DNA of 64,000 bases from assembly GCF_000190315.1 (NCBI RefSeq), contig NC_015151.1, positions 1,054,001 through 1,118,000 on the forward strand. Reading direction: 5' to 3'. Shown here in pieces: positions 1-64,000 of this stretch. Made by a program: the position numbers and the translations under genes. This stretch comes from Vulcanisaeta moutnovskia 768-28. Its GTDB lineage: Archaea > Thermoproteota > Thermoprotei > Thermoproteales > Thermocladiaceae. Numbering within the stretch: position 1 is the stretch's first letter; the number at the start of each line of letters is the position of its first letter. The notes beneath the pieces were generated by a model. The model was given only the letters and a program-made list of their open reading frames with translations, had not been told where the DNA came from and did no database searches.

Positions 1-639
1 CTCTACATGTTTACAATTATTATAGAGTTCGGGAACGTACCTCAGAACAGCGTCGTATACCCTTTCTTGAAATTCTATGTAGGACCTAGGCTCAATAAGC
101 CCTCTCCGAGCATGCCTCTTTCTTAGAGCACTATAGGGGGCTTTAACCCTCACTATAACACCTCCTCTTAAGGTGCTTCTCGCGAGAATAACTGAGAACT
201 TAGAGAACATCCTCGCTAACTTAAACTCTCTAGTGCTAGGTTTAGAATAGGCTATTAGGAAGAGTAGATCGGGTAATTGTTTAAATATAAAACCCTCATC
301 ATCTACAATAATTTCACACCCTTTTACTAACCTAAATAGTCTGAGTTTAAGCAATGACATAATTAACCCAAGCATATGCAAAAGGACTAAAAGTGGTAAA
401 AACCTCTTAAAGACTTCTGGAGAAGCAGATCTCTGTGGCGGGAGGTTCTCGTAAAATTCCACAAACACAACGTTATCCCTAACAAGCCAGTTAATAAACC
501 CTATAAACAAGATGTGGAATATCGTATAGTCGATCATCTTAACAATGCAAGGTCTAAAACCTTGAGCTCTAAGCTTTTCAACCAACAGTTTAGCCAGGGT
601 GGTCTTACCAGAACCCTGAGGACCTATAAGTACTATCAT
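1..639 (-). CDS. P-loop kinase, thymidylate-kinase-like (partial, runs off left edge)
   Basis: This open frame starts at an ATG (complement of 637-639) and stays open for 213 codons to the window edge, so its C-terminus is missing. Residues 6-13 are a clear Walker A loop (GPQGSGKT). A hydrophobic strand ending in acidic residues (CEIIVDDEG, residues 108-116) and the stretch PDLLFLIAYSK (residues 124-134) resemble the nucleoside-monophosphate kinase fold, where the latter usually reads PDLTFLLD. The substrate cannot be named; dTMP kinase-like is the nearest family by eye. It lies just upstream of the glycosyltransferase cluster on the same strand, and 14 bases separate it from the next gene. 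It could instead be a nucleotide-sugar or lipid kinase. Confidence 0.7.
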   Translation of the reverse strand, partial: MIVLIGPQGSGKTTLAKLLVEKLRAQGFRPCIVKMIDYTIFHILFIGFINWLVRDNVVFVEFYENLPPQRSASPEVFKRFLPLLVLLHMLGLIMSLLKLRLFRLVKGCEIIVDDEGFIFKQLPDLLFLIAYSKPSTREFKLARMFSKFSVILARSTLRGGVIVRVKAPYSALRKRHARRGLIEPRSYIEFQERVYDAVLRYVPELYNNCKHVE

Positions 640-653
640 TCAGTCTCTAATAT

Positions 654-1742
654 CTAAATCTTCGCACCCCTTAGTAACCTGAGGAGATATATTAAGAGGG
701 ACTTTTTAAAGTTCTCGAATACATATCTTCGTTCTATGATACTACATAGATTCGAAGCTACCCTAGATACCACAGTACTCTTAAGATTTCTCAGTAGATC
801 TCCTAGGTTTTCAATGTTGTCTAAGGGTATGTAGTGCTTCCACGGCTTAAGAGGTAGGTGGAGCACGCCAGTTCTCGTCGAATATAGTGGGGTGCAGATG
901 TAGCCGGATTCAAGTATCTTATTTCGAGCCCCCCCGCATATAGCGGTGTTTGGATATGGTAATAGGATTCCATGTGATATGTTAAGTAGGAGTACGTACA
1001 AGGTATAAGGTAAGTATCCAGTCATGATTACGTTACTTAGTAATTGTTTTTTGGTTTCACGCGTTCCTGTTACGATTATAAGGGTGTCTTTGTCTATGCT
1101 ATCCTTGAGAGATTCAAGCTGTCTATAAGCTAGGATATTCGCTGTGAAGATATCAGGTAGCGGAGCGACGAGTATCACCTTGTAGTTACAAATAGCCTCT
1201 GAGATAGTTTTACATGCAATGCGTGTAAGTACGTCTTTAGGTATCCTCATAAACCTCTCAACAATATGTTGGAAGAGGGGGCTTACGGTATTCTCAACAA
1301 CCTGGATATCTCTATCTCCAAAGTAGTCTCTAAGAACCCTAGCAAGCCATGGGGAGGCAACCATTACATGTGTAGCAAGCCTATATGCTATATATTCGCT
1401 AACTAGCAACAATAACCTGTACAAGCCCCTACCACGCATATAGAGGGACTCCACATACGAGAACCCATGGAAGTCAACTAATGTTTCCTTAGCATTCAAT
1501 CTTCTAAGAAACGTTACTAGTGCTGCCGTCCACGGATTAACTCCACTCACGATCACTAAATCAGCCGATAATATCGTTTTAAGATAGGGTATAATCGCAA
1601 CCACCTTATCCACTTGAATATACTCCACTTGAAGCCTCGAGAACCCACGTAGGCTATACCATATGTTAAGAGCTCTAAGAGAAGACCCAGTAATACGATA
1701 AGAAGGCCCCATTATGACTAACCTGTAACTCATAGCATTCAC
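654..1742 (-). CDS. GT-B glycosyltransferase, family 4-like
   Basis: This 362-residue protein has the shape of a GT-B glycosyltransferase. The N-terminal half carries alternating hydrophobic strands and an inter-domain hinge of the type 'VASPWLARVL...VVENTVSP' (roughly residues 128-155). The C-terminal half has a donor-binding pattern ending in NKILESGYICTPL, which fits the position of the family 4 glutamate-containing motif. The acceptor and donor sugars cannot be told. A second Met at residue 4 (MSYRL) may be the true start. It is the most downstream gene of the minus-strand glycan cluster before the kinase-like gene. Confidence 0.75.
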   Translation of the reverse strand: MNAMSYRLVIMGPSYRITGSSLRALNIWYSLRGFSRLQVEYIQVDKVVAIIPYLKTILSADLVIVSGVNPWTAALVTFLRRLNAKETLVDFHGFSYVESLYMRGRGLYRLLLLVSEYIAYRLATHVMVASPWLARVLRDYFGDRDIQVVENTVSPLFQHIVERFMRIPKDVLTRIACKTISEAICNYKVILVAPLPDIFTANILAYRQLESLKDSIDKDTLIIVTGTRETKKQLLSNVIMTGYLPYTLYVLLLNISHGILLPYPNTAICGGARNKILESGYICTPLYSTRTGVLHLPLKPWKHYIPLDNIENLGDLLRNLKSTVVSRVASNLCSIIERRYVFENFKKSLLIYLLRLLRGAKI

Positions 1743-1753
1743 AGACGAAATCC

Positions 1754-2290
1754 CTAGAGTTTAAGTATTAAATTCGAAGACTTTGAGAAGCTTAGCCTCA
1801 ACTCCTTCGCATCAAACTTCTTGGTCGTAAGCTCTCGTAGTCGACTACCAACATCCAGAAGCTCCTCTGTGATAGCGATTTTATATCTTCGATTTTTCCT
1901 GCTAGCTCTCCGGCCTCCCCGGGCGTAAACACGTACTTCTCCGCTGGCGTCCCCTCTAGTATCTCCGTCCGGTGTTCCCCCTGTTCTCGAGACTATTGGT
2001 AATGTGCCTAGTAGTGCTGATTCTAGGACTGCGTATGGCATCGGCCCTTCCCATATTGATGAGAATAAAAGTACCCATGCAATTCTATTGCAGCTTTAAC
2101 ACCTCTTTATATGGAATCCTCCTGGAATCGCCACCTCAGCGCTGTTTAACCTTCTGAGCACCTCTACAAATCTTCGATATTCACCCATTCTTCCATAGGT
2201 CATAAAGAGTCTTAGTTTTTGTGCTTCCAATTTCAGCAATAAAAATCACTACGCCTCTTCTCCGTAAACGACTCAGCAGTAATAAAGGCG
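1754..2290 (-). pseudogene. Degraded GT4 glycosyltransferase remnant
   Basis: The C-terminal third of a GT4 enzyme survives in broken frames. The longest open piece (1754-2041) keeps PYAVLESALLGTLPIVSRTGG, which matches the donor-site motif of the intact neighbour at 2295-3461 (PYVVIESMLMGTLPIASRTGG). The frame continues upstream as WVLLFSSIWEGPMPYAVLES, then meets an in-frame TAA near 2098-2100. Before that stop comes a stretch reading RLFMTYGRMGEYRRFVEVLR, alignable to the same region of the neighbour. The N-terminal domain is absent, and a rearranged stretch follows the GG motif. It looks like a tandem copy of the next gene that decayed after duplication. Confidence 0.75.
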
Positions 2291-2294
2291 ATTC

Positions 2295-3461
2295 TCATCT
2301 GAGAAACGCCTTAATAAGGGACTCCTTAATAGTATTCCCATCAAACTTCCTAAGTACATGCTCCCTAAGCCTATGACCAATCTCAATAACATCCTCTTTC
2401 CCCAATGATATGATCTTCTCTATCTTATCGGCAAGTTCATATTCATTCCCCGACTTAAAGAGGTAGTCCTGGGCTGGGGAACCCTCGACTATTTCAGGTA
2501 CGCCACCCGTTCTAGACGCTATTGGCAGCGTACCCATGAGCATGGATTCTATGACCACATACGGCAATGGCTCCTCCCAAATGGATGGAAATAGGAGTGC
2601 GTAAGCCCCATGATGAAGCCTAGGAAGCTCGCTATACGGAACCTCACCAACAGTTACAACTTTGTTTCTCAATATGCCTGGTAATGCGTCGGCATTGATT
2701 GTGCGGGTCATGTAAACTCTATACCGCTTATCACCTAATAGCTCAAGGGCTTTGACCAGCACATTAAATCCCTTAACATAGCTTGCACCACTAAGGTAAA
2801 GGAATGTGGGCTCATTACCAAGATCCTTACCGAGAAACCTCATTTCAGGCAATGGATTATAAACAACACTCACCCTGCCCCTCAACCCAGGTAAATAATT
2901 AAGGACGATTTCACATTGCCTCTTGGATACGCAGATCACAGCATCAGCTATCGAAACCCAATAGGCACTAAGTCTGTTTAACGGCACGAGCGGTTGGGTA
3001 ATCAAGGCCCTCATTAGCCCATGCTCATGAAGCTCATAATGAAAGGTCCTTGAGAAATCGCTCCTAAATGAGTCATTATGGAATACGGTGGCTGTGTAGG
3101 ATACAGGTTGATAATCATGCAGATGAACCACAACACGCTTTCCCAACGCCTTAGCCAGAGGTATGACAGGGTAAGCATACCTAGGCACATAGACAACATC
3201 AGCCCACTCAACAAGTCTCCTAAACCAACCCTCCCTAGAGACCAGGTAAGCATTAACCCAAAGCCTCAACTTATCACCAACCTTTAACCTAGGCTCACGA
3301 ACAAAACTAACACCAGGAATAGTCTCAGGATTACCCTCACCAGTAACAACCCTAACCTCAAAACCAGACACAGCCAAAAGCCTAGTAATGAGGTAAGTAG
3401 CCAAGACACCACCCCTACCCCAAGGCCACCAAAACTCACTAACAACCAAAACCCTACACAT
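2295..3461 (-). CDS. GT4 glycosyltransferase
   Basis: This 388-residue GT-B enzyme is intact. The N-terminal Rossmann domain begins MCRVLVVSEFWWPWGRGG, typical of family 4 acceptor domains. The hinge carries SVVYNPLPEM, and the donor domain holds FPSIWEEPLPYVVIES near residues 293-311, with the paired glutamates that bind the nucleotide sugar. It probably adds a sugar to a lipid-linked or surface glycan at the inner membrane face; donor and acceptor are unknown. Its closest relative in the window is the decayed copy directly downstream, which points to a past tandem duplication. Confidence 0.88.
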   Translation of the reverse strand: MCRVLVVSEFWWPWGRGGVLATYLITRLLAVSGFEVRVVTGEGNPETIPGVSFVREPRLKVGDKLRLWVNAYLVSREGWFRRLVEWADVVYVPRYAYPVIPLAKALGKRVVVHLHDYQPVSYTATVFHNDSFRSDFSRTFHYELHEHGLMRALITQPLVPLNRLSAYWVSIADAVICVSKRQCEIVLNYLPGLRGRVSVVYNPLPEMRFLGKDLGNEPTFLYLSGASYVKGFNVLVKALELLGDKRYRVYMTRTINADALPGILRNKVVTVGEVPYSELPRLHHGAYALLFPSIWEEPLPYVVIESMLMGTLPIASRTGGVPEIVEGSPAQDYLFKSGNEYELADKIEKIISLGKEDVIEIGHRLREHVLRKFDGNTIKESLIKAFLR

Positions 3462-3522
3462 AGTTAATCATTACTATAACCTTAAATGTAACTATTGAAC
3501 ATAACCATCATCAAATGTTAAA

Positions 3523-4451
3523 TTACCGAGCACTATATACAGACACTAAGTTCCTTAATCCATCTTCAAGCTTAATGCCAGGTTTAAACCTTAACTCTCT
3601 CATAGCCCTAGTTATGTCAGCTATCGAATGCTTAATGTCTCCTGGTCTTGACGGTGCGTGGAGGGGTCTTAGGTCCTCTTTACCCATGATCTCGAGTATA
3701 AGTCTTGCCAACTCGTTTATTGATGTGGCAATGCCACTGCCAATGTTGTAAATGCCCCTGGTTTTATCGTTACCTAATGCAAGCATTATGGCATTAACCA
3801 CGTCACTAACATGCACGAAGTCCCTAGTCTGCTTACCATCACCAAAAATCACGGGAGACTCACCCCCTGGAAATCCTCCTAATAAACTCAATAATGACGC
3901 CGGCATAGACCCTAGACTGCTTAGGGCCGTAGACGTTAAAGAGTCTGAGGATGACGGGCTTAAAGCCATATAACTCGGAGAAGGCCATGACGAAGGTCTC
4001 GTCAGAAATCTTGGACGCTGCATAGGGTGACTTCGGGTTGAGTGGGTGATCCTCAGTTATGGGGCAGCCTCATAGCCTCGCCGTAAACCGCGCTTGAGGA
4101 TGCAAACACAAACGTATTTACGCCTTTAGAAGCCTTAACCACGTTGTAAGTACCCCTAACATTAACATCGAAATATAGGTCGGGCTTAGCAACGGACTCG
4201 GCAACATCTATTAGAACCGCCAGGTGAACCACGGCATCAACGCCCCTAACCGCACCCTCAACAGTTTCGTAATCCCTAACATCACCATTAATAAACTCAA
4301 TAGAATCAATAACATCACTGAGATTGTCCAGAGAGCCGGTGGATAAGTTATCAAGGACCCTAACACCATGCCCAGCCATGACCAAAGCCCTAACCAAGTG
4401 AGAACCTATGAAGCCGGCTCCACCAGTAACGAGGATCTTTAAACCTTCCAT
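3523..4451 (-). pseudogene. NAD-dependent sugar epimerase (UDP-glucose 4-epimerase-like), two frameshifts
   Basis: The locus encodes a full-length extended-SDR epimerase, but in three frames. Piece 1 starts at 4451 with the NAD loop GGAGFIGSH and runs through FVFASSSAVYGEAMRLP. A +1 shift at the GGGG run (4061-4064) leads into piece 2 (ITEDHPLNPKSPYAASK, containing the catalytic YxxxK, then LRLFNVYGPKQSR). A second +1 shift at the CCCCC run (3863-3867) leads into piece 3 (GESPVIFGDGKQTRDFVHVSDV to the stop at 3523). All catalytic parts are preserved, so the breaks are recent or are sequencing errors. An intact paralogue lies at 12878-13822. The start overlaps the stop region of the upstream GT2 gene by 13 bases. 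Confidence 0.85.
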
Positions 4452-5557
4452 ACGTATTTATTATTATAACTAATTGAATTAATGTTGCTATAAAACCTTG
4501 AAATATATTTAAACTCTTTCGTGCTAGAAAAGTCCTTAAAGTAATCTATGACCTTATCAATACTGATACCAAATAATGCAGGATCTATCATTAACAAATA
4601 CGTCATTAAATCAACATATAAATAATTCGAAAGAGGAATTCTAAGTTTAGACCTTATCCCTCTGGTCTTGGATAAAGGAATTATCACAAAAAGATGCATT
4701 AGAACATTCACTACTAAAGCAAATATATTGTTTTTATAAAGTAAGTAATGTTCCCTTACCAATTTTTCCAAGTCATAACCATATGCTAAGTAACGATCAA
4801 CCATATTTCGCATCTTCCTAACGACATGTTTAAAGAGACTTCCTGAGTATCTACGCTCCCTATCCTTCATAACCCCTGAGTCAACCACCCTTAAGTCATA
4901 AGCCAATCGGATAGGCAATGATAAAGCCTTATTGGAATATATGGAAAATATCCTTGCTAATAGTTCGATATCTTCACCGTAGTTTAAATCACGGTAATTA
5001 CCGACACTCATTATTATATCCTTAGGACACATTATATGGAGACCTGGATTCGCAAACACAATACACTTATCCAGATTCATCATTATGGCCTCACTAATAA
5101 CTCTACTCAGCAAATAATCATCATATAGAGTATCCAGGTCTATTGGGATGATATACCTAGCCCTAGAAATACTTACTGCCAACCTTCGTCCAACCCCTCT
5201 TGTGCAACTGAACCTTATTATTACCGCCCTCTTCAAATTACCTAACTTTCTGAACTCATTAAATAATCTTAGTAAATTCTCGTATGTGCCGTCAGCAGAG
5301 AAGCTGTCTACAATTACGAACTCAAAATTGATTTCGGGTAAATTCTTAATAACCCTAAAGATGCTTCTTAACGATGTTTCAATAAACGGAGCATTATTAT
5401 ATACAGTGCCTACGAAAGCTACATCTATCCTATTCACATCACGAGATATTAACACCTGCAGAACAAACTCCTTACTACTCCCTAACTTACTGAGAATCAT
5501 ATAATCCCTCATAAATACATGCAATGTTTGAATACCTCTCGTAATCATACCTCTCAA
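4439..5557 (-). CDS. GT2 glycosyltransferase
   Basis: This GT-A-fold glycosyltransferase has the opening strand VAFVGTVYNNAPFIETSL, then FEFVIVDSFSADGTYENL, and the metal-binding DLDT at the end of IIPIDLDT. The C-terminal third is helical, with a hydrophobic stretch (LVVNVLMHLFVIIPL) that may touch the membrane. The longest frame (372 aa) overlaps the FkbM gene upstream by about 70 bases. Internal Met codons at residues 16 and 20 (starts near 5512 or 5500) would reduce that overlap and leave the catalytic domain whole, so the true start is probably one of these. Sugar specificity is unknown. Confidence 0.82.
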   Translation of the reverse strand: MRGMITRGIQTLHVFMRDYMILSKLGSSKEFVLQVLISRDVNRIDVAFVGTVYNNAPFIETSLRSIFRVIKNLPEINFEFVIVDSFSADGTYENLLRLFNEFRKLGNLKRAVIIRFSCTRGVGRRLAVSISRARYIIPIDLDTLYDDYLLSRVISEAIMMNLDKCIVFANPGLHIMCPKDIIMSVGNYRDLNYGEDIELLARIFSIYSNKALSLPIRLAYDLRVVDSGVMKDRERRYSGSLFKHVVRKMRNMVDRYLAYGYDLEKLVREHYLLYKNNIFALVVNVLMHLFVIIPLSKTRGIRSKLRIPLSNYLYVDLMTYLLMIDPALFGISIDKVIDYFKDFSSTKEFKYISRFYSNINSISYNNKYVWKV

Positions 5558-6306
5558 GCACTGAGCATCGATAACCCACGCCTCTTAAAATACGCATTAA
5601 CTCATCATAATGCCTATCCTCGCACTCAATCATAAGCTTAGGCTTAAATCTAATTATAGTGTTTAGAGAACCCTCAATAACCCTGAGCTCTGCGCCCTCA
5701 ACATCAATCTTAATTAAGTCAACTCGCTCAAGTCCTAACTCACTCATTAAAAAGTCAAGAGTTTTAGTGATAACTTTACGTATCTCTATACAGCTCTCAA
5801 ATTCCTCAATACTACTGACGACACTTGAGAGTTTAATGCACAGGCCTGTTGAATTATTACTATCCGATAATGCTATGTTGAGTGCTTGGATGTTGTTGAT
5901 GTTATTGATTTTTAACGCCTTCGAGAGCGCATCATAAGCAATTGGATTAGGCTCTATGGCTATGACCTTAGCATCTGGGTATTTCTTAGCTATAAGTAAT
6001 GCGTACTTACCTATGTGTGCACCAATGTCAATAAACACCCCATTTGGCACCATATTGCTAAGTAAGAATCTTTTTACCTCTTCTTCATACTTTGGTTGAA
6101 TTATATAACGAACTTAGGTCAATAAGTACATAAATAACATCATCAACTATGACCTTAGCATCTTGAATTATCTTATTACCGACAATTCGCAACGCTCTAC
6201 TTAAAGGGCTAAATCGTAGTAGCCTATAATGGAAGAAATTAAAAATACGAGCAATAAGTATTTTTAGGTGATCCCAGTTACTCAAGGGTTTAACGTTCAT
6301 TTTCAT
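5487..6306 (-). pseudogene. FkbM-family SAM methyltransferase, one frameshift
   Basis: The C-terminal 188 codons (from 6053) form a clear FkbM methyltransferase: SAM-binding FIDIGAHIGKYALLIAKKY, IAIEPNP, and the acidic IDVEGAELRVIEG. The frame extends upstream of that Met as IIQPKYEEEVKRFLLSN, then breaks. The preceding frame (6085-6306) starts with Met at 6306 and supplies the expected N-terminal region ending VLIDLSSLYN. A one-base shift around 6095-6110 joins them into a protein of about 270 residues, normal for the family. The enzyme would O-methylate a sugar. Either the shift is real and the gene is damaged, or translation restarts at the internal Met without the N-terminal part. Confidence 0.75.
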
Positions 6307-6309
6307 CGC

Positions 6310-7503
6310 CTATGTAATGACGTATGTTATGATGCGGTTGAATATTTTTAAATTTGTTGTTGATGAAAACATAGACTTGTAAATTAACTTAGCGTTTTTG
6401 CTTAGCTCATTAAGGTACTGATCATTCTCATACACTTCTTTAATAGCGTTTGGGTAATAGTCCTCCCTATGGACAATATGAGCGTGGATACCATGCTTTA
6501 ATTCTGGGTGGAGTACTTGAGCCATTCTATTCGTGATTATGGGTTTACCGTAATATAATGCTTCGATTAATCTATTTGATATACTTCTATTTGATATGTA
6601 ATTGATGATTATCCTCGCCCCCATATACACCCTTTCTATTAACCGATCAGGCAAGTACCTTAGGTAATCGTTTAAGAAGAACATGTTTGGCGGCACTTTA
6701 TCTCCTGCAATACCCAACCTTTGAATGAAGTCCATTTTTGTTGAACCAAGGATAAAGAAGGGGATACCTGGATTTTTCTTTGCGGTTAAGTAATAAATCA
6801 TAGCGTGCGGCAACGCCTCAAATTTAGCGTACTCACCCCGCTTCTTTAATATTGTGGTACCTAAAATATAGGTATCTCTAAATCTCTCAATTAGGTCCAA
6901 TAGGCTGTTCATTGAATCGTTATGAATATCGCGTGAATTCAAATCATCTATGATGGTGCCGTATGGTGGGTAAATCCTTACCACAGGCTTACGTGATGTG
7001 ATTTTCGAGATCCTTCTTGCTAGTGTATAGGTTGCGTTTTCCTCCGTTATTATTATATCAGCAATATTTATGTAATAAGTATTTGCAATAAGGCTTGGCA
7101 TAAATATTACTATGTCCTTGTAAACCCCATGCGCTAGATTATCGATTACCTTATTCGCCCTAATACTCCATAAACGCAATACTAGAGGCTCATCTTTACT
7201 TAACCGCCTAGAAAGGAGGAGGGCCCTACGGGCGCTAGTTATGATAATGTCGTATGAACCTATTAATGGCTTTATCTTATTATTGAAATTACGATTACGT
7301 AGGTAGTTAGCCGGTATTTTAACGAGTGTGGTGCTTGCCACGTCATCACTCTTTATGAGTATCTTACGTATTTCAATCCTTTCAGCATTACTCTCTACAT
7401 CCAGCACCGTAACTTCATGACTCGTTGCCAATGATGCTACAAAACCTAGTTCATGCCTTGCTAAGAAATCACCCTCATACACAGCTAATATACGTAAATT
7501 CAT
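6310..7503 (-). CDS. GT4-like glycosyltransferase
   Basis: A 397-residue GT-B-type protein. It starts MNLRILAVYEGDFLARHE, with the usual first beta strand, and has a domain linker around PVVRIYPPYG. The donor half includes FFILGSTKMDF, RVYMGARIIINYISNRS and NRLIEALYYGKPIITN, the last corresponding to the family 4 donor motif with its glutamate. It is more divergent than its neighbours, and the classical first glutamate of EX7E is not obvious. It sits three bases upstream of the deacetylase gene stop, so both are likely in one transcript. Confidence 0.75.
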   Translation of the reverse strand: MNLRILAVYEGDFLARHELGFVASLATSHEVTVLDVESNAERIEIRKILIKSDDVASTTLVKIPANYLRNRNFNNKIKPLIGSYDIIITSARRALLLSRRLSKDEPLVLRLWSIRANKVIDNLAHGVYKDIVIFMPSLIANTYYINIADIIITEENATYTLARRISKITSRKPVVRIYPPYGTIIDDLNSRDIHNDSMNSLLDLIERFRDTYILGTTILKKRGEYAKFEALPHAMIYYLTAKKNPGIPFFILGSTKMDFIQRLGIAGDKVPPNMFFLNDYLRYLPDRLIERVYMGARIIINYISNRSISNRLIEALYYGKPIITNRMAQVLHPELKHGIHAHIVHREDYYPNAIKEVYENDQYLNELSKNAKLIYKSMFSSTTNLKIFNRIITYVIT

Positions 7504-7506
7504 ACT

Positions 7507-8451
7507 TTAACCCACAATTACTTGGTACTTGAATGTTGATAAGTGTGGTATGAAGAATCTATATGGTGGAAACCTACCTAATTCGAAATAATTCATCCTT
7601 GAAATCTTATTTAGGTAGGTTTTCATAGTGACTGCTGCCGAGAAGCCTCTATGCTTAACCTCATTGATTACCCTCGTATCGTATAGCCCAAAGGGATAGG
7701 CGAATGTATTCATGGTGCAATTCCTATTGTACTTATTAACGAAATTCTTAGATAATTCTATTTCTTGAGCAAGGTCATTATCGTCAAGATAAGGTAGACC
7801 TAAGTGATAATAGCCATGACCACCAATCTCAAATCCCTCCTCAACAAATTCCTTGATCTGGTCGGGCGTGAGCATCGTTTCTTCATACAACCTGTGTAAG
7901 TCATCATGAATATGATCAAAGAGCGCCCTTACTAATTCAGATAATTCATCTTGTTTCATCCTTGGAATGCTATTAATCATGATTTGTGTTACCCTCTGTC
8001 TCTCGTAATCACTGTTTACCCTGAAAGTTCCCTGCGGCGTGTCTATTTCCGTGGGTAGTCTCAGCTTTGTCATGACATACGCAATTGCGGTAGCCCAGTT
8101 AGGAATTTTGTTTTCTACGAGACCGAACGAGATATATACCGTACCCTTCACGTCATACTTTTTCATTATTGGCAATGCAACTTCATAGACGCCTCTGTAA
8201 CCATCGTCAAATGATAGCACGGCAATCCTATTACTAAGTCCCTTACCCTCTTTTATTAATTCAAGGGCTTCACAGAGCGGCATTATTCTGAACTTCATCC
8301 TAAGTAAGTACTTTATCTGCTGCTCGAAGTATTGCTTAGATACACCAATGTCGTAATAGATATTTCTATCTATTTCATGATACATTAGAATTAGCAAAGA
8401 ACCTTTGGACTTGATACTAACGAGCAGATCAAGCAAACCAATAGCGTCCAT
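7507..8451 (-). CDS. Polysaccharide deacetylase (NodB homology domain)
   Basis: This 314-residue carbohydrate esterase 4 relative probably removes N-acetyl groups from a hexosamine in the surface or lipid-linked glycan. Motif 1 is SFDDGYRG (D82, D83), where the aspartates act as base and metal ligand. Motif 2 is GGHGYYHLGL, with metal-binding H212 and H216. A later motif is FAYPFGLYD around residues 250-258. There is no signal peptide, so the protein is predicted to act in the cytoplasm, consistent with work on lipid-linked intermediates. It sits between two GT4 genes on the same strand with short gaps. Confidence 0.85.
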   Translation of the reverse strand: MDAIGLLDLLVSIKSKGSLLILMYHEIDRNIYYDIGVSKQYFEQQIKYLLRMKFRIMPLCEALELIKEGKGLSNRIAVLSFDDGYRGVYEVALPIMKKYDVKGTVYISFGLVENKIPNWATAIAYVMTKLRLPTEIDTPQGTFRVNSDYERQRVTQIMINSIPRMKQDELSELVRALFDHIHDDLHRLYEETMLTPDQIKEFVEEGFEIGGHGYYHLGLPYLDDNDLAQEIELSKNFVNKYNRNCTMNTFAYPFGLYDTRVINEVKHRGFSAAVTMKTYLNKISRMNYFELGRFPPYRFFIPHLSTFKYQVIVG

Positions 8452-8468
8452 TACAGGTAAGAACCTAC

Positions 8469-9620
8469 TTAGCTTCGTCTATACCACCACGATAATGACT
8501 TAATGTAAGCCTTATACTCTGAATTAGCGGCTGCATCCCATGTATATTGCATGGCGAAACTCCTCGCCTCCTTACTTAATCTTTCTATATATGCCTGATC
8601 CCTTAGTGATGTAATTACCTTGTTCACGAAATCCCTGCGGCTTCGCACTCTAATTACAGCATTAGTCCTAAACTGATGGGCATACGGTAAATCCCAGACT
8701 ATCGCGGGCAATCCCATTCCTAATGCCTCGAGAACACTTATTGATAGTACATCGACATAAGATGGGAAGAGAAAGACCCTAGCCTTAGATAATTCACAGT
8801 ACTTCTCCATACCGACCTTATACCCAGCATATATAATCATTTCCTCAATACCGAGTCTTCTAGTTAAATCTATAAACTTCTTCCTCTCGTAAGGATTGCT
8901 AAAGTCACCCAATAATAATAACCTAACTGGCTTATACTCACGTACGACTTTACTAACAATATACAATAAGTCATAAATTCCCTTCTCAACAGCCAAAGCA
9001 CCCATGAATGCTAGGTCATATACCTTAGGCTGATTAGCATTGAGGCATAGTTTCATTAATTCATGGTCAAGACCAACTGGTATTTCAAGTACATCATAAT
9101 TCCTAAACCCAATACCTAACCTTGATAATTCATGCTGTATAACATCAGATACTAGGTGAACAAGTGTGTTATTCATCGCTCGCAATGCAAGCATAGTCCT
9201 TAGGAAGCGTGTAATTGATACATACCTCCCATAACTAAGGTATGGGTTTATGTACATGTGCGATTGTACAATCACAGTCCAAGGAATGTTACTAAGCGCT
9301 GACGAGATGAATGCCGGTAGTACGAATAATGGGTGTTCACTGTGTGATACTACCATGTCAATGTTCAGGTCGGTAATGTGTTTTATTATGTTGCGCACCA
9401 GTTTAGCAATGCACGTATTTATTTCGGAACCATTACATGAAATATTATTAACTATGTTAATACCGCTATTCCTTAATTCATTAACTATGTGATGGGGTGT
9501 ATCAATGGTAACTACGTAGTTTTCGATGGGGATCCTTGACAAGTGCTTTAGTACGTAATATGACCTTACCTGACCGCCCCTTCCCTTAATATTAGGACTT
9601 GAAATAATTAGTACATTCAT
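8469..9620 (-). CDS. GT4 glycosyltransferase
   Basis: A complete 383-residue GT-B enzyme. It begins MNVLIISSPNIKGRGGQVR, has a glycine-rich N-terminal loop, and ends the acceptor domain with VLEIPVGLD. The donor domain carries LAFMGALAVEKGI and the motif YVDVLSISVLEALGMGLPA, with the conserved glutamate. Its start overlaps the stop of the upstream GT4 gene (9617-9620, ATGA type), which implies translational coupling and a joint role in building one glycan. Confidence 0.88.
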   Translation of the reverse strand: MNVLIISSPNIKGRGGQVRSYYVLKHLSRIPIENYVVTIDTPHHIVNELRNSGINIVNNISCNGSEINTCIAKLVRNIIKHITDLNIDMVVSHSEHPLFVLPAFISSALSNIPWTVIVQSHMYINPYLSYGRYVSITRFLRTMLALRAMNNTLVHLVSDVIQHELSRLGIGFRNYDVLEIPVGLDHELMKLCLNANQPKVYDLAFMGALAVEKGIYDLLYIVSKVVREYKPVRLLLLGDFSNPYERKKFIDLTRRLGIEEMIIYAGYKVGMEKYCELSKARVFLFPSYVDVLSISVLEALGMGLPAIVWDLPYAHQFRTNAVIRVRSRRDFVNKVITSLRDQAYIERLSKEARSFAMQYTWDAAANSEYKAYIKSLSWWYRRS

Positions 9621-10774
9621 TCTTTAATGATTCTCTGAAGGAATTGAAGCGCAATCTTACGCCAGGAGTACCTTCTTGAGAATATAATGGCTTCTCGCGA
9701 TAATTGTTCAAGCCGTGCGGGGTCATTCAATAGTTCATTTACGGCAATCGCCATAGACCTCTTATCACCAACCTTAATCTTAACCACAGAGTCAGTCCTA
9801 TAATTCATACTGATTGCAGGTATTGAATACGCAACAACAGGTGTACCTACCGTCAACGCCTCAAGTACGGATATAGCGAATGTATCAAAATAACTGGGGT
9901 AAATCATGACCCTACTCCTACTCAGCAACTCGAACTTCTTAATCTCATCAACAAACCCGAGAAGCCTTACATAATCCTCAAGCCCATACTTCCTAATCAT
10001 GCCCCTAACATCACCCTCAAGTTCCCTGGGCATCCTCCCTATTATTACAGCATTAAGTTTGTCTCTATACTCCTTAAGCATTCGTAGAACCTCCACCACA
10101 TCGTATATACCCTTAAACCTCGATATAGACGCTAGATGCACCACATCAATATCCCTCTCATTAATACTCCTATACTGAGGTAATTCCGTAAACTCCACGG
10201 CAGCGCCCATCAGGCTATGCTCGTTCCGTGCCATCAGACCAACACGCATGTGGTCATATGTTATTGATGGGCTCACATAGATAAACCTGCACACCCTATT
10301 AATGACCTGGTACAACCTAACAAGCACCTTATTCTTTACGTCTAGGGGTTTTACGTCGTTAGTGTATGGCAACCACCCAATTGAATTATGAAACATGACA
10401 CTACACCCCCTCCCAGAAGCTAAACCTAATACTAAACCTAAGAGGACAACCACCGGGGTTTGATAACCAGCAACAATATAATCAATACCATCAGATCTAA
10501 TCGTACCAATCAACTTAGTCACGCTCTTAATGAAGTTACGTAAACCACCCAATGACACGTACCTCACATCAACACCATACCTCGTAAAACCAGCAGGGCA
10601 GATAAAACATCCCCTCCGCAAACTAACGGGAACAACAACCGTAACCTTAACACTATCATTACTACCCAACTCCCTAATAACGTAATACCACCACCTCTCA
10701 GCACCACCAGAGTGAATACACGGCCACGCAATAACCATGATACTTACTACATTCTTCTTAGTAGTCTCGCTCAT
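9617..10774 (-). CDS. GT4 glycosyltransferase
   Basis: A complete 385-residue GT-B enzyme. N-terminal features include SIMVIAWPCIHSGGAERWWY, in which GGAERW is a common family 4 acceptor-domain loop. The donor domain has VVHLASISRFKGIYDVVE and YFDTFAISVLEALTVGTPVV with the conserved glutamate. It shares its 3' end with the start of the next gene and lies downstream of a 370-base stretch that contains only a broken membrane-protein remnant. It may therefore be first in its transcription unit. Confidence 0.88.
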   Translation of the reverse strand: MSETTKKNVVSIMVIAWPCIHSGGAERWWYYVIRELGSNDSVKVTVVVPVSLRRGCFICPAGFTRYGVDVRYVSLGGLRNFIKSVTKLIGTIRSDGIDYIVAGYQTPVVVLLGLVLGLASGRGCSVMFHNSIGWLPYTNDVKPLDVKNKVLVRLYQVINRVCRFIYVSPSITYDHMRVGLMARNEHSLMGAAVEFTELPQYRSINERDIDVVHLASISRFKGIYDVVEVLRMLKEYRDKLNAVIIGRMPRELEGDVRGMIRKYGLEDYVRLLGFVDEIKKFELLSRSRVMIYPSYFDTFAISVLEALTVGTPVVAYSIPAISMNYRTDSVVKIKVGDKRSMAIAVNELLNDPARLEQLSREAIIFSRRYSWRKIALQFLQRIIKE

Positions 10775-10792
10775 AGAGATGATGATCTTATA

Positions 10793-11078
10793 TTAATTGA
10801 ATACATATGCCACGTGATCAGTAGTAAATATACTTATGAACATATAGCCTAAGTAATTAACCTTTTTAGGCGGAGATAATGATTTAACAAATTCAGAGAA
10901 GTTAAGAGCATATTCTAAAACCTGCCTTCTTGATTCGAGTATTCCTGGAGTTATTAGCGTTAATAGGGCTGTTATGCATATTATGATAGATTAGGTACTT
11001 ACTTACATCATTATTTCCCTTTGGATATAGGTACAGAACAACAAACACTAATATTGCAGATAAAGACTGCCGTGCATA
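10793..11078 (-). pseudogene. Remnant of an unidentified membrane protein
   Basis: The gap between two glycan genes is not empty on the minus strand. One frame reads LSAILVFVVLYLYPKGNNDV from near 11070. After a frame change near 10985 a second frame reads ICITALLTLITPGILESR and on to VAYVFN and a TAA at 10793-10795. Together they look like the C-terminal part of a membrane protein with two hydrophobic segments and a polar tail. No start is present. The family is not recognised; a polytopic glycan enzyme related to the next gene is possible. Confidence 0.4.
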
Positions 11079-11143
11079 TTAGGCAGCCAGAAACCCCAAC
11101 TCATGCCTACTGAATACGTCGCCGTGAGAAACATATAAAATTC

Positions 11144-12874
11144 TCATCCTAATCGGGTAATGTAGGCTTTGTAGAAATTGAGTGATATTACTACACTCGT
11201 ACTGTTAGTGGGTTCGTATATTCTTGCCCCTATATTATCGTTTCCGATGATTATTAGTGCTGGATACCCAGTCCGCGGGGCTGGGGGTGGCGGTTTATTG
11301 AGTATGAAATTGATTGCGAATAGTGGGGTTCCTATTCTTGGGTCTAGTATCGTGGGCATGTTGCCGCTTAATAAGGGTGCTATAACCCAGGACACTTTCC
11401 ATGATAAGTTATTAGCCCATCCTATGCCCGTTATGAATGTATTGGCTGAGTGCGTAGGATCTTGAACACCATAGAAGCCTAATATTGCGATCAATGCGAT
11501 AACTAATAGGGTACTAATAATTCTGTCTCTGAACGTCATTATGATGAAGTAAGAGACAAGTGGAAGTAGCAGTAGGTAAAGCCAGTAAAAGTATCTTCCG
11601 CCTAGCCATGTGGATTGCCTTGCTATGAAGTTCAGAACTATACCTAAAAGCCCTAATAGACCAAGTACTACCAGATACCTATTGTTATTCTCCGGTAAGT
11701 TACCAATCCTGGTCATTTTCTTAATTATAAAGTACGTAATTGCTGATGCTGCTATTGCCGGTACTAGCGTCCACGATACTAAATATTGGTTAAGGCCGGG
11801 TCCATACCACGGTTGCCAAGCCGTTGCGTACGGCTTAAAAGCACCTGCCAAGAAGTTTATGAATTGCACTATCGACATCGGCAAGCCGCTGAATACAGCA
11901 ATTCCCGCGAAGGTGAATACCCAGTATGCAATACTTATCGCCATTATTATTGCCAGGTAATTCCCGGCTCTATTACGACCAAGGCGTATTACAGCATCTC
12001 CTTTAATCAATAGTAATGGTAGTAAGTATGCCGCAATCACCAATGGATATGTTGCGTGAAATATCACACCGCTTACTGCAAATACTAAAATCACTACCCA
12101 TATGTTGTTGGTATTATTTAATTGTTGATTGATTATTGCTGTTAATGTTAATAGTGCTAGCACAATTGATACGCCCTGAGCAACTATTTGAGTCAACGAC
12201 AATGGTGGTGTTATAGAGAAAAGAAGCAACGCCAACTGCGCAGTCCCTTTACTATTAGTTAGCCTATAGGTTATGAAGTAAATGCTTAGTACGTAAATGA
12301 GAAATAAGCTATACTTAAGCAACAAGTAGTAGATCGGTATATCCTTAAGGGGAACTCCCATGGTTGAGAGCAACATGTACGTTAGTGCTGGTTCGGCATC
12401 GAACGGTTGGTAATAATCATTTTCGTTATACTTAAGAGGTATCCATCTGCCATCATGGGCTATTGCCGCTGCAAACCCCACCGTAAACCTAACATCATCA
12501 CCCAATGGGTATGAGTCGTAGATCATAACTACAGTGTACGGAATTAAAATTAACATTAAGACGAGTAACATTAGGGGCAACTCTTTATTCTCATTTTTAC
12601 TCTGCAGAATTAGCCAAGTAGTCAATGTGAGAAAAATAGAATTCACGTAGGGGAAGTATATCTTGAATCCCACGAGTATTATTAATACCGAGCTAATAAC
12701 ATACATTATTAATAGTATTACCGCGGTTCTTGCGGCGTTAATGCTGGTTAGACGGAAGTTCTTCCTATCTGTTAACGAAAGTAAGGGAAGTATTAACCAT
12801 ATGATGTACATGACTATTGCATACCTAACAATTGCTTGATTCAACAATTCATTAAGTAGGTTTATTAAAGCCAT
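11144..12874 (-). CDS. Polytopic membrane protein, GT-C-type glycosyltransferase candidate
   Basis: This 576-residue protein has about a dozen hydrophobic segments. After the first four (to about residue 118) comes a polar loop SYPLGDDVRF with D126-D127, then a short extracytoplasmic stretch rich in aromatic and acidic residues. Acidic pairs in the first long loop are typical of GT-C enzymes that use polyprenyl-phosphate sugars outside the membrane. Nothing more specific than the fold class is claimed. The protein at 32532-34142 has the same layout (YIPDSWVHIAHSE in its first loop), so the two may be distant relatives. The start lies 3 bases from the epimerase stop at 12878. Confidence 0.65.
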   Translation of the reverse strand: MALINLLNELLNQAIVRYAIVMYIIWLILPLLSLTDRKNFRLTSINAARTAVILLIMYVISSVLIILVGFKIYFPYVNSIFLTLTTWLILQSKNENKELPLMLLVLMLILIPYTVVMIYDSYPLGDDVRFTVGFAAAIAHDGRWIPLKYNENDYYQPFDAEPALTYMLLSTMGVPLKDIPIYYLLLKYSLFLIYVLSIYFITYRLTNSKGTAQLALLLFSITPPLSLTQIVAQGVSIVLALLTLTAIINQQLNNTNNIWVVILVFAVSGVIFHATYPLVIAAYLLPLLLIKGDAVIRLGRNRAGNYLAIIMAISIAYWVFTFAGIAVFSGLPMSIVQFINFLAGAFKPYATAWQPWYGPGLNQYLVSWTLVPAIAASAITYFIIKKMTRIGNLPENNNRYLVVLGLLGLLGIVLNFIARQSTWLGGRYFYWLYLLLLPLVSYFIIMTFRDRIISTLLVIALIAILGFYGVQDPTHSANTFITGIGWANNLSWKVSWVIAPLLSGNMPTILDPRIGTPLFAINFILNKPPPPAPRTGYPALIIIGNDNIGARIYEPTNSTSVVISLNFYKAYITRLG

Positions 12875-12877
12875 ACC

Positions 12878-13822
12878 CTACATCATGCCCAGAACGGTTT
12901 CCTTAACAGCCTGTGCGCTATTTAATTTCGGTTTGAAGCCTAATGCCTTTAACCTCTCTATTTTAAGTGCTATTTTCTTTACGTCACCTAGCCAGCCAAC
13001 TCCATGCGCGACTGGTTTATGGATTATTTTCACGTCCTTGAGCCCCATGGTCTCGATGACTATCTTAGCCACCTCGTCTACGGTTATCCAATCCTCTGAC
13101 GCGACGTTAAAGACATTGAATGCATCACTAGCCTTTCTCCAGGCCAGTATTGTCGCCTCCACGGCATCATCAATGTATATGTAACTCCTGACCTGGGTAC
13201 CGTTGCCAAGCACCTCAAGCTCCCTTGGGTTAGTCCTGAGCTTGTTCATGAAGTCCCAGACGACGCCGTGTCTTAGCCTTGGTCCAACGACATTGGCGTA
13301 CCTGAGCACCACGGCCCTAATGCCGTAGAGTCTCGTGTAGGCGTGTATTAGGTTTTCGCAAGCCGCCTTGCTTGCTCCGTACACCGAGACCGGCCTAATC
13401 GGCGCGTCCTCACCGACTGGTATTTCGCTTGGTTCGCCGTAGACCGAGCTTGAGGACGCGAAGACCAACTCCTTAACGCCTCTCCTCCTCATTGCCTCAA
13501 GTAGGTTGAATGTGGCCACCACATTCTCGTTGAAGTGGGTCTCCGGGTTTGTGGTGCTTACCCTAACCTCCGGATTCGCAGCGAAGTGGAAGACTGCATC
13601 CACCCCGTCTACTGCCTTGAGTGCGTCCTCTGGTTTCTTCAAGTCACCAATCATGGCCTCTATTGAGGTGCCGAGGTGCTTCAGGTTTTCCAGCCTGCCG
13701 CTACTTAGGTTGTCGATTACCCTGACCTTGAAGCCCTCGTTGACTAACCTATCCACCATGTGGCTACCTATGAACCCAGCCCCGCCAGTGATTAGTATTG
13801 TCTCGCCCATTCCGTTACCCAC
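12878..13822 (-). CDS. NAD-dependent epimerase/dehydratase (UDP-glucose 4-epimerase-like)
   Basis: An intact 314-residue extended SDR enzyme. It carries the NAD loop GGAGFIGSH (residues 13-21), IDNLSSG for cofactor ribose binding, the serine run ASSSSVYGEP (residues 122-131) and the catalytic YGASK (Y148, K152). RYANVVGPR and SYIYIDDAVEA are typical of nucleotide-sugar 4-epimerases. It probably supplies UDP-galactose or a related sugar to the neighbouring transferases. The start could be Met1 or Met5. Its 5' end overlaps the stop of the GT4 gene 13815-14942 by 8 bases. The frameshifted gene at 3523-4451 is a paralogue. Confidence 0.9.
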   Translation of the reverse strand: MGNGMGETILITGGAGFIGSHMVDRLVNEGFKVRVIDNLSSGRLENLKHLGTSIEAMIGDLKKPEDALKAVDGVDAVFHFAANPEVRVSTTNPETHFNENVVATFNLLEAMRRRGVKELVFASSSSVYGEPSEIPVGEDAPIRPVSVYGASKAACENLIHAYTRLYGIRAVVLRYANVVGPRLRHGVVWDFMNKLRTNPRELEVLGNGTQVRSYIYIDDAVEATILAWRKASDAFNVFNVASEDWITVDEVAKIVIETMGLKDVKIIHKPVAHGVGWLGDVKKIALKIERLKALGFKPKLNSAQAVKETVLGMM

Positions 13823-14942
13823 CCGAGTATATGCTTAATAGTTTATTCACTATCTCGTCCCAGGTGAGCACGGACTTCCTACCCTCAGCCCCCAATCTCC
13901 TGCCTAATTCTTTGTCCTCTGCTAGTGTTACTATGGCCTCTGCGAGCGCCGCTGGGTTCCTAGGCGATACGAGAAGTCCATTTGTCATGTGCTTTACCCT
14001 GTATAGTACGCCGCCAACCATTGTCGCTATTATCGGCTTAGCCCTGGCCCAGGCCTCTGTTATTATCATTGGGTAGACCTCCACATAATTGCTTATGCTC
14101 GGTAAAACAACACCTATAGAACCATCGATGGCCCCAACCTTATCCTCCTCACTTATGAAGCCTAGGAAGAACACGTGCTTATCAACGCCAACCCTGCGCG
14201 CCAACTCCATGTATGGTCTCCGCTCACCAGGCCCTACAATGACAAGCCTTAAGTCGATCTTATTTATCACCAAACTCATCGCCTTTATTAACACGTCAAC
14301 GCCCTTCAATGGGTGTAACCTACCCACGTAGAGCACGTAATCACCATTTATACCGTATTTACTCCTAAACGCGTCGCCAAGATAATCACGCTCTATAAAC
14401 CACCTGGGAACTCCATCAGGCACGTATTCCACATTTACACCAAACCTACCCTCAATCAGTGCCTTATCCCTGAGGCTACGTGCCAACCGCACATCGGCAA
14501 TGCCTAATGCCCTTTTAAGCATGGTATTTGAGTACTTAGGACCTAACAACCGGACCAGTGCGTTTGGGTGATCCCTCAAGGCGTCTACAGCCATGAAATG
14601 CATCATAGTCTTTATGCCAAGCTTCTTGGCTTCCTCGACGACCTTGACTGTGAATAGGCTGTTTTGGCTATGCCCATGAACAACATCAGCATTCCTCAAA
14701 AGGTCTCTAGGCACCTTCAGTGGGTAGGTTAAGTCTGGGTAACCTAGCCTAACCGCCTTAACCCTATGAATATGGACGCCGTTAATAACCTCCTCCCTGG
14801 GTCTGTTCTCGGCTCCGTATTGGCTCGTTATCACGTGGACTTCATGCCTAAGCTTAGCCATGCCCTCAGCCAGGGCCTTAACCACATTCTCTAAGCCGCC
14901 AACCACGGGCCAGTAGTGGTGATGAACGTGGACTATCTTCAT
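13815..14942 (-). CDS. GT4 glycosyltransferase
   Basis: A complete 375-residue GT-B enzyme starting MKIVHVHHHYWPVVGGLENV, an opening almost the same as in the genes at 15736 and 16419. The acceptor domain ends near VEYVPDGVP. The donor domain has VLYVGRLHPLKGVDVL, the standard substrate loop, and VYPMIITEAWARAKPII. It is one of three related GT4 genes within 3.7 kb, a family likely expanded by tandem duplication and then diverged in acceptor choice. Confidence 0.9.
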   Translation of the reverse strand: MKIVHVHHHYWPVVGGLENVVKALAEGMAKLRHEVHVITSQYGAENRPREEVINGVHIHRVKAVRLGYPDLTYPLKVPRDLLRNADVVHGHSQNSLFTVKVVEEAKKLGIKTMMHFMAVDALRDHPNALVRLLGPKYSNTMLKRALGIADVRLARSLRDKALIEGRFGVNVEYVPDGVPRWFIERDYLGDAFRSKYGINGDYVLYVGRLHPLKGVDVLIKAMSLVINKIDLRLVIVGPGERRPYMELARRVGVDKHVFFLGFISEEDKVGAIDGSIGVVLPSISNYVEVYPMIITEAWARAKPIIATMVGGVLYRVKHMTNGLLVSPRNPAALAEAIVTLAEDKELGRRLGAEGRKSVLTWDEIVNKLLSIYSGG

Positions 14943-14957
14943 AGTGTTTTATGCACT

Positions 14958-15743
14958 TTATGTCTCTCTTAGAAGATAGTTGAGCTCCCTTAGTAATCCT
15001 CTACGTTTGTAGCCTCTGGCGCTTACTAATACTGTCTCGTTTGTATCGAATTTGAAAATCTTTGAACCAAATCTCCTATAGACGTCTTCGCCAAATTTGT
15101 AGTCTTCCGTTGCTAATGCCGCATTTACATCAAATTGAACGTAATCATACAATTCGCGAGTGTAAGCTATGAAGTGCCCCGTTGTTTTATACGGTTTCCT
15201 GAAGTATTTATCGTAATAATGAGCTGCCAAATTATAAGCATCATAGTAGTAATGCGAAACATGATAGATACCAAGCTTCTGTTTCATTAAGTTGATCACT
15301 GTTCTATAAAGTATGAATGGTGTTAGTACAGTATCCGCATCAATTTGTACTATTATTTCACCCCCCGCCTCCAGCGAGCACATGTGCCTAGATAGGCCTA
15401 ATTTACCTACGTGAGTATTTTCAATAATTTTCGCGCCGAACGTTTTTGCTATATCTCTTGTCCTATCACTCGATAAATTATCAACTACGATGACTTCATA
15501 CCTGGGATATACATTAATTCTCTGTATTGCAAAGAGTGCCTGTCCTATGAAGTGTTCCTCATTTCTCGTTGGTATACAGATTGTGACTAGGGGCAATCTT
15601 TTAGCACTTATTGGTTGCACTTTCCCCTCTAAGGCATCCCTTATCTCGTGAAGTGCCCTATTAATTTTCATGTTCATCTCCCTTAATTCAAGTAATAAAC
15701 GTCCAGATAGTGCATGCAGTAGGAATACGGTTAGTCTATTCAT
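14958..15743 (-). CDS. GT2 glycosyltransferase
   Basis: A 261-residue GT-A enzyme. PLVTICIPTRNEEHFIGQAL opens the fold near residue 51, EVIVVDNLSSDRTRDIA follows, and the metal site is QIDADT. The acid region TEDYKFGEDVY fits the later catalytic aspartate/glutamate loop. The first 45 residues form a helical N-terminal extension that is not part of the core. No membrane helix is evident. The start overlaps the stop of the truncated GT4 (15736-15743), indicating coupling. Confidence 0.87.
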   Translation of the reverse strand: MNRLTVFLLHALSGRLLLELREMNMKINRALHEIRDALEGKVQPISAKRLPLVTICIPTRNEEHFIGQALFAIQRINVYPRYEVIVVDNLSSDRTRDIAKTFGAKIIENTHVGKLGLSRHMCSLEAGGEIIVQIDADTVLTPFILYRTVINLMKQKLGIYHVSHYYYDAYNLAAHYYDKYFRKPYKTTGHFIAYTRELYDYVQFDVNAALATEDYKFGEDVYRRFGSKIFKFDTNETVLVSARGYKRRGLLRELNYLLRET

Positions 15744-16422
15744 TGCTGATAAGCTTATTGTAGAGTTCCTCGTACCTGGGTAGTACTTTATTCCATAAGT
15801 GTTTTTGCGCCCATTCCTTGGCTTGGGTTTTGAGCTTCTTCCTTAATTCCTCATCGGTTAATAATGTGGTTATGGCTTCTCCGTATTTCTCCGGCTTGGG
15901 CTCTGCCCATAGGCTCGCCAGATTTGGTGGTGCGGCCTCTGCTTGTCCTCCGTTTCCCGTTATTGTTGATGGTGTTCCGTGGATTCCAGCCTCAAGTAGT
16001 GTTATTCCGAATGGTTCGTATAGTGATGGCAGCGCGTAGATTGTGCTTTCCAGGTACAGCTTATGCTTCAGCTCCTCACTCACCTCGCCCATGTACTGCG
16101 TGTTTATGCCGTGTCTCTCTGCGTAGTTTAGTATGTCGTGGATTAAGCCTTCGTCTGGCCCTGCCAGGATTAACTTGGCGCTCTTCATTTCCTTAGTTAC
16201 GTAATTCATTGCCTTGATGAGTAGGTTTATGTTCTTTGACTTGCTTATCTTGCCCAGGTAGAGGACTTGGTTATTAGCCTTGGCGTTACTATTAACGTCG
16301 CATCTGTCCTCCTCAACGCCGTTTGGTATTACCTCGATCCTACCCTCAGTCAAGGCCTTAACCACGTTTTCGATACCTCCAGTTATAGGCGAGTAATGGT
16401 GATGTATATGAATGATCTTCAC
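15736..16422 (-). pseudogene. GT4 glycosyltransferase with large internal deletion
   Basis: The frame is open for 228 codons but the protein is not a whole enzyme. Residues 1-27 are the start of the GT4 acceptor domain (HHHYSPITGGIENVVKAL). The next residues jump directly to RIEVIPNGVEE, which in relatives is the inter-domain hinge about 140 residues later. The donor domain then follows intact, with VLYLGKISKSKNINLL and YEPFGITLLEAGIHGTPS. Relatives at 13815 (375 aa) and 16419 (368 aa) show what is missing. An in-frame deletion removed most of the acceptor-binding domain, so the product is very unlikely to be active alone. Start and stop overlap the flanking genes. Confidence 0.85.
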
Positions 16423-17525
16423 ATCAGGCCCTCATACAGTTTTTCGTATATTTGTAAAATTTTTCTCCACAGGAAGTATTGTGCCCATTCTTTGGCTTTA
16501 CTACTTAACTTCTTATAAAAATCCTCATCTGTTATCAGACTTAAGATTGCCCCAGCGTATTCCTTAGGCTTTGGTGGAGCCCATAAGCTTGCTCTTCCTG
16601 GTGGTGCTGTGTATATTTGACCTCCCCATCCCGTTATTACAGAGGGAGTGCCCGTTGATGCCACTTCCAGCAACGTTACCGGCATTGCATCATACTTTGA
16701 TGGGAATGCAAATATCCTTGATGATAAGTAGAGCTTATACTTTTCCTCATCACTAACAACTCCTAAATATGATATCCTGATGTTGTGCCTTACTGCGAAT
16801 TGGTATAAAGATCTAAGAATTCCTTCATCAGGCCCTGCTAGTACTAATCTTGCTTTACCTTTAAGGTATATCATTGATTTAATCAATAATGATACATTCT
16901 TATCCTTACTTATTCTGCCTAGGTACAATATTTGATCTTGATTTTTATCGACATCAGTTTTTGGTACATACTCTATACCGTTTGGTATTATTGCCACTTT
17001 ATCTCCATCTACATGTAGCTTATTTATAACTATATCTTTTTCTAATGGTATTAATGCTATATATTCATCGTAATATTTCAAGGTATTATTAAAGAAAGTA
17101 TCAACAAGTTGGTAATAACCCCATGTAACTGGGCCTACTTTAAAGATAGGATAAAAAGGCATATGGCCATGTAGTATGGCTTTAAATCTAAGCTGTCGCT
17201 TAAGTTTAGCTACTTGAAATACATGTGGGTGCCTCCAGACGTGCACGTGGACTATGTCTGGCTTTAGTGACTTTATGACCTGGGGTAGTTCTGGGCTGTA
17301 GGTTCCGTGGCTCCAGGTTATGCCTGGCCTAAGCCTGATTACCCTGACGCCGTTTATAGTCTCCTCCCTGGGCAATGAGCCGATGCAGCCTACCCTAAGC
17401 CTATTGTAGGTCACCACATAGACCTCATGACCCTTGCCAGCCATGTGTTCGGCTATGTGCTTAACCACGTCCTCAACGCCGCCGATCACGGGGTAGTAGA
17501 AGGGTGCTACGTGTATTATCCTCAT
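16419..17525 (-). CDS. GT4 glycosyltransferase
   Basis: A complete 368-residue GT-B enzyme starting MRIIHVAPFYYPVIGGVEDV. The hinge is VAIIPNGIEYVP, the donor domain has ILYLGRISKDKNVSLL, and the conserved donor motif is YDAMPVTLLEVASTGTPSV. Its 3' end overlaps the start of the truncated relative by four bases (16419-16422). It is the first gene of the glycan cluster when read on the minus strand. Its start is 13 bases from the end of the broken PaREP1 gene. Confidence 0.9.
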   Translation of the reverse strand: MRIIHVAPFYYPVIGGVEDVVKHIAEHMAGKGHEVYVVTYNRLRVGCIGSLPREETINGVRVIRLRPGITWSHGTYSPELPQVIKSLKPDIVHVHVWRHPHVFQVAKLKRQLRFKAILHGHMPFYPIFKVGPVTWGYYQLVDTFFNNTLKYYDEYIALIPLEKDIVINKLHVDGDKVAIIPNGIEYVPKTDVDKNQDQILYLGRISKDKNVSLLIKSMIYLKGKARLVLAGPDEGILRSLYQFAVRHNIRISYLGVVSDEEKYKLYLSSRIFAFPSKYDAMPVTLLEVASTGTPSVITGWGGQIYTAPPGRASLWAPPKPKEYAGAILSLITDEDFYKKLSSKAKEWAQYFLWRKILQIYEKLYEGLM

Positions 17526-17538
17526 TCTCTCGCCAATG

Positions 17539-18032
17539 CTATGATTTTAGACCCCTACCTTCACTGTCCAATACCCTCTGTGCCTCCTGTATCATTTTCT
17601 CTATGTCTGGTAGTCTGTCGTTGATGTCTTCGGCGTTTAGCTTCGCCTCGTGGAATCCCCACACGTGTAGGTGGTTCGCGGTGTCCCATGACCGCCTTCT
17701 CCAGGTCAGTCACTGTCCACCTTCCTCTTTCCTCGACTCTAGCCAGCATGTCCTTGATGCCGTAGTGCTGCGTCAACGCCCTAACGACCTCCTCGGCTGC
17801 CTTGTAGAGTTTCTCGCTGGCCTGGACCGGGTCCTTGTCTATGAGTTCCCTGCCCTCGTTTAGGTATTTTTAGGTATTTAGTGGCTAGTTCCAGCCTGGC
17901 CCTTGCGGTTGTTTCTGGGTCTAGGTTTAGGGCCTTGATCAATGTGTCTATCGCCAATTCATTTACATCGACCCCCTTCTTCATGGTCTCCTCGTATAGT
18001 GTCCTTGGAACCTCGATGGACACTACGCTCAT
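17539..18032 (-). pseudogene. PaREP1-family protein, frameshifted by a 10-bp duplication
   Basis: Three frames together spell a PaREP1 protein, a Thermoproteales family of unknown function. The first frame from 18032 gives VSIEVPRTLYEETMKKGVDV and RARLELATKYL. A perfect 10-bp tandem duplication (tttaggtatt twice, 17859-17878) shifts the frame. Removing one copy gives NEGRELIDKDPVQASEKLYK AAEE, the hallmark of the family. A second break near 17690 separates RGRWTVTDLEKAV from WDTANHLHVWGFHEAKLNAE and the C-terminus, where about a dozen codons also seem lost. The natural stop is at 17539-17541. The gene is probably inactive. Confidence 0.85.
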
Positions 18033-18074
18033 GCTGGCTACCTTGATGATTAGGCCTGGGTTATTAATCCTTGC

Positions 18075-19082
18075 TCATGTTAATTCCTGAAGCGTCCTTC
18101 TCACGGCCTCTCTATGCAGTGGTGTTTGCCAAGCGACGTACTTACCAATACCGAGCTCGAGGTCTTTCTCTGGTGGTGGTTGGTCTATCCAGGTTATTGA
18201 GTCTCTGCTTGGTAGTGGGTGGATTATTAGGTTGCGTTCGGTTAGTTCGTTTATTAGTTCCTCGGGTGCGTTGGCCCATAGGGTGTCTGGGTTTTCGATG
18301 GCTTTCTCGAGCCAGTTGCGCCATTTGTTTATGAAGCTTTGCGTAATGGTTTTGGAATCCATTAGCCAGTTGACTACTTCCTTGGTGTTCCAGCCCTTTG
18401 TGATTAATTCACCCAACATTCTTGGGTTTCCACCGGTTATTCTCCAGGCCTCCTCAAGGCCTAACTTACCGCTGGGTAATTGACTGTATAGTTGTTTAAA
18501 GCTCTCCCTCGCCATGTTCCACATTACGTCTAGGTGCGCCCACGTGTGCCTGCCTATTTCCCTCCTCGACAAACCCTCACTCGTGGTCACTATGGTTATC
18601 ACCCTCTCGTACTCAGCCGGTGGGTACTCAATGAGGTTTAGCAGCGCCTTAACGTACATCGCCGACTCCCTGACCCCAATTACTTGGAATACGTCATCAG
18701 CCAGTATGGCCACCCTGCCCCGCCTCACCCTTATTAATTCATTAATCACGTTGTAGGCGATCCAAGCTATCCTAGCCAGGGCGTTTTGATTAATCGCCTC
18801 CTGGACAAGCTTGAAAAGCTCATTCCTCAAGTCCCTAACCCCAACCTCGGCGTAGACCTGACCGTTCAGTGGATTTACGTAAACCACATCAAAGCCATAA
18901 TCCCTAAGGAGCTCCATTGACTGCAATAGCCACGCAGTCTTACCACAGCCCTCCGGACCATAAACCACCTCCACAAGCCTCATACCCCTATCGACCCACT
19001 CCTCAACACGCCTAAGGGCCAAATCCCTATCGGTGAACTCGACCTGGAGGTTTGGGACTAGTGGTAATTTGATTCTTCTCAT
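18075..19082 (-). CDS. Archaeal ATPase of the STAND/AAA class (Arch_ATPase family)
   Basis: A 335-residue P-loop ATPase. F16 T17 D18 R19 is a typical pre-P-loop signature, Walker A is GPEGCGKT (residues 42-49), and Walker B is VAILADDVF around residues 121-129. A sensor-like VITIVTTSEG follows, and the GGNPRMLGELI motif after the ATPase core is a trademark of the Arch_ATPase family. The C-terminal part is a winged-helix-like region (ELINELTERNLIIH). Members are common in hyperthermophilic archaea, often lineage-expanded and of unknown role. Here it sits next to the broken PaREP1 gene. Confidence 0.85.
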   Translation of the reverse strand: MRRIKLPLVPNLQVEFTDRDLALRRVEEWVDRGMRLVEVVYGPEGCGKTAWLLQSMELLRDYGFDVVYVNPLNGQVYAEVGVRDLRNELFKLVQEAINQNALARIAWIAYNVINELIRVRRGRVAILADDVFQVIGVRESAMYVKALLNLIEYPPAEYERVITIVTTSEGLSRREIGRHTWAHLDVMWNMARESFKQLYSQLPSGKLGLEEAWRITGGNPRMLGELITKGWNTKEVVNWLMDSKTITQSFINKWRNWLEKAIENPDTLWANAPEELINELTERNLIIHPLPSRDSITWIDQPPPEKDLELGIGKYVAWQTPLHREAVRRTLQELT

Positions 19083-19273
19083 GTCTGTGTTCCTCCCATT
19101 GTTTTTCTTGTTAATTCCCTGTTGGTTTTGTTATTGCCGTTGTGCTTCCCTCCCTATTGTCGTCATTACTGCTTGCTTTCCATTCCTAAGTGGGCCAGTT
19201 AACCATTCAGTGAGTATCATGGATAATGGCCTTTCAATGGTTTTGGTATTCAAAGTGCTATTTCTCTGCCTTG

Positions 19274-19705
19274 TCATGGGTTTGTCGTGTTCATGCCCAG
19301 TTCTGGTCTGTATATTATTGGTGTGTTCAGCCACATTAGGCCCATGTTGATTATGTCCTGGACCCTCCTAACAACAGCCCTGACCCAATCAAGCCTCTCA
19401 ACCAGTTTCCTGCCGACTAGGTAGGCTATGAACTTCGCCTTTCTCATCAGTACGAGACTTAGCGCCTCTATTACCGCTTCCCTGAGCATTCCCAGGACCT
19501 TCGGTGACTTGAACCTGAGGCCTTGCCTTAGGTATGGAATGGACGCCTCGAGGAGACCCCTTCGTAGTGGGTCAATTCTCCACCAAACGCCGAGTCTTAG
19601 GGCTAATTTCTTTGTTGATTGTATTAGTTGCAGGCTGACGACATTGATGGTGTTGTTCAGGAAGTCCCTTATGAGTCCCAGGGCCTCCTCGGGTGGTATA
19701 AACAT
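19274..19705 (-). CDS. Small helical protein of unknown function (WW-R family, copy A)
   Basis: A 143-residue protein I do not recognise. It is mostly helical and basic, with the block LGVWWRIDPLRRGLLEASIP about 40 residues in. The protein at 23586-23966 shares this layout, including WWRVNPLRRALLNATIMYLR, then a K/R-rich segment, ML-R-AVIEAL, R--FVAYLVG and a C-terminal GL-WLN-P, so the two are paralogues. No signal peptide or membrane helix is evident. The ATG at 19705 sits about 26 bases downstream of a TATA-like ATTTAAATAT on the minus strand, so the mRNA is probably leaderless. It lies at the left edge of the surface-protein island. Confidence 0.7.
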   Translation of the reverse strand: MFIPPEEALGLIRDFLNNTINVVSLQLIQSTKKLALRLGVWWRIDPLRRGLLEASIPYLRQGLRFKSPKVLGMLREAVIEALSLVLMRKAKFIAYLVGRKLVERLDWVRAVVRRVQDIINMGLMWLNTPIIYRPELGMNTTNP

Positions 19706-19730
19706 TACAATTTAGTGGGTTATGGCCATT

Positions 19731-19740
19731 ATTTAAATAT
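19731..19740 (-). promoter_or_regulatory. TATA box for the WW-R protein gene
   Basis: The strand-symmetric ATTTAAATAT at this spot is centred about 30 bases upstream of the ATG at 19705 on the minus strand. That is the usual spacing of an archaeal TATA element to a leaderless start. The sequence is visible; promoter activity is inferred. Confidence 0.5.
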
Positions 19741-20323
19741 TGCCCTGGGGACGTGTCGTTGGGTTTCTTGCCTCACTGCCTATTGCCTGCTTTGACTTAT
19801 TGTGCCTTCTTGTTTCTATGGCTGCTGGTATTGCCATTAGTCCTATGGCTAGGGCTACCCAGTATATTAGGTGTGGGGTTATTGTTATTGTCATTAGTAT
19901 GTTGGTGTCTCCGTAATTCATACCCATGACTCCACTGTCCATGAGCACCAGCGGGTATTTCGCTGGTACGTGGTACACGCCAAATACGTAGTTCGCTATG
20001 TAGTATATAATGAGTGGGTAGATGAGGTATGGTATTGATAGTGAGGTCAATGCGTAGGTCCTTACCGGCTTATCCTTCATTGTCACTAGGTATATGTTTC
20101 TTGCCAGGGTTATTATTAGGTATGCCCTGTACGCCTCGAGTACTGCGGTTATTAAGCCCGAGATCTCCAGGGTCGTTCCCAGGAGGGTTATTACGAATTG
20201 GAATGGTGATGTGCCAATTATGAGTAGCCCGCCGAAGTCGTATGTCCACCAGTACAGTGGTGTTGCCACCACGGCTAGCCCAAGGACCAGGTACACCAGT
20301 GTGATTGGGTACTTGATCCTCAT
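19733..20323 (-). CDS. Polytopic membrane protein of unknown function
   Basis: A 196-residue protein with about five hydrophobic segments: YPITLVYLVLGLAVVATPLY at the start, FQFVITLLGTTLEISGLITA, YLIYPLIIYYIANYVF, and a last one near IYWVALAIGLMAIPAA, followed by a basic tail. I do not recognise the family. The ATG overlaps the stop of the surface repeat protein (20320-20323), so the two are translated together. It may anchor, secrete or partner that protein. The C-terminal tail is cytoplasmic by the positive-inside rule. Confidence 0.65.
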   Translation of the reverse strand: MRIKYPITLVYLVLGLAVVATPLYWWTYDFGGLLIIGTSPFQFVITLLGTTLEISGLITAVLEAYRAYLIITLARNIYLVTMKDKPVRTYALTSLSIPYLIYPLIIYYIANYVFGVYHVPAKYPLVLMDSGVMGMNYGDTNILMTITITPHLIYWVALAIGLMAIPAAIETRRHNKSKQAIGSEARNPTTRPQGNI

Positions 20324-21951
20324 GGTCTCACCCTCAGCCTGACCATTGTTGAGCCTACCATGACCGTTACATTGACATACTCGTTAAGGGCGCTCGCATT
20401 GGTTACCCTGAGCCTGAGGATACCAGTGCTGTTTGGTGGTATCTCGACTGGTGCCATAAGGTGTACGTATTGGTTGGTTATGTTGATTATTTCCATGGGT
20501 ACACCGAGTGGGTTCTTGATGGGGATCTCTATGATCGTTGGTTCAAGCCCCGTACTGCCTATTGTGAACTCCTCTGTTAGGTTCACGCCCATGATGCCCA
20601 GGAGTATTGTCACGTTTTTCCCCACTGGGTTGGTTATGTTGGTCATGAGGAACCTAAGCACCGTCTCTCCTATGGGCGGTATTGTCGTGGTGTTCATTAG
20701 GTGTAGGATTGGGCTTGTTATGTTGTATATGGTTATTGCGTGGCTCGTTGGGTTTTCGACAGGTATACTCAGTATGGCGCCCCTTAAGTCGCTAAGACCT
20801 GCTGTTGTGCTTAGTGGTGTTACCATAGTCAGGTTGATGCCGTTGATGCCCAGTTTTATTAGTACGTCCTCATTACCCATGGCAATGCCCCTGTAGAGAC
20901 CGAGGTAGTTGCTCACGTTTATGGTTATGTAGGAGGAGCCAGGTGGAACCACCTGTGGTGGGCTTGCCAGTTCTATGTATTGCCCTCGTAATTCATAGAT
21001 AATCACCTCAGTGTTCAGTGGGTTTTCTACGTTGACCCTCAACACACCGCCTGTGCTGATTGGTGTGGCGTTAATTCCCCTGCTTAGTATGAATTCGCCG
21101 CTGATCACCGTACCGCCTAGGTTCATGGATGCGTTAACCACCTCCTCACCCTCCTGGTATAGGGCGTAGAAGCCTGTGTAGTTCCATACGTGGAACTCCG
21201 CACTTGCTGTACTGTTTGGTGGTACCTCCACAGGGCTGACTAGGGTTATGTACCTGCCCGTAATGTTGTATATGGTTACCATGAATGGATAATTATTCCT
21301 GACTACAATGCGTACGTATCCGCCGCTCAGGTTTGGTATTGATAATTGTACACTGGTTGTTTTACCAAGTATGCCCTCTGTGGTTATTCCCACCCCACAC
21401 GCTGTCAGGTTCATGGTTATTGCCTCCTCGCCAGCCGTGTATGATTGGTAGAGGGCTTGGGCGTTAGTTATTGTCAGTGCTATGGAGGCTGTGCCCTGTG
21501 GCGGGACTGTGTATTGCCTGTTCATGGTTATGTAATTCCCAGTTATGTTGTTTATGACTACTGTGCAGTTGAGGTGGTTCGTTATTAGTAGTGTCATGGC
21601 TCGTTCGTTGTATGGTTGCACGCTCATGTCCAGTGTTCCGTTTATGCTGGTTGGTAATTTGGGTACTTCAAAGCTGAGCCCTCCTGTGACATTCATTGGT
21701 GCGCTTGGTATGTGCATATGAAGTAATCCAGCGCCGTTATTAATGCTGCTCAGCACGCTTAAGAGTCCCTGGGTATTTAGTTCTATATTGGGCGTAATAA
21801 CGCTGCTGCTTATTTTGCTTAGTGAATCGTTGACTATACTGATTGGTTGTGTTATGTAATTATGGATATTAGTGGGAACATTATTAATTACTATGTATGC
21901 CACTACTATTGCTACAGCTACCAAAATGGCTATGAGTCTAATTATATCCAT
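20320..21951 (-). CDS. Membrane-anchored surface protein with five beta-sandwich-like repeats
   Basis: A 543-residue secreted protein. Residues 4-22 are a hydrophobic N-terminal anchor (RLIAILVAVAIVVAYIVI). The rest is rich in N-x-S/T sites and holds five copies of an 85-95-residue unit. Its core is a V-x-N-P/N-like strand, then I-x-x-I-x-G-x-Y-I, then V-P-P-x-S/T (cores near residues 120-155, 215-248, 305-340, 395-430 and 475-510). This resembles LEA/Ig-type repeats (for example VRNNYPFMVTIYNITGRYIT). It is a good candidate for an S-layer-associated or exposed glycoprotein. It is divergently transcribed from the flippase gene. Confidence 0.8.
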   Translation of the reverse strand: MDIIRLIAILVAVAIVVAYIVINNVPTNIHNYITQPISIVNDSLSKISSSVITPNIELNTQGLLSVLSSINNGAGLLHMHIPSAPMNVTGGLSFEVPKLPTSINGTLDMSVQPYNERAMTLLITNHLNCTVVINNITGNYITMNRQYTVPPQGTASIALTITNAQALYQSYTAGEEAITMNLTACGVGITTEGILGKTTSVQLSIPNLSGGYVRIVVRNNYPFMVTIYNITGRYITLVSPVEVPPNSTASAEFHVWNYTGFYALYQEGEEVVNASMNLGGTVISGEFILSRGINATPISTGGVLRVNVENPLNTEVIIYELRGQYIELASPPQVVPPGSSYITINVSNYLGLYRGIAMGNEDVLIKLGINGINLTMVTPLSTTAGLSDLRGAILSIPVENPTSHAITIYNITSPILHLMNTTTIPPIGETVLRFLMTNITNPVGKNVTILLGIMGVNLTEEFTIGSTGLEPTIIEIPIKNPLGVPMEIINITNQYVHLMAPVEIPPNSTGILRLRVTNASALNEYVNVTVMVGSTMVRLRVRP

Positions 21952-21973
21952 ATGTAATGATTTACCACTATTC

Positions 21974-21981
21974 TTTATAAA
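21974..21981 (-). promoter_or_regulatory. TATA box for the five-repeat surface protein
   Basis: TTTATAAA lies about 27 bases upstream of the minus-strand ATG at 21951, the spacing expected of a leaderless archaeal transcript. It sits in the 123-base divergent region shared with the flippase gene at 22075. Assignment to the minus strand rests on spacing only, because the element is palindromic. Confidence 0.5.
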
Positions 21982-22074
21982 TTATAGTATTAGTGGCATG
22001 GGTAAAACGTGATGGGTATTATCCTTGTTGTGAATAATGCTTTAATTATGCCTTGCTAATGATGACTTCGCATA

Positions 22075-23544
22075 ATGAGGGAATCACCAGTTGGTGGTGT
22101 GATATTTGGATACCTATACACTGCGGTTAATTACACCTTTGCATTGATCTACGTCATCGTATTGACCAGGTACATACCCCTGACCCAGTATGGTTATTAC
22201 AATACTTTAATGGCCATGATTGGCATGATTGGTTTGTTCTTCCCGACCCTCGGCGTTGATGCGGCTATAGCCAGGGAGGGCGCAATGATGCATTCCAGGG
22301 GTTTGGACATTAGTGATCACTACGCAGCCCTGCTCGCAATATCCCTAACAATATCGACACTCTACGCGGCAGCACTAATAATCGCCACGCCACTATACCT
22401 CGCCAGTAAAATACCCAGTGAGTATATGGGTCTTACCATTATTTATGCAGTTTATGTAATCACGGCAGGCATTAACGGCGCGTTATCAGCATACCTATGG
22501 ATGACTGGCAGATTAGTAACACAGGGAATTGGCAGTATGCTGGGTAGCATAACATTTAGGAGTATTGAGATAGCGTTGATGCTTGTGATGAGGAATGTTT
22601 ACGCAATACAGTTGGGTATGGTGACTGGTCAATTAGCCACATTGATTTACTACCTGTCCCTGGTTAGGCACATACCGAACCCAGTGAGGGGAATTTCATT
22701 GATAAGGAGGGGTTTGAGGGGTTACGTAAACCTTGGCATTCAGAATTGGTTGCTTGGTTACCTGGGTTCCGTGGGTGGTTACGCAATAACCTACATAATT
22801 TACTTATTCATAGGCACGAATTACGTAGCCCTCTACAGCCTAGTCACTTACATGCTTGGTGCGGTGACTGCCCTGGGTGGTGCCGTGACTAACGTCTTTG
22901 GGAGTAGGGTAGCCCATGCAATTGGCAGTAATGCAAGTGAGACGCATCACTTGATCCGTGATTACGCGGTAGCAGCCATCGCAGTGAGCGGCATATTAGC
23001 CCTCGGCGCTGCATTACTCGCGCCGTTACTGCCATTGATTGGTATTGTCCATGGTAATTATATTGACGCAATACCCTATGGTATTGCCCTGTTCGGTACT
23101 GCGGTGCTTAGTTCCGTGGTTTCCATATACACGACGTATTACTGGTTACTGGGTAGGGGTTGGAGTGCCCTCGTAATTTCCGGGATTGGCATAGTCACGA
23201 GTGTCTTATCATCATTATCCCTACTGGCCTTTGATGGTGGTATTGGTCTCTACGCCGTTATATTGTCCTCCTACCTCGGGTCTATGGTTTCCATAATCAT
23301 CTACCTAGCCATTGATAGGGGACCAAGCGCTGCTCACTTGGCTGTGAATACCGCAATCTACCTATTGCTCTCGGTCGCGGTGGCTCTATCCTACATACTA
23401 ATCACAAGTTCCTGGCCACTCTACCAATTGATTATTTTTCTCCTCGCGCTATTAATAACATACATTGTGAGACCAATACCTAGGTCTGTGCTTGATCAAT
23501 TACCTGGTTTCATTAGGCCTCTCCTGGCTCCATTTGTGTCATAA
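22075..23544 (+). CDS. Polysaccharide flippase (Wzx/MATE-like, MOP superfamily)
   Basis: A 489-residue membrane protein with about 14 hydrophobic helices. It starts GYLYTAVNYTFALIYVIVLT RYIPLTQYGYY. The early R-Y-I-P-x-x-x-Y-G-x-Y-N pattern is typical of the polysaccharide transporter branch of the MOP superfamily. It would flip a lipid-linked glycan from the inner to the outer membrane face. In this neighbourhood it is the natural link between the cytoplasmic glycosyltransferases and the surface-protein genes. The ATG follows a short AT-rich region shared with the divergent repeat protein. Confidence 0.85.
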   Translation: MRESPVGGVIFGYLYTAVNYTFALIYVIVLTRYIPLTQYGYYNTLMAMIGMIGLFFPTLGVDAAIAREGAMMHSRGLDISDHYAALLAISLTISTLYAAALIIATPLYLASKIPSEYMGLTIIYAVYVITAGINGALSAYLWMTGRLVTQGIGSMLGSITFRSIEIALMLVMRNVYAIQLGMVTGQLATLIYYLSLVRHIPNPVRGISLIRRGLRGYVNLGIQNWLLGYLGSVGGYAITYIIYLFIGTNYVALYSLVTYMLGAVTALGGAVTNVFGSRVAHAIGSNASETHHLIRDYAVAAIAVSGILALGAALLAPLLPLIGIVHGNYIDAIPYGIALFGTAVLSSVVSIYTTYYWLLGRGWSALVISGIGIVTSVLSSLSLLAFDGGIGLYAVILSSYLGSMVSIIIYLAIDRGPSAAHLAVNTAIYLLLSVAVALSYILITSSWPLYQLIIFLLALLITYIVRPIPRSVLDQLPGFIRPLLAPFVS

Positions 23545-23557
23545 TTTATGCGAAAAG

Positions 23558-23566
23558 CTTTATTTT
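23558..23566 (+). promoter_or_regulatory. TATA box for the second WW-R gene and downstream operon
   Basis: CTTTATTTT is centred about 27 bases upstream of the ATG at 23589 and sits in the only gap (41 bases) between the flippase stop and this gene. It may start the long plus-strand transcript through the DUF58 gene. Activity is inferred from position. Confidence 0.4.
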
Positions 23567-23585
23567 CACCCCCTGAAGTTCTTGT

Positions 23586-23966
23586 TTGATGCTTGATAAT
23601 TACGTAATTGACCTAGTTAGGGATTTCCTGGTGAGTCACGTGAATGGTGTCGACCTTCATTTCCTACTCCACGTGAGGTCACTCGCCATTAGGGTGAATT
23701 CCTGGTGGAGGGTGAACCCACTCAGGAGAGCATTGCTTAATGCCACAATTATGTACTTGAGGATGGGCTTCATTGTGAAGTCAAGAGCCTTAATTAATAT
23801 GCTTAGGGACGCCGTGATAGAGGCACTACTTGGGGCAGTGATGAGGAGGCTATCCTTCGTTGCCTACGTGGTTGGCATTAGGATTGCTGGGCATGGTAAG
23901 GACCCAGTGATTGCTGGGCTCCAGTGGCTTAATAGGCCAGGTCATTACAGGTGGTTGGCTAAGTGA
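23586..23966 (+). CDS. Small helical protein of unknown function (WW-R family, copy B)
   Basis: A paralogue of the protein at 19274-19705. It is 126 residues from a TTG at 23586, or one residue shorter from the ATG at 23589, which fits the TATA spacing better. Shared positions include VNSWWRVNPLRRALLNATIM, NMLRDAVIEALLGAVMRR, FVAYVVGIRIAG and GLQWLNRPGHY. Function unknown. Because it opens the plus-strand run and overlaps the next gene by four bases (23963-23966), it is likely coupled to the DUF1616-containing proteins. Its basic, helical nature leaves RNA/DNA binding or membrane association open. Confidence 0.75.
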   Translation: MMLDNYVIDLVRDFLVSHVNGVDLHFLLHVRSLAIRVNSWWRVNPLRRALLNATIMYLRMGFIVKSRALINMLRDAVIEALLGAVMRRLSFVAYVVGIRIAGHGKDPVIAGLQWLNRPGHYRWLAK

Positions 23967-24862
23967 TCCGTTGGTCATTAATATTGATCCTGTTGCTTGC
24001 GGTATTGGGAATAACGGCGTATGCACAGCAATCAAGTGCCTTAATGGCTTACCACTACATTGTTGAGTTGAGTAGGTTGGGTGTTAACACCACGGTTCTA
24101 ATTAATGAATTGAATCAAGCCATCTACCTTGAGAGCGTGGGGCAGGTGAGTAATGCCTCGTTAATCATAAATAGCATAGTCACCAATGCGCAATCAATGC
24201 TTCCTGGGACTGGTCTTCATCACATGGTTTATATGGTAGTTGAGGCCCTGGTAATCGTGCTTGTAATAGCCCTAATCGTGGTGCTTTACGTGTGGAGGCG
24301 TGAATTCATAGGCTCTATCTGGCTTAGGGTTAGGGGTGGTAATAGGGTTAGGGGCGGTGGCCCTGGTAGGAGTAGGACGTTTTTGTTTAATGAGGAGGTA
24401 GCCGCAGTGGCCTTGTCCCTTGTCATAATACTCATTGTATTCCTAACAGCCCAGTCAGTGGTGAGTAGTTATACCCAGTCCTTCTCTGCAATAGCCCTCC
24501 TCGGCCCCACTGGAAAGCTTGGTGATTACCCGAGCACAGTAATCATTGGACAACCAATTAACCTCTACATATATGTCTATAACCACATGGGTGTCCCTAC
24601 CTGGTTCATTGTTAAGGTCTTCATAACAAGCAACACGAGCGCCGAACCACCACTCAACCAGACACCGGTCATGGTCTTCCAGAGGGTTTTGGCGAATAAT
24701 GGGACTTGGATCGAACCACTAACGTTTAGCCTAAACTCCACTGGCTCGTATAGGTTGATTGGGGAGCTTTGGATGTACGACCCAGGTAATTTAACGCTTA
24801 CGTACACGGGTAATTACGTGCAGTTGTGGATCAATGTCACGCAGGTGATGCCCAGTGGATAA
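23963..24862 (+). CDS. Secreted/membrane protein carrying the C-terminal part of DUF1616
   Basis: This 299-residue product starts at GTG (23963), overlapping the previous stop. It has a signal peptide (SLILILLLAVLGITAYA), a short helical external segment and a hydrophobic helix near residues 89-109. After a basic loop (VRGGNRVRGGGPGRSR) comes a second helix (VALSLVIILIVFLTAQSVV), then an external beta-rich domain. That last domain begins LLGPTGKLGDYPSTVIIGQP and reads like the extracellular end of DUF1616. In most archaea that end is fused behind the membrane core in one protein; here the core sits on the next gene. Confidence 0.75.
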   Translation: MIRWSLILILLLAVLGITAYAQQSSALMAYHYIVELSRLGVNTTVLINELNQAIYLESVGQVSNASLIINSIVTNAQSMLPGTGLHHMVYMVVEALVIVLVIALIVVLYVWRREFIGSIWLRVRGGNRVRGGGPGRSRTFLFNEEVAAVALSLVIILIVFLTAQSVVSSYTQSFSAIALLGPTGKLGDYPSTVIIGQPINLYIYVYNHMGVPTWFIVKVFITSNTSAEPPLNQTPVMVFQRVLANNGTWIEPLTFSLNSTGSYRLIGELWMYDPGNLTLTYTGNYVQLWINVTQVMPSG

Positions 24863-25442
24863 TAGTGATGTAAAGAAGGCCATCAGGAAGGCCCTAGGCG
24901 CTAACCAGTGCTCCAGTGTCAGTGAATTGGTTAGTGTTGTTTCAAGGGACTTGGGCTTATCGCAGGGCGTTGTTGCCTATGAGGTAATGATGATGTGGAA
25001 GAATGGGGAACTGGAACTGGAGGGTGTCCCGCGCAACGCTGTTGCTTATGTCTTTAGTATCGAGGGTATTTGGTACTGGGTATCCCTGGTCCTTGTTATT
25101 TCCTCCGTGGTTGCGGTATTGCTAATAGCATCGGGTCCCCTCATCTACCTTAGGTATGGCCTTGGGGCATTGATGATACTCTTCATGCCAGGCTACGCAC
25201 TTGTTGAGGCTCTGTACCCAAGGGGTGATGAGTTGAGTCCGTTGGAGAGACTTGCCCTGTCCATAGGACTTAGCCTAGCCGTTGTTCCCCTAATTGGCTT
25301 ACTACTTAATTACACACCATGGGGTATTAGGTTTGTGCCTATTGTGATTTCTACGAATATCATAACAATTGCCCTACTCACGGTTGCCCTGGTTAGGAAG
25401 GCCAGAGCATTCGAGGCAGGTGAGGATAGGTGCCAGGGATAA
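24855..25442 (+). CDS. DUF1616 membrane core with N-terminal helix-turn-helix-like segment
   Basis: A 195-residue protein. Residues 1-60 form a small helical domain of winged-helix look (SSVSELVSVVSRDLGLSQGV, then a short basic/acidic hairpin). The rest is the four-helix DUF1616 core: LIYLRYGLGALMILFMPGYA, LVEALYP, LSPLERLALSIGLSLAVVPL and LLLNYTPWGIRF. It overlaps the previous gene by 8 bases and the next by 13. DUF1616 has no known biochemical role but is common near archaeal surface-protein and glycan genes. The domain order across these two genes is the reverse of the usual fusion. Confidence 0.8.
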   Translation: MDNSDVKKAIRKALGANQCSSVSELVSVVSRDLGLSQGVVAYEVMMMWKNGELELEGVPRNAVAYVFSIEGIWYWVSLVLVISSVVAVLLIASGPLIYLRYGLGALMILFMPGYALVEALYPRGDELSPLERLALSIGLSLAVVPLIGLLLNYTPWGIRFVPIVISTNIITIALLTVALVRKARAFEAGEDRCQG

Positions 25443-26155
25443 ACAGTGACCTAGGCATATCACTGTTGATACTTGGTGCTGGGCTAACAGTGATTGGTTA
25501 CTTGATCCTTGACTCAACACCAGTCCTTGTCCTCGGCATATCGGTGATCATAATGGGCCTATTGGCCGCGTGGGGTGAGGGAGCGCTGGAGAGGACTCAA
25601 TTGGAGCTTGCCAGGACTGGTTGGGTGAATGTTAGTGTATTGCTTGAGAGCCTTGGGGTGGCTAATAGGGCCATTTATATGCCCAGTAATACCACGGAGT
25701 TCGGGGTCACCATGGCACTAGTACCACTGGTTAAGCCCATACCACCCAGCATTAGGTTGCCCAGGGGATTCGCCGTTAAGTACGGTGCAGAAGGCGAGAC
25801 CGGCCTACTGCTCTACACACCAGGCTCCGCGGCAGTTACTAAGTGCATGGGTGCTGGTGCAATAGGTGGTGATGCCTCCACAAGCCTAACCAATTGCCTT
25901 GTTAATCACCTAACCGTGGCTAGAGGTATAGTGACTACCATCAGTGATAATGGCATTACTGTGGTTGTCAGGGATTCGAGGGTTGGTGAGCTTTACGGTA
26001 ATGAATTAACAAGGTCCATTATTGGTTCACCAACAGCTTCATTAGTCGCTGCAGTGATTGCTGAATCCCTTAACTCACCGGTCATGATCGAGTCCGAGGA
26101 AGTCAGGGGCAGGGATTTAGTGGTTAGGCTTAGGGTGCTTGGTCGTGGTGCTTAA
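25430..26155 (+). CDS. Membrane protein with external domain, unknown function
   Basis: 241 residues from a GTG at 25430. Two hydrophobic helices at the start (GISLLILGAGLTVIGYLILD and VLVLGISVIIMGLLAAWGE) are followed by a globular mixed alpha/beta domain. I recognise the whole only as a DUF1616-neighbour type; central features include SVLLESLGVANRAIYMPSN and GLLLYTPGSA. Two cysteines near residues 139 and 155 could form a bond if the domain is outside. It overlaps the following small membrane gene by 17 bases on the longest frames. Confidence 0.6.
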   Translation: MPGINSDLGISLLILGAGLTVIGYLILDSTPVLVLGISVIIMGLLAAWGEGALERTQLELARTGWVNVSVLLESLGVANRAIYMPSNTTEFGVTMALVPLVKPIPPSIRLPRGFAVKYGAEGETGLLLYTPGSAAVTKCMGAGAIGGDASTSLTNCLVNHLTVARGIVTTISDNGITVVVRDSRVGELYGNELTRSIIGSPTASLVAAVIAESLNSPVMIESEEVRGRDLVVRLRVLGRGA

Positions 26156-26405
26156 GCAACTACTAATAACGCAGTTAATGCTTTACGCGGTGATCATCGC
26201 ATTCCTGGCATACTTGGGTGTTGGTGACATTGCCATATACATTTCACTGATTATCCTGGTCTACCTAGTGACCATAGTGACTGCCCACCCACTACCGCCT
26301 GGTATGCGTAGGGTATCCACAGTAATCACTGTGGTATTGGTTGCTATATTCCTCTACTTCGCAATAATTAGGATACTTGAAATACTGGGTGTGCCAGTAC
26401 TATGA
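26139..26405 (+). CDS. Small membrane protein (about 85 aa, three helices)
   Basis: The longest frame starts at a TTG at 26139. The GTG codons at 26145 or 26148 are more likely starts and cut the overlap with the preceding gene. The protein has three hydrophobic stretches: MLYAVIIAFLAYLGVG, IAIYISLIILVYLVTIVTAH and VVLVAIFLYFAIIRILEIL. No family recognised. It ends overlapping the next start by four bases (26402-26405), so it is part of the same coupled run. Confidence 0.6.
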   Translation: MVVVLKQLLITQLMLYAVIIAFLAYLGVGDIAIYISLIILVYLVTIVTAHPLPPGMRRVSTVITVVLVAIFLYFAIIRILEILGVPVL

Positions 26406-28261
26406 GGGTTATTTACCTCGCATTGATTGGGCTCCTCTTCATAATTGCCATTACTTACCTAGGCCACATGATTAGGTGGCAATCATTATCGATAATGAAT
26501 CCACTTAATGAGAAGTTGTCTGTTGATGTGCAGGGCGTCACAAACCTATTCATAGAGGCCCTTGAATTGAATGCAATAAGCAACTACACGGACGCGCTGA
26601 GTCTCCTTAAGGCCCTAGGTGCTTCCGGGGCAGTAAGGGCTATGCCTGCATTAAGCCAGTTACATTCCTACGAGTCACAACTCACTAATTACCTATCTGA
26701 GTTAGGTAGTATTTACTCCGAGTCCCTTAGCCTAATATCAATGGGCAACTACAGTGGTGCTAGGAGCCTCGCCCTTGAGGGTTTACTACTCGATAGTGAG
26801 GCGAATAATGAGTTAAACACCATAGCGAACATAATCAGTAGTGTTGCTCCTAACAGTACTGGGCAGGTGATTGGCACAATCCAATCAATTAGGCAGTACC
26901 TAGTCAATCTCAATAATACTTTTCTAGGCATAATAGCCAGTAATTATACAGGGACTGAGTTAACAATAGCAGTCTCACCAAACCCGGTGGTCATTGGTGA
27001 GGATGTTATTACCCAGGGAGTGCTGACTATGGTAAATGGAACGCCAATACCGAACGCCACCGTGACCATATACATAGGCAATAACCAGGTTGGTTATGCA
27101 ATAACAAATGCAGCTGGTCATTACTCACTGAGCTTTGTAATACCGCAGATTTACATGAATATAACAAACGTGACCGCGCTATACAACCCAACACCAGGAA
27201 GTAACTTCCTACCCTCTAGGGCGGTGGCTCCCATAATCATTAACTTCAACTCAACGCAACTCATTGTTAATTATACTAAGCAGGTGACGTGGGGTAGCGC
27301 AATAAACATTAGTGGTTATGTGAATGGACCCCCACTTAGGCAGGTAATTATTAGTATTAATGGGTTTAATGTAAGTACGTACGCCATAAACAATAGGTTT
27401 TACGCATCGGTAGGCACAACCAACATGACACCCGGTAATTACTCACTCATGGTTTACGCACCACCCATTAATTCATACTCACCCGCCTACTTCAACGGCA
27501 CCATTGCGGTATCCCCAATAATAATTAATGCAACAGTAACGGCAAGTAATGTGGCGATTGCTGGCTTGTCAGTACCAGTGACCATACATGTAACTCCCTG
27601 GATCAACAACCTAACACTTACGATATATCTCGGTAATGAGGCGATGAACATCAGTGCGCCAGGCCCTAACTTCACAGTCTCATTATCAATACCAGCATCC
27701 CTAAGCATGGGTAGGCGTTACATAGTTGTTTCAGTGGTTACAAATCCACCAGTAATAGGTACTCCCTATGCCTACGGTATCTTCGTAATAAACCCAATCG
27801 AGGTCGTAATACCCATAGCCCTCGCAATACTGCTCTTCCTACTTGTGCGTTCAGGTATGATAACAATAACCAGCAGACAGGAGGTTATTAACCCACGGGA
27901 GTCAGAATCCCTTAATCCCATCCCACTCAGTATTAGGGCTAGGCCTGAGGTTAAGGCGTTGGAGAGGAAAATAATGAGTAATGTACCGGTTGGTAAGATA
28001 AACATTGATAGTGTTAAGGAGATTGTCAGTGCAATGGCTAGTGCAATTTACGTGGTAAGCAAAAAAACTGGGATTAAATTGAGAAGTACGGATACGCTCA
28101 GGGAGTACCTAAGCGCCATGACTGGTAAGTTGGGTGATGATGATTACACGGTGCTCGCATCCCTCGTTAAACTGACGGAGTACGCCTTGTATTCACCATA
28201 CGTACCCACAGACAATGATGTAAATACCGCCTGGGATTTAGCGAGGCGATTCACACAATGA
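26402..28261 (+). CDS. Secreted/membrane protein with Ig-like beta domains and a DUF4129-like cytoplasmic tail
   Basis: A 619-residue protein. A signal anchor comes first (ALIGLLFIIAITYLGHM), then an external helical region to about residue 175. Two or three Ig/carboxypeptidase-regulatory-like beta domains follow, with many N-x-S/T sites (for example ATVTIYIGNNQVGYAITN). A single C-terminal helix (PIALAILLFLLVRSGM) leads into a cytoplasmic tail of about 140 residues with the compact helical pattern of DUF4129, here TGIKLRSTDTLREYLSAM. That tail is a standard partner of MoxR and DUF58 proteins in bacteria and archaea. It starts a transmembrane route from outside to the ATPase encoded two genes on. 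Confidence 0.7.
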   Translation: MRVIYLALIGLLFIIAITYLGHMIRWQSLSIMNPLNEKLSVDVQGVTNLFIEALELNAISNYTDALSLLKALGASGAVRAMPALSQLHSYESQLTNYLSELGSIYSESLSLISMGNYSGARSLALEGLLLDSEANNELNTIANIISSVAPNSTGQVIGTIQSIRQYLVNLNNTFLGIIASNYTGTELTIAVSPNPVVIGEDVITQGVLTMVNGTPIPNATVTIYIGNNQVGYAITNAAGHYSLSFVIPQIYMNITNVTALYNPTPGSNFLPSRAVAPIIINFNSTQLIVNYTKQVTWGSAINISGYVNGPPLRQVIISINGFNVSTYAINNRFYASVGTTNMTPGNYSLMVYAPPINSYSPAYFNGTIAVSPIIINATVTASNVAIAGLSVPVTIHVTPWINNLTLTIYLGNEAMNISAPGPNFTVSLSIPASLSMGRRYIVVSVVTNPPVIGTPYAYGIFVINPIEVVIPIALAILLFLLVRSGMITITSRQEVINPRESESLNPIPLSIRARPEVKALERKIMSNVPVGKINIDSVKEIVSAMASAIYVVSKKTGIKLRSTDTLREYLSAMTGKLGDDDYTVLASLVKLTEYALYSPYVPTDNDVNTAWDLARRFTQ

Positions 28262-29085
28262 AGTGGATTCCAATATCAGTGGTAATTCTCACCTTTATTT
28301 TCATAGCCATAGCCCTAGGACCCTCACTAACACCCTTCGATGCATACAACTCCTATTGGGATGGTTACTCAACAGCAGCCTCAATATGCCTAAAACCCGT
28401 CTATGCCCTACCGAGCAACCTCAGTGGTATCACCTCCATCTTCATAACCCCAGAAACAAACCTAAGTAGGTCCTTAATATCATCATTACTTAACTATGTG
28501 GTTAGTGGCGGTAGGTTAGTTGTAATTGACGGTAATGTGGAGGCTAGCAATCAATTACTAAGTGAGTTGGGTGTTGGGAGTAGGTTCACGAACCTCATGA
28601 TTAGGGACCCAATACTCAATGTGATTAATGAGGAGTTCCCACTGGCGTTTGTGGTGAGTAACCCATTAATATCAATGAATCAGGGTGTGCTGGCGCTGGA
28701 TAATGCCACGGTGATCGATATAGGCGACCCCAATGCTGTGGTTATTGCAGAAACAAGTCGCTTTAGTATTGCCGGTAACCTAACGGGTTCATTCCCAGTC
28801 ATAGTTGCCATATCCATTGGTAGGGGTTATGTAATCCTCATTTCAAGCCCGGGGATGCTCATGAACTCATTAATTAATGAGGCAAATAATGAGGCCTTCC
28901 TCAGGGAATTATGCAGTAATGGTTCTGCGGTATACTTCGAGGGTGCATTGATTGAGAATCCACAGGGTATTGCCAAGGCCTGGTTACTTACGGCATATGC
29001 CTACGCATCCACATACCCAGTTAATTACCTACTGATTCTAGCGCCGGTAATACTTATGATAGTAGTATTATTAATAAAAAGGTAG
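28258..29085 (+). CDS. DUF4350-like membrane protein
   Basis: 275 residues. It has an N-terminal helix (VVILTFIFIAIALGP), an external Rossmann-like domain and a C-terminal helix (YLLILAPVILMIVVLLIKR). The stretch VSGGRLVVIDGNVEASNQLL and the following VVAISIGRGYVILISSPG match the DUF4350 fold, which resembles a glutamine-amidotransferase-like fold with no catalytic residues. DUF4350 is a known companion of MoxR and DUF58. The start overlaps the previous stop by four bases (28258-28261). Confidence 0.75.
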   Translation: MKWIPISVVILTFIFIAIALGPSLTPFDAYNSYWDGYSTAASICLKPVYALPSNLSGITSIFITPETNLSRSLISSLLNYVVSGGRLVVIDGNVEASNQLLSELGVGSRFTNLMIRDPILNVINEEFPLAFVVSNPLISMNQGVLALDNATVIDIGDPNAVVIAETSRFSIAGNLTGSFPVIVAISIGRGYVILISSPGMLMNSLINEANNEAFLRELCSNGSAVYFEGALIENPQGIAKAWLLTAYAYASTYPVNYLLILAPVILMIVVLLIKR

Positions 29086-29086
29086 T

Positions 29087-30067
29087 TTGAATGTAGCCAG
29101 TATGGGCTTTAGAGGAATTGATACCGTTAAGCGCATTAGGGATAATATATCAAGGGTATTCATTGGTAATGAACAAGCCGTCAGGATACTCCTAGCCACA
29201 CTACTCAGTGAGGGTCATACCCTACTGCTCGGTCCCGTGGGTTCCGGAAAAACCACACTGGCGAAGACCATCGCATTGACAATTGGGGGCGTGTTTAAGA
29301 GGGTTCAGGTAACAAACGAGACCCTGCCATCCGACATACTTGGTTTCATGATTTATACGCCAAATACAGAACCAAGACTTGTTAAAGGCCCAATATTCGC
29401 AAATGTGGTACTGCTTGATGAAATAAATAGGGCGCCCCCGAGAACCCTATCGGCGCTCATTGAGGCAATGCAGGAGAGACAGATAACAATTGATGGCGTG
29501 CCACTTGAGCTACCCAGGCCCCATATAATAGTGGCAACAATGAATGTCATAGAGGTTGAACTTGGTTACTCCCAGCAATTGCCGTTGGTTATACTTGATA
29601 GGTTCGTGTCAAGTATATACATTAGTTACGTCAGTGATGAGGAGGAGATGGCGCTGGTTAGGGAGATAGATAAGATAGAACGTGAGATGATGACGCTGGG
29701 CAACATTACCAATGCCAATGATATGATGAGGATAATTAATGAAGTAAGGAATGTGTATGTCGATGACTCAGTGCTTAATTACATGATGGGCATAATCAGG
29801 GAGATAAGGAGGGACCCAAGAGTGCAGGTGACGCTAAGTACGAGGGCTCCAATAAGCCTATTTAAGATCTCAAGGGCTCTTGCATACCTTGATGGTAGGG
29901 ATTATGTATTGCCTGATGATGTTAAGGTCGCTGCCTACTCAACACTAATGCACAGGATACTCCTAAGGCCTGAGTATAGGGGTTCCGTAACACCCATGAA
30001 CATAATTGACGACGCAATAGGTAAGGTGCCAGTCCCACATTATATAGAGACCCAGGTAAAGGTATGA
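29087..30067 (+). CDS. MoxR-family AAA+ ATPase
   Basis: About 326 residues from a TTG at 29087; the ATG at 29102 is an alternative. Walker A is GPVGSGKT (49-56), Walker B is VVLLDEINRAPP (D111, E112), sensor I is ATMN, and LDRF is the usual MoxR arginine region. The C-terminal lid contains STRAPISLFKISRALAYLDG, matching the MoxR lid. MoxR ATPases act with DUF58 and von Willebrand-type partners as chaperones that assemble or insert metal into partner proteins. Here the genes before and after encode DUF4350 and DUF58, so it should power maturation of a surface complex. Confidence 0.92.
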   Translation: MNVASMGFRGIDTVKRIRDNISRVFIGNEQAVRILLATLLSEGHTLLLGPVGSGKTTLAKTIALTIGGVFKRVQVTNETLPSDILGFMIYTPNTEPRLVKGPIFANVVLLDEINRAPPRTLSALIEAMQERQITIDGVPLELPRPHIIVATMNVIEVELGYSQQLPLVILDRFVSSIYISYVSDEEEMALVREIDKIEREMMTLGNITNANDMMRIINEVRNVYVDDSVLNYMMGIIREIRRDPRVQVTLSTRAPISLFKISRALAYLDGRDYVLPDDVKVAAYSTLMHRILLRPEYRGSVTPMNIIDDAIGKVPVPHYIETQVKV

Positions 30068-31353
30068 ATAAGAGAGTAATTACTGATTGGGTTCGCATAT
30101 TCGTAACTACTATACCCGTAGTATCAGCCATAGCCTCCATAGGTAATATACCACTTTTCTCATTATTCGTTGTAATGACCATAATAACATGGCTTTATTG
30201 GGATAGATACCCAATACCCATATCCCTTGCATTAATCGCATTGAACTCAATAGTGACAACGCCCATTAATATAGCGCTTACATCAATATCCACACTTGCC
30301 CTCGACAAAGCACTTAGGACAGGTAATGACAAGCCCTGGTGGCTCTATGCATCATCACTTACAGCATCAATATCAATAGCACTACTCCTCCTAAAGATCT
30401 ACGTGGCGGTATCACTGGCCGTACCAACACTATACCTATTAATTAAGTCCCTGCTGAGTTTCATTAGATTCCACACGGTCAATATAGAGTTAAGGCCGGG
30501 CAAGGAATTAAGGACTAACGCCGGTACTGAACTCGCATACCCACTTACAATAGTTACAAGGCCTAGGTTAAGGGCCACAGTGAGAATTAAGGCCCCGAGG
30601 AACTTAACTATAAGCCCAAGTGAACTGCGTATTGATGGGGAGGGTACCGTCAATATAATTGCCAGGTATAGACTCGGTGGTGTGAAGAGGCCTAGGCTCA
30701 TGCTTACGCTTATTGATGAGGCAGGGATTATTAGGGTTGCTAGGGTTATTAGACATCCGCGCATTACTGTGATTCCTAGGGCGAGGGCGGCTGTTGAGGC
30801 CGTAAGGGGTTTTCTGGCTCAGTCAATGTCATCATTGGGTATGGAGAATGTTCAGGAGGTTAGGGAGTACATACCTGGTGACCCAATTAGGAGAATTCAT
30901 TGGAAGAAGAGCGCCAAATTAAATAGATTAACCATTAAATTAATGCAGAGTCAGGGGTTAATGGGGCCAATTGTCCTACTGTCCTATGCATCGAATTCCA
31001 CCTTTGCCGATAAAATTGGGGAGGTGTTTGTTTACCTAACGGCTGAGTTATTAACAAGGATTCCAAGGGTGGAAGTTATTTCTATGAGTAGGGATGGTGA
31101 AGTCACTAATTACCTGCTTGATAAGGATAATTACTTCAACATGATTGATGAGATACTAGGCAGAATTGAGAATTTGGGCATTAGGCTCATTGGTGGTGGT
31201 GACTATGCAGACATACTGAGCATTATTAAGTATTTAATACCATTGAGGATTAAGGACATCGATAAGGAAGAGACAATAGTGATAGGGCAGGCATTATTCA
31301 TGGAACCAATGTGCAAGGCACTCGGTGAACGTGCCATATGCATCTCGGTTTAG
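30064..31353 (+). CDS. DUF58-domain membrane protein
   Basis: 429 residues. Two to three hydrophobic helices at the N-terminus are followed by an external or membrane-adjacent beta-rich part (VNIELRPGKELRTNAG). Then comes the DUF58 block VREYIPGDPIRRIHWKKSAK with LNRLTIKLMQ, the trademark of the family. The rest is a vWA-like fold. It is coupled to the MoxR gene (start overlaps by four bases at 30064-30067). DUF58 proteins are the standard membrane/vWA partners of MoxR. Confidence 0.92.
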   Translation: MNKRVITDWVRIFVTTIPVVSAIASIGNIPLFSLFVVMTIITWLYWDRYPIPISLALIALNSIVTTPINIALTSISTLALDKALRTGNDKPWWLYASSLTASISIALLLLKIYVAVSLAVPTLYLLIKSLLSFIRFHTVNIELRPGKELRTNAGTELAYPLTIVTRPRLRATVRIKAPRNLTISPSELRIDGEGTVNIIARYRLGGVKRPRLMLTLIDEAGIIRVARVIRHPRITVIPRARAAVEAVRGFLAQSMSSLGMENVQEVREYIPGDPIRRIHWKKSAKLNRLTIKLMQSQGLMGPIVLLSYASNSTFADKIGEVFVYLTAELLTRIPRVEVISMSRDGEVTNYLLDKDNYFNMIDEILGRIENLGIRLIGGGDYADILSIIKYLIPLRIKDIDKEETIVIGQALFMEPMCKALGERAICISV

Positions 31354-31422
31354 ACGATAGTAATATTTTAATAATACATATTTATATAAGTAAGTAATAC
31401 ACATGTTACTAGTGAATGGGCT

Positions 31423-32553
31423 ATGATGACCCTATTAGTATTAATCGAGGAGCTAGGCATTGCATTCATAACCATGCATTTCCTTACACCAAGCATTTAC
31501 TACGTAGTAGCGCTGGGCTGGTTAAGGTCAAATAAGAGATCAGGCGATAAAACCGAGTTAAGTGTTGATCCACCATTAGTATCCGTCATAATACCAACGT
31601 ATAATGAGGCCAAGGCAATAATCCAGAAACTCAATAATGTTTACTCCCAGGACTACCCTAGGGATAGGTTTGAGGTCATTATTGTCGATTCAGGGAGTAC
31701 CGACAGAACCGTTGAGTTAATTCATGAGTGGATTAAGGGTCATGACGGTATTAATGTTAGGGTTATTGAGGAGGGTGCTCGAATGGGTAAGATGCATGCG
31801 TTAAACACGGCATTGAAGTATGCGAAGGGTGATATAATCGTGATTACTGATGCTGACTCAGCATGGACCCAAGACTCTCTTAGGAATGCCGTTACTTGGT
31901 TAATGACTGATGGTGTTGGGGCAGTCTCCTGTAATAAGATACCAAGGACTGATAAGGATGTCGAGGCCGAGTATAGGAGTTACTATGGATTACTTAGGAT
32001 TGCCGAGAGTAGGAAGTTCTCCTCGGCAATATTCCACGGGGAACTAGCCGCATACAGGAGAGATTTACTTGAGAAGATTGGTGGTTTCCCAATGGATGTG
32101 GGTGCTGATGATAGTCACACGGCTGGTTTAATATCAATGTTGGGTTATAGGGCCATTATCCCCGAGAATGTTAGGTGTATTGAGTATGTGCCGAGCAAGG
32201 GCTATTGGATGTGGAGGATTAGGAGGGCTCAGCACTTGATTCAGCATTTCTTGAGGATTCTAAAGTACATGGTTACTAATGGTAAGGAACTACCCAGGGA
32301 CTATAGGCAAATAATGCTTTATGAGTCATACCTACACCTCATTAATCCCTGGCTTTTCGTTATTGGATTCGTCCTTGTAATAATCTCCGCAATGCATGGG
32401 GCCATAATACCAATCGTGTTAATTCTGATTGGCATGGTATTATTAGCGATTAGGTTCTTCAGAACCTGGATAACCACCCAGGTAATACTCGTGGTAGCCT
32501 CCATTAGGAATCTATGGAATAAGGAGCTGGTATGGAGGAAGATAGAGAAGTAA
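31423..32553 (+). CDS. Membrane GT2 glycosyltransferase
   Basis: A 376-residue GT-A enzyme. It has a first helix at the N-terminus, VSVIIPTYNEAKAIIQKL, EVIIVDSGSTDRTVELI, the metal motif TDADS, and RIRRAQHLIQHFL in the position of the processive Q-x-x-R-W motif. Two C-terminal helices follow (WLFVIGFVLVIISAMHG and IVLILIGMVLLAIRFF). It probably makes or starts a lipid-linked or processive glycan. An upstream TTTATATA (31381-31388) is a likely TATA box for this unit. It overlaps the next gene by 22 bases. Confidence 0.88.
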   Translation: MMTLLVLIEELGIAFITMHFLTPSIYYVVALGWLRSNKRSGDKTELSVDPPLVSVIIPTYNEAKAIIQKLNNVYSQDYPRDRFEVIIVDSGSTDRTVELIHEWIKGHDGINVRVIEEGARMGKMHALNTALKYAKGDIIVITDADSAWTQDSLRNAVTWLMTDGVGAVSCNKIPRTDKDVEAEYRSYYGLLRIAESRKFSSAIFHGELAAYRRDLLEKIGGFPMDVGADDSHTAGLISMLGYRAIIPENVRCIEYVPSKGYWMWRIRRAQHLIQHFLRILKYMVTNGKELPRDYRQIMLYESYLHLINPWLFVIGFVLVIISAMHGAIIPIVLILIGMVLLAIRFFRTWITTQVILVVASIRNLWNKELVWRKIEK

Positions 32554-34142
32554 TTGGAATAGCGTCGGTAATTGCACCCCTTACAATACTCACATCATTA
32601 GTGCTACTTAACTATATTATCAATGGCTTACCATACATACCTGATTCCTGGGTCCACATAGCTCACTCAGAAACCCTATTGAGGACTGGCTACCTCTTTG
32701 GCCCATCACCAAACCCATCAATGGTCAGTTACAATTACCAATGGCCCACTGTAAACCTATTACTCACACTATCACAATCAGTGCTTGATCTAAAGCCCTT
32801 GCAGTCATTTTATATCGTGAACATACTGGCCTCCCTATCCATACTACCCTTCATATCATTTACAAGGCGGTTAACAGGAAGTAATACGGTAACGCTAATC
32901 ACGGGCCTATTATTCGCGGTAACCAGTGTTAAGCTCCTCGTTGATGTCTCGGTAATGAAGGAAACAGCGGCTCAATACCCATTCTATGCCTATATACTGG
33001 CTACGTACATGGCATTAATGGATAATAAACACTTTAGGCAGAACCTTGTGGTTGTGGTATTGTCATTCATAGCAATACTCTTCGCCCACCACTTCACATT
33101 GTTAATGGCATTGGCCTACTCCTTCATAATGGCAATAACCATATTAGTGAGTAATTACTTAAATGGTAATAATACTAAACACGGACTTTACCTATTAGTC
33201 ACTGTCATAATCCTAGGCCTACTCACCTATTACTGGTACACGGATTACCTAAGGGCATTCAGCGTCACTGGCTTTGTAACACCGGGGCTAATCTCAACAC
33301 CAATCCTAATAGCACTTCTTCTCATTGATTACGTAGCCATGCGTAGGGGATCGCGCATTGTGATTTATACTGTCCTCACCCTCATAGCCATTACCCTAAT
33401 AGCCATGTTCTCACTGGGTAAGTTCCTGCCTTACGTACTCGAGGGCTTTAATAAGGCGGTAGTACTATCATCAATACCTTATATACTGCCAATACTCCTC
33501 GCCACGCTCTACCTCACGCTCTATGGGTTTAGGAAACCCGTAATCACTATGCTAACAATAATCTCACTCGCCATACTACTCTACGTGTTACTCATGGGTA
33601 ATAACCCAATGGAACTACTCTTCCTCTCTAAATCCCTGGACTTCATAATGCCCTTTCTACTAATACCAACGGCGTTGATAATAACCGTAATGCTAAGGCG
33701 TAGGCCTTCCATAAGTGCCATTGCCTATTTGCTTACTGCAATCCTGTTAATTTCATTACCCTTATTCACCTTATTAACGCTCTTCACGTATTCATTACCA
33801 ACATCATCAACACTCACGGTTTATAGAATAATAGATTACGATGAATTCAAAGCCATTAATAACCTAATACCGAGTAACACGACCCTATATGCATCAATTA
33901 GTTATAACCCAATGATAAGATTCATGAGTGGTATTAACTCCTCCGATCCAACAATATACCTACTCCATGGTGAATCACCACCAGGTCTCCTCATACTCAC
34001 TGAAAGAAACGTAAGAGTAGGTTTCCTGTACGGTTCGGGTTATAGCATGGTTAGCATACCCAGTAATTACCTACTTAATACCCTGGCTAATGATGACTTG
34101 CTTTACTCAAGCAGGACTCTGTGGGCCTATACACAGCCCTAA
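32532..34142 (+). CDS. Polytopic membrane protein, GT-C-type glycosyltransferase candidate
   Basis: 536 residues with about 11 hydrophobic helices. The first external loop has PYIPDSWVHIAHSE (D38), a position where GT-C enzymes keep an acidic residue. It contains further loop motifs such as YNYQWPTVNLLLTL. The C-terminus ends with a soluble domain of about 110 residues. The layout matches that of 11144-12874, though sequence similarity is weak by eye. It closes the plus-strand island and meets the ABC ATPase gene tail to tail with a 4-base overlap (34139-34142). Confidence 0.65.
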   Translation: MEEDREVIGIASVIAPLTILTSLVLLNYIINGLPYIPDSWVHIAHSETLLRTGYLFGPSPNPSMVSYNYQWPTVNLLLTLSQSVLDLKPLQSFYIVNILASLSILPFISFTRRLTGSNTVTLITGLLFAVTSVKLLVDVSVMKETAAQYPFYAYILATYMALMDNKHFRQNLVVVVLSFIAILFAHHFTLLMALAYSFIMAITILVSNYLNGNNTKHGLYLLVTVIILGLLTYYWYTDYLRAFSVTGFVTPGLISTPILIALLLIDYVAMRRGSRIVIYTVLTLIAITLIAMFSLGKFLPYVLEGFNKAVVLSSIPYILPILLATLYLTLYGFRKPVITMLTIISLAILLYVLLMGNNPMELLFLSKSLDFIMPFLLIPTALIITVMLRRRPSISAIAYLLTAILLISLPLFTLLTLFTYSLPTSSTLTVYRIIDYDEFKAINNLIPSNTTLYASISYNPMIRFMSGINSSDPTIYLLHGESPPGLLILTERNVRVGFLYGSGYSMVSIPSNYLLNTLANDDLLYSSRTLWAYTQP

Positions 34143-34798
34143 AACTCATTAGTTAATTCACCAGCCCTAATCATATAAAGCCTATCTGAATTCCTAATTA
34201 GGTACTGGTCATGAGTAGCAACGAGAACAACCCTACCCAAGCCAGCCTCCTCCCTAAGAACCCTAATTAACAGGTCCACGTTAGTCCTATCAAGGCTATT
34301 CGTTGGTTCATCCATGATGAGGAACTCGTGATTCCTAGCAAGTGCAATAGCTATCGAAGCCCTCCTCCTCTCACCACCACTCATCTGCCCAGGTCTCTTA
34401 TCAAGAACATGCTCAATACCCAACAACCCACTGATCCACCTAATCCTCTCCTCAACGTCCCTATTACTAAGTCCCTGAACCCTAAGGGCTAGCCTAAGGT
34501 TCTCCCTAATCGTCAAGCCACTCACCAATAAGTCGTCCTGCGGCACGTAGGAGACTAGGTTGATTACCTCACTGGCTCTCGAGTCCTCATAGATATCAAC
34601 GCCATTTATCAACACCCTACCAGAGTCAGGCCTTAGGTAGCCAGCCACTATTCTCAGCAGTGTTGATTTACCACTACCACTCGGCCCGGCTATGCAGGTT
34701 ATTGAGTTAGGCAACGCATCGATGCTTATGTCTTTCAATACAGCATGATCACCAAAGGACTTAGAGACACTAATCACGTTAATACCAACATCACTCAA
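34139..34798 (-). CDS. ABC transporter ATPase, MacB/LolD type
   Basis: 219 residues with Walker A GPSGSGKS (residues 38-45), Q-loop YVPQDD, signature MSGGERRR near residue 140, Walker B FLIMDEPTNSLD, and switch histidine ATHDQ. The size and motif spelling place it with MacB/LolD/FtsE ATPases that work with FtsX-type permeases. The start overlaps the permease stop by 8 bases, so they form one unit. Such systems usually move lipoproteins or peptides, or gate envelope remodelling, rather than import nutrients. Confidence 0.93.
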   Translation of the reverse strand: MSDVGINVISVSKSFGDHAVLKDISIDALPNSITCIAGPSGSGKSTLLRIVAGYLRPDSGRVLINGVDIYEDSRASEVINLVSYVPQDDLLVSGLTIRENLRLALRVQGLSNRDVEERIRWISGLLGIEHVLDKRPGQMSGGERRRASIAIALARNHEFLIMDEPTNSLDRTNVDLLIRVLREEAGLGRVVLVATHDQYLIRNSDRLYMIRAGELTNEF

Positions 34799-36368
34799 TA
34801 CCCACCACCCTAAACCTAATCGCTAAATGCATTACTATTAATAGTACTGATATGGCAATGAACGCGGTTACATATGGGTAGTAATTACTCACCGTAATTA
34901 GGTAAATCGGTTGATTCAATATGCTTAAGCCCATTGCCTTAACCGTGAAAGGCCATAGATAATTAGCCGTTATTAACCCCAATGCCGTGGAAATCAAGTA
35001 CGTAATTATAACTGGCATGTCAATCAGCGTCATCATACCCAACACACTTACTCGATTTAGTCTTAAGTATGTAATTAGCTCCCTATTAATATTGATTGAG
35101 TACTCGGTAATGCCTACGAGACCAATGGACATTATTACCAATAGGCCAATGATAACCCCAATAAATGTACCAATACCAATCCTCAAGGCACTAATTAGCG
35201 CCTCAGGACCTGAACCCATGCCTAGTGGGAGAACCTTCGTAATGTAATTATACGCATGCGTTGTTAACTCACTCATGACCATTGAGTAGGGTGTTAGGGT
35301 CACTGTCACGTTCAACCCAGGCATCACGTATTCGTTGACAGAGTAATACACGGAACCCGTAATTACATCAAACCTATACGCACCACTTGGTAATGATACT
35401 GGCGTAATGCCGCTCCCTATTGTTGAGTAGGCCAGCGACCCGTTTTCATAATAAATCAATAGGTAATAATTACTCACCAGTGAACCATTGGGCCATTCCG
35501 CAATAACCCACTCACTCGGTGTTGCACGTGTCATGTTCGTTATCCTTAGTACGGGAATCTTCATTACATCAATAGTTTCATTACTCCTCAGCATCACCAT
35601 TGAGAACCAGGTAATTGCTGACTCATTGTATGCAATCACGTAGTACGCACCAAATGGTAGTGTCAATGTCATGTTCATGAGGGGCCCATTAAATACAGTG
35701 TGATTCATGGAGTCGAGTATGGCGAGTGAACCATTGGTAATGTGCGTAATTACCCTTAGCCCATAGGCATTATTTACCTCATTTATTAATTCAGGGCTCG
35801 CATTGACATATATTACGTTAACTATGGGTGATGGTAATGAATTCAAGCGCTGAGCGATGGTTATGTTTGTAATTACCTCATAATTAATTTGTGGGTACTT
35901 AATGGATTTAATGATCCCTGTCACGGTTAGGTTATCAGTAACGCCCTTAAAAGATGTGATTATTAACTCATCACCAACCTTAATATGGAACTTCTCGGCC
36001 AATTCATAACCAATCAATGCCCCTTCATCTAATTCACCCTGCGTTGCGTTTATGCCGTAATAATTAACGTAGCTTGGTACAATACCCCTAATAATCACTG
36101 GCGTACCATTCATAATCGATGGCACTATTACCTCGGGCACAGCTACTATGCCCATGTCCCTGAGTGAGTAGGCTAGACTTATTGGTATCCAACTCGTGAA
36201 TACGGATATTGACCCACCCTTCTTAATAGTCAAATTACCAATACTCAGCAGGAATAATTGAGGCGAGTAATACATGGCAATTGCCGTGGATACTATTAAG
36301 CCGAGGGCTATTGCCGTGAGGTATATCGACAATGCGATTACAGCTAATCCCCTAGGGTAGAGCGTCAT
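34791..36368 (-). CDS. FtsX/MacB-like ABC permease with large external domain
   Basis: 525 residues. A first helix near residues 8-30 is followed by a long external domain to about residue 390 with many N-x-S/T sites. Three C-terminal helices follow (GTFIGVIIGLLVIMSIGLVG, PVIITYLISTALGLITANY and YVTAFIAISVLLIVMHLA). That is the standard FtsX/MacB shape. The MacB periplasmic-like part is large and includes VGDELIITSFKG. It is coupled to the ATPase gene and overlaps the next membrane gene by 17 bases. Confidence 0.85.
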   Translation of the reverse strand: MTLYPRGLAVIALSIYLTAIALGLIVSTAIAMYYSPQLFLLSIGNLTIKKGGSISVFTSWIPISLAYSLRDMGIVAVPEVIVPSIMNGTPVIIRGIVPSYVNYYGINATQGELDEGALIGYELAEKFHIKVGDELIITSFKGVTDNLTVTGIIKSIKYPQINYEVITNITIAQRLNSLPSPIVNVIYVNASPELINEVNNAYGLRVITHITNGSLAILDSMNHTVFNGPLMNMTLTLPFGAYYVIAYNESAITWFSMVMLRSNETIDVMKIPVLRITNMTRATPSEWVIAEWPNGSLVSNYYLLIYYENGSLAYSTIGSGITPVSLPSGAYRFDVITGSVYYSVNEYVMPGLNVTVTLTPYSMVMSELTTHAYNYITKVLPLGMGSGPEALISALRIGIGTFIGVIIGLLVIMSIGLVGITEYSININRELITYLRLNRVSVLGMMTLIDMPVIITYLISTALGLITANYLWPFTVKAMGLSILNQPIYLITVSNYYPYVTAFIAISVLLIVMHLAIRFRVVGIE

Positions 36369-36957
36369 ACCTGCTCACCCATGTGAGGCCTTCGATAATG
36401 TACACAACACTTATCACGCCAATTAACGGTAGTAATGCTGGTAAGGCGCTCGTTACGCTAATACCATAATTAATAATTGGTATAATATTTAGTGTTGTTA
36501 ATACCTTCATAATCACTAGGACCAGGACTGCGGATATTGAGATCCCCAATACGAATGAGTATATTGAAATAAGTATCATTATTAATGTTACGTAAGTAGT
36601 AATACTGACCCTGGACCTAAAAATATTAGCAAGGGCTCTCAAGTCACTTCCCAGGCTCCTTACCAGGCCATTAACCATGAAAATAGAAGTCACTATGAAG
36701 ACCACAATTAAGGCTGCAACCACTAGGTAGGTTATGGAGTTTATGAAGTGAATTACATTATTGATTATAGACCCTGAGTATGGGGTTGCCACCGTAATTA
36801 ATGCCTCGGCATAGGTATTGAGTATGTTCATTAGTAATTCATAGGTTGACAACACCATTATTGGTATTGCCGCATTAATAATTAACAACCTAAATGAGCT
36901 AATATCCCTAATAAAGAACCTCACCGATGCGTCAATGGCATAAACCCAACGATGCAC
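36352..36957 (-). CDS. Second FtsX-like membrane subunit
   Basis: 201 residues with four hydrophobic helices (RLLIINAAIPIMVLSTYELL, ITYLVVAALIVVFIVTSIFM, TYVTLIMILISIYSFVLGIS and ALPALLPLIGVISVVYII). The order and spacing match the C-terminal half of an FtsX permease, but there is no large external domain. It is first in the minus-strand unit of three genes and probably forms a heterodimer with the 525-residue permease. The region upstream holds a symmetric CTTAAAAAT/ATTTTTAAG that may serve both directions. Confidence 0.7.
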   Translation of the reverse strand: MHRWVYAIDASVRFFIRDISSFRLLIINAAIPIMVLSTYELLMNILNTYAEALITVATPYSGSIINNVIHFINSITYLVVAALIVVFIVTSIFMVNGLVRSLGSDLRALANIFRSRVSITTYVTLIMILISIYSFVLGISISAVLVLVIMKVLTTLNIIPIINYGISVTSALPALLPLIGVISVVYIIEGLTWVSRYDALP

Positions 36958-36978
36958 ATTAATGACTCACCCACATAC

Positions 36979-36987
36979 TTAAAAATT
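36979..36987. promoter_or_regulatory. Shared TATA-like element between the ABC unit and archease
   Basis: ACTTAAAAATT reads as CTTAAAAA toward archease and TTTTTAAG toward the ABC unit. It sits about 22 bases from the minus-strand ATG (36957) and about 60 bases from the archease ATG (37047). Spacing suits the minus strand best. Activity is inferred. Confidence 0.35.
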
Positions 36988-37043
36988 AATCCCACGTAGG
37001 TCACAACAAATAAGGTTGTTAAAGGGGAGTTAATGGCAGTAGT

Positions 37044-37493
37044 TTGATGCAATGTCAATTACCCACCAAGTATGAGTATGGAGAGCACACGGCCGACGTA
37101 GCCGTGATAGCCTACGGCTGTACACTTGAGGAGGCCTTCAAAAACGCCGCACTGGGTGTTGCCGGCCTGACCTACTACATTGATAGGGTTGAGCCCAGGG
37201 AATTCATTGAGGTTAGTATTGAGGGAGATGACCTCGAGCAATTATTGTTTAATTGGATTGATGAGTTCATTTACCTATTCGATGGCAGGAAGTTCGCCTA
37301 CGGCGATTACTTTAGGGAGATTAGCATTGAGGGTAATGGACCATATAGGGTCAGGGCTACTGTTGGTGGTGAGCACTTCGACATTAATAAGCATGGCTAT
37401 AGGGGCTTAATTGTTAAGGCCATGACGTATAACATGATGGAGATTAGGAAGGCCAATAATTACTGGAGACTTACCTTTGTAGTCGATATCTAG
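37044..37493 (+). CDS. Archease
   Basis: Archease speeds up the RNA ligase RtcB by promoting guanylylation, needed for splicing of tRNA halves. The product is 148 residues from the ATG at 37047 (one more from the TTG at 37044). [16 protein letters not shown] carries the conserved H14, T15 and D17. The tail [12 protein letters not shown] and the terminal FVVDI are family features, with the metal-binding Asp close to the end. Its partner RtcB is not in the window. The gene stands alone on the plus strand. Confidence 0.93.
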
Positions 37494-37531
37494 GGTTAAT
37501 GCATTAAAAAGGGTCCATAGTCATTAATTAT

Positions 37532-37774
37532 ATGTCATCAAACCCCACGAAGCATAGGATTGGATTGATATTAATTGGGATTGGCATCGCCCTACTGCTT
37601 GTGGCTTCAGTACTTGCGTATGTGGAGCTGTTTGCGAGCATATCAATGCCGCAACCCCCCTCACTCGAGAGCGTGCTGTATGTGCTCACCATAGTCACGT
37701 ATAAGGTAGCCTTCATAGCCGTAATCGCCTGGGCAGGGGCAATACTCATTACAAGGGGATTACAAGCACTATAA
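37532..37774 (+). CDS. Small two-helix membrane protein
   Basis: 80 residues with a first helix (IGLILIGIGIALLLVASVLA) and a second helix (TIVTYKVAFIAVIAWAGAIL) joined by an acidic/proline-containing loop. No family is recognised. The layout is like the first part of the protein at 57478-57813, which has two helices and a long charged tail; similarity by eye is weak. An AT-rich leader precedes it. Confidence 0.55.
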   Translation: MSSNPTKHRIGLILIGIGIALLLVASVLAYVELFASISMPQPPSLESVLYVLTIVTYKVAFIAVIAWAGAILITRGLQAL

Positions 37775-37785
37775 TTGCTTAATTC

Positions 37786-38010
37786 TTAACCAATGTACTT
37801 AGTACTTAGTCCCTCATTGATCAATATTTGATGCAATTTCTTATCAGCGGTAATAACCTCATTGGCACCAACTGACTTTGCCGTTGCTACTTGTATGGCG
37901 TCAGCCTGATAAATGTGGTATTTCTCAATCATTGCCCATGCATCCCTTAGAATCAGGAGTTTAATTGGTATAAGCTTTCTGTAAATACTTAATTAATCCA
38001 TTTAATCCAG
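37786..38010 (-). pseudogene. VapC-like PIN-domain remnant
   Basis: On the minus strand one frame reads ILRDAWAMIEKYHIYQADAI, then QVATAKSVGANEVITADKKL, and ends IG-stop with TAA at 37786-37788. This is the second half of a PIN ribonuclease domain, with the usual ADAI, ATAK and VITADKKL blocks that carry the later acidic metal ligands. The first half is absent. A short frame-shifted piece (IKYLQK) lies upstream before stop codons. No antitoxin gene remains. The domain family is clear; loss of function is inferred from the missing N-terminus. Confidence 0.65.
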
Positions 38011-38048
38011 CATTCCTAAATTACCAAGGCGTTAAGACTTATTTACCT

Positions 38049-38402
38049 GTGATTAGGACCATTATTGTGAGGGTTGTCATTACATTGGCTGTGCTAGCCC
38101 TTGTGGTTACTATAGTTATACTTGGCGTTTCCGCATTAACGGCGGGTAGCCTCAGTAAGTACGTTAGCGCCAATATTTATCAAACAGGTAGTGGGTATTA
38201 CCTGGTCTTCACGATTCATAATCCATTACCACTACCAGTGATAATAACGATAATGCAGGGTGGCTTATCAAGGAGCATTTATATTGAGCCCTATGGCTTT
38301 GGAAACCTAACAATGCCCATCACCTCATTAACTCTCCCAATAAATATAACAGTCTCAATACCTGGAATCGCTAATGTGACAAATACGGTGACCCCATCAT
38401 GA
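38049..38402 (+). CDS. Small secreted or anchored protein, unknown function
   Basis: 117 residues from a GTG at 38049. It has an N-terminal helix (VVITLAVLALVVTIVILGV) and an external beta-rich part with N-x-T/S sites, including YYLVFTIHNPLPLPVIITIM. That stretch is like the repeat core of the surface protein at 20320-21951 (V-x-N-P-L-x-x-x-V-I-I), so this may be a single-repeat version of the same fold. Its stop overlaps the following start (38399-38402). Confidence 0.6.
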   Translation: MIRTIIVRVVITLAVLALVVTIVILGVSALTAGSLSKYVSANIYQTGSGYYLVFTIHNPLPLPVIITIMQGGLSRSIYIEPYGFGNLTMPITSLTLPINITVSIPGIANVTNTVTPS

Positions 38403-38800
38403 AGGTTAGGGAGAGGTTAATAAGCGGTGCTGTGAATGCTGTCACTGACGTACTATTCCTCATCCTAATGCTAATACTATACTCATTAATAAGTTCATAC
38501 ATGCTTCACGCCACATTAAGCTTCATTGAACTGGGCACCATGTATATAATGCTCATCGTAGTGTTTGCGGTATTGGCGTTTCTACGTGGTGTATTGGCTG
38601 GTCACGTGCTTGTTTACCCAGTTATCCTCGGTGAGGCAACGCTACTAACGGCCATATTCCTCTCAATACCAAGCACCATCAGTGCGTATGGAGTCACTGT
38701 TAACATAACACCGCTGATTTACTTCCTATGGGCCGTGGAGATGGCTTGGATTGTCTACTCAATAATTGAGCAATTCAATAATACCCTACTTGACCCCTAA
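38399..38800 (+). CDS. Four-helix membrane protein, unknown function
   Basis: 133 residues with hydrophobic segments VLFLILMLILYSLISSYML, TMYIMLIVVFAVLAFLRGVL, HVLVYPVILGEATLLTAIFL and PLIYFLWAVEMAWIVYSII. No recognised family. It is coupled to the small surface protein before it and could be its membrane partner, as the 19733-20323 protein is for the larger repeat protein. It ends tail to tail with the GT4 gene (38797-38800 overlap). Confidence 0.6.
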   Translation: MKVRERLISGAVNAVTDVLFLILMLILYSLISSYMLHATLSFIELGTMYIMLIVVFAVLAFLRGVLAGHVLVYPVILGEATLLTAIFLSIPSTISAYGVTVNITPLIYFLWAVEMAWIVYSIIEQFNNTLLDP

Positions 38801-40098
38801 CGTAGGTGCTCCTCGATCTTAACGGCCAGCTCCTTGACTATTTTACTCATTAATAATTGTGAGGCCCTTTCCCTGGCATTCCTGCTCATCCTATCCCTTT
38901 CGTCTGGATTATCAAGGAGCTTCTCTACGGCTTTAGCGGCGCCCTCAATGTCGTCTGGGCCATTAACGTGTATACCATCAACACCATCCCTAACAACCCA
39001 CCTCTGCCCGTAAACAGCGGAGGTTATTACGGGCACACCACCATACATGAACTCAAGCTGGGTCAGTCCAAGGGCCTCCATCTTACTCATTATTATGTTC
39101 ACGTAGGCCTCCTTGATCAACTTCTTCTTATCCTCAACACTCAACTCACCAGTCAAGGTAACATTACTGAGACCCCTAGATTCTCTAACAACCTCATCCC
39201 ACTGATCGCCAGGCTTACCCGCAATTACAAAGTGGACATCCCTCCTATGCCTAAGCATACTGGCAACCCTGACAACGGCAAGTGGGTTCTTCCTCTCCTC
39301 AACAGTACCTAGGTAAGCCACTATCTTGGCGTCATCGGGAATCCTATACTTAACCCTGAAATCACTTGAGTCAACCGCGCCTAGGTCGGCAACCTCATCA
39401 TCATCAATACCCCCTGGAAACACGTAAATCTGCTCGGGTCTTGCACCCATCCTAACCATCTCCTCACCCTCAAGTGGCGTTACGCATAGTACTAGGTTAG
39501 CTGCCTTAAATATCTCTGGGAAGGCCATGTGATTCCATGTTAGCCTATACGTCCTCTCAACAACATCATACCTATTTGGATCAGGCGGTTGATAATGACT
39601 CATATGCCCATAGAAAATATTACCACTTTCCAGGCCGAATGTTGTTAGCATTCTCCTCCACATCACGTACTTAGCCGCATCCTCAGGGCCATTCCAAAGC
39701 GTGGAGTGCGTTATTAATGAATTAATGCTGAAGTCCTCCCCTATCCTCCTGAGAACATCAACGAAGTTCTTGAACATGATCCTCCTTGGAGGCCACTTGG
39801 CCATGTAACTATCAACCCTAATTGTGGGTAGGCCAATGACACTATCCTTCTCCTGAAATACATAGCCCTCCAGTGAAGTCTCCACGGTCCTCCTCCTAAC
39901 TACCTCATTACCATCATGATAAACACTCGTTATTAGGTAAGCCTCATAACCAAGCCTAAGAAACCACTTAACCATCCTCTGGGCCACTAGTTCCTGCCCC
40001 TTGGAACCACTTGTTTGGTACATTATAACTCCAATGATTGGTTTAACCACTACTCTCACCCTCCTTACCTCTCCTACCCTCGGTTTGAACCCACTCAC
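38797..40098 (-). CDS. GT4 glycosyltransferase
   Basis: A GT-B enzyme of about 417-433 residues. The GTG at 40050 gives VVKPIIGVIMYQTSGSKGQE as the start and shrinks the overlap with the gene upstream from 56 to 8 bases. The donor domain has AYLGTVEERKNPLAVVR, IAGKPGDQWDE and IIMSKMEALGLTQLEFMYGG with the conserved glutamates. HSTLWNGPEDAAKY in the acceptor half is a feature of a subset of archaeal family 4 enzymes; the acceptor is unknown. It is separate from the main glycan cluster. Confidence 0.87.
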   Translation of the reverse strand: MSGFKPRVGEVRRVRVVVKPIIGVIMYQTSGSKGQELVAQRMVKWFLRLGYEAYLITSVYHDGNEVVRRRTVETSLEGYVFQEKDSVIGLPTIRVDSYMAKWPPRRIMFKNFVDVLRRIGEDFSINSLITHSTLWNGPEDAAKYVMWRRMLTTFGLESGNIFYGHMSHYQPPDPNRYDVVERTYRLTWNHMAFPEIFKAANLVLCVTPLEGEEMVRMGARPEQIYVFPGGIDDDEVADLGAVDSSDFRVKYRIPDDAKIVAYLGTVEERKNPLAVVRVASMLRHRRDVHFVIAGKPGDQWDEVVRESRGLSNVTLTGELSVEDKKKLIKEAYVNIIMSKMEALGLTQLEFMYGGVPVITSAVYGQRWVVRDGVDGIHVNGPDDIEGAAKAVEKLLDNPDERDRMSRNARERASQLLMSKIVKELAVKIEEHLR

Positions 40099-40798
40099 GC
40101 TCCAGGAATCTCTTTAATGGTTCCCTCAATGGCACAGCCAGTACCAGGCCTATGGCAACACCAAGCCCAATGGCCACTGCCCAGGCGAGTCCCTGGGCGA
40201 ATATGTAGAGTATTGTCACATTAACCTTCATGACACTCAGGGCTATTGTTATGACCATGTAATAGAGTACGAATCTGAATGCGTCACCAACGAAATTAAG
40301 TAGTGTCTGGGCGTATTGATCATTCGCTGGATAACTACGCTTAAAATAGTCACTTATCCAATCAACCATTATCAACCCAATTATTAATATAATAACGCCA
40401 GAGACCAGGTAGGGTAGGTATGATAAGACACTCTTTGATGTGTCGTATAGGAAGGCGAGGTTTGGACTTACGTACGAGAGCTCAAGCAATGCGTAGAATA
40501 TGGCAGCGATGTATATGACCCACTTCACGAATAGGCCTAGGAAATCACCGGCAGTATAACCACTCCTAAGTAGTGCCCTACCAATGGATGTCTTCCTAAA
40601 GAAGGCATCAAGGCCAGTGGTATAGGCTATCTTCTTTATTAGTATTTCAACCAGCCTACCAACTACATAACCAACAATCATTATAACCACAGCCGCCAAC
40701 ACGGTGTAGAATATGTACTGTGGTATGAATCCGAAGATTTCCGAAGACGTGGTGGTAGGAGTAACAGTTGAGTTAGAAGTACTCATTATTAAAAGCAC
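40043..40798 (-). CDS. Small-conductance mechanosensitive-channel-like membrane protein (TM_helix repeats)
   Basis: About 251 residues. The helices include FYTVLAAVVIMIVGYVVGRL, GLFVKWVIYIAAIFYALLEL, LPYLVSGVIILIIGLIMVDW, FRFVLYYMVITIALSVMKV and an amphipathic glycine-alanine-rich stretch LAWAVAIGLGVAIGLVLAVP. This is the pattern of conserved TM_helix repeats found in proteins related to small-conductance mechanosensitive channels. The beta domain typical of full MscS is missing, so it may not form the same pore. It is followed by the GT4 gene with overlap. Confidence 0.7.
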   Translation of the reverse strand: MLLIMSTSNSTVTPTTTSSEIFGFIPQYIFYTVLAAVVIMIVGYVVGRLVEILIKKIAYTTGLDAFFRKTSIGRALLRSGYTAGDFLGLFVKWVIYIAAIFYALLELSYVSPNLAFLYDTSKSVLSYLPYLVSGVIILIIGLIMVDWISDYFKRSYPANDQYAQTLLNFVGDAFRFVLYYMVITIALSVMKVNVTILYIFAQGLAWAVAIGLGVAIGLVLAVPLREPLKRFLEREWVQTEGRRGKEGESSG

Positions 40799-40917
40799 TG
40801 CATTAACACTCTTCTTTTAAGGTTTCTATTCTATCAAGCCGTAACTTACCTATTTATTACCTTTCATTAGTTTAAATAGAACAATAATAGAAAGAGATAT
40901 TCTGTTTATTTTAATTT

Positions 40918-42345
40918 TTAGGTACCACCGGTTAAGTACTTCGAAGCCCTCTTAATGGCTCTAATTATGTTGACATAACCAGTACAACGGCAGATATTCT
41001 TTATGCTTAGTTTCATAACATCCTCATCAGCAGCCGGATCAATGTTTGTGAGGTAGTCATGAGTGACCATCATGAACCCATGAGTACAGAAGCCACACTG
41101 CATTGCGTACTCCTCAAGGAACGCCCTCTGTATTGGGTGGAGCTCCATACCCTTACTCAATCCCCTTATCGTGGTTACTGAATGCCCCGAAACTCTAATC
41201 ACTGGTACCATGCATGACTTGACAGCCCTACCATCAACAAGCACCGTGCATGCACCGCACTTACCCTCATCACAACCCCTCCTAACCTCCTTAAAACCAT
41301 GTCTTCTCAGGAAGTCGAGAAGCAGTAGCCTCGGCTCTACCAGGTCCTCGATCCACTGCCCATTAACATTAACCCTAACCTTAACGAGTTCACCGACGTA
41401 CTCAACACCATCCCTAAACTCCCACCTAATCAAGTCCTCCCTAGTGGGTGTCTTTAGGTATTGCATTGAACCATTAGCTATACTCATCAATGCCTTGGTC
41501 AATAGGTTCCTGGCAACCCTAACCTTGTAATCACTAGGTGCGTGGGTGTCCTCAAGGGGCTTAGCATCTATTGATGAGAATATTGAATTAACAATATCAC
41601 TTACCCTAGCCCCAACCTCCTTAATCCCAAGGCCATTTAGGTGACCACTCACCAAAACAGGCTCTGGGTAAACCGCGCCTATTGCTATCCTGGAGTCCGT
41701 AATGATGCCATCCCTCTCCTGATAAGTAACTGTAACTATCACGCTTGGGAATGAGGCGCCACCCCTCCTAAAGAATTCATAAACACCCCTCAAGCCACTC
41801 AATGGTATTCTGACCTCGGTAATTACCTCATTCTGCTTCAAATCAGTTATATAAGGCCCCTTATACAGGTCTGAAACCTTAATCGTCCTCTCCGTACCAA
41901 CACCCCTTATCACCACCTCGGCATCCAGGGCTATTAGGGCTGGGTAGTAATTAGCCGCTGGATCAGCATGGGCTATGCTACCGCCTATTGTGCCCAGGTT
42001 CCTAACCTGGATATCCGCTATGTGCCAAGCCGATTCACTAAGTATTTTTGCATGTTCATTCACTAGTTTATTCATTGCAACGTCACCATGCGTCGTTAAG
42101 GCACCAATCCTTAGGTAATTACCCTCAACCCTAACATACCTAAGCTCATTAATACCAAGTATATCAATTAAGTACTTAACCTCAGTCATCCTAAGCTTAA
42201 GCATTGGCATAAGGCTCATACCACCAGCCAGCACCTTAGCATCACCATCATACTCATTAAGCAGACTCAACGCCTCATCAATAGTCGACACACGCAGATA
42301 CTTAAAACCCCTCGGTATACCTAACGCGTACGCCATCCCCATCAC
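40918..42345 (-). CDS. Molybdenum hydroxylase: fused FAD (medium) and 2Fe-2S (small) subunits
   Basis: 475 residues. Residues from about 10 to 285 are the CoxM-type FAD domain (AKVLAGGMSLMPMLKLRM, then RNLGTIGGSIAHADPAANY). From about residue 320 onward is the CoxS-type 2Fe-2S domain. The ferredoxin-type cluster is GCDEGKCGACTVLVDG plus the following C, and the helical cluster is AMQCGFCTHGF with NICRCTGY. The medium-then-small order is the reverse of the small-then-medium order in xanthine dehydrogenase. It pairs with the large subunit encoded upstream (4-base overlap), making a two-gene aldehyde-oxidoreductase-like enzyme. Confidence 0.93.
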   Translation of the reverse strand: MMGMAYALGIPRGFKYLRVSTIDEALSLLNEYDGDAKVLAGGMSLMPMLKLRMTEVKYLIDILGINELRYVRVEGNYLRIGALTTHGDVAMNKLVNEHAKILSESAWHIADIQVRNLGTIGGSIAHADPAANYYPALIALDAEVVIRGVGTERTIKVSDLYKGPYITDLKQNEVITEVRIPLSGLRGVYEFFRRGGASFPSVIVTVTYQERDGIITDSRIAIGAVYPEPVLVSGHLNGLGIKEVGARVSDIVNSIFSSIDAKPLEDTHAPSDYKVRVARNLLTKALMSIANGSMQYLKTPTREDLIRWEFRDGVEYVGELVKVRVNVNGQWIEDLVEPRLLLLDFLRRHGFKEVRRGCDEGKCGACTVLVDGRAVKSCMVPVIRVSGHSVTTIRGLSKGMELHPIQRAFLEEYAMQCGFCTHGFMMVTHDYLTNIDPAADEDVMKLSIKNICRCTGYVNIIRAIKRASKYLTGGT

Positions 42346-44693
42346 CCCTCAACAGCCTTCATTATCTTGTAAGGCCTAAGCGGCAAGTCCGTGATTGCCT
42401 TACCTATTATTGATGCCAATGCATTAACGATAGCCGCTGGTACACCCATCATTGCACCCTCACCAACACCATGAGCCCCAGAGACCAAGTGCTTAGTTGG
42501 TGTTTCGAAGTGTATGAACTCCACCTCCATACCCACAGCCTCTGCTAGTGTTGGTGATTCGTAGATATCGAGATTTGTGGTTAATGGATTTCCCTGGTCA
42601 TCGTACATCAACTCCTCATATAACGTGAGGGCAAGCCCATGCATTAAACCACCCATTAACTGGCCGTCAACGAACTCCCTCTTAAAGATCCTGCCAGAGT
42701 CATGGGCTATCACGTACTTCCTAACCTTAATATCGTATGTGTCGGGATCAAGCTCTATAACCGCTAATTGAGCCTGTATTGCGTAGGTTGCTGAGGAGTT
42801 TATTTTATCGCCATCAGCTGCCTTGACTGTCGGTGGTTGATAAAACACGGTAGCGCTAAGGCTTGCATCAACACCTTCAGGTAGGGATCCGGGATCCCAA
42901 TTAACTGAGGACGCCAACCTCCTAAGGTCTGTTCTCTTGCTTGGATTATTAATATCGTAGAATTGCCCATTCTCAAAACCAACCTTATCAGTGCCCAGGG
43001 CAGCCATAGCCAGCCTAATCAGCTTCTCCTTCAATTGCCTAGCTGCCAATATAGCTGCACTAACCACAATGGGCGCAAACCTACTTGAGTAGCTACCGTC
43101 TGATAGGGTCCAGGTCCTCGTAGTATCAACCCTATTCTCAACAACGACGACCGATGGATCAACACCGAACTCAGACGCAACAACCTCCGCAAGCGTCGTC
43201 TCGTGACCAAGCCCCTCATTGGTACCATTAACAAAGACCCTAATGTAACCGCTCATGTCAAGGCTCACTGTGACGTAAGAACCAGACCCTGAGTGCGGGT
43301 ACTTTCGCTTACTAGGTTCGATGGCCAGGTCCGTATAGCCCAGGTTTGTGCCTGCTGGTTCAATAAGGACCGCAATCCCAACACCGATGTTGGGATTCCT
43401 CTTCCTCTCCTCAAGCCAACGCCTATACTCAGGCTCTATCGCCCTAACAACCCTCTCATAGTCCTGCCTCGGGTATAACCCACCGGTCACAGTCTCGTAG
43501 AAATGCTCATCACCAATCCTCTTCGGGAATTCCCTAATCAAATTCTTAATCCTTAATTCAAGTGGGTCAATGCCTAACTCACGGGCCAACTCATTAACCG
43601 CGATCTCAAGCATGTAGTAGAACGGTGGTCCTCCATAAGCCCTATTCAGGCCTGTTGGTAACTTATTAGTAATAATTACGTAGTTCTCAACCTCGATAGC
43701 CCTCACGTCATATGCACCATTCATATTACCATGAACCCTAAACAAAACACCGGGATCTGGCGGCCTTGGGTATGCACCGACATCCTCATAGAACCTAAAC
43801 CTAAATCCCTGTATTATTCCATCCCTAGTAGCAGCAATCTCCACAACGCCTAACCTAGCCCCACCAGAATTACTACTAACTAAATGTTCAGTCCTGCTCT
43901 CGACCCACTTAACGGGTCTGCCGCTTAGGATTGACGCGGCTGCCGCCAATGTTATGTATGGGTAAAGCGCGTACTTAGAGCCGAAGCTCCCACCAACATC
44001 TCTAGGAGAAAATAACCTGGTGCTTCCTGTGGACAAGCCCAAAGCCCTACTAATGAAGTAAGTGATTAGTAATGGTCCCTGGGCATTAGCCCATATGTTC
44101 AATTCGCCACCACTATAGTGAGCAAGCACTCCGTAAGTCTCGAGCGGCATCGCATTATGCTTTTGATAACGAAACTCCCTCTTAATAATAACCGGCGATT
44201 CTGAGAATGCCTTATCCACGGGGCCAAATTTCATATGCCGGTACATCGCCACGTTGGACTTAAGCTCCTCATGAACAAGTAAATCACCCTTCAACGCATC
44301 CTCGAATGTCAATACAGGCCTTAATGGTTCAAAATCCACTTGCACATAATCAAGTAGGTCAATGGCCTTGTATGGGTCGTCAGCCAAGACAACGGCTATG
44401 GGTTCGCCCACGAACCTAGCCTTATCCCGAGCAAATGGGTAATACTTAATGGGCGCATCCACAGCCAGTGGGAATGGGTTAGGAATGACCTTAGCCAGGT
44501 CGTCAGGTCCATAGGCAATACCACCATGCTCAAAAACACCACTTAGGTCAACCCTGAGTATCTTGGCATGGGCGTATGGGCTTCTGTAGATCGCCATATA
44601 AAGCGTGCCGGATGGCGTGGGTACATCATCAATATACTCGCCAGAGCCCGTCACTGCGCGAAAGCCCTCTCTATAATGAGGTAATTTGCTCAT
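42342..44693 (-). CDS. Molybdenum hydroxylase large subunit (aldehyde/xanthine oxidase family)
   Basis: 783 residues. RAVTGSGEYIDDV opens the domain, DVGGSFGSKYALYPY is a molybdopterin-binding stretch, and GVGEG near the C-terminus holds the catalytic glutamate. The loop that carries the AYxCSFR signature of aerobic CO dehydrogenase here reads NRAYGGPPFYYMLE, so it is not form I CO dehydrogenase. Aldehyde oxidoreductase activity, for example on glyceraldehyde as in Sulfolobales and Thermoproteales, is more likely. The start ATG is at 44693, divergent from the Tsr3 gene. Confidence 0.92.
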   Translation of the reverse strand: MSKLPHYREGFRAVTGSGEYIDDVPTPSGTLYMAIYRSPYAHAKILRVDLSGVFEHGGIAYGPDDLAKVIPNPFPLAVDAPIKYYPFARDKARFVGEPIAVVLADDPYKAIDLLDYVQVDFEPLRPVLTFEDALKGDLLVHEELKSNVAMYRHMKFGPVDKAFSESPVIIKREFRYQKHNAMPLETYGVLAHYSGGELNIWANAQGPLLITYFISRALGLSTGSTRLFSPRDVGGSFGSKYALYPYITLAAAASILSGRPVKWVESRTEHLVSSNSGGARLGVVEIAATRDGIIQGFRFRFYEDVGAYPRPPDPGVLFRVHGNMNGAYDVRAIEVENYVIITNKLPTGLNRAYGGPPFYYMLEIAVNELARELGIDPLELRIKNLIREFPKRIGDEHFYETVTGGLYPRQDYERVVRAIEPEYRRWLEERKRNPNIGVGIAVLIEPAGTNLGYTDLAIEPSKRKYPHSGSGSYVTVSLDMSGYIRVFVNGTNEGLGHETTLAEVVASEFGVDPSVVVVENRVDTTRTWTLSDGSYSSRFAPIVVSAAILAARQLKEKLIRLAMAALGTDKVGFENGQFYDINNPSKRTDLRRLASSVNWDPGSLPEGVDASLSATVFYQPPTVKAADGDKINSSATYAIQAQLAVIELDPDTYDIKVRKYVIAHDSGRIFKREFVDGQLMGGLMHGLALTLYEELMYDDQGNPLTTNLDIYESPTLAEAVGMEVEFIHFETPTKHLVSGAHGVGEGAMMGVPAAIVNALASIIGKAITDLPLRPYKIMKAVEG

Positions 44694-44759
44694 TGGCTAT
44701 AAAATGATGTGGTTAGGTATTAAAGTATTAAATCTGGTTCAATGACACAGCGCATATAG

Positions 44760-45320
44760 ATGAAACTACCAAGAATATTCATATATAGGTTGCCGCAGGA
44801 TGACCCAAGAAAGAACACCGCCATTAAACTGGCCAGGTTTGGACTTGCACAGTTAGTCAGTAGTGCTAGGAATTTGCCCAGGGGCTCAGTACTTCTTGAC
44901 CCAACGGCTAAGTCACCATTAACACCGAGTGATAGGGATACTGCCGTGCATAGGGGTTTATCATTAATAGACTGTTCCTGGAAGAGGGTCACTGAGACGC
45001 ATAATAGGTTTGCTAGGGATTATTTCATTAGAAGGCGATTACCACTACTCATAGCGGTTAATCCAACGCATTATGGTAAGCCATACATACTGAGCACTAT
45101 TGAGGCCGTGGCTGCTGCACTATACATAATGGGCTTCAGGGACGAGGCAATTAAGACCTTAAGGCTGTATAAGTGGGGTCTCAACTTCATTAATGTCAAT
45201 TTGAATTACCTGGAGAGGTATGCCATTGGTGATTTATCGCCGGAGAGGGAGTTGTTGGGTATTGATGATGTGGATTATGGATTGTCCCAGCTAATGAAGG
45301 CGTTGACTGGTAATGAGTAG
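44760..45320 (+). CDS. Tsr3-like rRNA aminocarboxypropyltransferase
   Basis: 186 residues. Tsr3 transfers an aminocarboxypropyl group from SAM to a modified uridine in small-subunit rRNA. The early FIYRLPQDDPRKNTAIKLAR and the block LLDPTAKSPLTPSDRD, followed by RGLSLIDCSW and PLLIAVNPTHYGKPY, are family features. The domain is complete and of normal length. The gene ends four bases from the stop of the HhH-GPD gene on the other strand. Confidence 0.9.
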   Translation: MKLPRIFIYRLPQDDPRKNTAIKLARFGLAQLVSSARNLPRGSVLLDPTAKSPLTPSDRDTAVHRGLSLIDCSWKRVTETHNRFARDYFIRRRLPLLIAVNPTHYGKPYILSTIEAVAAALYIMGFRDEAIKTLRLYKWGLNFINVNLNYLERYAIGDLSPERELLGIDDVDYGLSQLMKALTGNE

Positions 45321-45323
45321 GGG

Positions 45324-46016
45324 CTATCCCCTGCCCCTGGCGTATAGGCATACATCCCTCAGTGGGCATTTATTGCATAATGGATCAGTTGGTAGGCAGT
45401 ATTTCTTGCCTATCGTGATTATGGACGCGTGGATTAACTTATACGTGTATAGGTCCCTGGGCAGTAGGCCCTCAAGGAATTCCTTCCACATGTCATAATT
45501 ATCACCAAGTTTAAGGCCCAACAACCTACTGAATACGCGCTTTGTGTATTGTGATATGGGCATTGTTGGTATATTAAGTGCAAAGAGCATTATTGAGTCC
45601 GCGGTCTCCCTACCAACGCCCTCCTGGTTAAGCAGGAAATCCCTAACATCACCCCTAAGTCTTAACTTCCCTAAGCCACCTATCATGGTTACGTTCTTCG
45701 CAAACTTAACAAGTCTCTGGGCCTTGGTGAACCTGTAATTAACGCCCTTAATAACCTCGGCAAGGTAATTAGGATCAGTATTAGCAATAACCTCAAGCTT
45801 GTTGAGACTAAGTCTCCTAAGTCTGTTGAGTACTTCGTGAACCACGTCCCAACGGGTCTGCTGCACAAGCATTGCCGTAATGACAACCTCATCAGGCGTC
45901 TCAGCACCACCCCACCACCTGGTTGACTCAGCATCCACTGGGTACCAACCAACACTCTCCAATTCATCCTTCATTTTCCTAAAAATTTCAATTAACCTAT
46001 TCACAGTCTCGTTCAT
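45324..46016 (-). CDS. HhH-GPD superfamily protein (endonuclease III-related), catalytic Asp replaced
   Basis: 230 residues. The fold core includes AMLVQQTRWDVVHEVLNRLR and the hairpin QEGVGRETADSI (residues 131-142). The C-terminal iron-sulfur cysteines are C-x6-C-x2-C-x5-C (CLPTDPLC, NKC, PLRDVC), so an Fe-S cluster is expected. In working relatives the loop after the hairpin carries an aspartate (VVDAYTKR or VDTH). Here the segment reads MPISQYTKR (S155 in its place), and the hairpin lysine of bifunctional enzymes is E137. The protein may bind damaged DNA without cleaving, or use another residue. Confidence 0.8.
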   Translation of the reverse strand: MNETVNRLIEIFRKMKDELESVGWYPVDAESTRWWGGAETPDEVVITAMLVQQTRWDVVHEVLNRLRRLSLNKLEVIANTDPNYLAEVIKGVNYRFTKAQRLVKFAKNVTMIGGLGKLRLRGDVRDFLLNQEGVGRETADSIMLFALNIPTMPISQYTKRVFSRLLGLKLGDNYDMWKEFLEGLLPRDLYTYKLIHASIITIGKKYCLPTDPLCNKCPLRDVCLYARGRG

Positions 46017-46074
46017 GACTAGGCATAATACCTAAGAATAAGTTTATTAATAAAGTAAACCCGCGCAACGTGTA

Positions 46075-46308
46075 ATGAGCTCCAGAGGTAGGAGACCAGT
46101 AAGGCGTAGTCCACTGCCTGGTTATAAGGCTTGTAGGAATTGTAAGGCCATAGTACCTGAGGATGTTGATAAGTGCCCAGTGTGTGGTGGCACTGACTTC
46201 ACTAAGGATTGGATGGGCCTAATAATAATACTGAAGCCTGAGGAATCCTGTATTGCCAAGAGGCTTGGTATTACGAAGGCAGGCATGTACGCCATTGAGG
46301 TCCTATAA
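46075..46308 (+). CDS. spt4: Transcription elongation factor Spt4 (RNA polymerase subunit E'')
   Basis: 77 residues. KACRNCKAIVPED and CPVCGGTDFTKDWMGLIIIL form the Spt4 zinc ribbon (C-x2-C and C-x2-C) and the beta strand contacting Spt5. The C-terminus has EESCIAKRLGI and ends in IEVL. Spt4 binds Spt5 to increase RNA polymerase processivity. It is followed by rps24e, a common archaeal order. An AT-rich TTTATTAAT lies upstream as a possible TATA element. Confidence 0.95.
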   Translation: MSSRGRRPVRRSPLPGYKACRNCKAIVPEDVDKCPVCGGTDFTKDWMGLIIILKPEESCIAKRLGITKAGMYAIEVL

Positions 46309-46359
46309 GTATTATTGAGGATTTAATACTTATTAAGGGGTTTCTCACGCCATCATTGG

Positions 46360-46761
46360 ATGTCAATACCAACACCGCAATTACCAGAGGGCGTTGAGGC
46401 AGGAAAGCTTGTGCTTAAGTTACTTAATATTAGGGAGAATAAGGTGTTTGGTCGTAAGGAGGTGAGTGCCGAGGCGTGGCACGTGGGCCTACCAACACCG
46501 AGTAGGCTTCAGTTACGTGAGGAGATAGCGAAGGCTATGGGTGTTGATGTTAAGCAGGTTTATGTTGTGAGGGTAATTACTGAGTACGGCAGGCACAGGA
46601 GCACCATAGAGGCTCATGTATATGACGACCTAAGTACTGGCGAGAGGATCGAGCCACTCTACGTAAAGCTTAGGAACATACCCAAGGAGGAGGCCAAGAA
46701 GATACGCGAGGAAATGAAAAAGAAGAAGACAGAAAAGAAGAAGGCCGCCGCCAAGAAGTGA
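46360..46761 (+). CDS. rps24e: 30S ribosomal protein S24e
   Basis: 133 residues. The core KLLNIRENKVFGRKEVSAEA, then PSRLQLREEIAKAMGVD and YGRHRSTIEAHVYDD are the S24e signature. The C-terminal tail is a lysine-rich run (KKKKTEKKKAAAKK) that probably binds rRNA. In many archaea rps27ae follows directly; here the next gene is unrelated. A T6 run at 46803-46808 just beyond could end the transcript. Confidence 0.97.
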   Translation: MSIPTPQLPEGVEAGKLVLKLLNIRENKVFGRKEVSAEAWHVGLPTPSRLQLREEIAKAMGVDVKQVYVVRVITEYGRHRSTIEAHVYDDLSTGERIEPLYVKLRNIPKEEAKKIREEMKKKKTEKKKAAAKK

Positions 46762-46802
46762 TGAGGGATTCATTAAGGTAAATTTATACCTATAGTCAAT
46801 AG

Positions 46803-46808
46803 TTTTTT
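46803..46808 (+). terminator. T-run, possible transcription terminator after rps24e
   Basis: A run of six T lies about 40 bases past the rps24e stop, in an AT-rich gap before the next gene. Archaeal termination usually happens at such runs without a hairpin. Only the sequence is seen. Confidence 0.35.
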
Positions 46809-46841
46809 AAGTAAATCACGGGGTGAGTAAGTGGTATCTTT

Positions 46842-47510
46842 ATGGATTTTAGGGAAGTACCGATTAATGAATGCCCAATTAAGTACCTGGACACACTGCA
46901 CCTATTACTATTCATACTTTATAGGAGAACTGAATTCTGCAAAAACCTAGGCCTTAATTGCATGGATTTACCAGTACTTGCCACAACGCCATTGGTGGCT
47001 AGGAATTGCGATAGGAATGATGTTCATAAGTTCTTTAGGCGTATGAGGAGGATTGTGGAGAGACTTGGTAATGAAATAGAGATATTTAGGCTGGGTAGGT
47101 TAAGTGCCTCGTTGTTAATAGAGTTTGGTACGGGTAGTATTAGGGTTTATGATGCTTACATCATCGGTGATAATGATTGTGATAAGGTGCAGTGCATCAC
47201 TGTGAATAACGTAACCACGCTATACATGAGATTAGTCATTAAGTTAAGCGACAAAAACCTGGTGGTACTGAATGTGCCTGACATGATTGTTTGGCTTGCC
47301 AAGGTGTATGGCATGGATACCGTGTACAGTGCATTAAACATGATACATAATTATGTCGAGAATGGAACCTTTACTGGCGACCTTGATAAGGTATTAGAGA
47401 TAGTGAGCAAGTGGGGTGTGAGTATTAGTAAGGATTCCTTCATTAACGCCACACTACCAGGTAGAAGAAACCTAATTATTTTGAAGGAAATACTTAGCAC
47501 GAGTGCTTAG
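46842..47510 (+). CDS. Hypothetical protein, 222 aa
   Basis: I do not recognise this gene. It is a soluble alpha/beta protein with several cysteines near the N-terminus (residues 11, 33, 40 and 56). It has a basic stretch (HKFFRRMRRIVERLGNEI) and later VVLNVPDMIVWLAKVYGMD. No signal peptide. It meets the radical-SAM gene tail to tail (stop at 47510, next at 47511). The cysteines could bind metal, but their spacing does not match a known motif. Confidence 0.6.
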   Translation: MDFREVPINECPIKYLDTLHLLLFILYRRTEFCKNLGLNCMDLPVLATTPLVARNCDRNDVHKFFRRMRRIVERLGNEIEIFRLGRLSASLLIEFGTGSIRVYDAYIIGDNDCDKVQCITVNNVTTLYMRLVIKLSDKNLVVLNVPDMIVWLAKVYGMDTVYSALNMIHNYVENGTFTGDLDKVLEIVSKWGVSISKDSFINATLPGRRNLIILKEILSTSA

Positions 47511-48932
47511 TTACTCACTACGTCCAAGCAGTCTCTCGGTAAACCACGGCACTAATGAATTCTTAATGGCCGTTAATACTGTCCCCAACCTACCATGTAT
47601 TAACTCATGGATTAAAAAGCCAAGCCTGCTGTAGTACTTCACGTATGCCCACTGAAGCATTTTCTGCGCTTGTTCCTTTGTGAATCTGTAACCCTTCATG
47701 ACTGCTCTCAAGGTCGTCCAGTGCTCCCAGTTCCAATCCTCAATTAAGTTATCATTAAGTGCTTGTTGGTAGAGTGGCGTTCCTGGGTATGGTGTAGCCA
47801 CTGTGAATTGGGCATAGGTTGGGTTTAACTTCATGGCGAATTTAATGGTGTTCTTCATATCATTAATTGATTCCCATGGGAATCCTATTACGAAGGAGCC
47901 CACGTGATCAATACCTATTTCCTTAGCCCATTGAAATACCTTAACCGCTTGCTCAAGGGTTATCCTCTTACCAATTTTATTAATTGTTTCCTGACTTCCG
48001 GACTCAACACCGAAGTACAATGCAGTGCATCCATGGCTCTTGAGTGCAGTCATCATCTCCTTATCTATCGTATCAACCCTAGAACCACAGGAGAAGTTTA
48101 TATCGAGTTTCCTCTCCCTAAGCTCCTTGAGGAAGTCATACACGAACCTCTTACCTAGGGTGAACTCATCATCCGTGAACACGATTATGTTCGTCTTATA
48201 CGTATTCATGGCATCCTCAATCTCATCAGCCACGGCCTTAGCCGACCTATACCTAACCATCCTACCCCAGAAGTATGATGTTGAGCAGAAGGAGCAACCA
48301 TATGGACACCCCCTACTCGCCATCACATGTACTATCCTAATTGGTTTACCGAATATGGTGTACTTATCCATTGGTAGTAAATGACGGGCTGGTGGTGGTA
48401 ATTCATCAAGGTTCCTAACTGGCGGCCTATCCGGTGTCCTTATGACCTGATCACCATCTTTAAACGCCAACCCCCTTATTGCCCTTAAATGCATTGGATC
48501 TAGACCATGCCCCTCAATTGCATTTACAAGCTCAAGCGTTGTGTACTCACCCTCACCCCTGACAACGACATCAACACCATTATTAAGAGCCTCCTCATAC
48601 ATAAACGTTACATGCGGACCGCCCATCATTATGGGTATATCATTATCATACTCCCTAATTGCCTTGACTGCGTCATACGCCTTATAAACGGTTGGTGTTA
48701 TTGCCGTTAAACCAACAATGTCCGGTTGCCAGGACTTAACCTCATTAATGAATGTCTTCAAGTCAATGCCCTCAGTTGGTGAGTCAATAATCCTAACCTT
48801 ATGACCAGCTCTTTCAAGTACGGCAGCGATCCAGGCAAGACCGAGTGGCGGAGCCTTTAGCCCAAGCACCTTATACAGCTCCAGTTTATCAATGCCCGGT
48901 GGAACCGCAAGCAGAACCTTCACACTCATCAC
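47511..48932 (-). CDS. B12-binding radical SAM enzyme
   Basis: 473 residues. The N-terminal cobalamin-type domain is of the form VLLAVPPGIDKLELY...DIVGLTAITPTVYKAYDA, with GGPHVTF; the DxHxxG cobalt-ligand motif is absent. The radical-SAM site is CPYGCSFC (C209, C213, C216), and FGVESGSQETINKIGK and FVIGFPWES are standard for the class. Such enzymes methylate or cyclise unactivated carbons. Archaeal members include GDGT ring synthases, so a membrane-lipid role is possible here, but nothing visible proves it. It is two bases downstream of the SPASM radical-SAM gene. Confidence 0.9.
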   Translation of the reverse strand: MMSVKVLLAVPPGIDKLELYKVLGLKAPPLGLAWIAAVLERAGHKVRIIDSPTEGIDLKTFINEVKSWQPDIVGLTAITPTVYKAYDAVKAIREYDNDIPIMMGGPHVTFMYEEALNNGVDVVVRGEGEYTTLELVNAIEGHGLDPMHLRAIRGLAFKDGDQVIRTPDRPPVRNLDELPPPARHLLPMDKYTIFGKPIRIVHVMASRGCPYGCSFCSTSYFWGRMVRYRSAKAVADEIEDAMNTYKTNIIVFTDDEFTLGKRFVYDFLKELRERKLDINFSCGSRVDTIDKEMMTALKSHGCTALYFGVESGSQETINKIGKRITLEQAVKVFQWAKEIGIDHVGSFVIGFPWESINDMKNTIKFAMKLNPTYAQFTVATPYPGTPLYQQALNDNLIEDWNWEHWTTLRAVMKGYRFTKEQAQKMLQWAYVKYYSRLGFLIHELIHGRLGTVLTAIKNSLVPWFTERLLGRSE

Positions 48933-48933
48933 C

Positions 48934-50445
48934 TCACTTAAAGACCAGTGGTGACACCTTCACCTTAATCCTCAGCATATCCTCCTGCAACTTCTTCCAC
49001 TCAGCCGAATTGTATATACAACCCGGGTCTGGCGCGAGGACATCACCGAAGTAATTATACGCCCTGGCCCTACAACCACCACAGATCAACTTATACGGGC
49101 ATTTACCACAGAATCCCTCAAGCCTATCCCTATCCCTGAAGTTCTCCATGAATGGATCCATCCAAATATCCCAGAAGGACTTAGTCCTAAGATTACCCAC
49201 TGGGTATGGCAGGAAGACACAGGGTGTTAATGTACCCTCAGGCTCAATAGCCGCGTAAACACGACCAGCGCCACAGCCACCGATAAACTCTGTTAACTCC
49301 CTGGTTACCGGATCATTGGCAACCACGAAGTGTGTTGGTGAAACGTCCTCACCATTACTTAATTGATTAACAACCCTACCGTACTGGGGCGCTGTGCTTA
49401 TGATCTCCATCTTCCTCCTCTTCATCTCCTTATAAATATGCCTAAGGAACTCCTCCCTCTCCTCAGGCGATAAGTCAATCTCCAAGTTCTCACGACCTCT
49501 ACCAACAGGCACAAAGTTGAAGAACACAACCCTCTTGACACCGATTTCCTGGGCTAGATCGAGTATCTTATCAACCTCATTAATATTGTACTTAGTCACA
49601 GTGAATGCCAAGGCCGCACTAAAGCCGAGTTTAACAGCATTCTCAAGACCCCTCACGGCCTTAGCCCATGCACCTGGTACGCCCCTGAACTTATCATGAA
49701 CGCCGGGATCAGCGGCATCAATACTTATCTCAACGTACCTAAGCCCAAACTTCTTAGCCCTCTCAGCAAATTCTAGGTTTGCGAATGTCGTTCCATTAGT
49801 CGCGATGGCTGGGTAGAAACCCCTCCCACCTATCTCGGCAAGCACGGGCCAGAAGTCCCTGTGAACCGTTGGCTCGCCGCCTGACAATGCAATTGCCGGC
49901 ACACCGGCCTCATCAAGCTCCTTAACAACCCTAAGCTTCTCATCAAGTGTTAACTCATTGGGTAATGGCCTACCTGCATTCTGATAACAATGAATACACC
50001 TTAGGTTGCAGGCGTTTGTGAAGTTCCAGACTATGAAGAATGGGGCAGGGAGCTTCTGCGGTGTTGTCACACCGAATAAGGCAATACCCCTAAGCGTAGT
50101 CACGAAGCCTCTCCTGATCGCTGGATCACTCAGTAACTCCTTAATTGGTTCCTCATCTGCGTGGAGCCAGGCCGTGGCCAGTTTAATACCCATTTCAAAG
50201 AATGGAGCAACGAAGTGAGCCACCGTTGGGCATTGAGACTCACCAGCGTACTTAGCCAATACCCACTCCATTAATGGTTTCCTCTCACCATTGAACTCAA
50301 CCTCCTTTGTTAACGCCCTCAATGCCCACCTAACAATACCCCTATTCAATAACCTAATTGCGGCTATTAATGCACCAGTACCATTTCCTGAATTCTCCAT
50401 CTTTCTCTCAATGATCCTATCAATATTTTCACCCAGTGATGACAT
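48934..50445 (-). CDS. Radical SAM protein with C-terminal SPASM-like domain
   Basis: 503 residues. A helical N-terminal region of about 130 residues is followed by NFTNACNLRCIHCYQ (C146, C150, C153). The rest of the barrel includes IALSGGEPTVHRDFW and YVEISIDAADPGVHDKFRG. The C-terminus holds SPASM-type cysteines (GGCGAGRVYAAIEPEGTLTP C, GFCGKCPYKLICGGCRARAY), which hold extra iron-sulfur clusters. This family includes peptide-modifying and heme-related enzymes (NirJ/AhbD-like). The substrate is unknown. It is transcribed with the B12 enzyme. Confidence 0.9.
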   Translation of the reverse strand: MSSLGENIDRIIERKMENSGNGTGALIAAIRLLNRGIVRWALRALTKEVEFNGERKPLMEWVLAKYAGESQCPTVAHFVAPFFEMGIKLATAWLHADEEPIKELLSDPAIRRGFVTTLRGIALFGVTTPQKLPAPFFIVWNFTNACNLRCIHCYQNAGRPLPNELTLDEKLRVVKELDEAGVPAIALSGGEPTVHRDFWPVLAEIGGRGFYPAIATNGTTFANLEFAERAKKFGLRYVEISIDAADPGVHDKFRGVPGAWAKAVRGLENAVKLGFSAALAFTVTKYNINEVDKILDLAQEIGVKRVVFFNFVPVGRGRENLEIDLSPEEREEFLRHIYKEMKRRKMEIISTAPQYGRVVNQLSNGEDVSPTHFVVANDPVTRELTEFIGGCGAGRVYAAIEPEGTLTPCVFLPYPVGNLRTKSFWDIWMDPFMENFRDRDRLEGFCGKCPYKLICGGCRARAYNYFGDVLAPDPGCIYNSAEWKKLQEDMLRIKVKVSPLVFK

Positions 50446-50697
50446 ACGGTAATATCTTTTTAGATATCAAGTTAAGTCTGCTTATTCGAAATGCGTCGTA
50501 AACCCTTCATGTGGTTTTTCGAAAGAGCAATCTCTTTTCATTATTATCAGTCAGGATAGAGCGTTATCATTCAATTCATTTGGGTTCATTCTCATCACCA
50601 CCAAAAAGAGACTGTAATTAGTTTAATATTTAATCAATGGCTAATAAGTCTATGTAGCGTTAATACTTAATAAGGCATATGTCTAAGCTTTGACCTC

Positions 50698-51975
50698 GTG
50701 GGGATCAAGTTCGATGTAGTAATTGTTGGAGGCGGACCAGCAGGACTTACCGCAGCCCAGCAATTAGCCAGTAGGGGGTTTAAGGTGCTGGTTATTGAGA
50801 GAGGTAAGAAGCCAGGTAGTAAGAATGTCTATGGTGGCAGGATTTACGCCCACGTCCTAGATAGACTATACCCAGAGTACGTTAAGGAGGCCCCTGTGGA
50901 GCGCTGGGTTAGGAGGGAGAGGATAACGATGATGACCGAGGACTCCTGGACAACAATAGACTTCGAGACAACTAAGGTTGAGCATAAGTCCTTCACCGCA
51001 TACCTAACAAACTTCGTTGAGTGGCTCGATAAGAAGGCAGAGTCTGCCGGTGCCGTTGTTGTTTCCGAGGTCCCAGTTGACTCATTAATAATTAAGGATG
51101 GGAGGGTTGTCGGTGTTAGGGCTGGTAGTGATGAGGTTTATGGTGACGTAACGATAATTGCCGAGGGAATAAACAGGCTCGTCCTAGAGAGGAGTGGTTT
51201 AGCCCCTAAGCTAAACCCTGAGTTGGTGGCTCTCGGTGCTAAGGAGGTCATTAAGTTGAGTAGGGAGGAGATTAATGAGAGGTTTAACCTGGATGAGGAT
51301 GAGGGGTTGGCATGGGTCGCGGCTGGATTCCCAACGCGCTACCTACCTGGTGGTGCATTTATATATACCAATAAGGAGGCAATTACCCTGGGAATAGTCC
51401 TTTACCTAAGTTATGGTTATCAACTGGACATGCCTGTCCATGACCTGGTCGAGGAGTTTAGGCTACACCCAATGATAAAGAGGTTGCTTAAGGGTGGTCA
51501 ACTCCTTGAGTATTCGGCGCATCTAACGCCTGTCGCCGGTATTAATGCAGCACCGCCTAAGTTATACGGTAATGGCTACCTAATAGTTGGGGATGCGGCA
51601 GGCTTCCTACTGCACCTGGGCATAATAATTAGGGGTGTTGATTTCGCCATGGAGAGTGGTAGGTTGGCTGCGGAGGCCATTACAAAGGCTCATGAATTGG
51701 GTAAGTATGATGAGGAGGCATTGTCAATATATGGTAAGTTACTTGAGGAATCCTTCGTACTTAAGGAGCTTAAGACCTTTAGGAATGCACACAAGGTTTT
51801 AATAGAGCCAAGTCTGTATAATGACTACGTGAAGATGCTAAACAACATATTAAGGAGGTACTTCGAGGTTGATGGAACACCAAAGAGACTAGGCGCAACG
51901 TTCCTTGAAGGCAAGGGTAAATTAACACTCATTGATTTAGCAAAGGATGCTGTTAAGTTGGTGATGAACCTATGA
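50698..51975 (+). CDS. fixC: Electron-transfer flavoprotein:quinone oxidoreductase-like protein (FixC/EtfC)
   Basis: 425 residues from a GTG at 50698. DVVIVGGGPAGLTAAQQLAS binds FAD, NVYGGRIYAHVL follows, and GNGYLIVGDAAGFLLHLG is the second FAD motif. FixC takes electrons from EtfAB and, in many archaea, reduces a quinone. The four genes fixC, fixX, etfB and etfA follow in order, with 4-base overlaps between fixC-fixX and etfB-etfA. The set matches the electron-bifurcating EtfABCX known from Thermoproteales and Thermotoga. Confidence 0.93.
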   Translation: MGIKFDVVIVGGGPAGLTAAQQLASRGFKVLVIERGKKPGSKNVYGGRIYAHVLDRLYPEYVKEAPVERWVRRERITMMTEDSWTTIDFETTKVEHKSFTAYLTNFVEWLDKKAESAGAVVVSEVPVDSLIIKDGRVVGVRAGSDEVYGDVTIIAEGINRLVLERSGLAPKLNPELVALGAKEVIKLSREEINERFNLDEDEGLAWVAAGFPTRYLPGGAFIYTNKEAITLGIVLYLSYGYQLDMPVHDLVEEFRLHPMIKRLLKGGQLLEYSAHLTPVAGINAAPPKLYGNGYLIVGDAAGFLLHLGIIIRGVDFAMESGRLAAEAITKAHELGKYDEEALSIYGKLLEESFVLKELKTFRNAHKVLIEPSLYNDYVKMLNNILRRYFEVDGTPKRLGATFLEGKGKLTLIDLAKDAVKLVMNL

Positions 51976-52265
51976 GCCTCGATAGGAAGATAACAATTGA
52001 GGAAAGGTTAAACACCAATGCCTGGGATGTCGACCAGAGACCTCACATTAGGATAATAGACCCTGATCAATGCAGGAAGTGCGATAAGAAGCCCTGCCTA
52101 TACCTATGCCCAGCCAGGTGCTACACGCCAGGCCCAGACGGTACTGTGATGTTCTCACACGAGGGCTGCCTAGAATGCGGTACATGCCGCATAGTCTGTC
52201 CAGAGAACAATATTGAGTGGAATTACCCCAAGAGCGGCTTCGGTGTTCAGTATAGGTTTGGTTAA
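51972..52265 (+). CDS. fixX: FixX ferredoxin-like subunit
   Basis: 97 residues with IDPDQCRKCDKKPC, then LYLCPARCY, and a second cluster GCLECGTCRIVCPENNI. It carries [4Fe-4S] sites and links FixC to the membrane quinone pool or another acceptor. Its start overlaps the fixC stop (51972-51975). Length and motif order match FixX. Confidence 0.93.
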   Translation: MSLDRKITIEERLNTNAWDVDQRPHIRIIDPDQCRKCDKKPCLYLCPARCYTPGPDGTVMFSHEGCLECGTCRIVCPENNIEWNYPKSGFGVQYRFG

Positions 52266-52439
52266 GTTTAGGGCTTGGGTAAAAATAATGCAATAAACCA
52301 AGTCTTTATTATTTATTGTTAATATCTATGCCGTAGTGATCCCACTTGAATCGTTGATGAGGTACTATATATGCTTGAATAAAACTATATATGTCAAAGG
52401 CTAGAAATGCATATTAAGTCAAATGATTAACTCAATACG

Positions 52440-53261
52440 ATGGGTGGATTAACGATAATAGTTCCTGTGAAGGCAGCTGTACCTAACGTAACAGCTGTTA
52501 GGCTTGACCCAGTGACCCATAATCTCGTGCGTGAGGGAGTACCACTAATGCTTAATCCGTATGATAGGAACGCCCTTGAATTCGCCCTTAGACTTAAGGA
52601 TAAGTATGGCGGTAAGGTAATAACACTATCAATGGCTCCACCAAGTGGTAAGGACTTCCTCGAGTCAACAATAGGCATGGGAGCAGATGAAGCATACTTA
52701 GTCACAGACAGAGCATTTGCCGGGGCTGATACATTGGCAACCTCATACACAGTTGCCAGGGGCATACAGAGGTTATTCCCTAACTTCGACCTAATTGTGT
52801 TTGGTGAGGAAACCACGGACTCATCAACAGCTCACATGCCCGCCCAAGTAGCCTCCTGGCTCAGTCTACCTTATGTTTATTACGCAGTTGATGCTGAGGT
52901 TAAGCTTGAGGATAGGTTAATCATTGTTAATAGGTATCTTGAGGATGAGGGCGTTTATGAGACTTACGAGTACAGAATGCCAATAATAATTAGTGTTTAT
53001 AGGAATAGTAATCCACCGAGAGACATAAGCCTTGTTAGGAAAGTTGAGGCTAAGCTAAATGGCTTAGTAAAGAGTGTTGATAATAACACATTAAAGCTCG
53101 AGAGAGAGTGCGTGGGCCTTAGGGGTTCACCAACAATAGTATCTAAGATTGAGGATGCGAAACCAGTCGAGAGGAAGAAGCAGATATTCAAGGGTGATCC
53201 AAGGGAAGCAGCCAAGTGGTTGTTAGATAGTCTCACTAAGGAGGGGGTGATCAAGCCATGA
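52440..53261 (+). CDS. etfB: Electron transfer flavoprotein beta subunit (EtfB/FixA)
   Basis: 273 residues. IIVPVKAAVPNVTAVRLDPV, LNPYDRNALEFALRLKDKYG and MGADEAYLVTDRAFAGADTL are typical of the beta subunit, and FGEETTDSSTAHMPAQVASW is a domain II region. Bifurcating ETFs bind a second FAD in this subunit. The gap before it (52266-52439) may hold its own promoter, as TATATA runs occur near 52367 and 52388. It overlaps etfA by four bases (53258-53261). Confidence 0.94.
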   Translation: MGGLTIIVPVKAAVPNVTAVRLDPVTHNLVREGVPLMLNPYDRNALEFALRLKDKYGGKVITLSMAPPSGKDFLESTIGMGADEAYLVTDRAFAGADTLATSYTVARGIQRLFPNFDLIVFGEETTDSSTAHMPAQVASWLSLPYVYYAVDAEVKLEDRLIIVNRYLEDEGVYETYEYRMPIIISVYRNSNPPRDISLVRKVEAKLNGLVKSVDNNTLKLERECVGLRGSPTIVSKIEDAKPVERKKQIFKGDPREAAKWLLDSLTKEGVIKP

Positions 53262-54316
53262 GCACTGCACAAGCCCAACAAAAGATTTGTAGTGAGTGGA
53301 ATCCAGTTAATAAGAATGAGTACAGGGGTATTTGGGTCTATATTGAGTATGTAAACGGCACTATTAAGGATGGTAGCCTGCAATTAATTGGTAAGGCCAG
53401 GGAGTTGGCCAGTAAGATTAACACGGATGTAACGGCTGTAATGCTCGGTAGTGGCCTCGGTGATTCTGTTAAGGAACCCATTTACTACGGTGCAGATAGG
53501 GTAATCTATATTGACCACCCGGCTTTGGTTAAGTACGTACCACATATTTACGCTAACGTAATTGTTCAATTAGCAAATAAGTATAAACCCGAGATAATAC
53601 TATTCGCAGCTACAAAGAGGGGCAGGGAATTGGCACCCTACGTTGCCAATTCACTAAGAGCTGGCATCACGGCAGACTGCACAGAGCTTGATGTTGACCC
53701 CAAGACCAGGGATTTAGATCAGGTAAGGCCTACATACGGTGGCAACATACTCGCGCACATAAGGACACCAACAAGGAGACCACAACTCGCCAGTGTTAGG
53801 CCCAACGTATTCCCAACACCACCTAGGGACACGAGTAGAAAGGGTGAGGTGATTGAGGAGACTGTAGAGTCATTACCCAGCATTAATGGGCAGGGTTTGA
53901 TTGAGGTAAGGCCTGTGGTTAAGGGTGAGGAATTACCGCCAGTTGAGAAGGCAGACATAGTGGTTATTGCTGGCCGTGGTGTTGGTAGTGCTGATGGTGT
54001 TAAGTTACTCACAGAACTCGCTAAACTGATTGGCGGTACAATCGGTGGTACTAAGAAGGCTGTGGATGCTGGTTGGTTACCCGCCGATAGGCAGGTTGGG
54101 CAGACCGGGAAGACAATAAGGCCGACACTATACATAGGTGTTGGTGTTAGTGGCGCCATTCAGCATGTCTTTGGTATGAAGGAGTCCAAGGTAATAGTGG
54201 CAATAAACAGTGACCCCAACGCACCAATATTCCAGTACGTGGATTATGGAGTGGTTGGTGATTATAGAGATATCGTGAGAGAATTAATTGAGTTGTTAAG
54301 GGGCACTAAAAGGTAG
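53258..54316 (+). CDS. etfA: Electron transfer flavoprotein alpha subunit (EtfA/FixB)
   Basis: 352 residues. The C-terminal FAD domain is unmistakable: VVIAGRGVGSADGVKLL, RQVGQTGKTIRPTLYIGVGV, SGAIQHVFGMKES and APIFQYVDYGVVGD. The segment GGTIGGTKKAVDAGW has lysine where many non-bifurcating ETFs have a flavin-contacting arginine (SR). With etfB it forms the FAD heterodimer that feeds FixC and FixX. Its stop is 12 bases from the coaBC stop on the other strand. Confidence 0.94.
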   Translation: MSTAQAQQKICSEWNPVNKNEYRGIWVYIEYVNGTIKDGSLQLIGKARELASKINTDVTAVMLGSGLGDSVKEPIYYGADRVIYIDHPALVKYVPHIYANVIVQLANKYKPEIILFAATKRGRELAPYVANSLRAGITADCTELDVDPKTRDLDQVRPTYGGNILAHIRTPTRRPQLASVRPNVFPTPPRDTSRKGEVIEETVESLPSINGQGLIEVRPVVKGEELPPVEKADIVVIAGRGVGSADGVKLLTELAKLIGGTIGGTKKAVDAGWLPADRQVGQTGKTIRPTLYIGVGVSGAIQHVFGMKESKVIVAINSDPNAPIFQYVDYGVVGDYRDIVRELIELLRGTKR

Positions 54317-54328
54317 GATTAAGTTGTG

Positions 54329-55615
54329 TCATTTATTTCTAATAATTGATAAATACATTCCTAGAACCTCCCTTGCCAATTCACGCTTATTCACTGGACC
54401 AATCCTCCTAATTACGCCATTTCTATCAAGTACTATTACTTCATCCTTCTCCGTACCAAATCCCCTACCCTTACCCACCAGGTGTGCCAGTGCTAGGTCC
54501 CAGTCACCCTCACTAGCCCTCCTCATTGTCCTTGCAATCAAATCCTCCTCAGTAATACCCACCTCAGCCTTATAGGCTATTAGGAAAGTACCTGGCGAAA
54601 ACCTCTTCAGATCCCTAGCTATCTTAGGCGCCTGAATAAGCTCAATAACTACCCTATTCAAGTCACTACTTAATTTACCGCTTACCCTATCCTTAACATA
54701 GAAGTCAAGTGGCGCCGCCGTTAGTATTGCCAAGTCATAATGCCGCTTACTAACCAGTTTAATTGCCGTTTCATACATCTCAAGAATACTCTCAACCCTA
54801 TAAACCTCAGCACCAGGTGGGTCGCCAATGCTTACTGGGCCCTCAATTAACGTGACCCTGGCACCCCTAGCCATCGCCTCCCTGGCAAAGTGATAGCCCG
54901 TTAAGCCACTGCTTGGTGTGGTTATGTATTTAGTGGCATCAATGTACTCATGCGTTGGGCCTGAGGTAATGAGCACGGATAAGCCATTCATGTCCCTCGG
55001 CGATAATAGGTCAATTACCGAGTCAACAATCTCCTGATTAGGCGCCAACTTAGCCTTACCCTCCTCAATCACAGGCTCTACAAGGCGTATGCCCATACTC
55101 CTTAACTTCTCGATATTGGCCTTGACGATTGCATTCCTCCACATGGACTCATTCATTGCGGGAACAAGCAATAGTGGTACTCCTGAGCCTAATGCTGTCA
55201 TTGCACATAGGGTTACTGAAGTATCACTAATCCCATTAGCCACCTTACTAATGGTATTCGCAGTAGCTGGTAGCAAAATCACGGCATTGACTGTTGTGCA
55301 TATGTTAACATGCTCCGCATAACCACTCAATTCCACATAGACGGGATTACCCGTTGCCCACTCCATAACCCTAGGGCCAAGTAGCTTACTCGCTTCCCTG
55401 CTCATGAATGTCATCACGTCAGCGCCATGCCTAATTAATTCCCTGGCAATGTCCGGGACTCTATAAATTGAGATGCCACCAGTTAAGGCCAGGACAATCC
55501 TCTTACCACGCAATAAGTTGCTCCTTGAACTCCTGATTAACTCTATGTCCTCCCTAAAGGACACGATTACTGAGTGGCCACTGATTATTAAGTTGTTCAG
55601 ACCATGCGATTCCAA
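54329..55615 (-). CDS. coaBC: Bifunctional phosphopantothenoylcysteine decarboxylase / phosphopantothenate-cysteine ligase
   Basis: 428 residues. The CoaC half has IVLALTGGISIYRVPDIAR, the catalytic histidine region YAEHVNICTTVN, VILLPATANTISKVANGISD and PAMNESMWRN. The CoaB half starts LSVLITSGPTHEYIDATKYI and has AILTAAPLDFYVKD. The enzyme makes phosphopantetheine for coenzyme A in two steps. The first 30 residues extend beyond the usual start; a Met or alternative start nearer residue 35 is possible. Archaeal enzymes usually use CTP. Confidence 0.93.
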   Translation of the reverse strand: MESHGLNNLIISGHSVIVSFREDIELIRSSRSNLLRGKRIVLALTGGISIYRVPDIARELIRHGADVMTFMSREASKLLGPRVMEWATGNPVYVELSGYAEHVNICTTVNAVILLPATANTISKVANGISDTSVTLCAMTALGSGVPLLLVPAMNESMWRNAIVKANIEKLRSMGIRLVEPVIEEGKAKLAPNQEIVDSVIDLLSPRDMNGLSVLITSGPTHEYIDATKYITTPSSGLTGYHFAREAMARGARVTLIEGPVSIGDPPGAEVYRVESILEMYETAIKLVSKRHYDLAILTAAPLDFYVKDRVSGKLSSDLNRVVIELIQAPKIARDLKRFSPGTFLIAYKAEVGITEEDLIARTMRRASEGDWDLALAHLVGKGRGFGTEKDEVIVLDRNGVIRRIGPVNKRELAREVLGMYLSIIRNK

Positions 55616-55788
55616 TCACTATTCATGGCCCGACCGCCTCATCATCAGTGAAGCAGTGGGTAAACCCGTATTTAAGTCTATGGTGCATAAAGAAATAGAA
55701 AGAATATAAACAACAGCACTTAGACTTTTGATTTAATTTCAATTATTAATTAAGCCCCAACCACAAAACAAATAGGTACTAAGTATTT

Positions 55789-55812
55789 CGTGAAGTTTCA
55801 CGTGAGTTTCAC
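55789..55812. promoter_or_regulatory. Tandem palindromes upstream of the AbrB-like gene
   Basis: CGTGAAGTTTCACG (55789-55802) is a perfect 6-2-6 inverted repeat. It runs straight into GTGAGTTTCAC (55802-55812), a 4-3-4 inverted repeat with the same GTGA...TCAC arms. CTTAAAAA (55833-55840) lies 20 bases on, and the gene starts at 55856 or 55862. Two sites in tandem just outside the TATA box are the usual place for a regulator. The sequence is direct; the regulatory role is inferred. Self-control by the AbrB-like product is an attractive guess. Confidence 0.6.
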
Positions 55813-55855
55813 AATTCAGTTCCACAAAAGACCTTAAAAATCATTAAGACATGTA

Positions 55856-56224
55856 ATGCTGATGGCATTCACAGAGGAAATTAGGGTTGGTAGGAGAGGT
55901 TTACCAATAAATGGGTTCCCATACATGATGAGGATATACATAAATAATCAAGTATTGATACCGGCAAACCTGATCAGGTCTCTAGGACTTGATAGGGTTA
56001 GGTATGTTGACGTAATCATGGAGTATAATGGACAAAAAATAGAGCTAGGCAATGTTAGGTTATTGAAGACTAGGCATACCGACTCAAGGCAATTCACAAT
56101 TCCCAGGGAGGTCAGGGAGAGGTACGGCATTAAACCATTTGATGAGGTAATAATTCACATGATAATACCGAGACAAAAGGCAATGATTAACGCAAGCATT
56201 AGAGGATTAATTCAAATTAATTAA
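55856..56224 (+). CDS. AbrB/SpoVT-like DNA-binding protein
   Basis: 122 residues from ATG 55856; the ATG at 55862 is about 26 bases past the TATA box and would be leaderless. The part from about residue 75, RQFTIPREVRERYGIKPFDE, matches the swapped-hairpin core of AbrB/SpoVT proteins (I-P-x-x-V-R-x-x-Y-G-I-K-P-x-D-E). The first half, IPANLIRSLGLDRVRYVDVI, looks like a second, divergent copy of the same fold. No toxin gene is next to it. It may be a free-standing transcription regulator, possibly of its own palindromic promoter. Confidence 0.65.
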   Translation: MLMAFTEEIRVGRRGLPINGFPYMMRIYINNQVLIPANLIRSLGLDRVRYVDVIMEYNGQKIELGNVRLLKTRHTDSRQFTIPREVRERYGIKPFDEVIIHMIIPRQKAMINASIRGLIQIN

Positions 56225-56426
56225 ATATACACCTTAAATTCCAGCTACGCGAATAAGCAATGTCGTGAGAGTAGTTTCAATAAGCACACCCAAGATACAT
56301 TAATACATTGAAATTGGATCCAGAGGTAACGGTTAAGAGTTTGGGCCTGTTTGGTACCTATCGGATGGTACAGGAGACCACAAAGGTCATGGAGGTACGG
56401 GATTAGTAGGGATTGATTCGCGAAGT

Positions 56427-56777
56427 TCATTCTATTATTGCTCCGTATATTGCGTCAATGCCCAGTTGCCTAGCCCTCTCCAAGGCTTCCCTATCGATAT
56501 TCACGGCAAACATCAACGTCTTCCCAGCCCTCTTATTAAGAACTCTCTCAATAATCCTAGCCTTCTCGAACAACCACTCAACATCCTCGAGCTCAGCATG
56601 CGACTTAACCTCGTCAAACCTACTGCTAAATTCTTGAAAGCCTAACCTAACGTAGTCGGCCAAGGCCTTGATGGTATTGGCCATCGCCTTCGCATCCTCG
56701 CTGCGGGACTCCCCAATGGCCCTCCTCACAGCCCTCTCCACAACCTCCTCAAACTGCTTCAAGTCTATTGAACTCAT
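56427..56777 (-). CDS. Coiled-coil protein, DUF3782-associated type
   Basis: 116 residues. The first 90 are charged helices (FEEVVERAVRRAIGESRSED) typical of the coiled coil found before DUF3782 nuclease-like domains. The end, KTLMFAVNIDREALERARQL GIDAIYGAIIE, is a short alpha/beta module. No nuclease motif is present. The PD-(D/E)XK half lies divergently at 56903-57293, so an old fusion may have been split by inversion. It may act as a partner or be a leftover. Confidence 0.5.
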   Translation of the reverse strand: MSSIDLKQFEEVVERAVRRAIGESRSEDAKAMANTIKALADYVRLGFQEFSSRFDEVKSHAELEDVEWLFEKARIIERVLNKRAGKTLMFAVNIDREALERARQLGIDAIYGAIIE

Positions 56778-56902
56778 GTATTAGATTTGGCGCGGTGCAT
56801 TAAATAGTTTTCATTAGTAATTAAGGGGAGAGGTATAACCTTTAATACAATTACTGTAACCGTACAATTGAGGAATTTGAAGGAGACTTCAATAAATCAA
56901 TA

Positions 56903-57293
56903 ATGACACTTAACAGGAGGTTAGATGCGTTAGGCGCCAGGTGGAGTGTCATTTCCGAGGAGACGTTTAGGAAGGATATGATGGAGTTTTGCCGAAAGAA
57001 TATTTAGCATGGCAAGGGCTGAGAGATGGCCGTATAATGACGTTAATGGCAAGGTTTATGGATATCCGGCCGTCATTGATTTGAATATTGCGATTAGGAA
57101 TGACATGCACGTACTTGTTGAGGTTAAGTCGAGTATTTCAGGGAGTGATGTTGACGGGTTTTGGAGTATTGGTAGGCTCTATGAGAGTAGTGATGTTAGG
57201 CATAGGCTTGTGATTGTCTCGCCATACGTTGATGATAGGGCTGCGGAGCTTTCCAGGGAGTTGGGTATGGAGGTTTACACTGGCGTCACCTAG
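56903..57293 (+). pseudogene. DUF3782 (PD-(D/E)XK-like) gene, frameshifted
   Basis: From ATG 56903, SIMTLNRRLDALGARWSVIS and EETFRKDMMEF are the usual start of DUF3782. In the TTTT run near 56986-56989 the frame is lost. One base fewer restores AERIFSMARAERWPYNDVNG, continuing to GYPAVIDLNIAI, VLVEVKSSISGSDV (the E-x-K of the nuclease motif) and LVIVSPYVDDRAAELSRELG. The N-terminal coiled coil is absent. Translation could restart at the Met at 57009, giving a 94-residue product that lacks the first helix. Loss of function is likely but not certain. Confidence 0.65.
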
Positions 57294-57477
57294 GTGTAAG
57301 CTCGTTGATGCGTGTTTGGCTTGGTTGTTGGTTTTGTTTCCTTGGTTATTTTTGCATGGATTGTTGTGGTGTTAGTTGAAGAGTGGTCAATGAGTTATTC
57401 GGTATTTCATACATTTATTTATTTATTTTCGGTATTTGTATCTGTTGTGTTAAAAGTTTCAATGGGTTGAGGAAGTA

Positions 57478-57813
57478 ATGCTTATTAATTGCCTTTTCAT
57501 GTGGAGTTTAATGAATAGGGATAAGGCTGTTGGTATTGGGTTGCTTGTGATATCAATAGTGATTATACTCGCCTATATATACCTGGCCTTCTTCACGCCG
57601 TATACAACGCTTGTGCTTCAAATAACTGATACGCTGATAATAATCGTGGTCTTCGGAATACTCGCCTGGGTAGGCTACGCACTAGCCACAACACCACCAC
57701 CAAAGCCAATCGAGGAAATCGAGAAGGAGATAGAGGAGGAACTAAAGAAGCTCGAGGAAGAGACAAAACAGGAGCAGCAGAAGACTCAGCAGCAACAACA
57801 ATCACAGCAGTAA
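57478..57813 (+). CDS. Two-helix membrane protein with charged glutamine-rich tail
   Basis: 111 residues from ATG 57478, or about 100 from the Met in MNRDKAVGIGLLVI. The first helix is IGLLVISIVIILAYIYLAFF and the second is TDTLIIIVVFGILAWVGYAL. After TTPPPKP a coiled-coil acidic/lysine segment leads into a glutamine run (QEQQKTQQQQQSQQ). No known family. The tail is probably cytoplasmic and disordered. Confidence 0.6.
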   Translation: MLINCLFMWSLMNRDKAVGIGLLVISIVIILAYIYLAFFTPYTTLVLQITDTLIIIVVFGILAWVGYALATTPPPKPIEEIEKEIEEELKKLEEETKQEQQKTQQQQQSQQ

Positions 57814-57955
57814 ACCACTTCCTAAAGCTAAAAGTCAACTAAAAAGCAGTATAATGACCTTGTTTACAATATACTACCTAAGGCGCTAACGCCGTCAATA
57901 AACACCTACAGAATTAACACCTTAAGTCAAAAATGGCAGTCTTAATTCTCGTACA

Positions 57956-58340
57956 TTACCATAATCTTATACAGCGTACCAATTTTCCTCCGTGCTTCTC
58001 ATATATTGAGCACCTATAATCTACACTTAACTTACTTAGCAATTCCTTCTCGTGGCCATGAACTTCAAATATTAATTCCCTAAATAGCTTAACATTCTTA
58101 TAGTCGTTAAGGATCACGTCGTATTCACATCCTTCACAGTTTATTTTCAGGATACTGGTTCAGCATCATAATTACTGAGTAATTGACCTAGCGTAATTAT
58201 TGGAATATCTACGTAACCATTACTACCAACTCCATATTGCATGTTCGCAGTCTTTGGTGAACTTCACAAAGCCATTGAGAGAAATAACAAGAACATTATT
58301 GAGCTCACCCTAACCAAGCTCTTTTACTATCAATTCTAGT
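57956..58340 (-). pseudogene. FkbM-family methyltransferase remnant
   Basis: On the minus strand several frames give successive pieces of an FkbM domain in order: NNVLVISLNGFVKFTKDCEH, then VDIPIITLGQLLSNYDA, then SILKINCEGCEYDVILNDYK and LIFEVHGHEKELLSKLSVDY to a TAA at 57956-57958. INCEGCEYDVI replaces the usual ID-E-G-E-x-x-V-I block. At least two frameshifts occur, and no start or SAM loop is left. It sits directly before the initiator tRNA gene. Nothing else is seen in this roughly 600-base stretch. Confidence 0.7.
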
Positions 58341-58393
58341 CCTTATCAGGGCCATAACAAGACTTACCCAAGCATCCATAGGGTGGCGAAAGC

Positions 58394-58401
58394 CTTAAAA
58401 G
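58394..58401 (+). promoter_or_regulatory. TATA box of the initiator tRNA gene
   Basis: CTTAAAAG is centred about 26 bases upstream of the tRNA start at 58424, with purine-rich GCGAAAG before it in the BRE position. The sequence and spacing match archaeal tRNA promoters. Confidence 0.6.
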
Positions 58402-58423
58402 CATAGGGAAGGACCCATAAATC

Positions 58424-58497
58424 AGCGGGGTAGGGTAGCCTGGTAGCCTGCGGGGCTCATAACCCCGAGGTCCCCGGTTCGAATCCGGGCCCCGCTA
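58424..58497 (+). tRNA. Initiator tRNA-Met (CAU)
   Basis: A complete cloverleaf. The acceptor arms are AGCGGGG and CCCCGCT, with discriminator A at 58497. The anticodon stem CGGGG/CCCCG has loop C-T-CAT-A-A, and the T arm is CCCGG-TTCGAAT-CCGGG. The A1-U72 pair and the three G-C pairs at 29-31/39-41 mark the archaeal initiator rather than the elongator. No intron and no encoded CCA. It lies between the FkbM remnant and the operator-controlled surface gene. Confidence 0.95.
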
Positions 58498-58610
58498 CTA
58501 ATAATAATTTTATTACCTTGAATTAATGAAAATGCAAAACATGTTCTTTAAGTGTATAATTTCTCATCGTAATTTTCCATTAGTGTTCAGAGGACTTATA
58601 CTTGACCTTA

Positions 58611-58628
58611 GTCACGGTATTTCGTGAC
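58611..58628. promoter_or_regulatory. Operator copy 1: GTCACG-N6-CGTGAC
   Basis: GTCACGGTATTTCGTGAC is a perfect 6-base inverted repeat with a 6-base spacer. It ends exactly five bases before a TATA box CTTAAATA (58634-58641). The same element with the same distance stands before the gene at 60925 (60864-60881). A position directly upstream of the TATA box suits an activator or a repressor blocking TFB. Confidence 0.75.
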
Positions 58629-58633
58629 AAATT

Positions 58634-58641
58634 CTTAAATA
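58634..58641 (+). promoter_or_regulatory. TATA box for the beta-propeller gene
   Basis: CTTAAATA lies five bases after the inverted repeat and 27-34 bases before the ATG at 58668. Predicted transcription starts at about 58660-58666, just before that ATG. Confidence 0.6.
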
Positions 58642-58667
58642 CAGTTTTACACCATGATGGTGCGGTG

Positions 58668-60366
58668 ATGATACGGCCCTAAGTAGGTATTCTATAGGTA
58701 TTGCGTTAATTGTTGCCCTGTTAATCGTAATGCTACCCGGCGGTTTTACCCTTGCTCAATCCGTATTCTCCTTAAACATAGGCTCAGTGACCGCCCTGAG
58801 TATGTACCCAACACCCATAAATGGTCGGTACCTAATAGCCGCTGGCGTTAACTCCGGCGGTCAATACTACGCCTACCTGCTCTCTTGGTCGCCAGGTGGC
58901 GGCCTAAGGACGTTATGGAGCGTAAGTGAGCCTGAGAACGTTGAGTCAATAACCGTTTCACCAAATTACGTTGTTGTGGGCTTGGGCTCTTCAAGTGGGC
59001 AGGGTATTATCAACGTCTATTCAACCAGCGGTAAGGAACTATGGAGCTACACCTTTACTTACGGGTGGACCATCGTAGTTAATGATGTTGCCATATCACC
59101 AAATCAACAATTAATTGCAGCAACAACCGGTGGTCCTTCGGGGCAGCCATACGGTGATTTAACGGTCTTCAACGCAATAACGGGTAATCCCATTTGGAGC
59201 TATACATATGGTACATCACAATTCCTAGGCACTAGGGAAGCCACATTCTCACCTAATGGCAATTACCTCCTCATGATTGCTGGTAATGGGTATGCCAGCG
59301 GTGGTTACGTAATACTATTCAATGCCTATAATGGGCAGGTAATTTGGGATATCAACAACCTAGCTGACCCTTGGGTTGCCTCATTTAGTCCCGATGGGCA
59401 ATACATTGTTGTGGGTGCCGCGAATTCATATGCCTGGGGTGGTCATAACCATGCATACCTAATAAGCATCAGCGGTAATGTGCTGTGGAGTTATACCACG
59501 GGTCCTAATGCACCCAATGCCTGGTTTGACTGGGTATCCACGAATTACGGCGCAACCAAGACCTACGTAGCCGGCAACGGCTACCTATACCTACTTAATA
59601 GTGCCGGTTCCGTAATTTGGCAATATCCACTGGGCTTCGGCAATTCCCCAATCGCTGAGTCTGAGGATGGTAGTATAGTCGCAGTGGCTGAGCTCGGTGA
59701 CAATGAACTACTGGTCTTTAATAGCACTGGGTCGCCCATGACATATACAGTGCCAAGCCAAATAAATAATATGGCAATGAGCAGTGACGGGTCTCTGGTA
59801 GTACTAGGTACGCAATCAGGCGTTACTGCCGTAACGTATCTATCAATAACGCCTGCAGCGCCTACGTATTATAACGTGATATTCACGGAGACAGGGCTAC
59901 CCGGTGGTCTTCAATGGTCCGTGACGCTAAACGGCACGACTGAAACCACAACATCTAATCAATTGGTATTTAATTGAGCATAACCGTAACGCCCATGACT
60001 TACTCCGTGACTTTTGTAGAGAGTGGCTTGCCACAGGATACTCAATGGATTGTTTACCTGAATGGTCATGAAGAGAGCTCAACGAGCAATGAGATAGTAT
60101 TTAATGAGCCTAATGGATACTATCAATTCACAATATCCAGCGTGAGTGGTTATGTACCAACGCCATCTGGCGGTAACGTCACTGTAAATAATGGAAACGT
60201 AATCATCACAGTATACTTCACACAAGCACCAAACTATCAACCACAACCCAAACAAACAACAAGTACCTTTACTCCTGCTCTGACGCTTAATGACCTAATT
60301 ATCGCCATAGTAATACTACTTATTATTATATTAATTATTGAGGTCCTACGATTAAGGAAGAGATGA
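58668..60366 (+). pseudogene. Secreted beta-propeller surface protein, disrupted at both ends
   Basis: The long open frame (58730-59977) is a secreted repeat protein. The signal core SIGIALIVALLIVMLPGGF is followed by several beta-propeller blades with PQQ/WD-like blocks (YVVVGLGSSSGQGIINVYST; PNGNYLLMIAGNGYASGGY). At the 5' end the best ATG (58668) is one base out of frame, near CCC. At the 3' end the frame stops after the module YNVIFTETGLPGGLQWSVTL at a TGA (59975-59977). The next frame (59974-60366) repeats the module (YSVTFVESGLPQDTQW) and adds an anchor helix (LIIAIVILLIIILIIEVL). About 26 codons plus a frame are missing between modules. Confidence 0.7.
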
Positions 60367-60419
60367 TGATTAATATATTATAAGTATAAAATTCAAAATT
60401 ATTCACTATTATTCACTTT

Positions 60420-60837
60420 TCATAACGCCTTGTAGGTTGAGGCACGTATTTTATAATTATCAGGAGTTGTATGAGCTATCAACATACTAGCACTCCTCCT
60501 TATATCATCTACCGCGTATTTAGCAAGTCTTGTACCAATACCCTTACCCTGATAATTATCCTTAATCACGATAGCCATTTCGTAAAAACCATCACCTAAA
60601 TAGATAGCCTCAAGAACGCCAACCAACTCATTGCCCAATTACGCGAATCAGAGAGAAGATTAATCTCACGTATCTCTCGAAATCCTTAAAGAAACTCCTA
60701 AACCTATAATAAATACTTTCTCTGCCCAATGAATTATATAAATCGACTACCATACTCATATCATTACTATCCAACTCCCTAAATTCGAGCTTTATACCTC
60801 TTGATGATTCAGCGTCCGCATTAACCACCATAGGCAT
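60420..60837 (-). pseudogene. GNAT-family acetyltransferase, frameshifted
   Basis: The N-terminal piece (start 60837) has IKLEFRELDSNDMSMVVDLY and RESIYYRFRSFFKDFERYVR. After a shift near 60630-60650 the second piece gives NELVGVLEAIYLGDGFYEMA, VIKDNYQGKGIGTRLAKYAV (the acetyl-CoA loop Q-G-K-G-I-G-T) and HTTPDNYKI. It then ends early, so the usual tail L-x-x-L-G-F is missing. It lies between the two operator-controlled genes. Probably inactive. The target substrate is unknown. Confidence 0.75.
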
Positions 60838-60863
60838 TATTTTGAAGTCAGACTATAAGGTTT

Positions 60864-60881
60864 GTCACGAAACACCGTGAC
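60864..60881. promoter_or_regulatory. Operator copy 2: GTCACG-N6-CGTGAC
   Basis: GTCACGAAACACCGTGAC repeats the arms of the element at 58611-58628 with a different spacer. It too ends five bases before CTTAAATA (60887-60894). The same arms and the same spacing to TATA in front of two surface-protein genes argue for one regulator. Confidence 0.75.
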
Positions 60882-60886
60882 AAAAT

Positions 60887-60894
60887 CTTAAATA
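60887..60894 (+). promoter_or_regulatory. TATA box for the coiled-coil surface gene
   Basis: CTTAAATA lies about 35 bases before the ATG at 60925. Predicted transcription starts near 60915, where an out-of-frame ATG also lies. Confidence 0.6.
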
Positions 60895-60924
60895 CGTATC
60901 TAAAAAGGGATACGATGGTTAATT

Positions 60925-61836
60925 ATGAATATGGGTATGATTGGTTTATTGATTGCCGTGGTCGTTCTGGCCGCCGTCTCTGTTTTCTTTGCGTACCAAT
61001 GGTATACAGCAATACTTAGTTATAGGCCTAAATTTCAATCATTGGAAAGTGAATACGACGCATTACTCTCAAAGTATAACTCATTAATGATTAATTACAC
61101 AAACCTAAAAAGCAACTATAATTCCCTAGAGGATAATTATAATACCCTACAATCCCAATACTCCTCATTACAAAGCCAATACAACACCCTACAGTCAAGG
61201 TATAATTCATTAATGACCAATTACACTAATCTGCAGTCCCTGTACAATGCATGCACATCCATGCAGACCCCCTACACAACCTCGGGAACACCAACAACAT
61301 TACCCTCCGGCACTTATTACGGCTTCGACATAGGAACATACACACCCTATGCAAGTTCATCACTCGGGCCAGGCACGTACACCTTTACCACACAAATCCC
61401 CACGACAATTTATTTAATCATTAGCCCACAGCTCATAACTTACAGTGTATATTACAACCCATATTTACCGCAGGGTACCCTCGTCTTCATGGGGGAGAAC
61501 TCAATCACATTAACTCTCAATAGGCCTGAAAATATAACTATACTAACGCCAATACAAACGCAGATAACCATAACCTATAATGGTAAGACATTATATACAA
61601 CTACAATGCCGAACTCCCTTAATAGTCAAAATAGTTGTGGTTATAACGGTTATCCATATGGATATCAGGGATGTGGCCCCATATATCTAGTACTATGGTT
61701 GACCGATGGTACTCATTACTTTTACATAAGTGGCGGCCCATTCTGTACAGGGTTTACAGCAAACCCAGTAATGGGTTCGGGGACCATACCCATTGGTTCA
61801 GCCAATACTTGTTCAGGTGTAACTATTAATGGTTAA
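60925..61836 (+). CDS. Membrane-anchored coiled-coil surface protein
   Basis: 303 residues. A signal anchor (GLLIAVVVLAAVSVFFAYQW) is followed by about 75 residues of a coiled coil. It is built from a seven-residue unit of the type Y-N-S/T-L-x-S/N-x (YNTLQSQYSSLQSQYNTLQ). A threonine/proline/glycine-rich linker follows, then an external beta-rich domain with several cysteines (CGYNGYPYGYQGCGP; FCTGF; TCSG). The layout suggests a stalked, disulfide-stabilised head. It carries the second operator and ends tail to tail with 61845. Function unknown. Confidence 0.7.
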   Translation: MNMGMIGLLIAVVVLAAVSVFFAYQWYTAILSYRPKFQSLESEYDALLSKYNSLMINYTNLKSNYNSLEDNYNTLQSQYSSLQSQYNTLQSRYNSLMTNYTNLQSLYNACTSMQTPYTTSGTPTTLPSGTYYGFDIGTYTPYASSSLGPGTYTFTTQIPTTIYLIISPQLITYSVYYNPYLPQGTLVFMGENSITLTLNRPENITILTPIQTQITITYNGKTLYTTTMPNSLNSQNSCGYNGYPYGYQGCGPIYLVLWLTDGTHYFYISGGPFCTGFTANPVMGSGTIPIGSANTCSGVTING

Positions 61837-61844
61837 TTAACTCG

Positions 61845-62657
61845 TTATACATTCCCATAATTAAAAGTAACGGTCTTTATTTGTATTGGTATTTTTAGTG
61901 TTCCTGGTGGTGTTAGTGATAATCCATGGACTATGTTATACTTTTTGCTTAGGCTTGTCTTCACTGAGCCGTAACCGGTTAATTCCACCTCGCCAAGGCT
62001 TATTCGTCCTCTTGTGCCGTAATTCCTCGGTATCCTTATTGAGACATCCTTAATATTATTAAGGACGTCCAGGCTGAAGTAGTCCCTTGGTGGGTAATAA
62101 TATAGGTTAAACGAGTAATTATAATTGAAGGTGCCTCCTGGACTCACCGGTTCTCTTAAATTAAAGATAAGGTCGCACATATTTAATGGGCACTTATCCC
62201 TTTCTAACCTCTCCACCACCTTAACATCCCCACACCTAAACCTTAGTGGTTCATCCCAATCAATGTCCCCATAAACCCTAACAAAGACATTACCAATGTC
62301 TAAAAAACCAGTGTTCTGCATCGTTATGGACACGTCATGTCTCATAACCAAGTAATTACTCGTAAACCTCTCAACACTAAACGTAATCCTCTCCCTACTA
62401 ATTAAGCTCCTATGCAATATGGGCAGTGCCACGTCGTATCCCCCACCATCAACGCACCTAATTATAAACCCCATCCTAATCCCCCTATTCAATACCCTAA
62501 GAAGCCTCTGCTGATGCCAAGACGTAAGCCTCATCAAATCAGTAAATTTAGCGCAAGGAGAATAAAACGCCAACCTAGACATAACCGCCAGCAGGACCTG
62601 AAGGTCAGCATCAAGATAATACCTCCTAAGCTGCACACATAAATCAACATCTATCAC
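61845..62657 (-). CDS. Hypothetical protein with winged-helix-like N-terminus
   Basis: 270 residues. The first 75 look like a winged helix: VLLAVMSRLAFYSPCAKFTD, then LMRLTSWHQQRLLRVLNRGI and a beta hairpin MGFIIRCVDGGGYDV. The rest is a beta-rich region with Y/F-rich strands (FNYNYSFNLYYYPPRDYFSL). No signal or anchor. The gene is next to the operator-controlled surface genes, so it could be their regulator, but that is only an inference from position and fold. Confidence 0.55.
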   Translation of the reverse strand: MIDVDLCVQLRRYYLDADLQVLLAVMSRLAFYSPCAKFTDLMRLTSWHQQRLLRVLNRGIRMGFIIRCVDGGGYDVALPILHRSLISRERITFSVERFTSNYLVMRHDVSITMQNTGFLDIGNVFVRVYGDIDWDEPLRFRCGDVKVVERLERDKCPLNMCDLIFNLREPVSPGGTFNYNYSFNLYYYPPRDYFSLDVLNNIKDVSIRIPRNYGTRGRISLGEVELTGYGSVKTSLSKKYNIVHGLSLTPPGTLKIPIQIKTVTFNYGNV

Positions 62658-62742
62658 TTAAAAACTTACCCAAAATATAATTCACCAATATTATTTTTAA
62701 ATTCAACATTAAAATTATAATAAAAACACTTATTTCTAAATA

Positions 62743-62901
62743 ATGAATTCTCTAGAAAATATATTAATAAAAGTTTTTAATGAGCTTATTATTGACGACA
62801 TTTCACCCATGCATTTACTTACGATAAATGAGTTGAAGGCTGCAAAACTGTTAAAGGGTAATAACGCAAAAAGGATATACGATAGTTTTAAGAATAATTA
62901 A
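62743..62901 (+). CDS. Small ORF, 52 aa, unsure
   Basis: ATG at 62743 to TAA at 62901 gives a helical product containing LLTINELKAAKLLKGNNAKR, a helix-turn-helix-like stretch. AT-rich DNA surrounds it, with TTATAATAAA upstream. A further frame (IIRLEILLKEDSKKITNIQN) follows in other registers. It may be the start of a broken regulator. The remaining sequence of this gap (62658-63070) shows nothing else. Confidence 0.3.
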   Translation: MNSLENILIKVFNELIIDDISPMHLLTINELKAAKLLKGNNAKRIYDSFKNN

Positions 62902-63070
62902 TAAGGTTAGAAATATTACTTAAAGAAGATAGCAAGAAAATAACAAATATACAGAATAATCAAAGGCTTGGTCCTAGCTTATTGGGTGATCTTCTAATTC
63001 ATCCTGCCTTTAATTGCTTTAATATTAACTGTGCAGGTACGTTAAACGGGCTTTAAGCAAGTACGACGCA

Positions 63071-63307
63071 TTACTTACTCACTTCTACCTTAATCCTCGT
63101 TACAATACGTTTACAATGCTCACATTGATAGGTTCTCCTGTAATAAATCTCCCCATCTTTTGACGTATATAGGTATTCTGAATTAATTAAACGAAGGGTC
63201 CCAGGCCTACCGCAATATGGGCACCTATCCAGGTACATGGTATTGAACAACCATGATGCAACGAAGACGGAACCCATTATCAACACTAAGCCAATAATAA
63301 TCTTCAT
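63071..63307 (-). CDS. Small membrane protein with zinc-ribbon-like cysteines
   Basis: 78 residues. One helix at the start (IIIGLVLIMGSVFVASWLF) is followed by CPYCGRPG and, 30 residues on, CEHCKRIV. Two C-x2-C pairs suggest a zinc ribbon in the soluble part. The family is unknown. It lies between the hypothetical protein and the enolase-superfamily gene. Confidence 0.6.
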   Translation of the reverse strand: MKIIIGLVLIMGSVFVASWLFNTMYLDRCPYCGRPGTLRLINSEYLYTSKDGEIYYRRTYQCEHCKRIVTRIKVEVSK

Positions 63308-63322
63308 CTAATACTTAGAGTT

Positions 63323-64000
63323 TTAATGAAATATCAATGGCACGTACCTTTTCGTATATGGATATTTACTTAATGCATCCTCATTAATGTTCAACCCAAC
63401 ACCCACACCTCCTAGGTCTGATAGGCGCACCTCCCCGTTCCTAACCCTAACCTCCCTATCATAAATGTCGCCCACCCAAGTCAGCGGCCACTCCACAACC
63501 TCAACACCGTCAATGATTGAGGCGATGTGCAGCGTGTAGGTGTGCGTTAGGATTGACTTATGCGGTCTATGGTGAGGCGCCACTGGCCTACCCATGGCCT
63601 TGATGTCTTTAATCACATCCATAAACCTCAGTATACCACCAACCTTAGAGATGTCAGGCTGCACATACGAAACGCCTGCACCGACTAAACCCTTGAAACC
63701 GCCCATGTAGTACTCATTCTCACCGGCCGCAATGGGTACCGGAGACCTCCTAGAGACAGTACCTAGTTTGTCATAGTCGTTGGGTGGCCAGGTTGGTTCC
63801 TCAACCCAGTAAGGCTCATACCTATGCACCTTGTTTAGGAATTCCAGGGCCTTGTTAGGGTCGTTAAACGCTGCATTTATGTCCAGCGCAACCCTTAGAT
63901 CATAGCCGAAGCTCTCCCTAACGGCCTTAATGGCCTCTAACGAGTCATTGGTATGCTCATGAAGCTTAACCATGGTAAAACCCCTACCCAATGCCCTATC
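63323..64000 (-). CDS. Enolase-superfamily dehydratase (mandelate racemase/MLE type), partial
   Basis: The frame runs from the stop at 63323 to the window edge, with the 5' part missing. LRVALDINAAFN gives the first metal aspartate, VEEPTWP the second acidic ligand, IAAGENEYY the third, and VQPDISKVGG the barrel motif before the general base. APHHRPHKS holds the histidine region. It is a sugar-acid dehydratase or racemase of the D-gluconate/D-arabinonate dehydratase kind, as in non-phosphorylated Entner-Doudoroff routes of archaea. An exact substrate cannot be given without the N-terminus. Confidence 0.85.
   Translation of the reverse strand, partial: DRALGRGFTMVKLHEHTNDSLEAIKAVRESFGYDLRVALDINAAFNDPNKALEFLNKVHRYEPYWVEEPTWPPNDYDKLGTVSRRSPVPIAAGENEYYMGGFKGLVGAGVSYVQPDISKVGGILRFMDVIKDIKAMGRPVAPHHRPHKSILTHTYTLHIASIIDGVEVVEWPLTWVGDIYDREVRVRNGEVRLSDLGGVGVGLNINEDALSKYPYTKRYVPLIFH

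What the first reader, a model, noticed from the sequence alone, without database searches (positions are those of the whole stretch)
19274..34142. Surface-maturation island built around MoxR, DUF58, DUF4350 and DUF1616
The genes form two arms that diverge at 21951-22075. The minus arm has a five-repeat surface protein and a membrane partner. The plus arm runs flippase, WW-R protein, split DUF1616, Ig-like protein with DUF4129-like tail, DUF4350, MoxR, DUF58, GT2 and GT-C. Nearly all plus-arm junctions overlap by a few bases. MoxR-DUF58-DUF4129 sets are known, but joined to a flippase, glycosyltransferases and a repeat protein they suggest a glycoprotein or S-layer assembly system that I cannot match to a described one.
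Basis: partly seen in the sequence, partly recalled or inferred. Interest (0 to 1): 0.78.

Follow-up and report, generated by a model that had tools for sequence, protein, structure and literature searches.

The report
Archaeal MoxR-DUF58 envelope module, glycan island
This is one of two copies, in a heat-loving archaeon, of a widespread but experimentally untested ATP-driven membrane machine, and it sits at the edge of a large gene island that makes cell-surface sugars, which suggests that it helps to assemble or export the sugar-coated cell envelope.

Summary
The conserved core is 23963-31353: DUF1616 C-half, DUF1616 N-half, H, I, Ig/DUF4129-like J, DUF4350, MoxR, DUF58. [quoted passage not shown]

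The core is gained and lost as a unit: 13 of 33 Thermoproteales genomes have it. The order H-I-J-K-MoxR-DUF58 recurs in Desulfurococcales, Bathyarchaeota, Nitrososphaeria and Baldrarchaeum. The remaining genes are looser cargo: the repeat protein occurs in two species and a thermopsin-like gene replaces it in a third. So 'twelve co-conserved genes' fails, while the link to surface glycans holds: in all eight single-contig genomes tested the module lies near a glycosyltransferase cluster. In this genome two modules flank a 56-kb island with 25 of 44 glycosyltransferase hits.

New details: the DUF58 partners lack the metal-binding MIDAS motif across the phylum. Core protein H has a confident model without a significant PDB match. 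A ~130-residue 'WWR' family tracks these loci. The glycan or glycoprotein assembly function is inferred, not shown.

The parts
19274..19705 (-). WWR-family protein, 143 aa, no Pfam family; paralogue of 23586-23966; cargo, often next to ATPase_2 genes
   Evidence: alignment A3: invariant R37, W41, R43, R49, G62, W125, N127, P129 across 18 sequences; 17 of 33 genomes of the order
19733..20323 (-). membrane partner, 196 aa, 3 hydrophobic segments; lineage-specific
   Evidence: homologues seen only in G012 (319 bits) and, detached, G011 (145 bits)
20320..21951 (-). secreted/anchored five-repeat protein, 543 aa, 23 N-x-S/T sites; lineage-specific
   Evidence: five alignable units; full length only in G000 and G012
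21974..21981 (.). TATA-like box TTTATAAA in the 123-bp divergent gap, 23 bp before the minus-arm ATG; palindromic
   Evidence: 2 copies in the window against 2.6 expected, so notable by position only
22075..23544 (+). Polysaccharide flippase (PF01943); cargo
   Evidence: 36.6 bits, cut 28.2; orthologues before DUF1616 in G011, G012, G016 and G002, next to DUF58 in G003 and G010
23586..23966 (+). second WWR-family protein, 126 aa; cargo
   Evidence: 43% identical to 19274-19705
23963..24862 (+). core F: DUF1616 C-terminal half (membrane segments + extracellular domain)
   Evidence: PF07760 positions 149-307, 46.8 bits
24855..25442 (+). core G: DUF1616 N-terminal half (4 hydrophobic segments, soluble N-terminal extension)
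   Evidence: PF07760 positions 3-120, 105.6 bits; alignment A4
25430..26155 (+). core H: 2-TM protein with a soluble alpha+beta domain; no Pfam match, no significant PDB match
   Evidence: AlphaFold2 pLDDT 92.3, pTM 0.90 for residues 50-241; Foldseek best E 0.017; near DUF4350 in 27 of 32 genomes with both
26139..26405 (+). core I: 88-aa protein, about 3 hydrophobic segments
26402..28261 (+). core J: signal anchor, extracellular Ig-like region, TM, DUF4129-like tail
   Evidence: PF13559 19.3 bits at 555-615, CarboxypepD_reg 26.3, Big_3_5 23.1 (all sub-threshold); 20 N-x-S/T sites
28258..29085 (+). core K: DUF4350 protein, hydrophobic ends
   Evidence: PF14258 41.3 bits; hydrophobic 1-28 and 250-275
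29087..30067 (+). core L: MoxR AAA+ ATPase with GPVGSGKT, VLLDEI, ATMN
   Evidence: PF07726 129.9 bits; motifs; own clade in tree, 100/100
30064..31353 (+). core M: DUF58 protein, membrane N-terminus, vWA-like domain without MIDAS
   Evidence: PF01882 23.8 bits; REYIPGDPIRRIHWKKSA kept, DxSxS replaced by SYASNS
31423..32553 (+). GT2 glycosyltransferase; cargo
   Evidence: PF00535 121.4 bits
32532..34142 (+). 12-TM GT-C-like protein with invariant P-x3-D-x-W, KET and HH; cargo
   Evidence: alignment A7; no Pfam match
34139..36957 (-). convergent ABC/MacB-FtsX-like transporter genes, syntenic in the genus; relation to the module unknown
   Evidence: PF00005 110 bits, PF12704 32.5 bits; kept beside the module in G011, G012, G016
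654..17525 (-). glycosyltransferase/epimerase/deacetylase run: right part of the glycan island
   Evidence: Pfam GT1/GT2/GT4, Polysacc_deac_1, Epimerase

Best explanation
Genes 23963-31353 are one of two copies in this genome of the archaeal DUF4350/MoxR/DUF58 envelope module (the arCOG01314-associated predicted secretion system). Proposed mechanism: a cytosolic MoxR hexamer uses ATP to work on the membrane-anchored DUF58 protein; DUF58 passes the force to an envelope complex made of Ig/DUF4129-like J, DUF4350 protein K, the DUF1616 pair F+G and small membrane proteins H and I; the complex assembles, exports or anchors surface glycan or glycoprotein made by the flippase and glycosyltransferases beside it. 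Shown here: gene content, order, co-inheritance, family membership, and the genomic link to glycosyltransferases. Inferred: the physical complex, the cytosolic place of the DUF58 domain, and the substrate.
For: Families. Published system. Order kept in the order, the phylum and named genomes including Bathyarchaeota, Nitrososphaeria and Baldrarchaeum. H and DUF4350 lie within about 4 kb in 27 of 32 genomes that have both. Genomes without H lack both the module MoxR clade and DUF4350 relatives of K. Glycosyltransferase enrichment and WWR linkage. In Haloferax volcanii a DUF1616 protein is N-glycosylated and lies in hvo_2160-2176, a region with several N-glycoproteins and cell-shape factors.
Against: No expression, localisation or interaction data. 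Glycosyltransferases cluster in all these genomes, so single-genome enrichment is modest (random-site p about 0.02-0.05) and the eight genomes are related. Outside the order, module loci were not tested for glycosyltransferase enrichment. G029 has the DUF1616 pair among glycosyltransferases but no module MoxR, so DUF1616 may have a role of its own. I did not verify that the H. volcanii region holds MoxR, DUF58 or DUF4350.
Confidence: 0.5

Rival explanations
1. General protein secretion or adhesin-export machine, as Makarova et al. proposed from the GldG-like DUF4350. The glycan genes are neighbours only because surface genes of all kinds gather there.
For: The authors' model and the HHpred link of DUF4350 to GldG. 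The module occurs without this flippase in G019, G023 and G030. Large secreted proteins lie beside it: thermopsin-like in G011, SBP_bac_5 in G002 and G003.
Against: Glycosyltransferases are near the module in all eight tested genomes. No secretion-pore candidate is in the module.
Confidence: 0.25
2. Quality-control or maturation chaperone of the envelope: MoxR with DUF58 remodels existing surface or membrane complexes, as NorQ-NorD and RavA-ViaA do for respiratory enzymes, rather than building new surface.
For: Known bacterial MoxR/VWA pairs act as maturation or remodelling chaperones. The MoxR here has intact Walker A, Walker B and sensor I motifs.
Against: The DUF58 partner lacks the MIDAS that NorD needs for its target. 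Dedicated membrane subunits come with it.
Confidence: 0.15
3. Cell-shape or morphogenesis control system that senses or scaffolds the glycoprotein coat.
For: H. volcanii hvo_2160-2176, which contains a DUF1616 gene and heavily glycosylated HVO_2160, is implicated in rod/disk shape.
Against: The shape phenotypes come from RdfA, Sph3 and DdfA, which are not in this module. It is not shown that the H. volcanii region holds the MoxR core.
Confidence: 0.1

Closest known systems
arCOG01314-associated predicted secretion system (Makarova, Galperin, Koonin 2015, PMC5898192)
   Same: DUF4350, MoxR, DUF58, Ig-like S-layer-like protein, DUF1616 and small membrane proteins in one neighbourhood (against 4, 5, 51)
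   Different: They describe the vWA protein as likely secreted; here it has a membrane N-terminus of 4-5 segments with R/K-rich sequence after it and no MIDAS, so a cytosolic domain is more likely. The flippase/GT2/GT-C/WWR neighbours are not in the passages and Table 2 that I read.
MoxR/VWA chaperone pairs: NorQ-NorD, RavA-ViaA
   Same: MoxR-class AAA+ next to a vWA-fold partner
   Different: MIDAS DxSxS, needed by NorD for its target though not for binding NorQ, is absent; the partner is membrane-anchored; many envelope subunits come with it
Bacterial MoxR-DUF58-DUF4129(-DUF4350) sets (actinobacterial and Bat-type operons; from memory)
   Same: DUF4129-like, DUF4350, MoxR, DUF58 in the same order
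   Different: No transglutaminase/DUF3488 gene; archaeal DUF1616, H and I instead. Not compared by search here
Archaeal N-glycosylation (Agl) clusters
   Same: Flippase, GT2/GT4, epimerase, deacetylase and a GT-C-like protein in the island
   Different: No STT3/AglB hit among the scanned window genes; the MoxR module is not part of described Agl pathways (own knowledge)

Membership tests
arCOG01314-associated predicted secretion system | DUF4350 protein with N-terminal signal/anchor and C-terminal TM | tested here: met
   PF14258 41.3 bits over cut 30.4; hydrophobic 1-28 and 250-275
arCOG01314-associated predicted secretion system | Adjacent MoxR-class AAA+ ATPase | tested here: met
   AAA_3 129.9 bits; DUF4350-MoxR order kept across the phylum
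arCOG01314-associated predicted secretion system | DUF58 partner with vWA-type domain | tested here: met
   PF01882 23.8 bits, just over cut 23.4; REYxPGDxxRRIHWKKSA signature
arCOG01314-associated predicted secretion system | DUF1616 protein(s) | tested here: met
   both halves, as two genes in swapped order; fused in L187, L191, L205, L210
arCOG01314-associated predicted secretion system | Ig-like S-layer-type protein and 2-3 TM membrane proteins | tested here: met
   J (sub-threshold Ig hits), H and I; the arCOG numbers themselves could not be assigned
arCOG01314-associated predicted secretion system | Secretion function | not testable with these tools
   no experimental paper on the system was found
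MIDAS-dependent MoxR/VWA chaperone (NorQD/RavA-ViaA type) | MIDAS motif DxSxS in the vWA domain | tested here: not met
   SYASNS in the window; DxSxS absent in every DUF58 partner where the site could be located, a lone Asp kept in some outside Thermoproteales
MIDAS-dependent MoxR/VWA chaperone (NorQD/RavA-ViaA type) | Cytosolic vWA domain reachable by MoxR | tested here: inconclusive
   hydropathy only: 4-5 N-terminal segments, R/K-rich after the last
Archaeal N-glycosylation (Agl) cluster | Oligosaccharyltransferase AglB/STT3 in the cluster | tested here: not met
   no STT3 hit among the 30 window proteins scanned; not searched genome-wide

The most novel reading that the evidence does not exclude
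A dedicated ATP-driven machine for building the archaeal glycan or S-layer coat: MoxR and a metal-independent (MIDAS-less) DUF58 partner drive an envelope complex, with H as an unclassified domain, encoded as a two-copy frame around the glycan island. It would be a missing envelope-assembly engine of TACK and some Asgard archaea.
Probability: 0.25. Interest if true: 0.75.

Novelty: new member of a known kind. Interest (0 to 1): 0.42.

Why it matters
How archaea without a cell wall build and anchor their glycoprotein coat is poorly known, and this system has stood as an untested prediction since 2015. The locus gives a testable handle: the module is tied to the glycan island, its composition is now sharper (H, split DUF1616, MIDAS-less DUF58), and the apparent twelve-gene system separates into a conserved eight-gene machine and lineage-specific cargo.

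Tried and rejected
Twelve-gene co-conservation: rejected. WWR as a core subunit: rejected, because six genomes have WWR without the module MoxR; kept as linked cargo. Fold of H: recurring low-score Foldseek hits to H-NOX, TRAPPC3 and BcsD (TM about 0.3-0.44, E 0.017 or worse) appeared with two models, but none is significant, and Pfam and PDB sequence searches found nothing useful; not assigned. Whether the two modules in this genome are a recent duplication: the trees leave copy B on a long, weakly placed branch. A Walker-motif pattern on distant MoxR proteins was too strict to use. NCBIfam named none of the module genes except weak AAA hits.
Full report
SETTING. The window is 1,054,001-1,118,000 of a single 2,298,983-base contig. 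The size matches Vulcanisaeta moutnovskia 768-28 (from memory). Named records with matching contig lengths identify relatives, e.g. Caldivirga sp. MU80 (G003) and Pyrobaculum sp. WP30 (G023).

ANATOMY. The plus arm runs flippase, WWR, F (DUF1616 C-half), G (DUF1616 N-half), H, I, J (Ig + DUF4129-like tail), K (DUF4350), MoxR, DUF58, GT2, GT-C-like; 8 of 11 junctions overlap. The minus arm holds the five-repeat protein (543 aa, 23 N-x-S/T), a membrane protein and a second WWR protein 43% identical to the first. Further left the window is a run of glycosyltransferases, an epimerase and a polysaccharide deacetylase. Convergent ABC/MacB-like genes follow on the right.

THE CORE. Orthologues of F-G-H-I-J-K-MoxR-DUF58 in the same order are present in the sister Vulcanisaeta genomes and, with some losses, in Caldivirga, Thermoproteus and Pyrobaculum. 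H was found in 13 of 33 genomes of the order. In 11 of these 13 a MoxR of the module clade (259 bits or more) lies beside H; G027 has a damaged one (197 bits, in-frame stops) and the G004 contig shows none. The best MoxR match in genomes without H is 241 bits, and none of them has a DUF4350 relative of K. The module MoxR proteins form their own clade with full support. Across 299 Thermoproteota genomes, 32 have hits to both H and DUF4350, and in 27 of them the two lie within about 4 kb in the same order. Fetched loci show H-I-J-K-MoxR-DUF58 in Desulfurococcales, Bathyarchaeota, Nitrososphaeria, Brockarchaeota and Candidatus Baldrarchaeum. DUF1616 is fused in several of these (L187, L191, L205, L210) and split with the C-half first in others, so the swap is old and not peculiar to this genome.

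WHAT IS KNOWN. Makarova, Galperin and Koonin 2015 (PMC5898192) described DUF4350 (arCOG01314) with MoxR, vWA/DUF58, Ig-like, DUF1616 and small membrane proteins as a predicted secretion or membrane-remodelling complex. A full-text search for arCOG01314 found only that paper. The present core meets all its testable features.

DIFFERENCES FOUND HERE. (1) In the DUF58 proteins the vWA metal site DxSxS is missing: SYASNS in the window, Y-A-[ST] in nearly all Thermoproteales copies, and at most a lone Asp elsewhere. In NorD the MIDAS is needed for the target but not for MoxR binding. (2) The DUF58 proteins carry N-terminal membrane segments followed by R/K-rich sequence, which by the positive-inside rule suggests a cytosolic domain, against the published 'likely secreted'; this is hydropathy only. 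(3) The soluble domain of H was modelled with a 30-sequence alignment at pLDDT 92.3, pTM 0.90. Foldseek against the PDB gave no match at E below 0.001; weak hits recur to H-NOX, BcsD and TRAPPC3, which is a lead only.

THE CARGO. The window-type flippase lies before DUF1616 in G000, G011, G012, G016 and G002. In G002 an H fragment with three in-frame stops follows the flippase-DUF1616 genes, so that copy is decayed. Flippases of the same family lie next to DUF58 in G010 and G003 and about 3.4 kb from the module in G028. They are not detected in G019, G023 and G030. WWR genes lie within 26 kb of a module in 13 of 14 cases in eight single-contig genomes, and divergent relatives lie near DUF1616 loci elsewhere in the phylum. 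The repeat protein is confined to G000 and G012; in G011 a thermopsin-family gene stands there instead.

GLYCAN ISLAND. Within 40 kb of the module there are 6-14 PF00535/PF00534 hits per genome against 0.8-1.5 expected; each genome alone gives p about 0.02-0.05 because glycosyltransferases are clustered, and the genomes are related. In the window's genome a second module (DUF1616N-H-I-J-K-MoxR-DUF58, minus strand, about 1,007-1,014 kb, L045) faces away from the first, and 25 of the genome's 44 hits lie in the 56 kb between them.

MECHANISM AND STATUS. Shown: content, order, co-inheritance, published family, genomic tie to glycan genes. Inferred: MoxR acts on DUF58, DUF58 on an envelope complex of J, K, F+G, H and I, and the complex assembles or exports surface glycan or glycoprotein. 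Support from biology elsewhere is indirect: in H. volcanii a DUF1616 protein is an AglB-dependent N-glycoprotein in hvo_2160-2176, a region with several N-glycoproteins that is implicated in cell shape. Whether that region holds the MoxR core was not checked.

VERDICT.

Noticed in passing
L045 (genome 1,000,001-1,020,000), 7411-14417: Second complete-looking MoxR-DUF58-DUF4350 module at the far side of the glycan island, with a GT2 and a WWR gene diverging from it.
   Followed up: partly
window 18075-19082 and L049, L055, L057, L122, L134: WWR genes repeatedly sit beside one to five ATPase_2 (PF01637) genes, in a tandem array in G011; the meaning of the pair is unknown.
   Followed up: no
L155 4444-7513 (G002 1,540,444-1,543,513) and G002 1,543,507-1,543,782: A decayed second module in a Caldivirga-like genome: broken flippase, intact-looking DUF1616 pair, H remnant with three stops, again on the other side of a glycosyltransferase run.
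   Followed up: partly
L050 16560-18866: A 768-aa thermopsin-family (PF05317) gene diverges from the flippase where the window has the five-repeat protein.
   Followed up: partly
L126 8245-9728: DUF1616 pair among GT4 genes in G029, a genome without the module MoxR clade: DUF1616 can live with glycan genes alone.
   Followed up: no
window 15736-16422: GT4 gene of 228 aa that looks like a shortened duplicate of the neighbouring 368-aa GT4 at 16419-17525.
   Followed up: no
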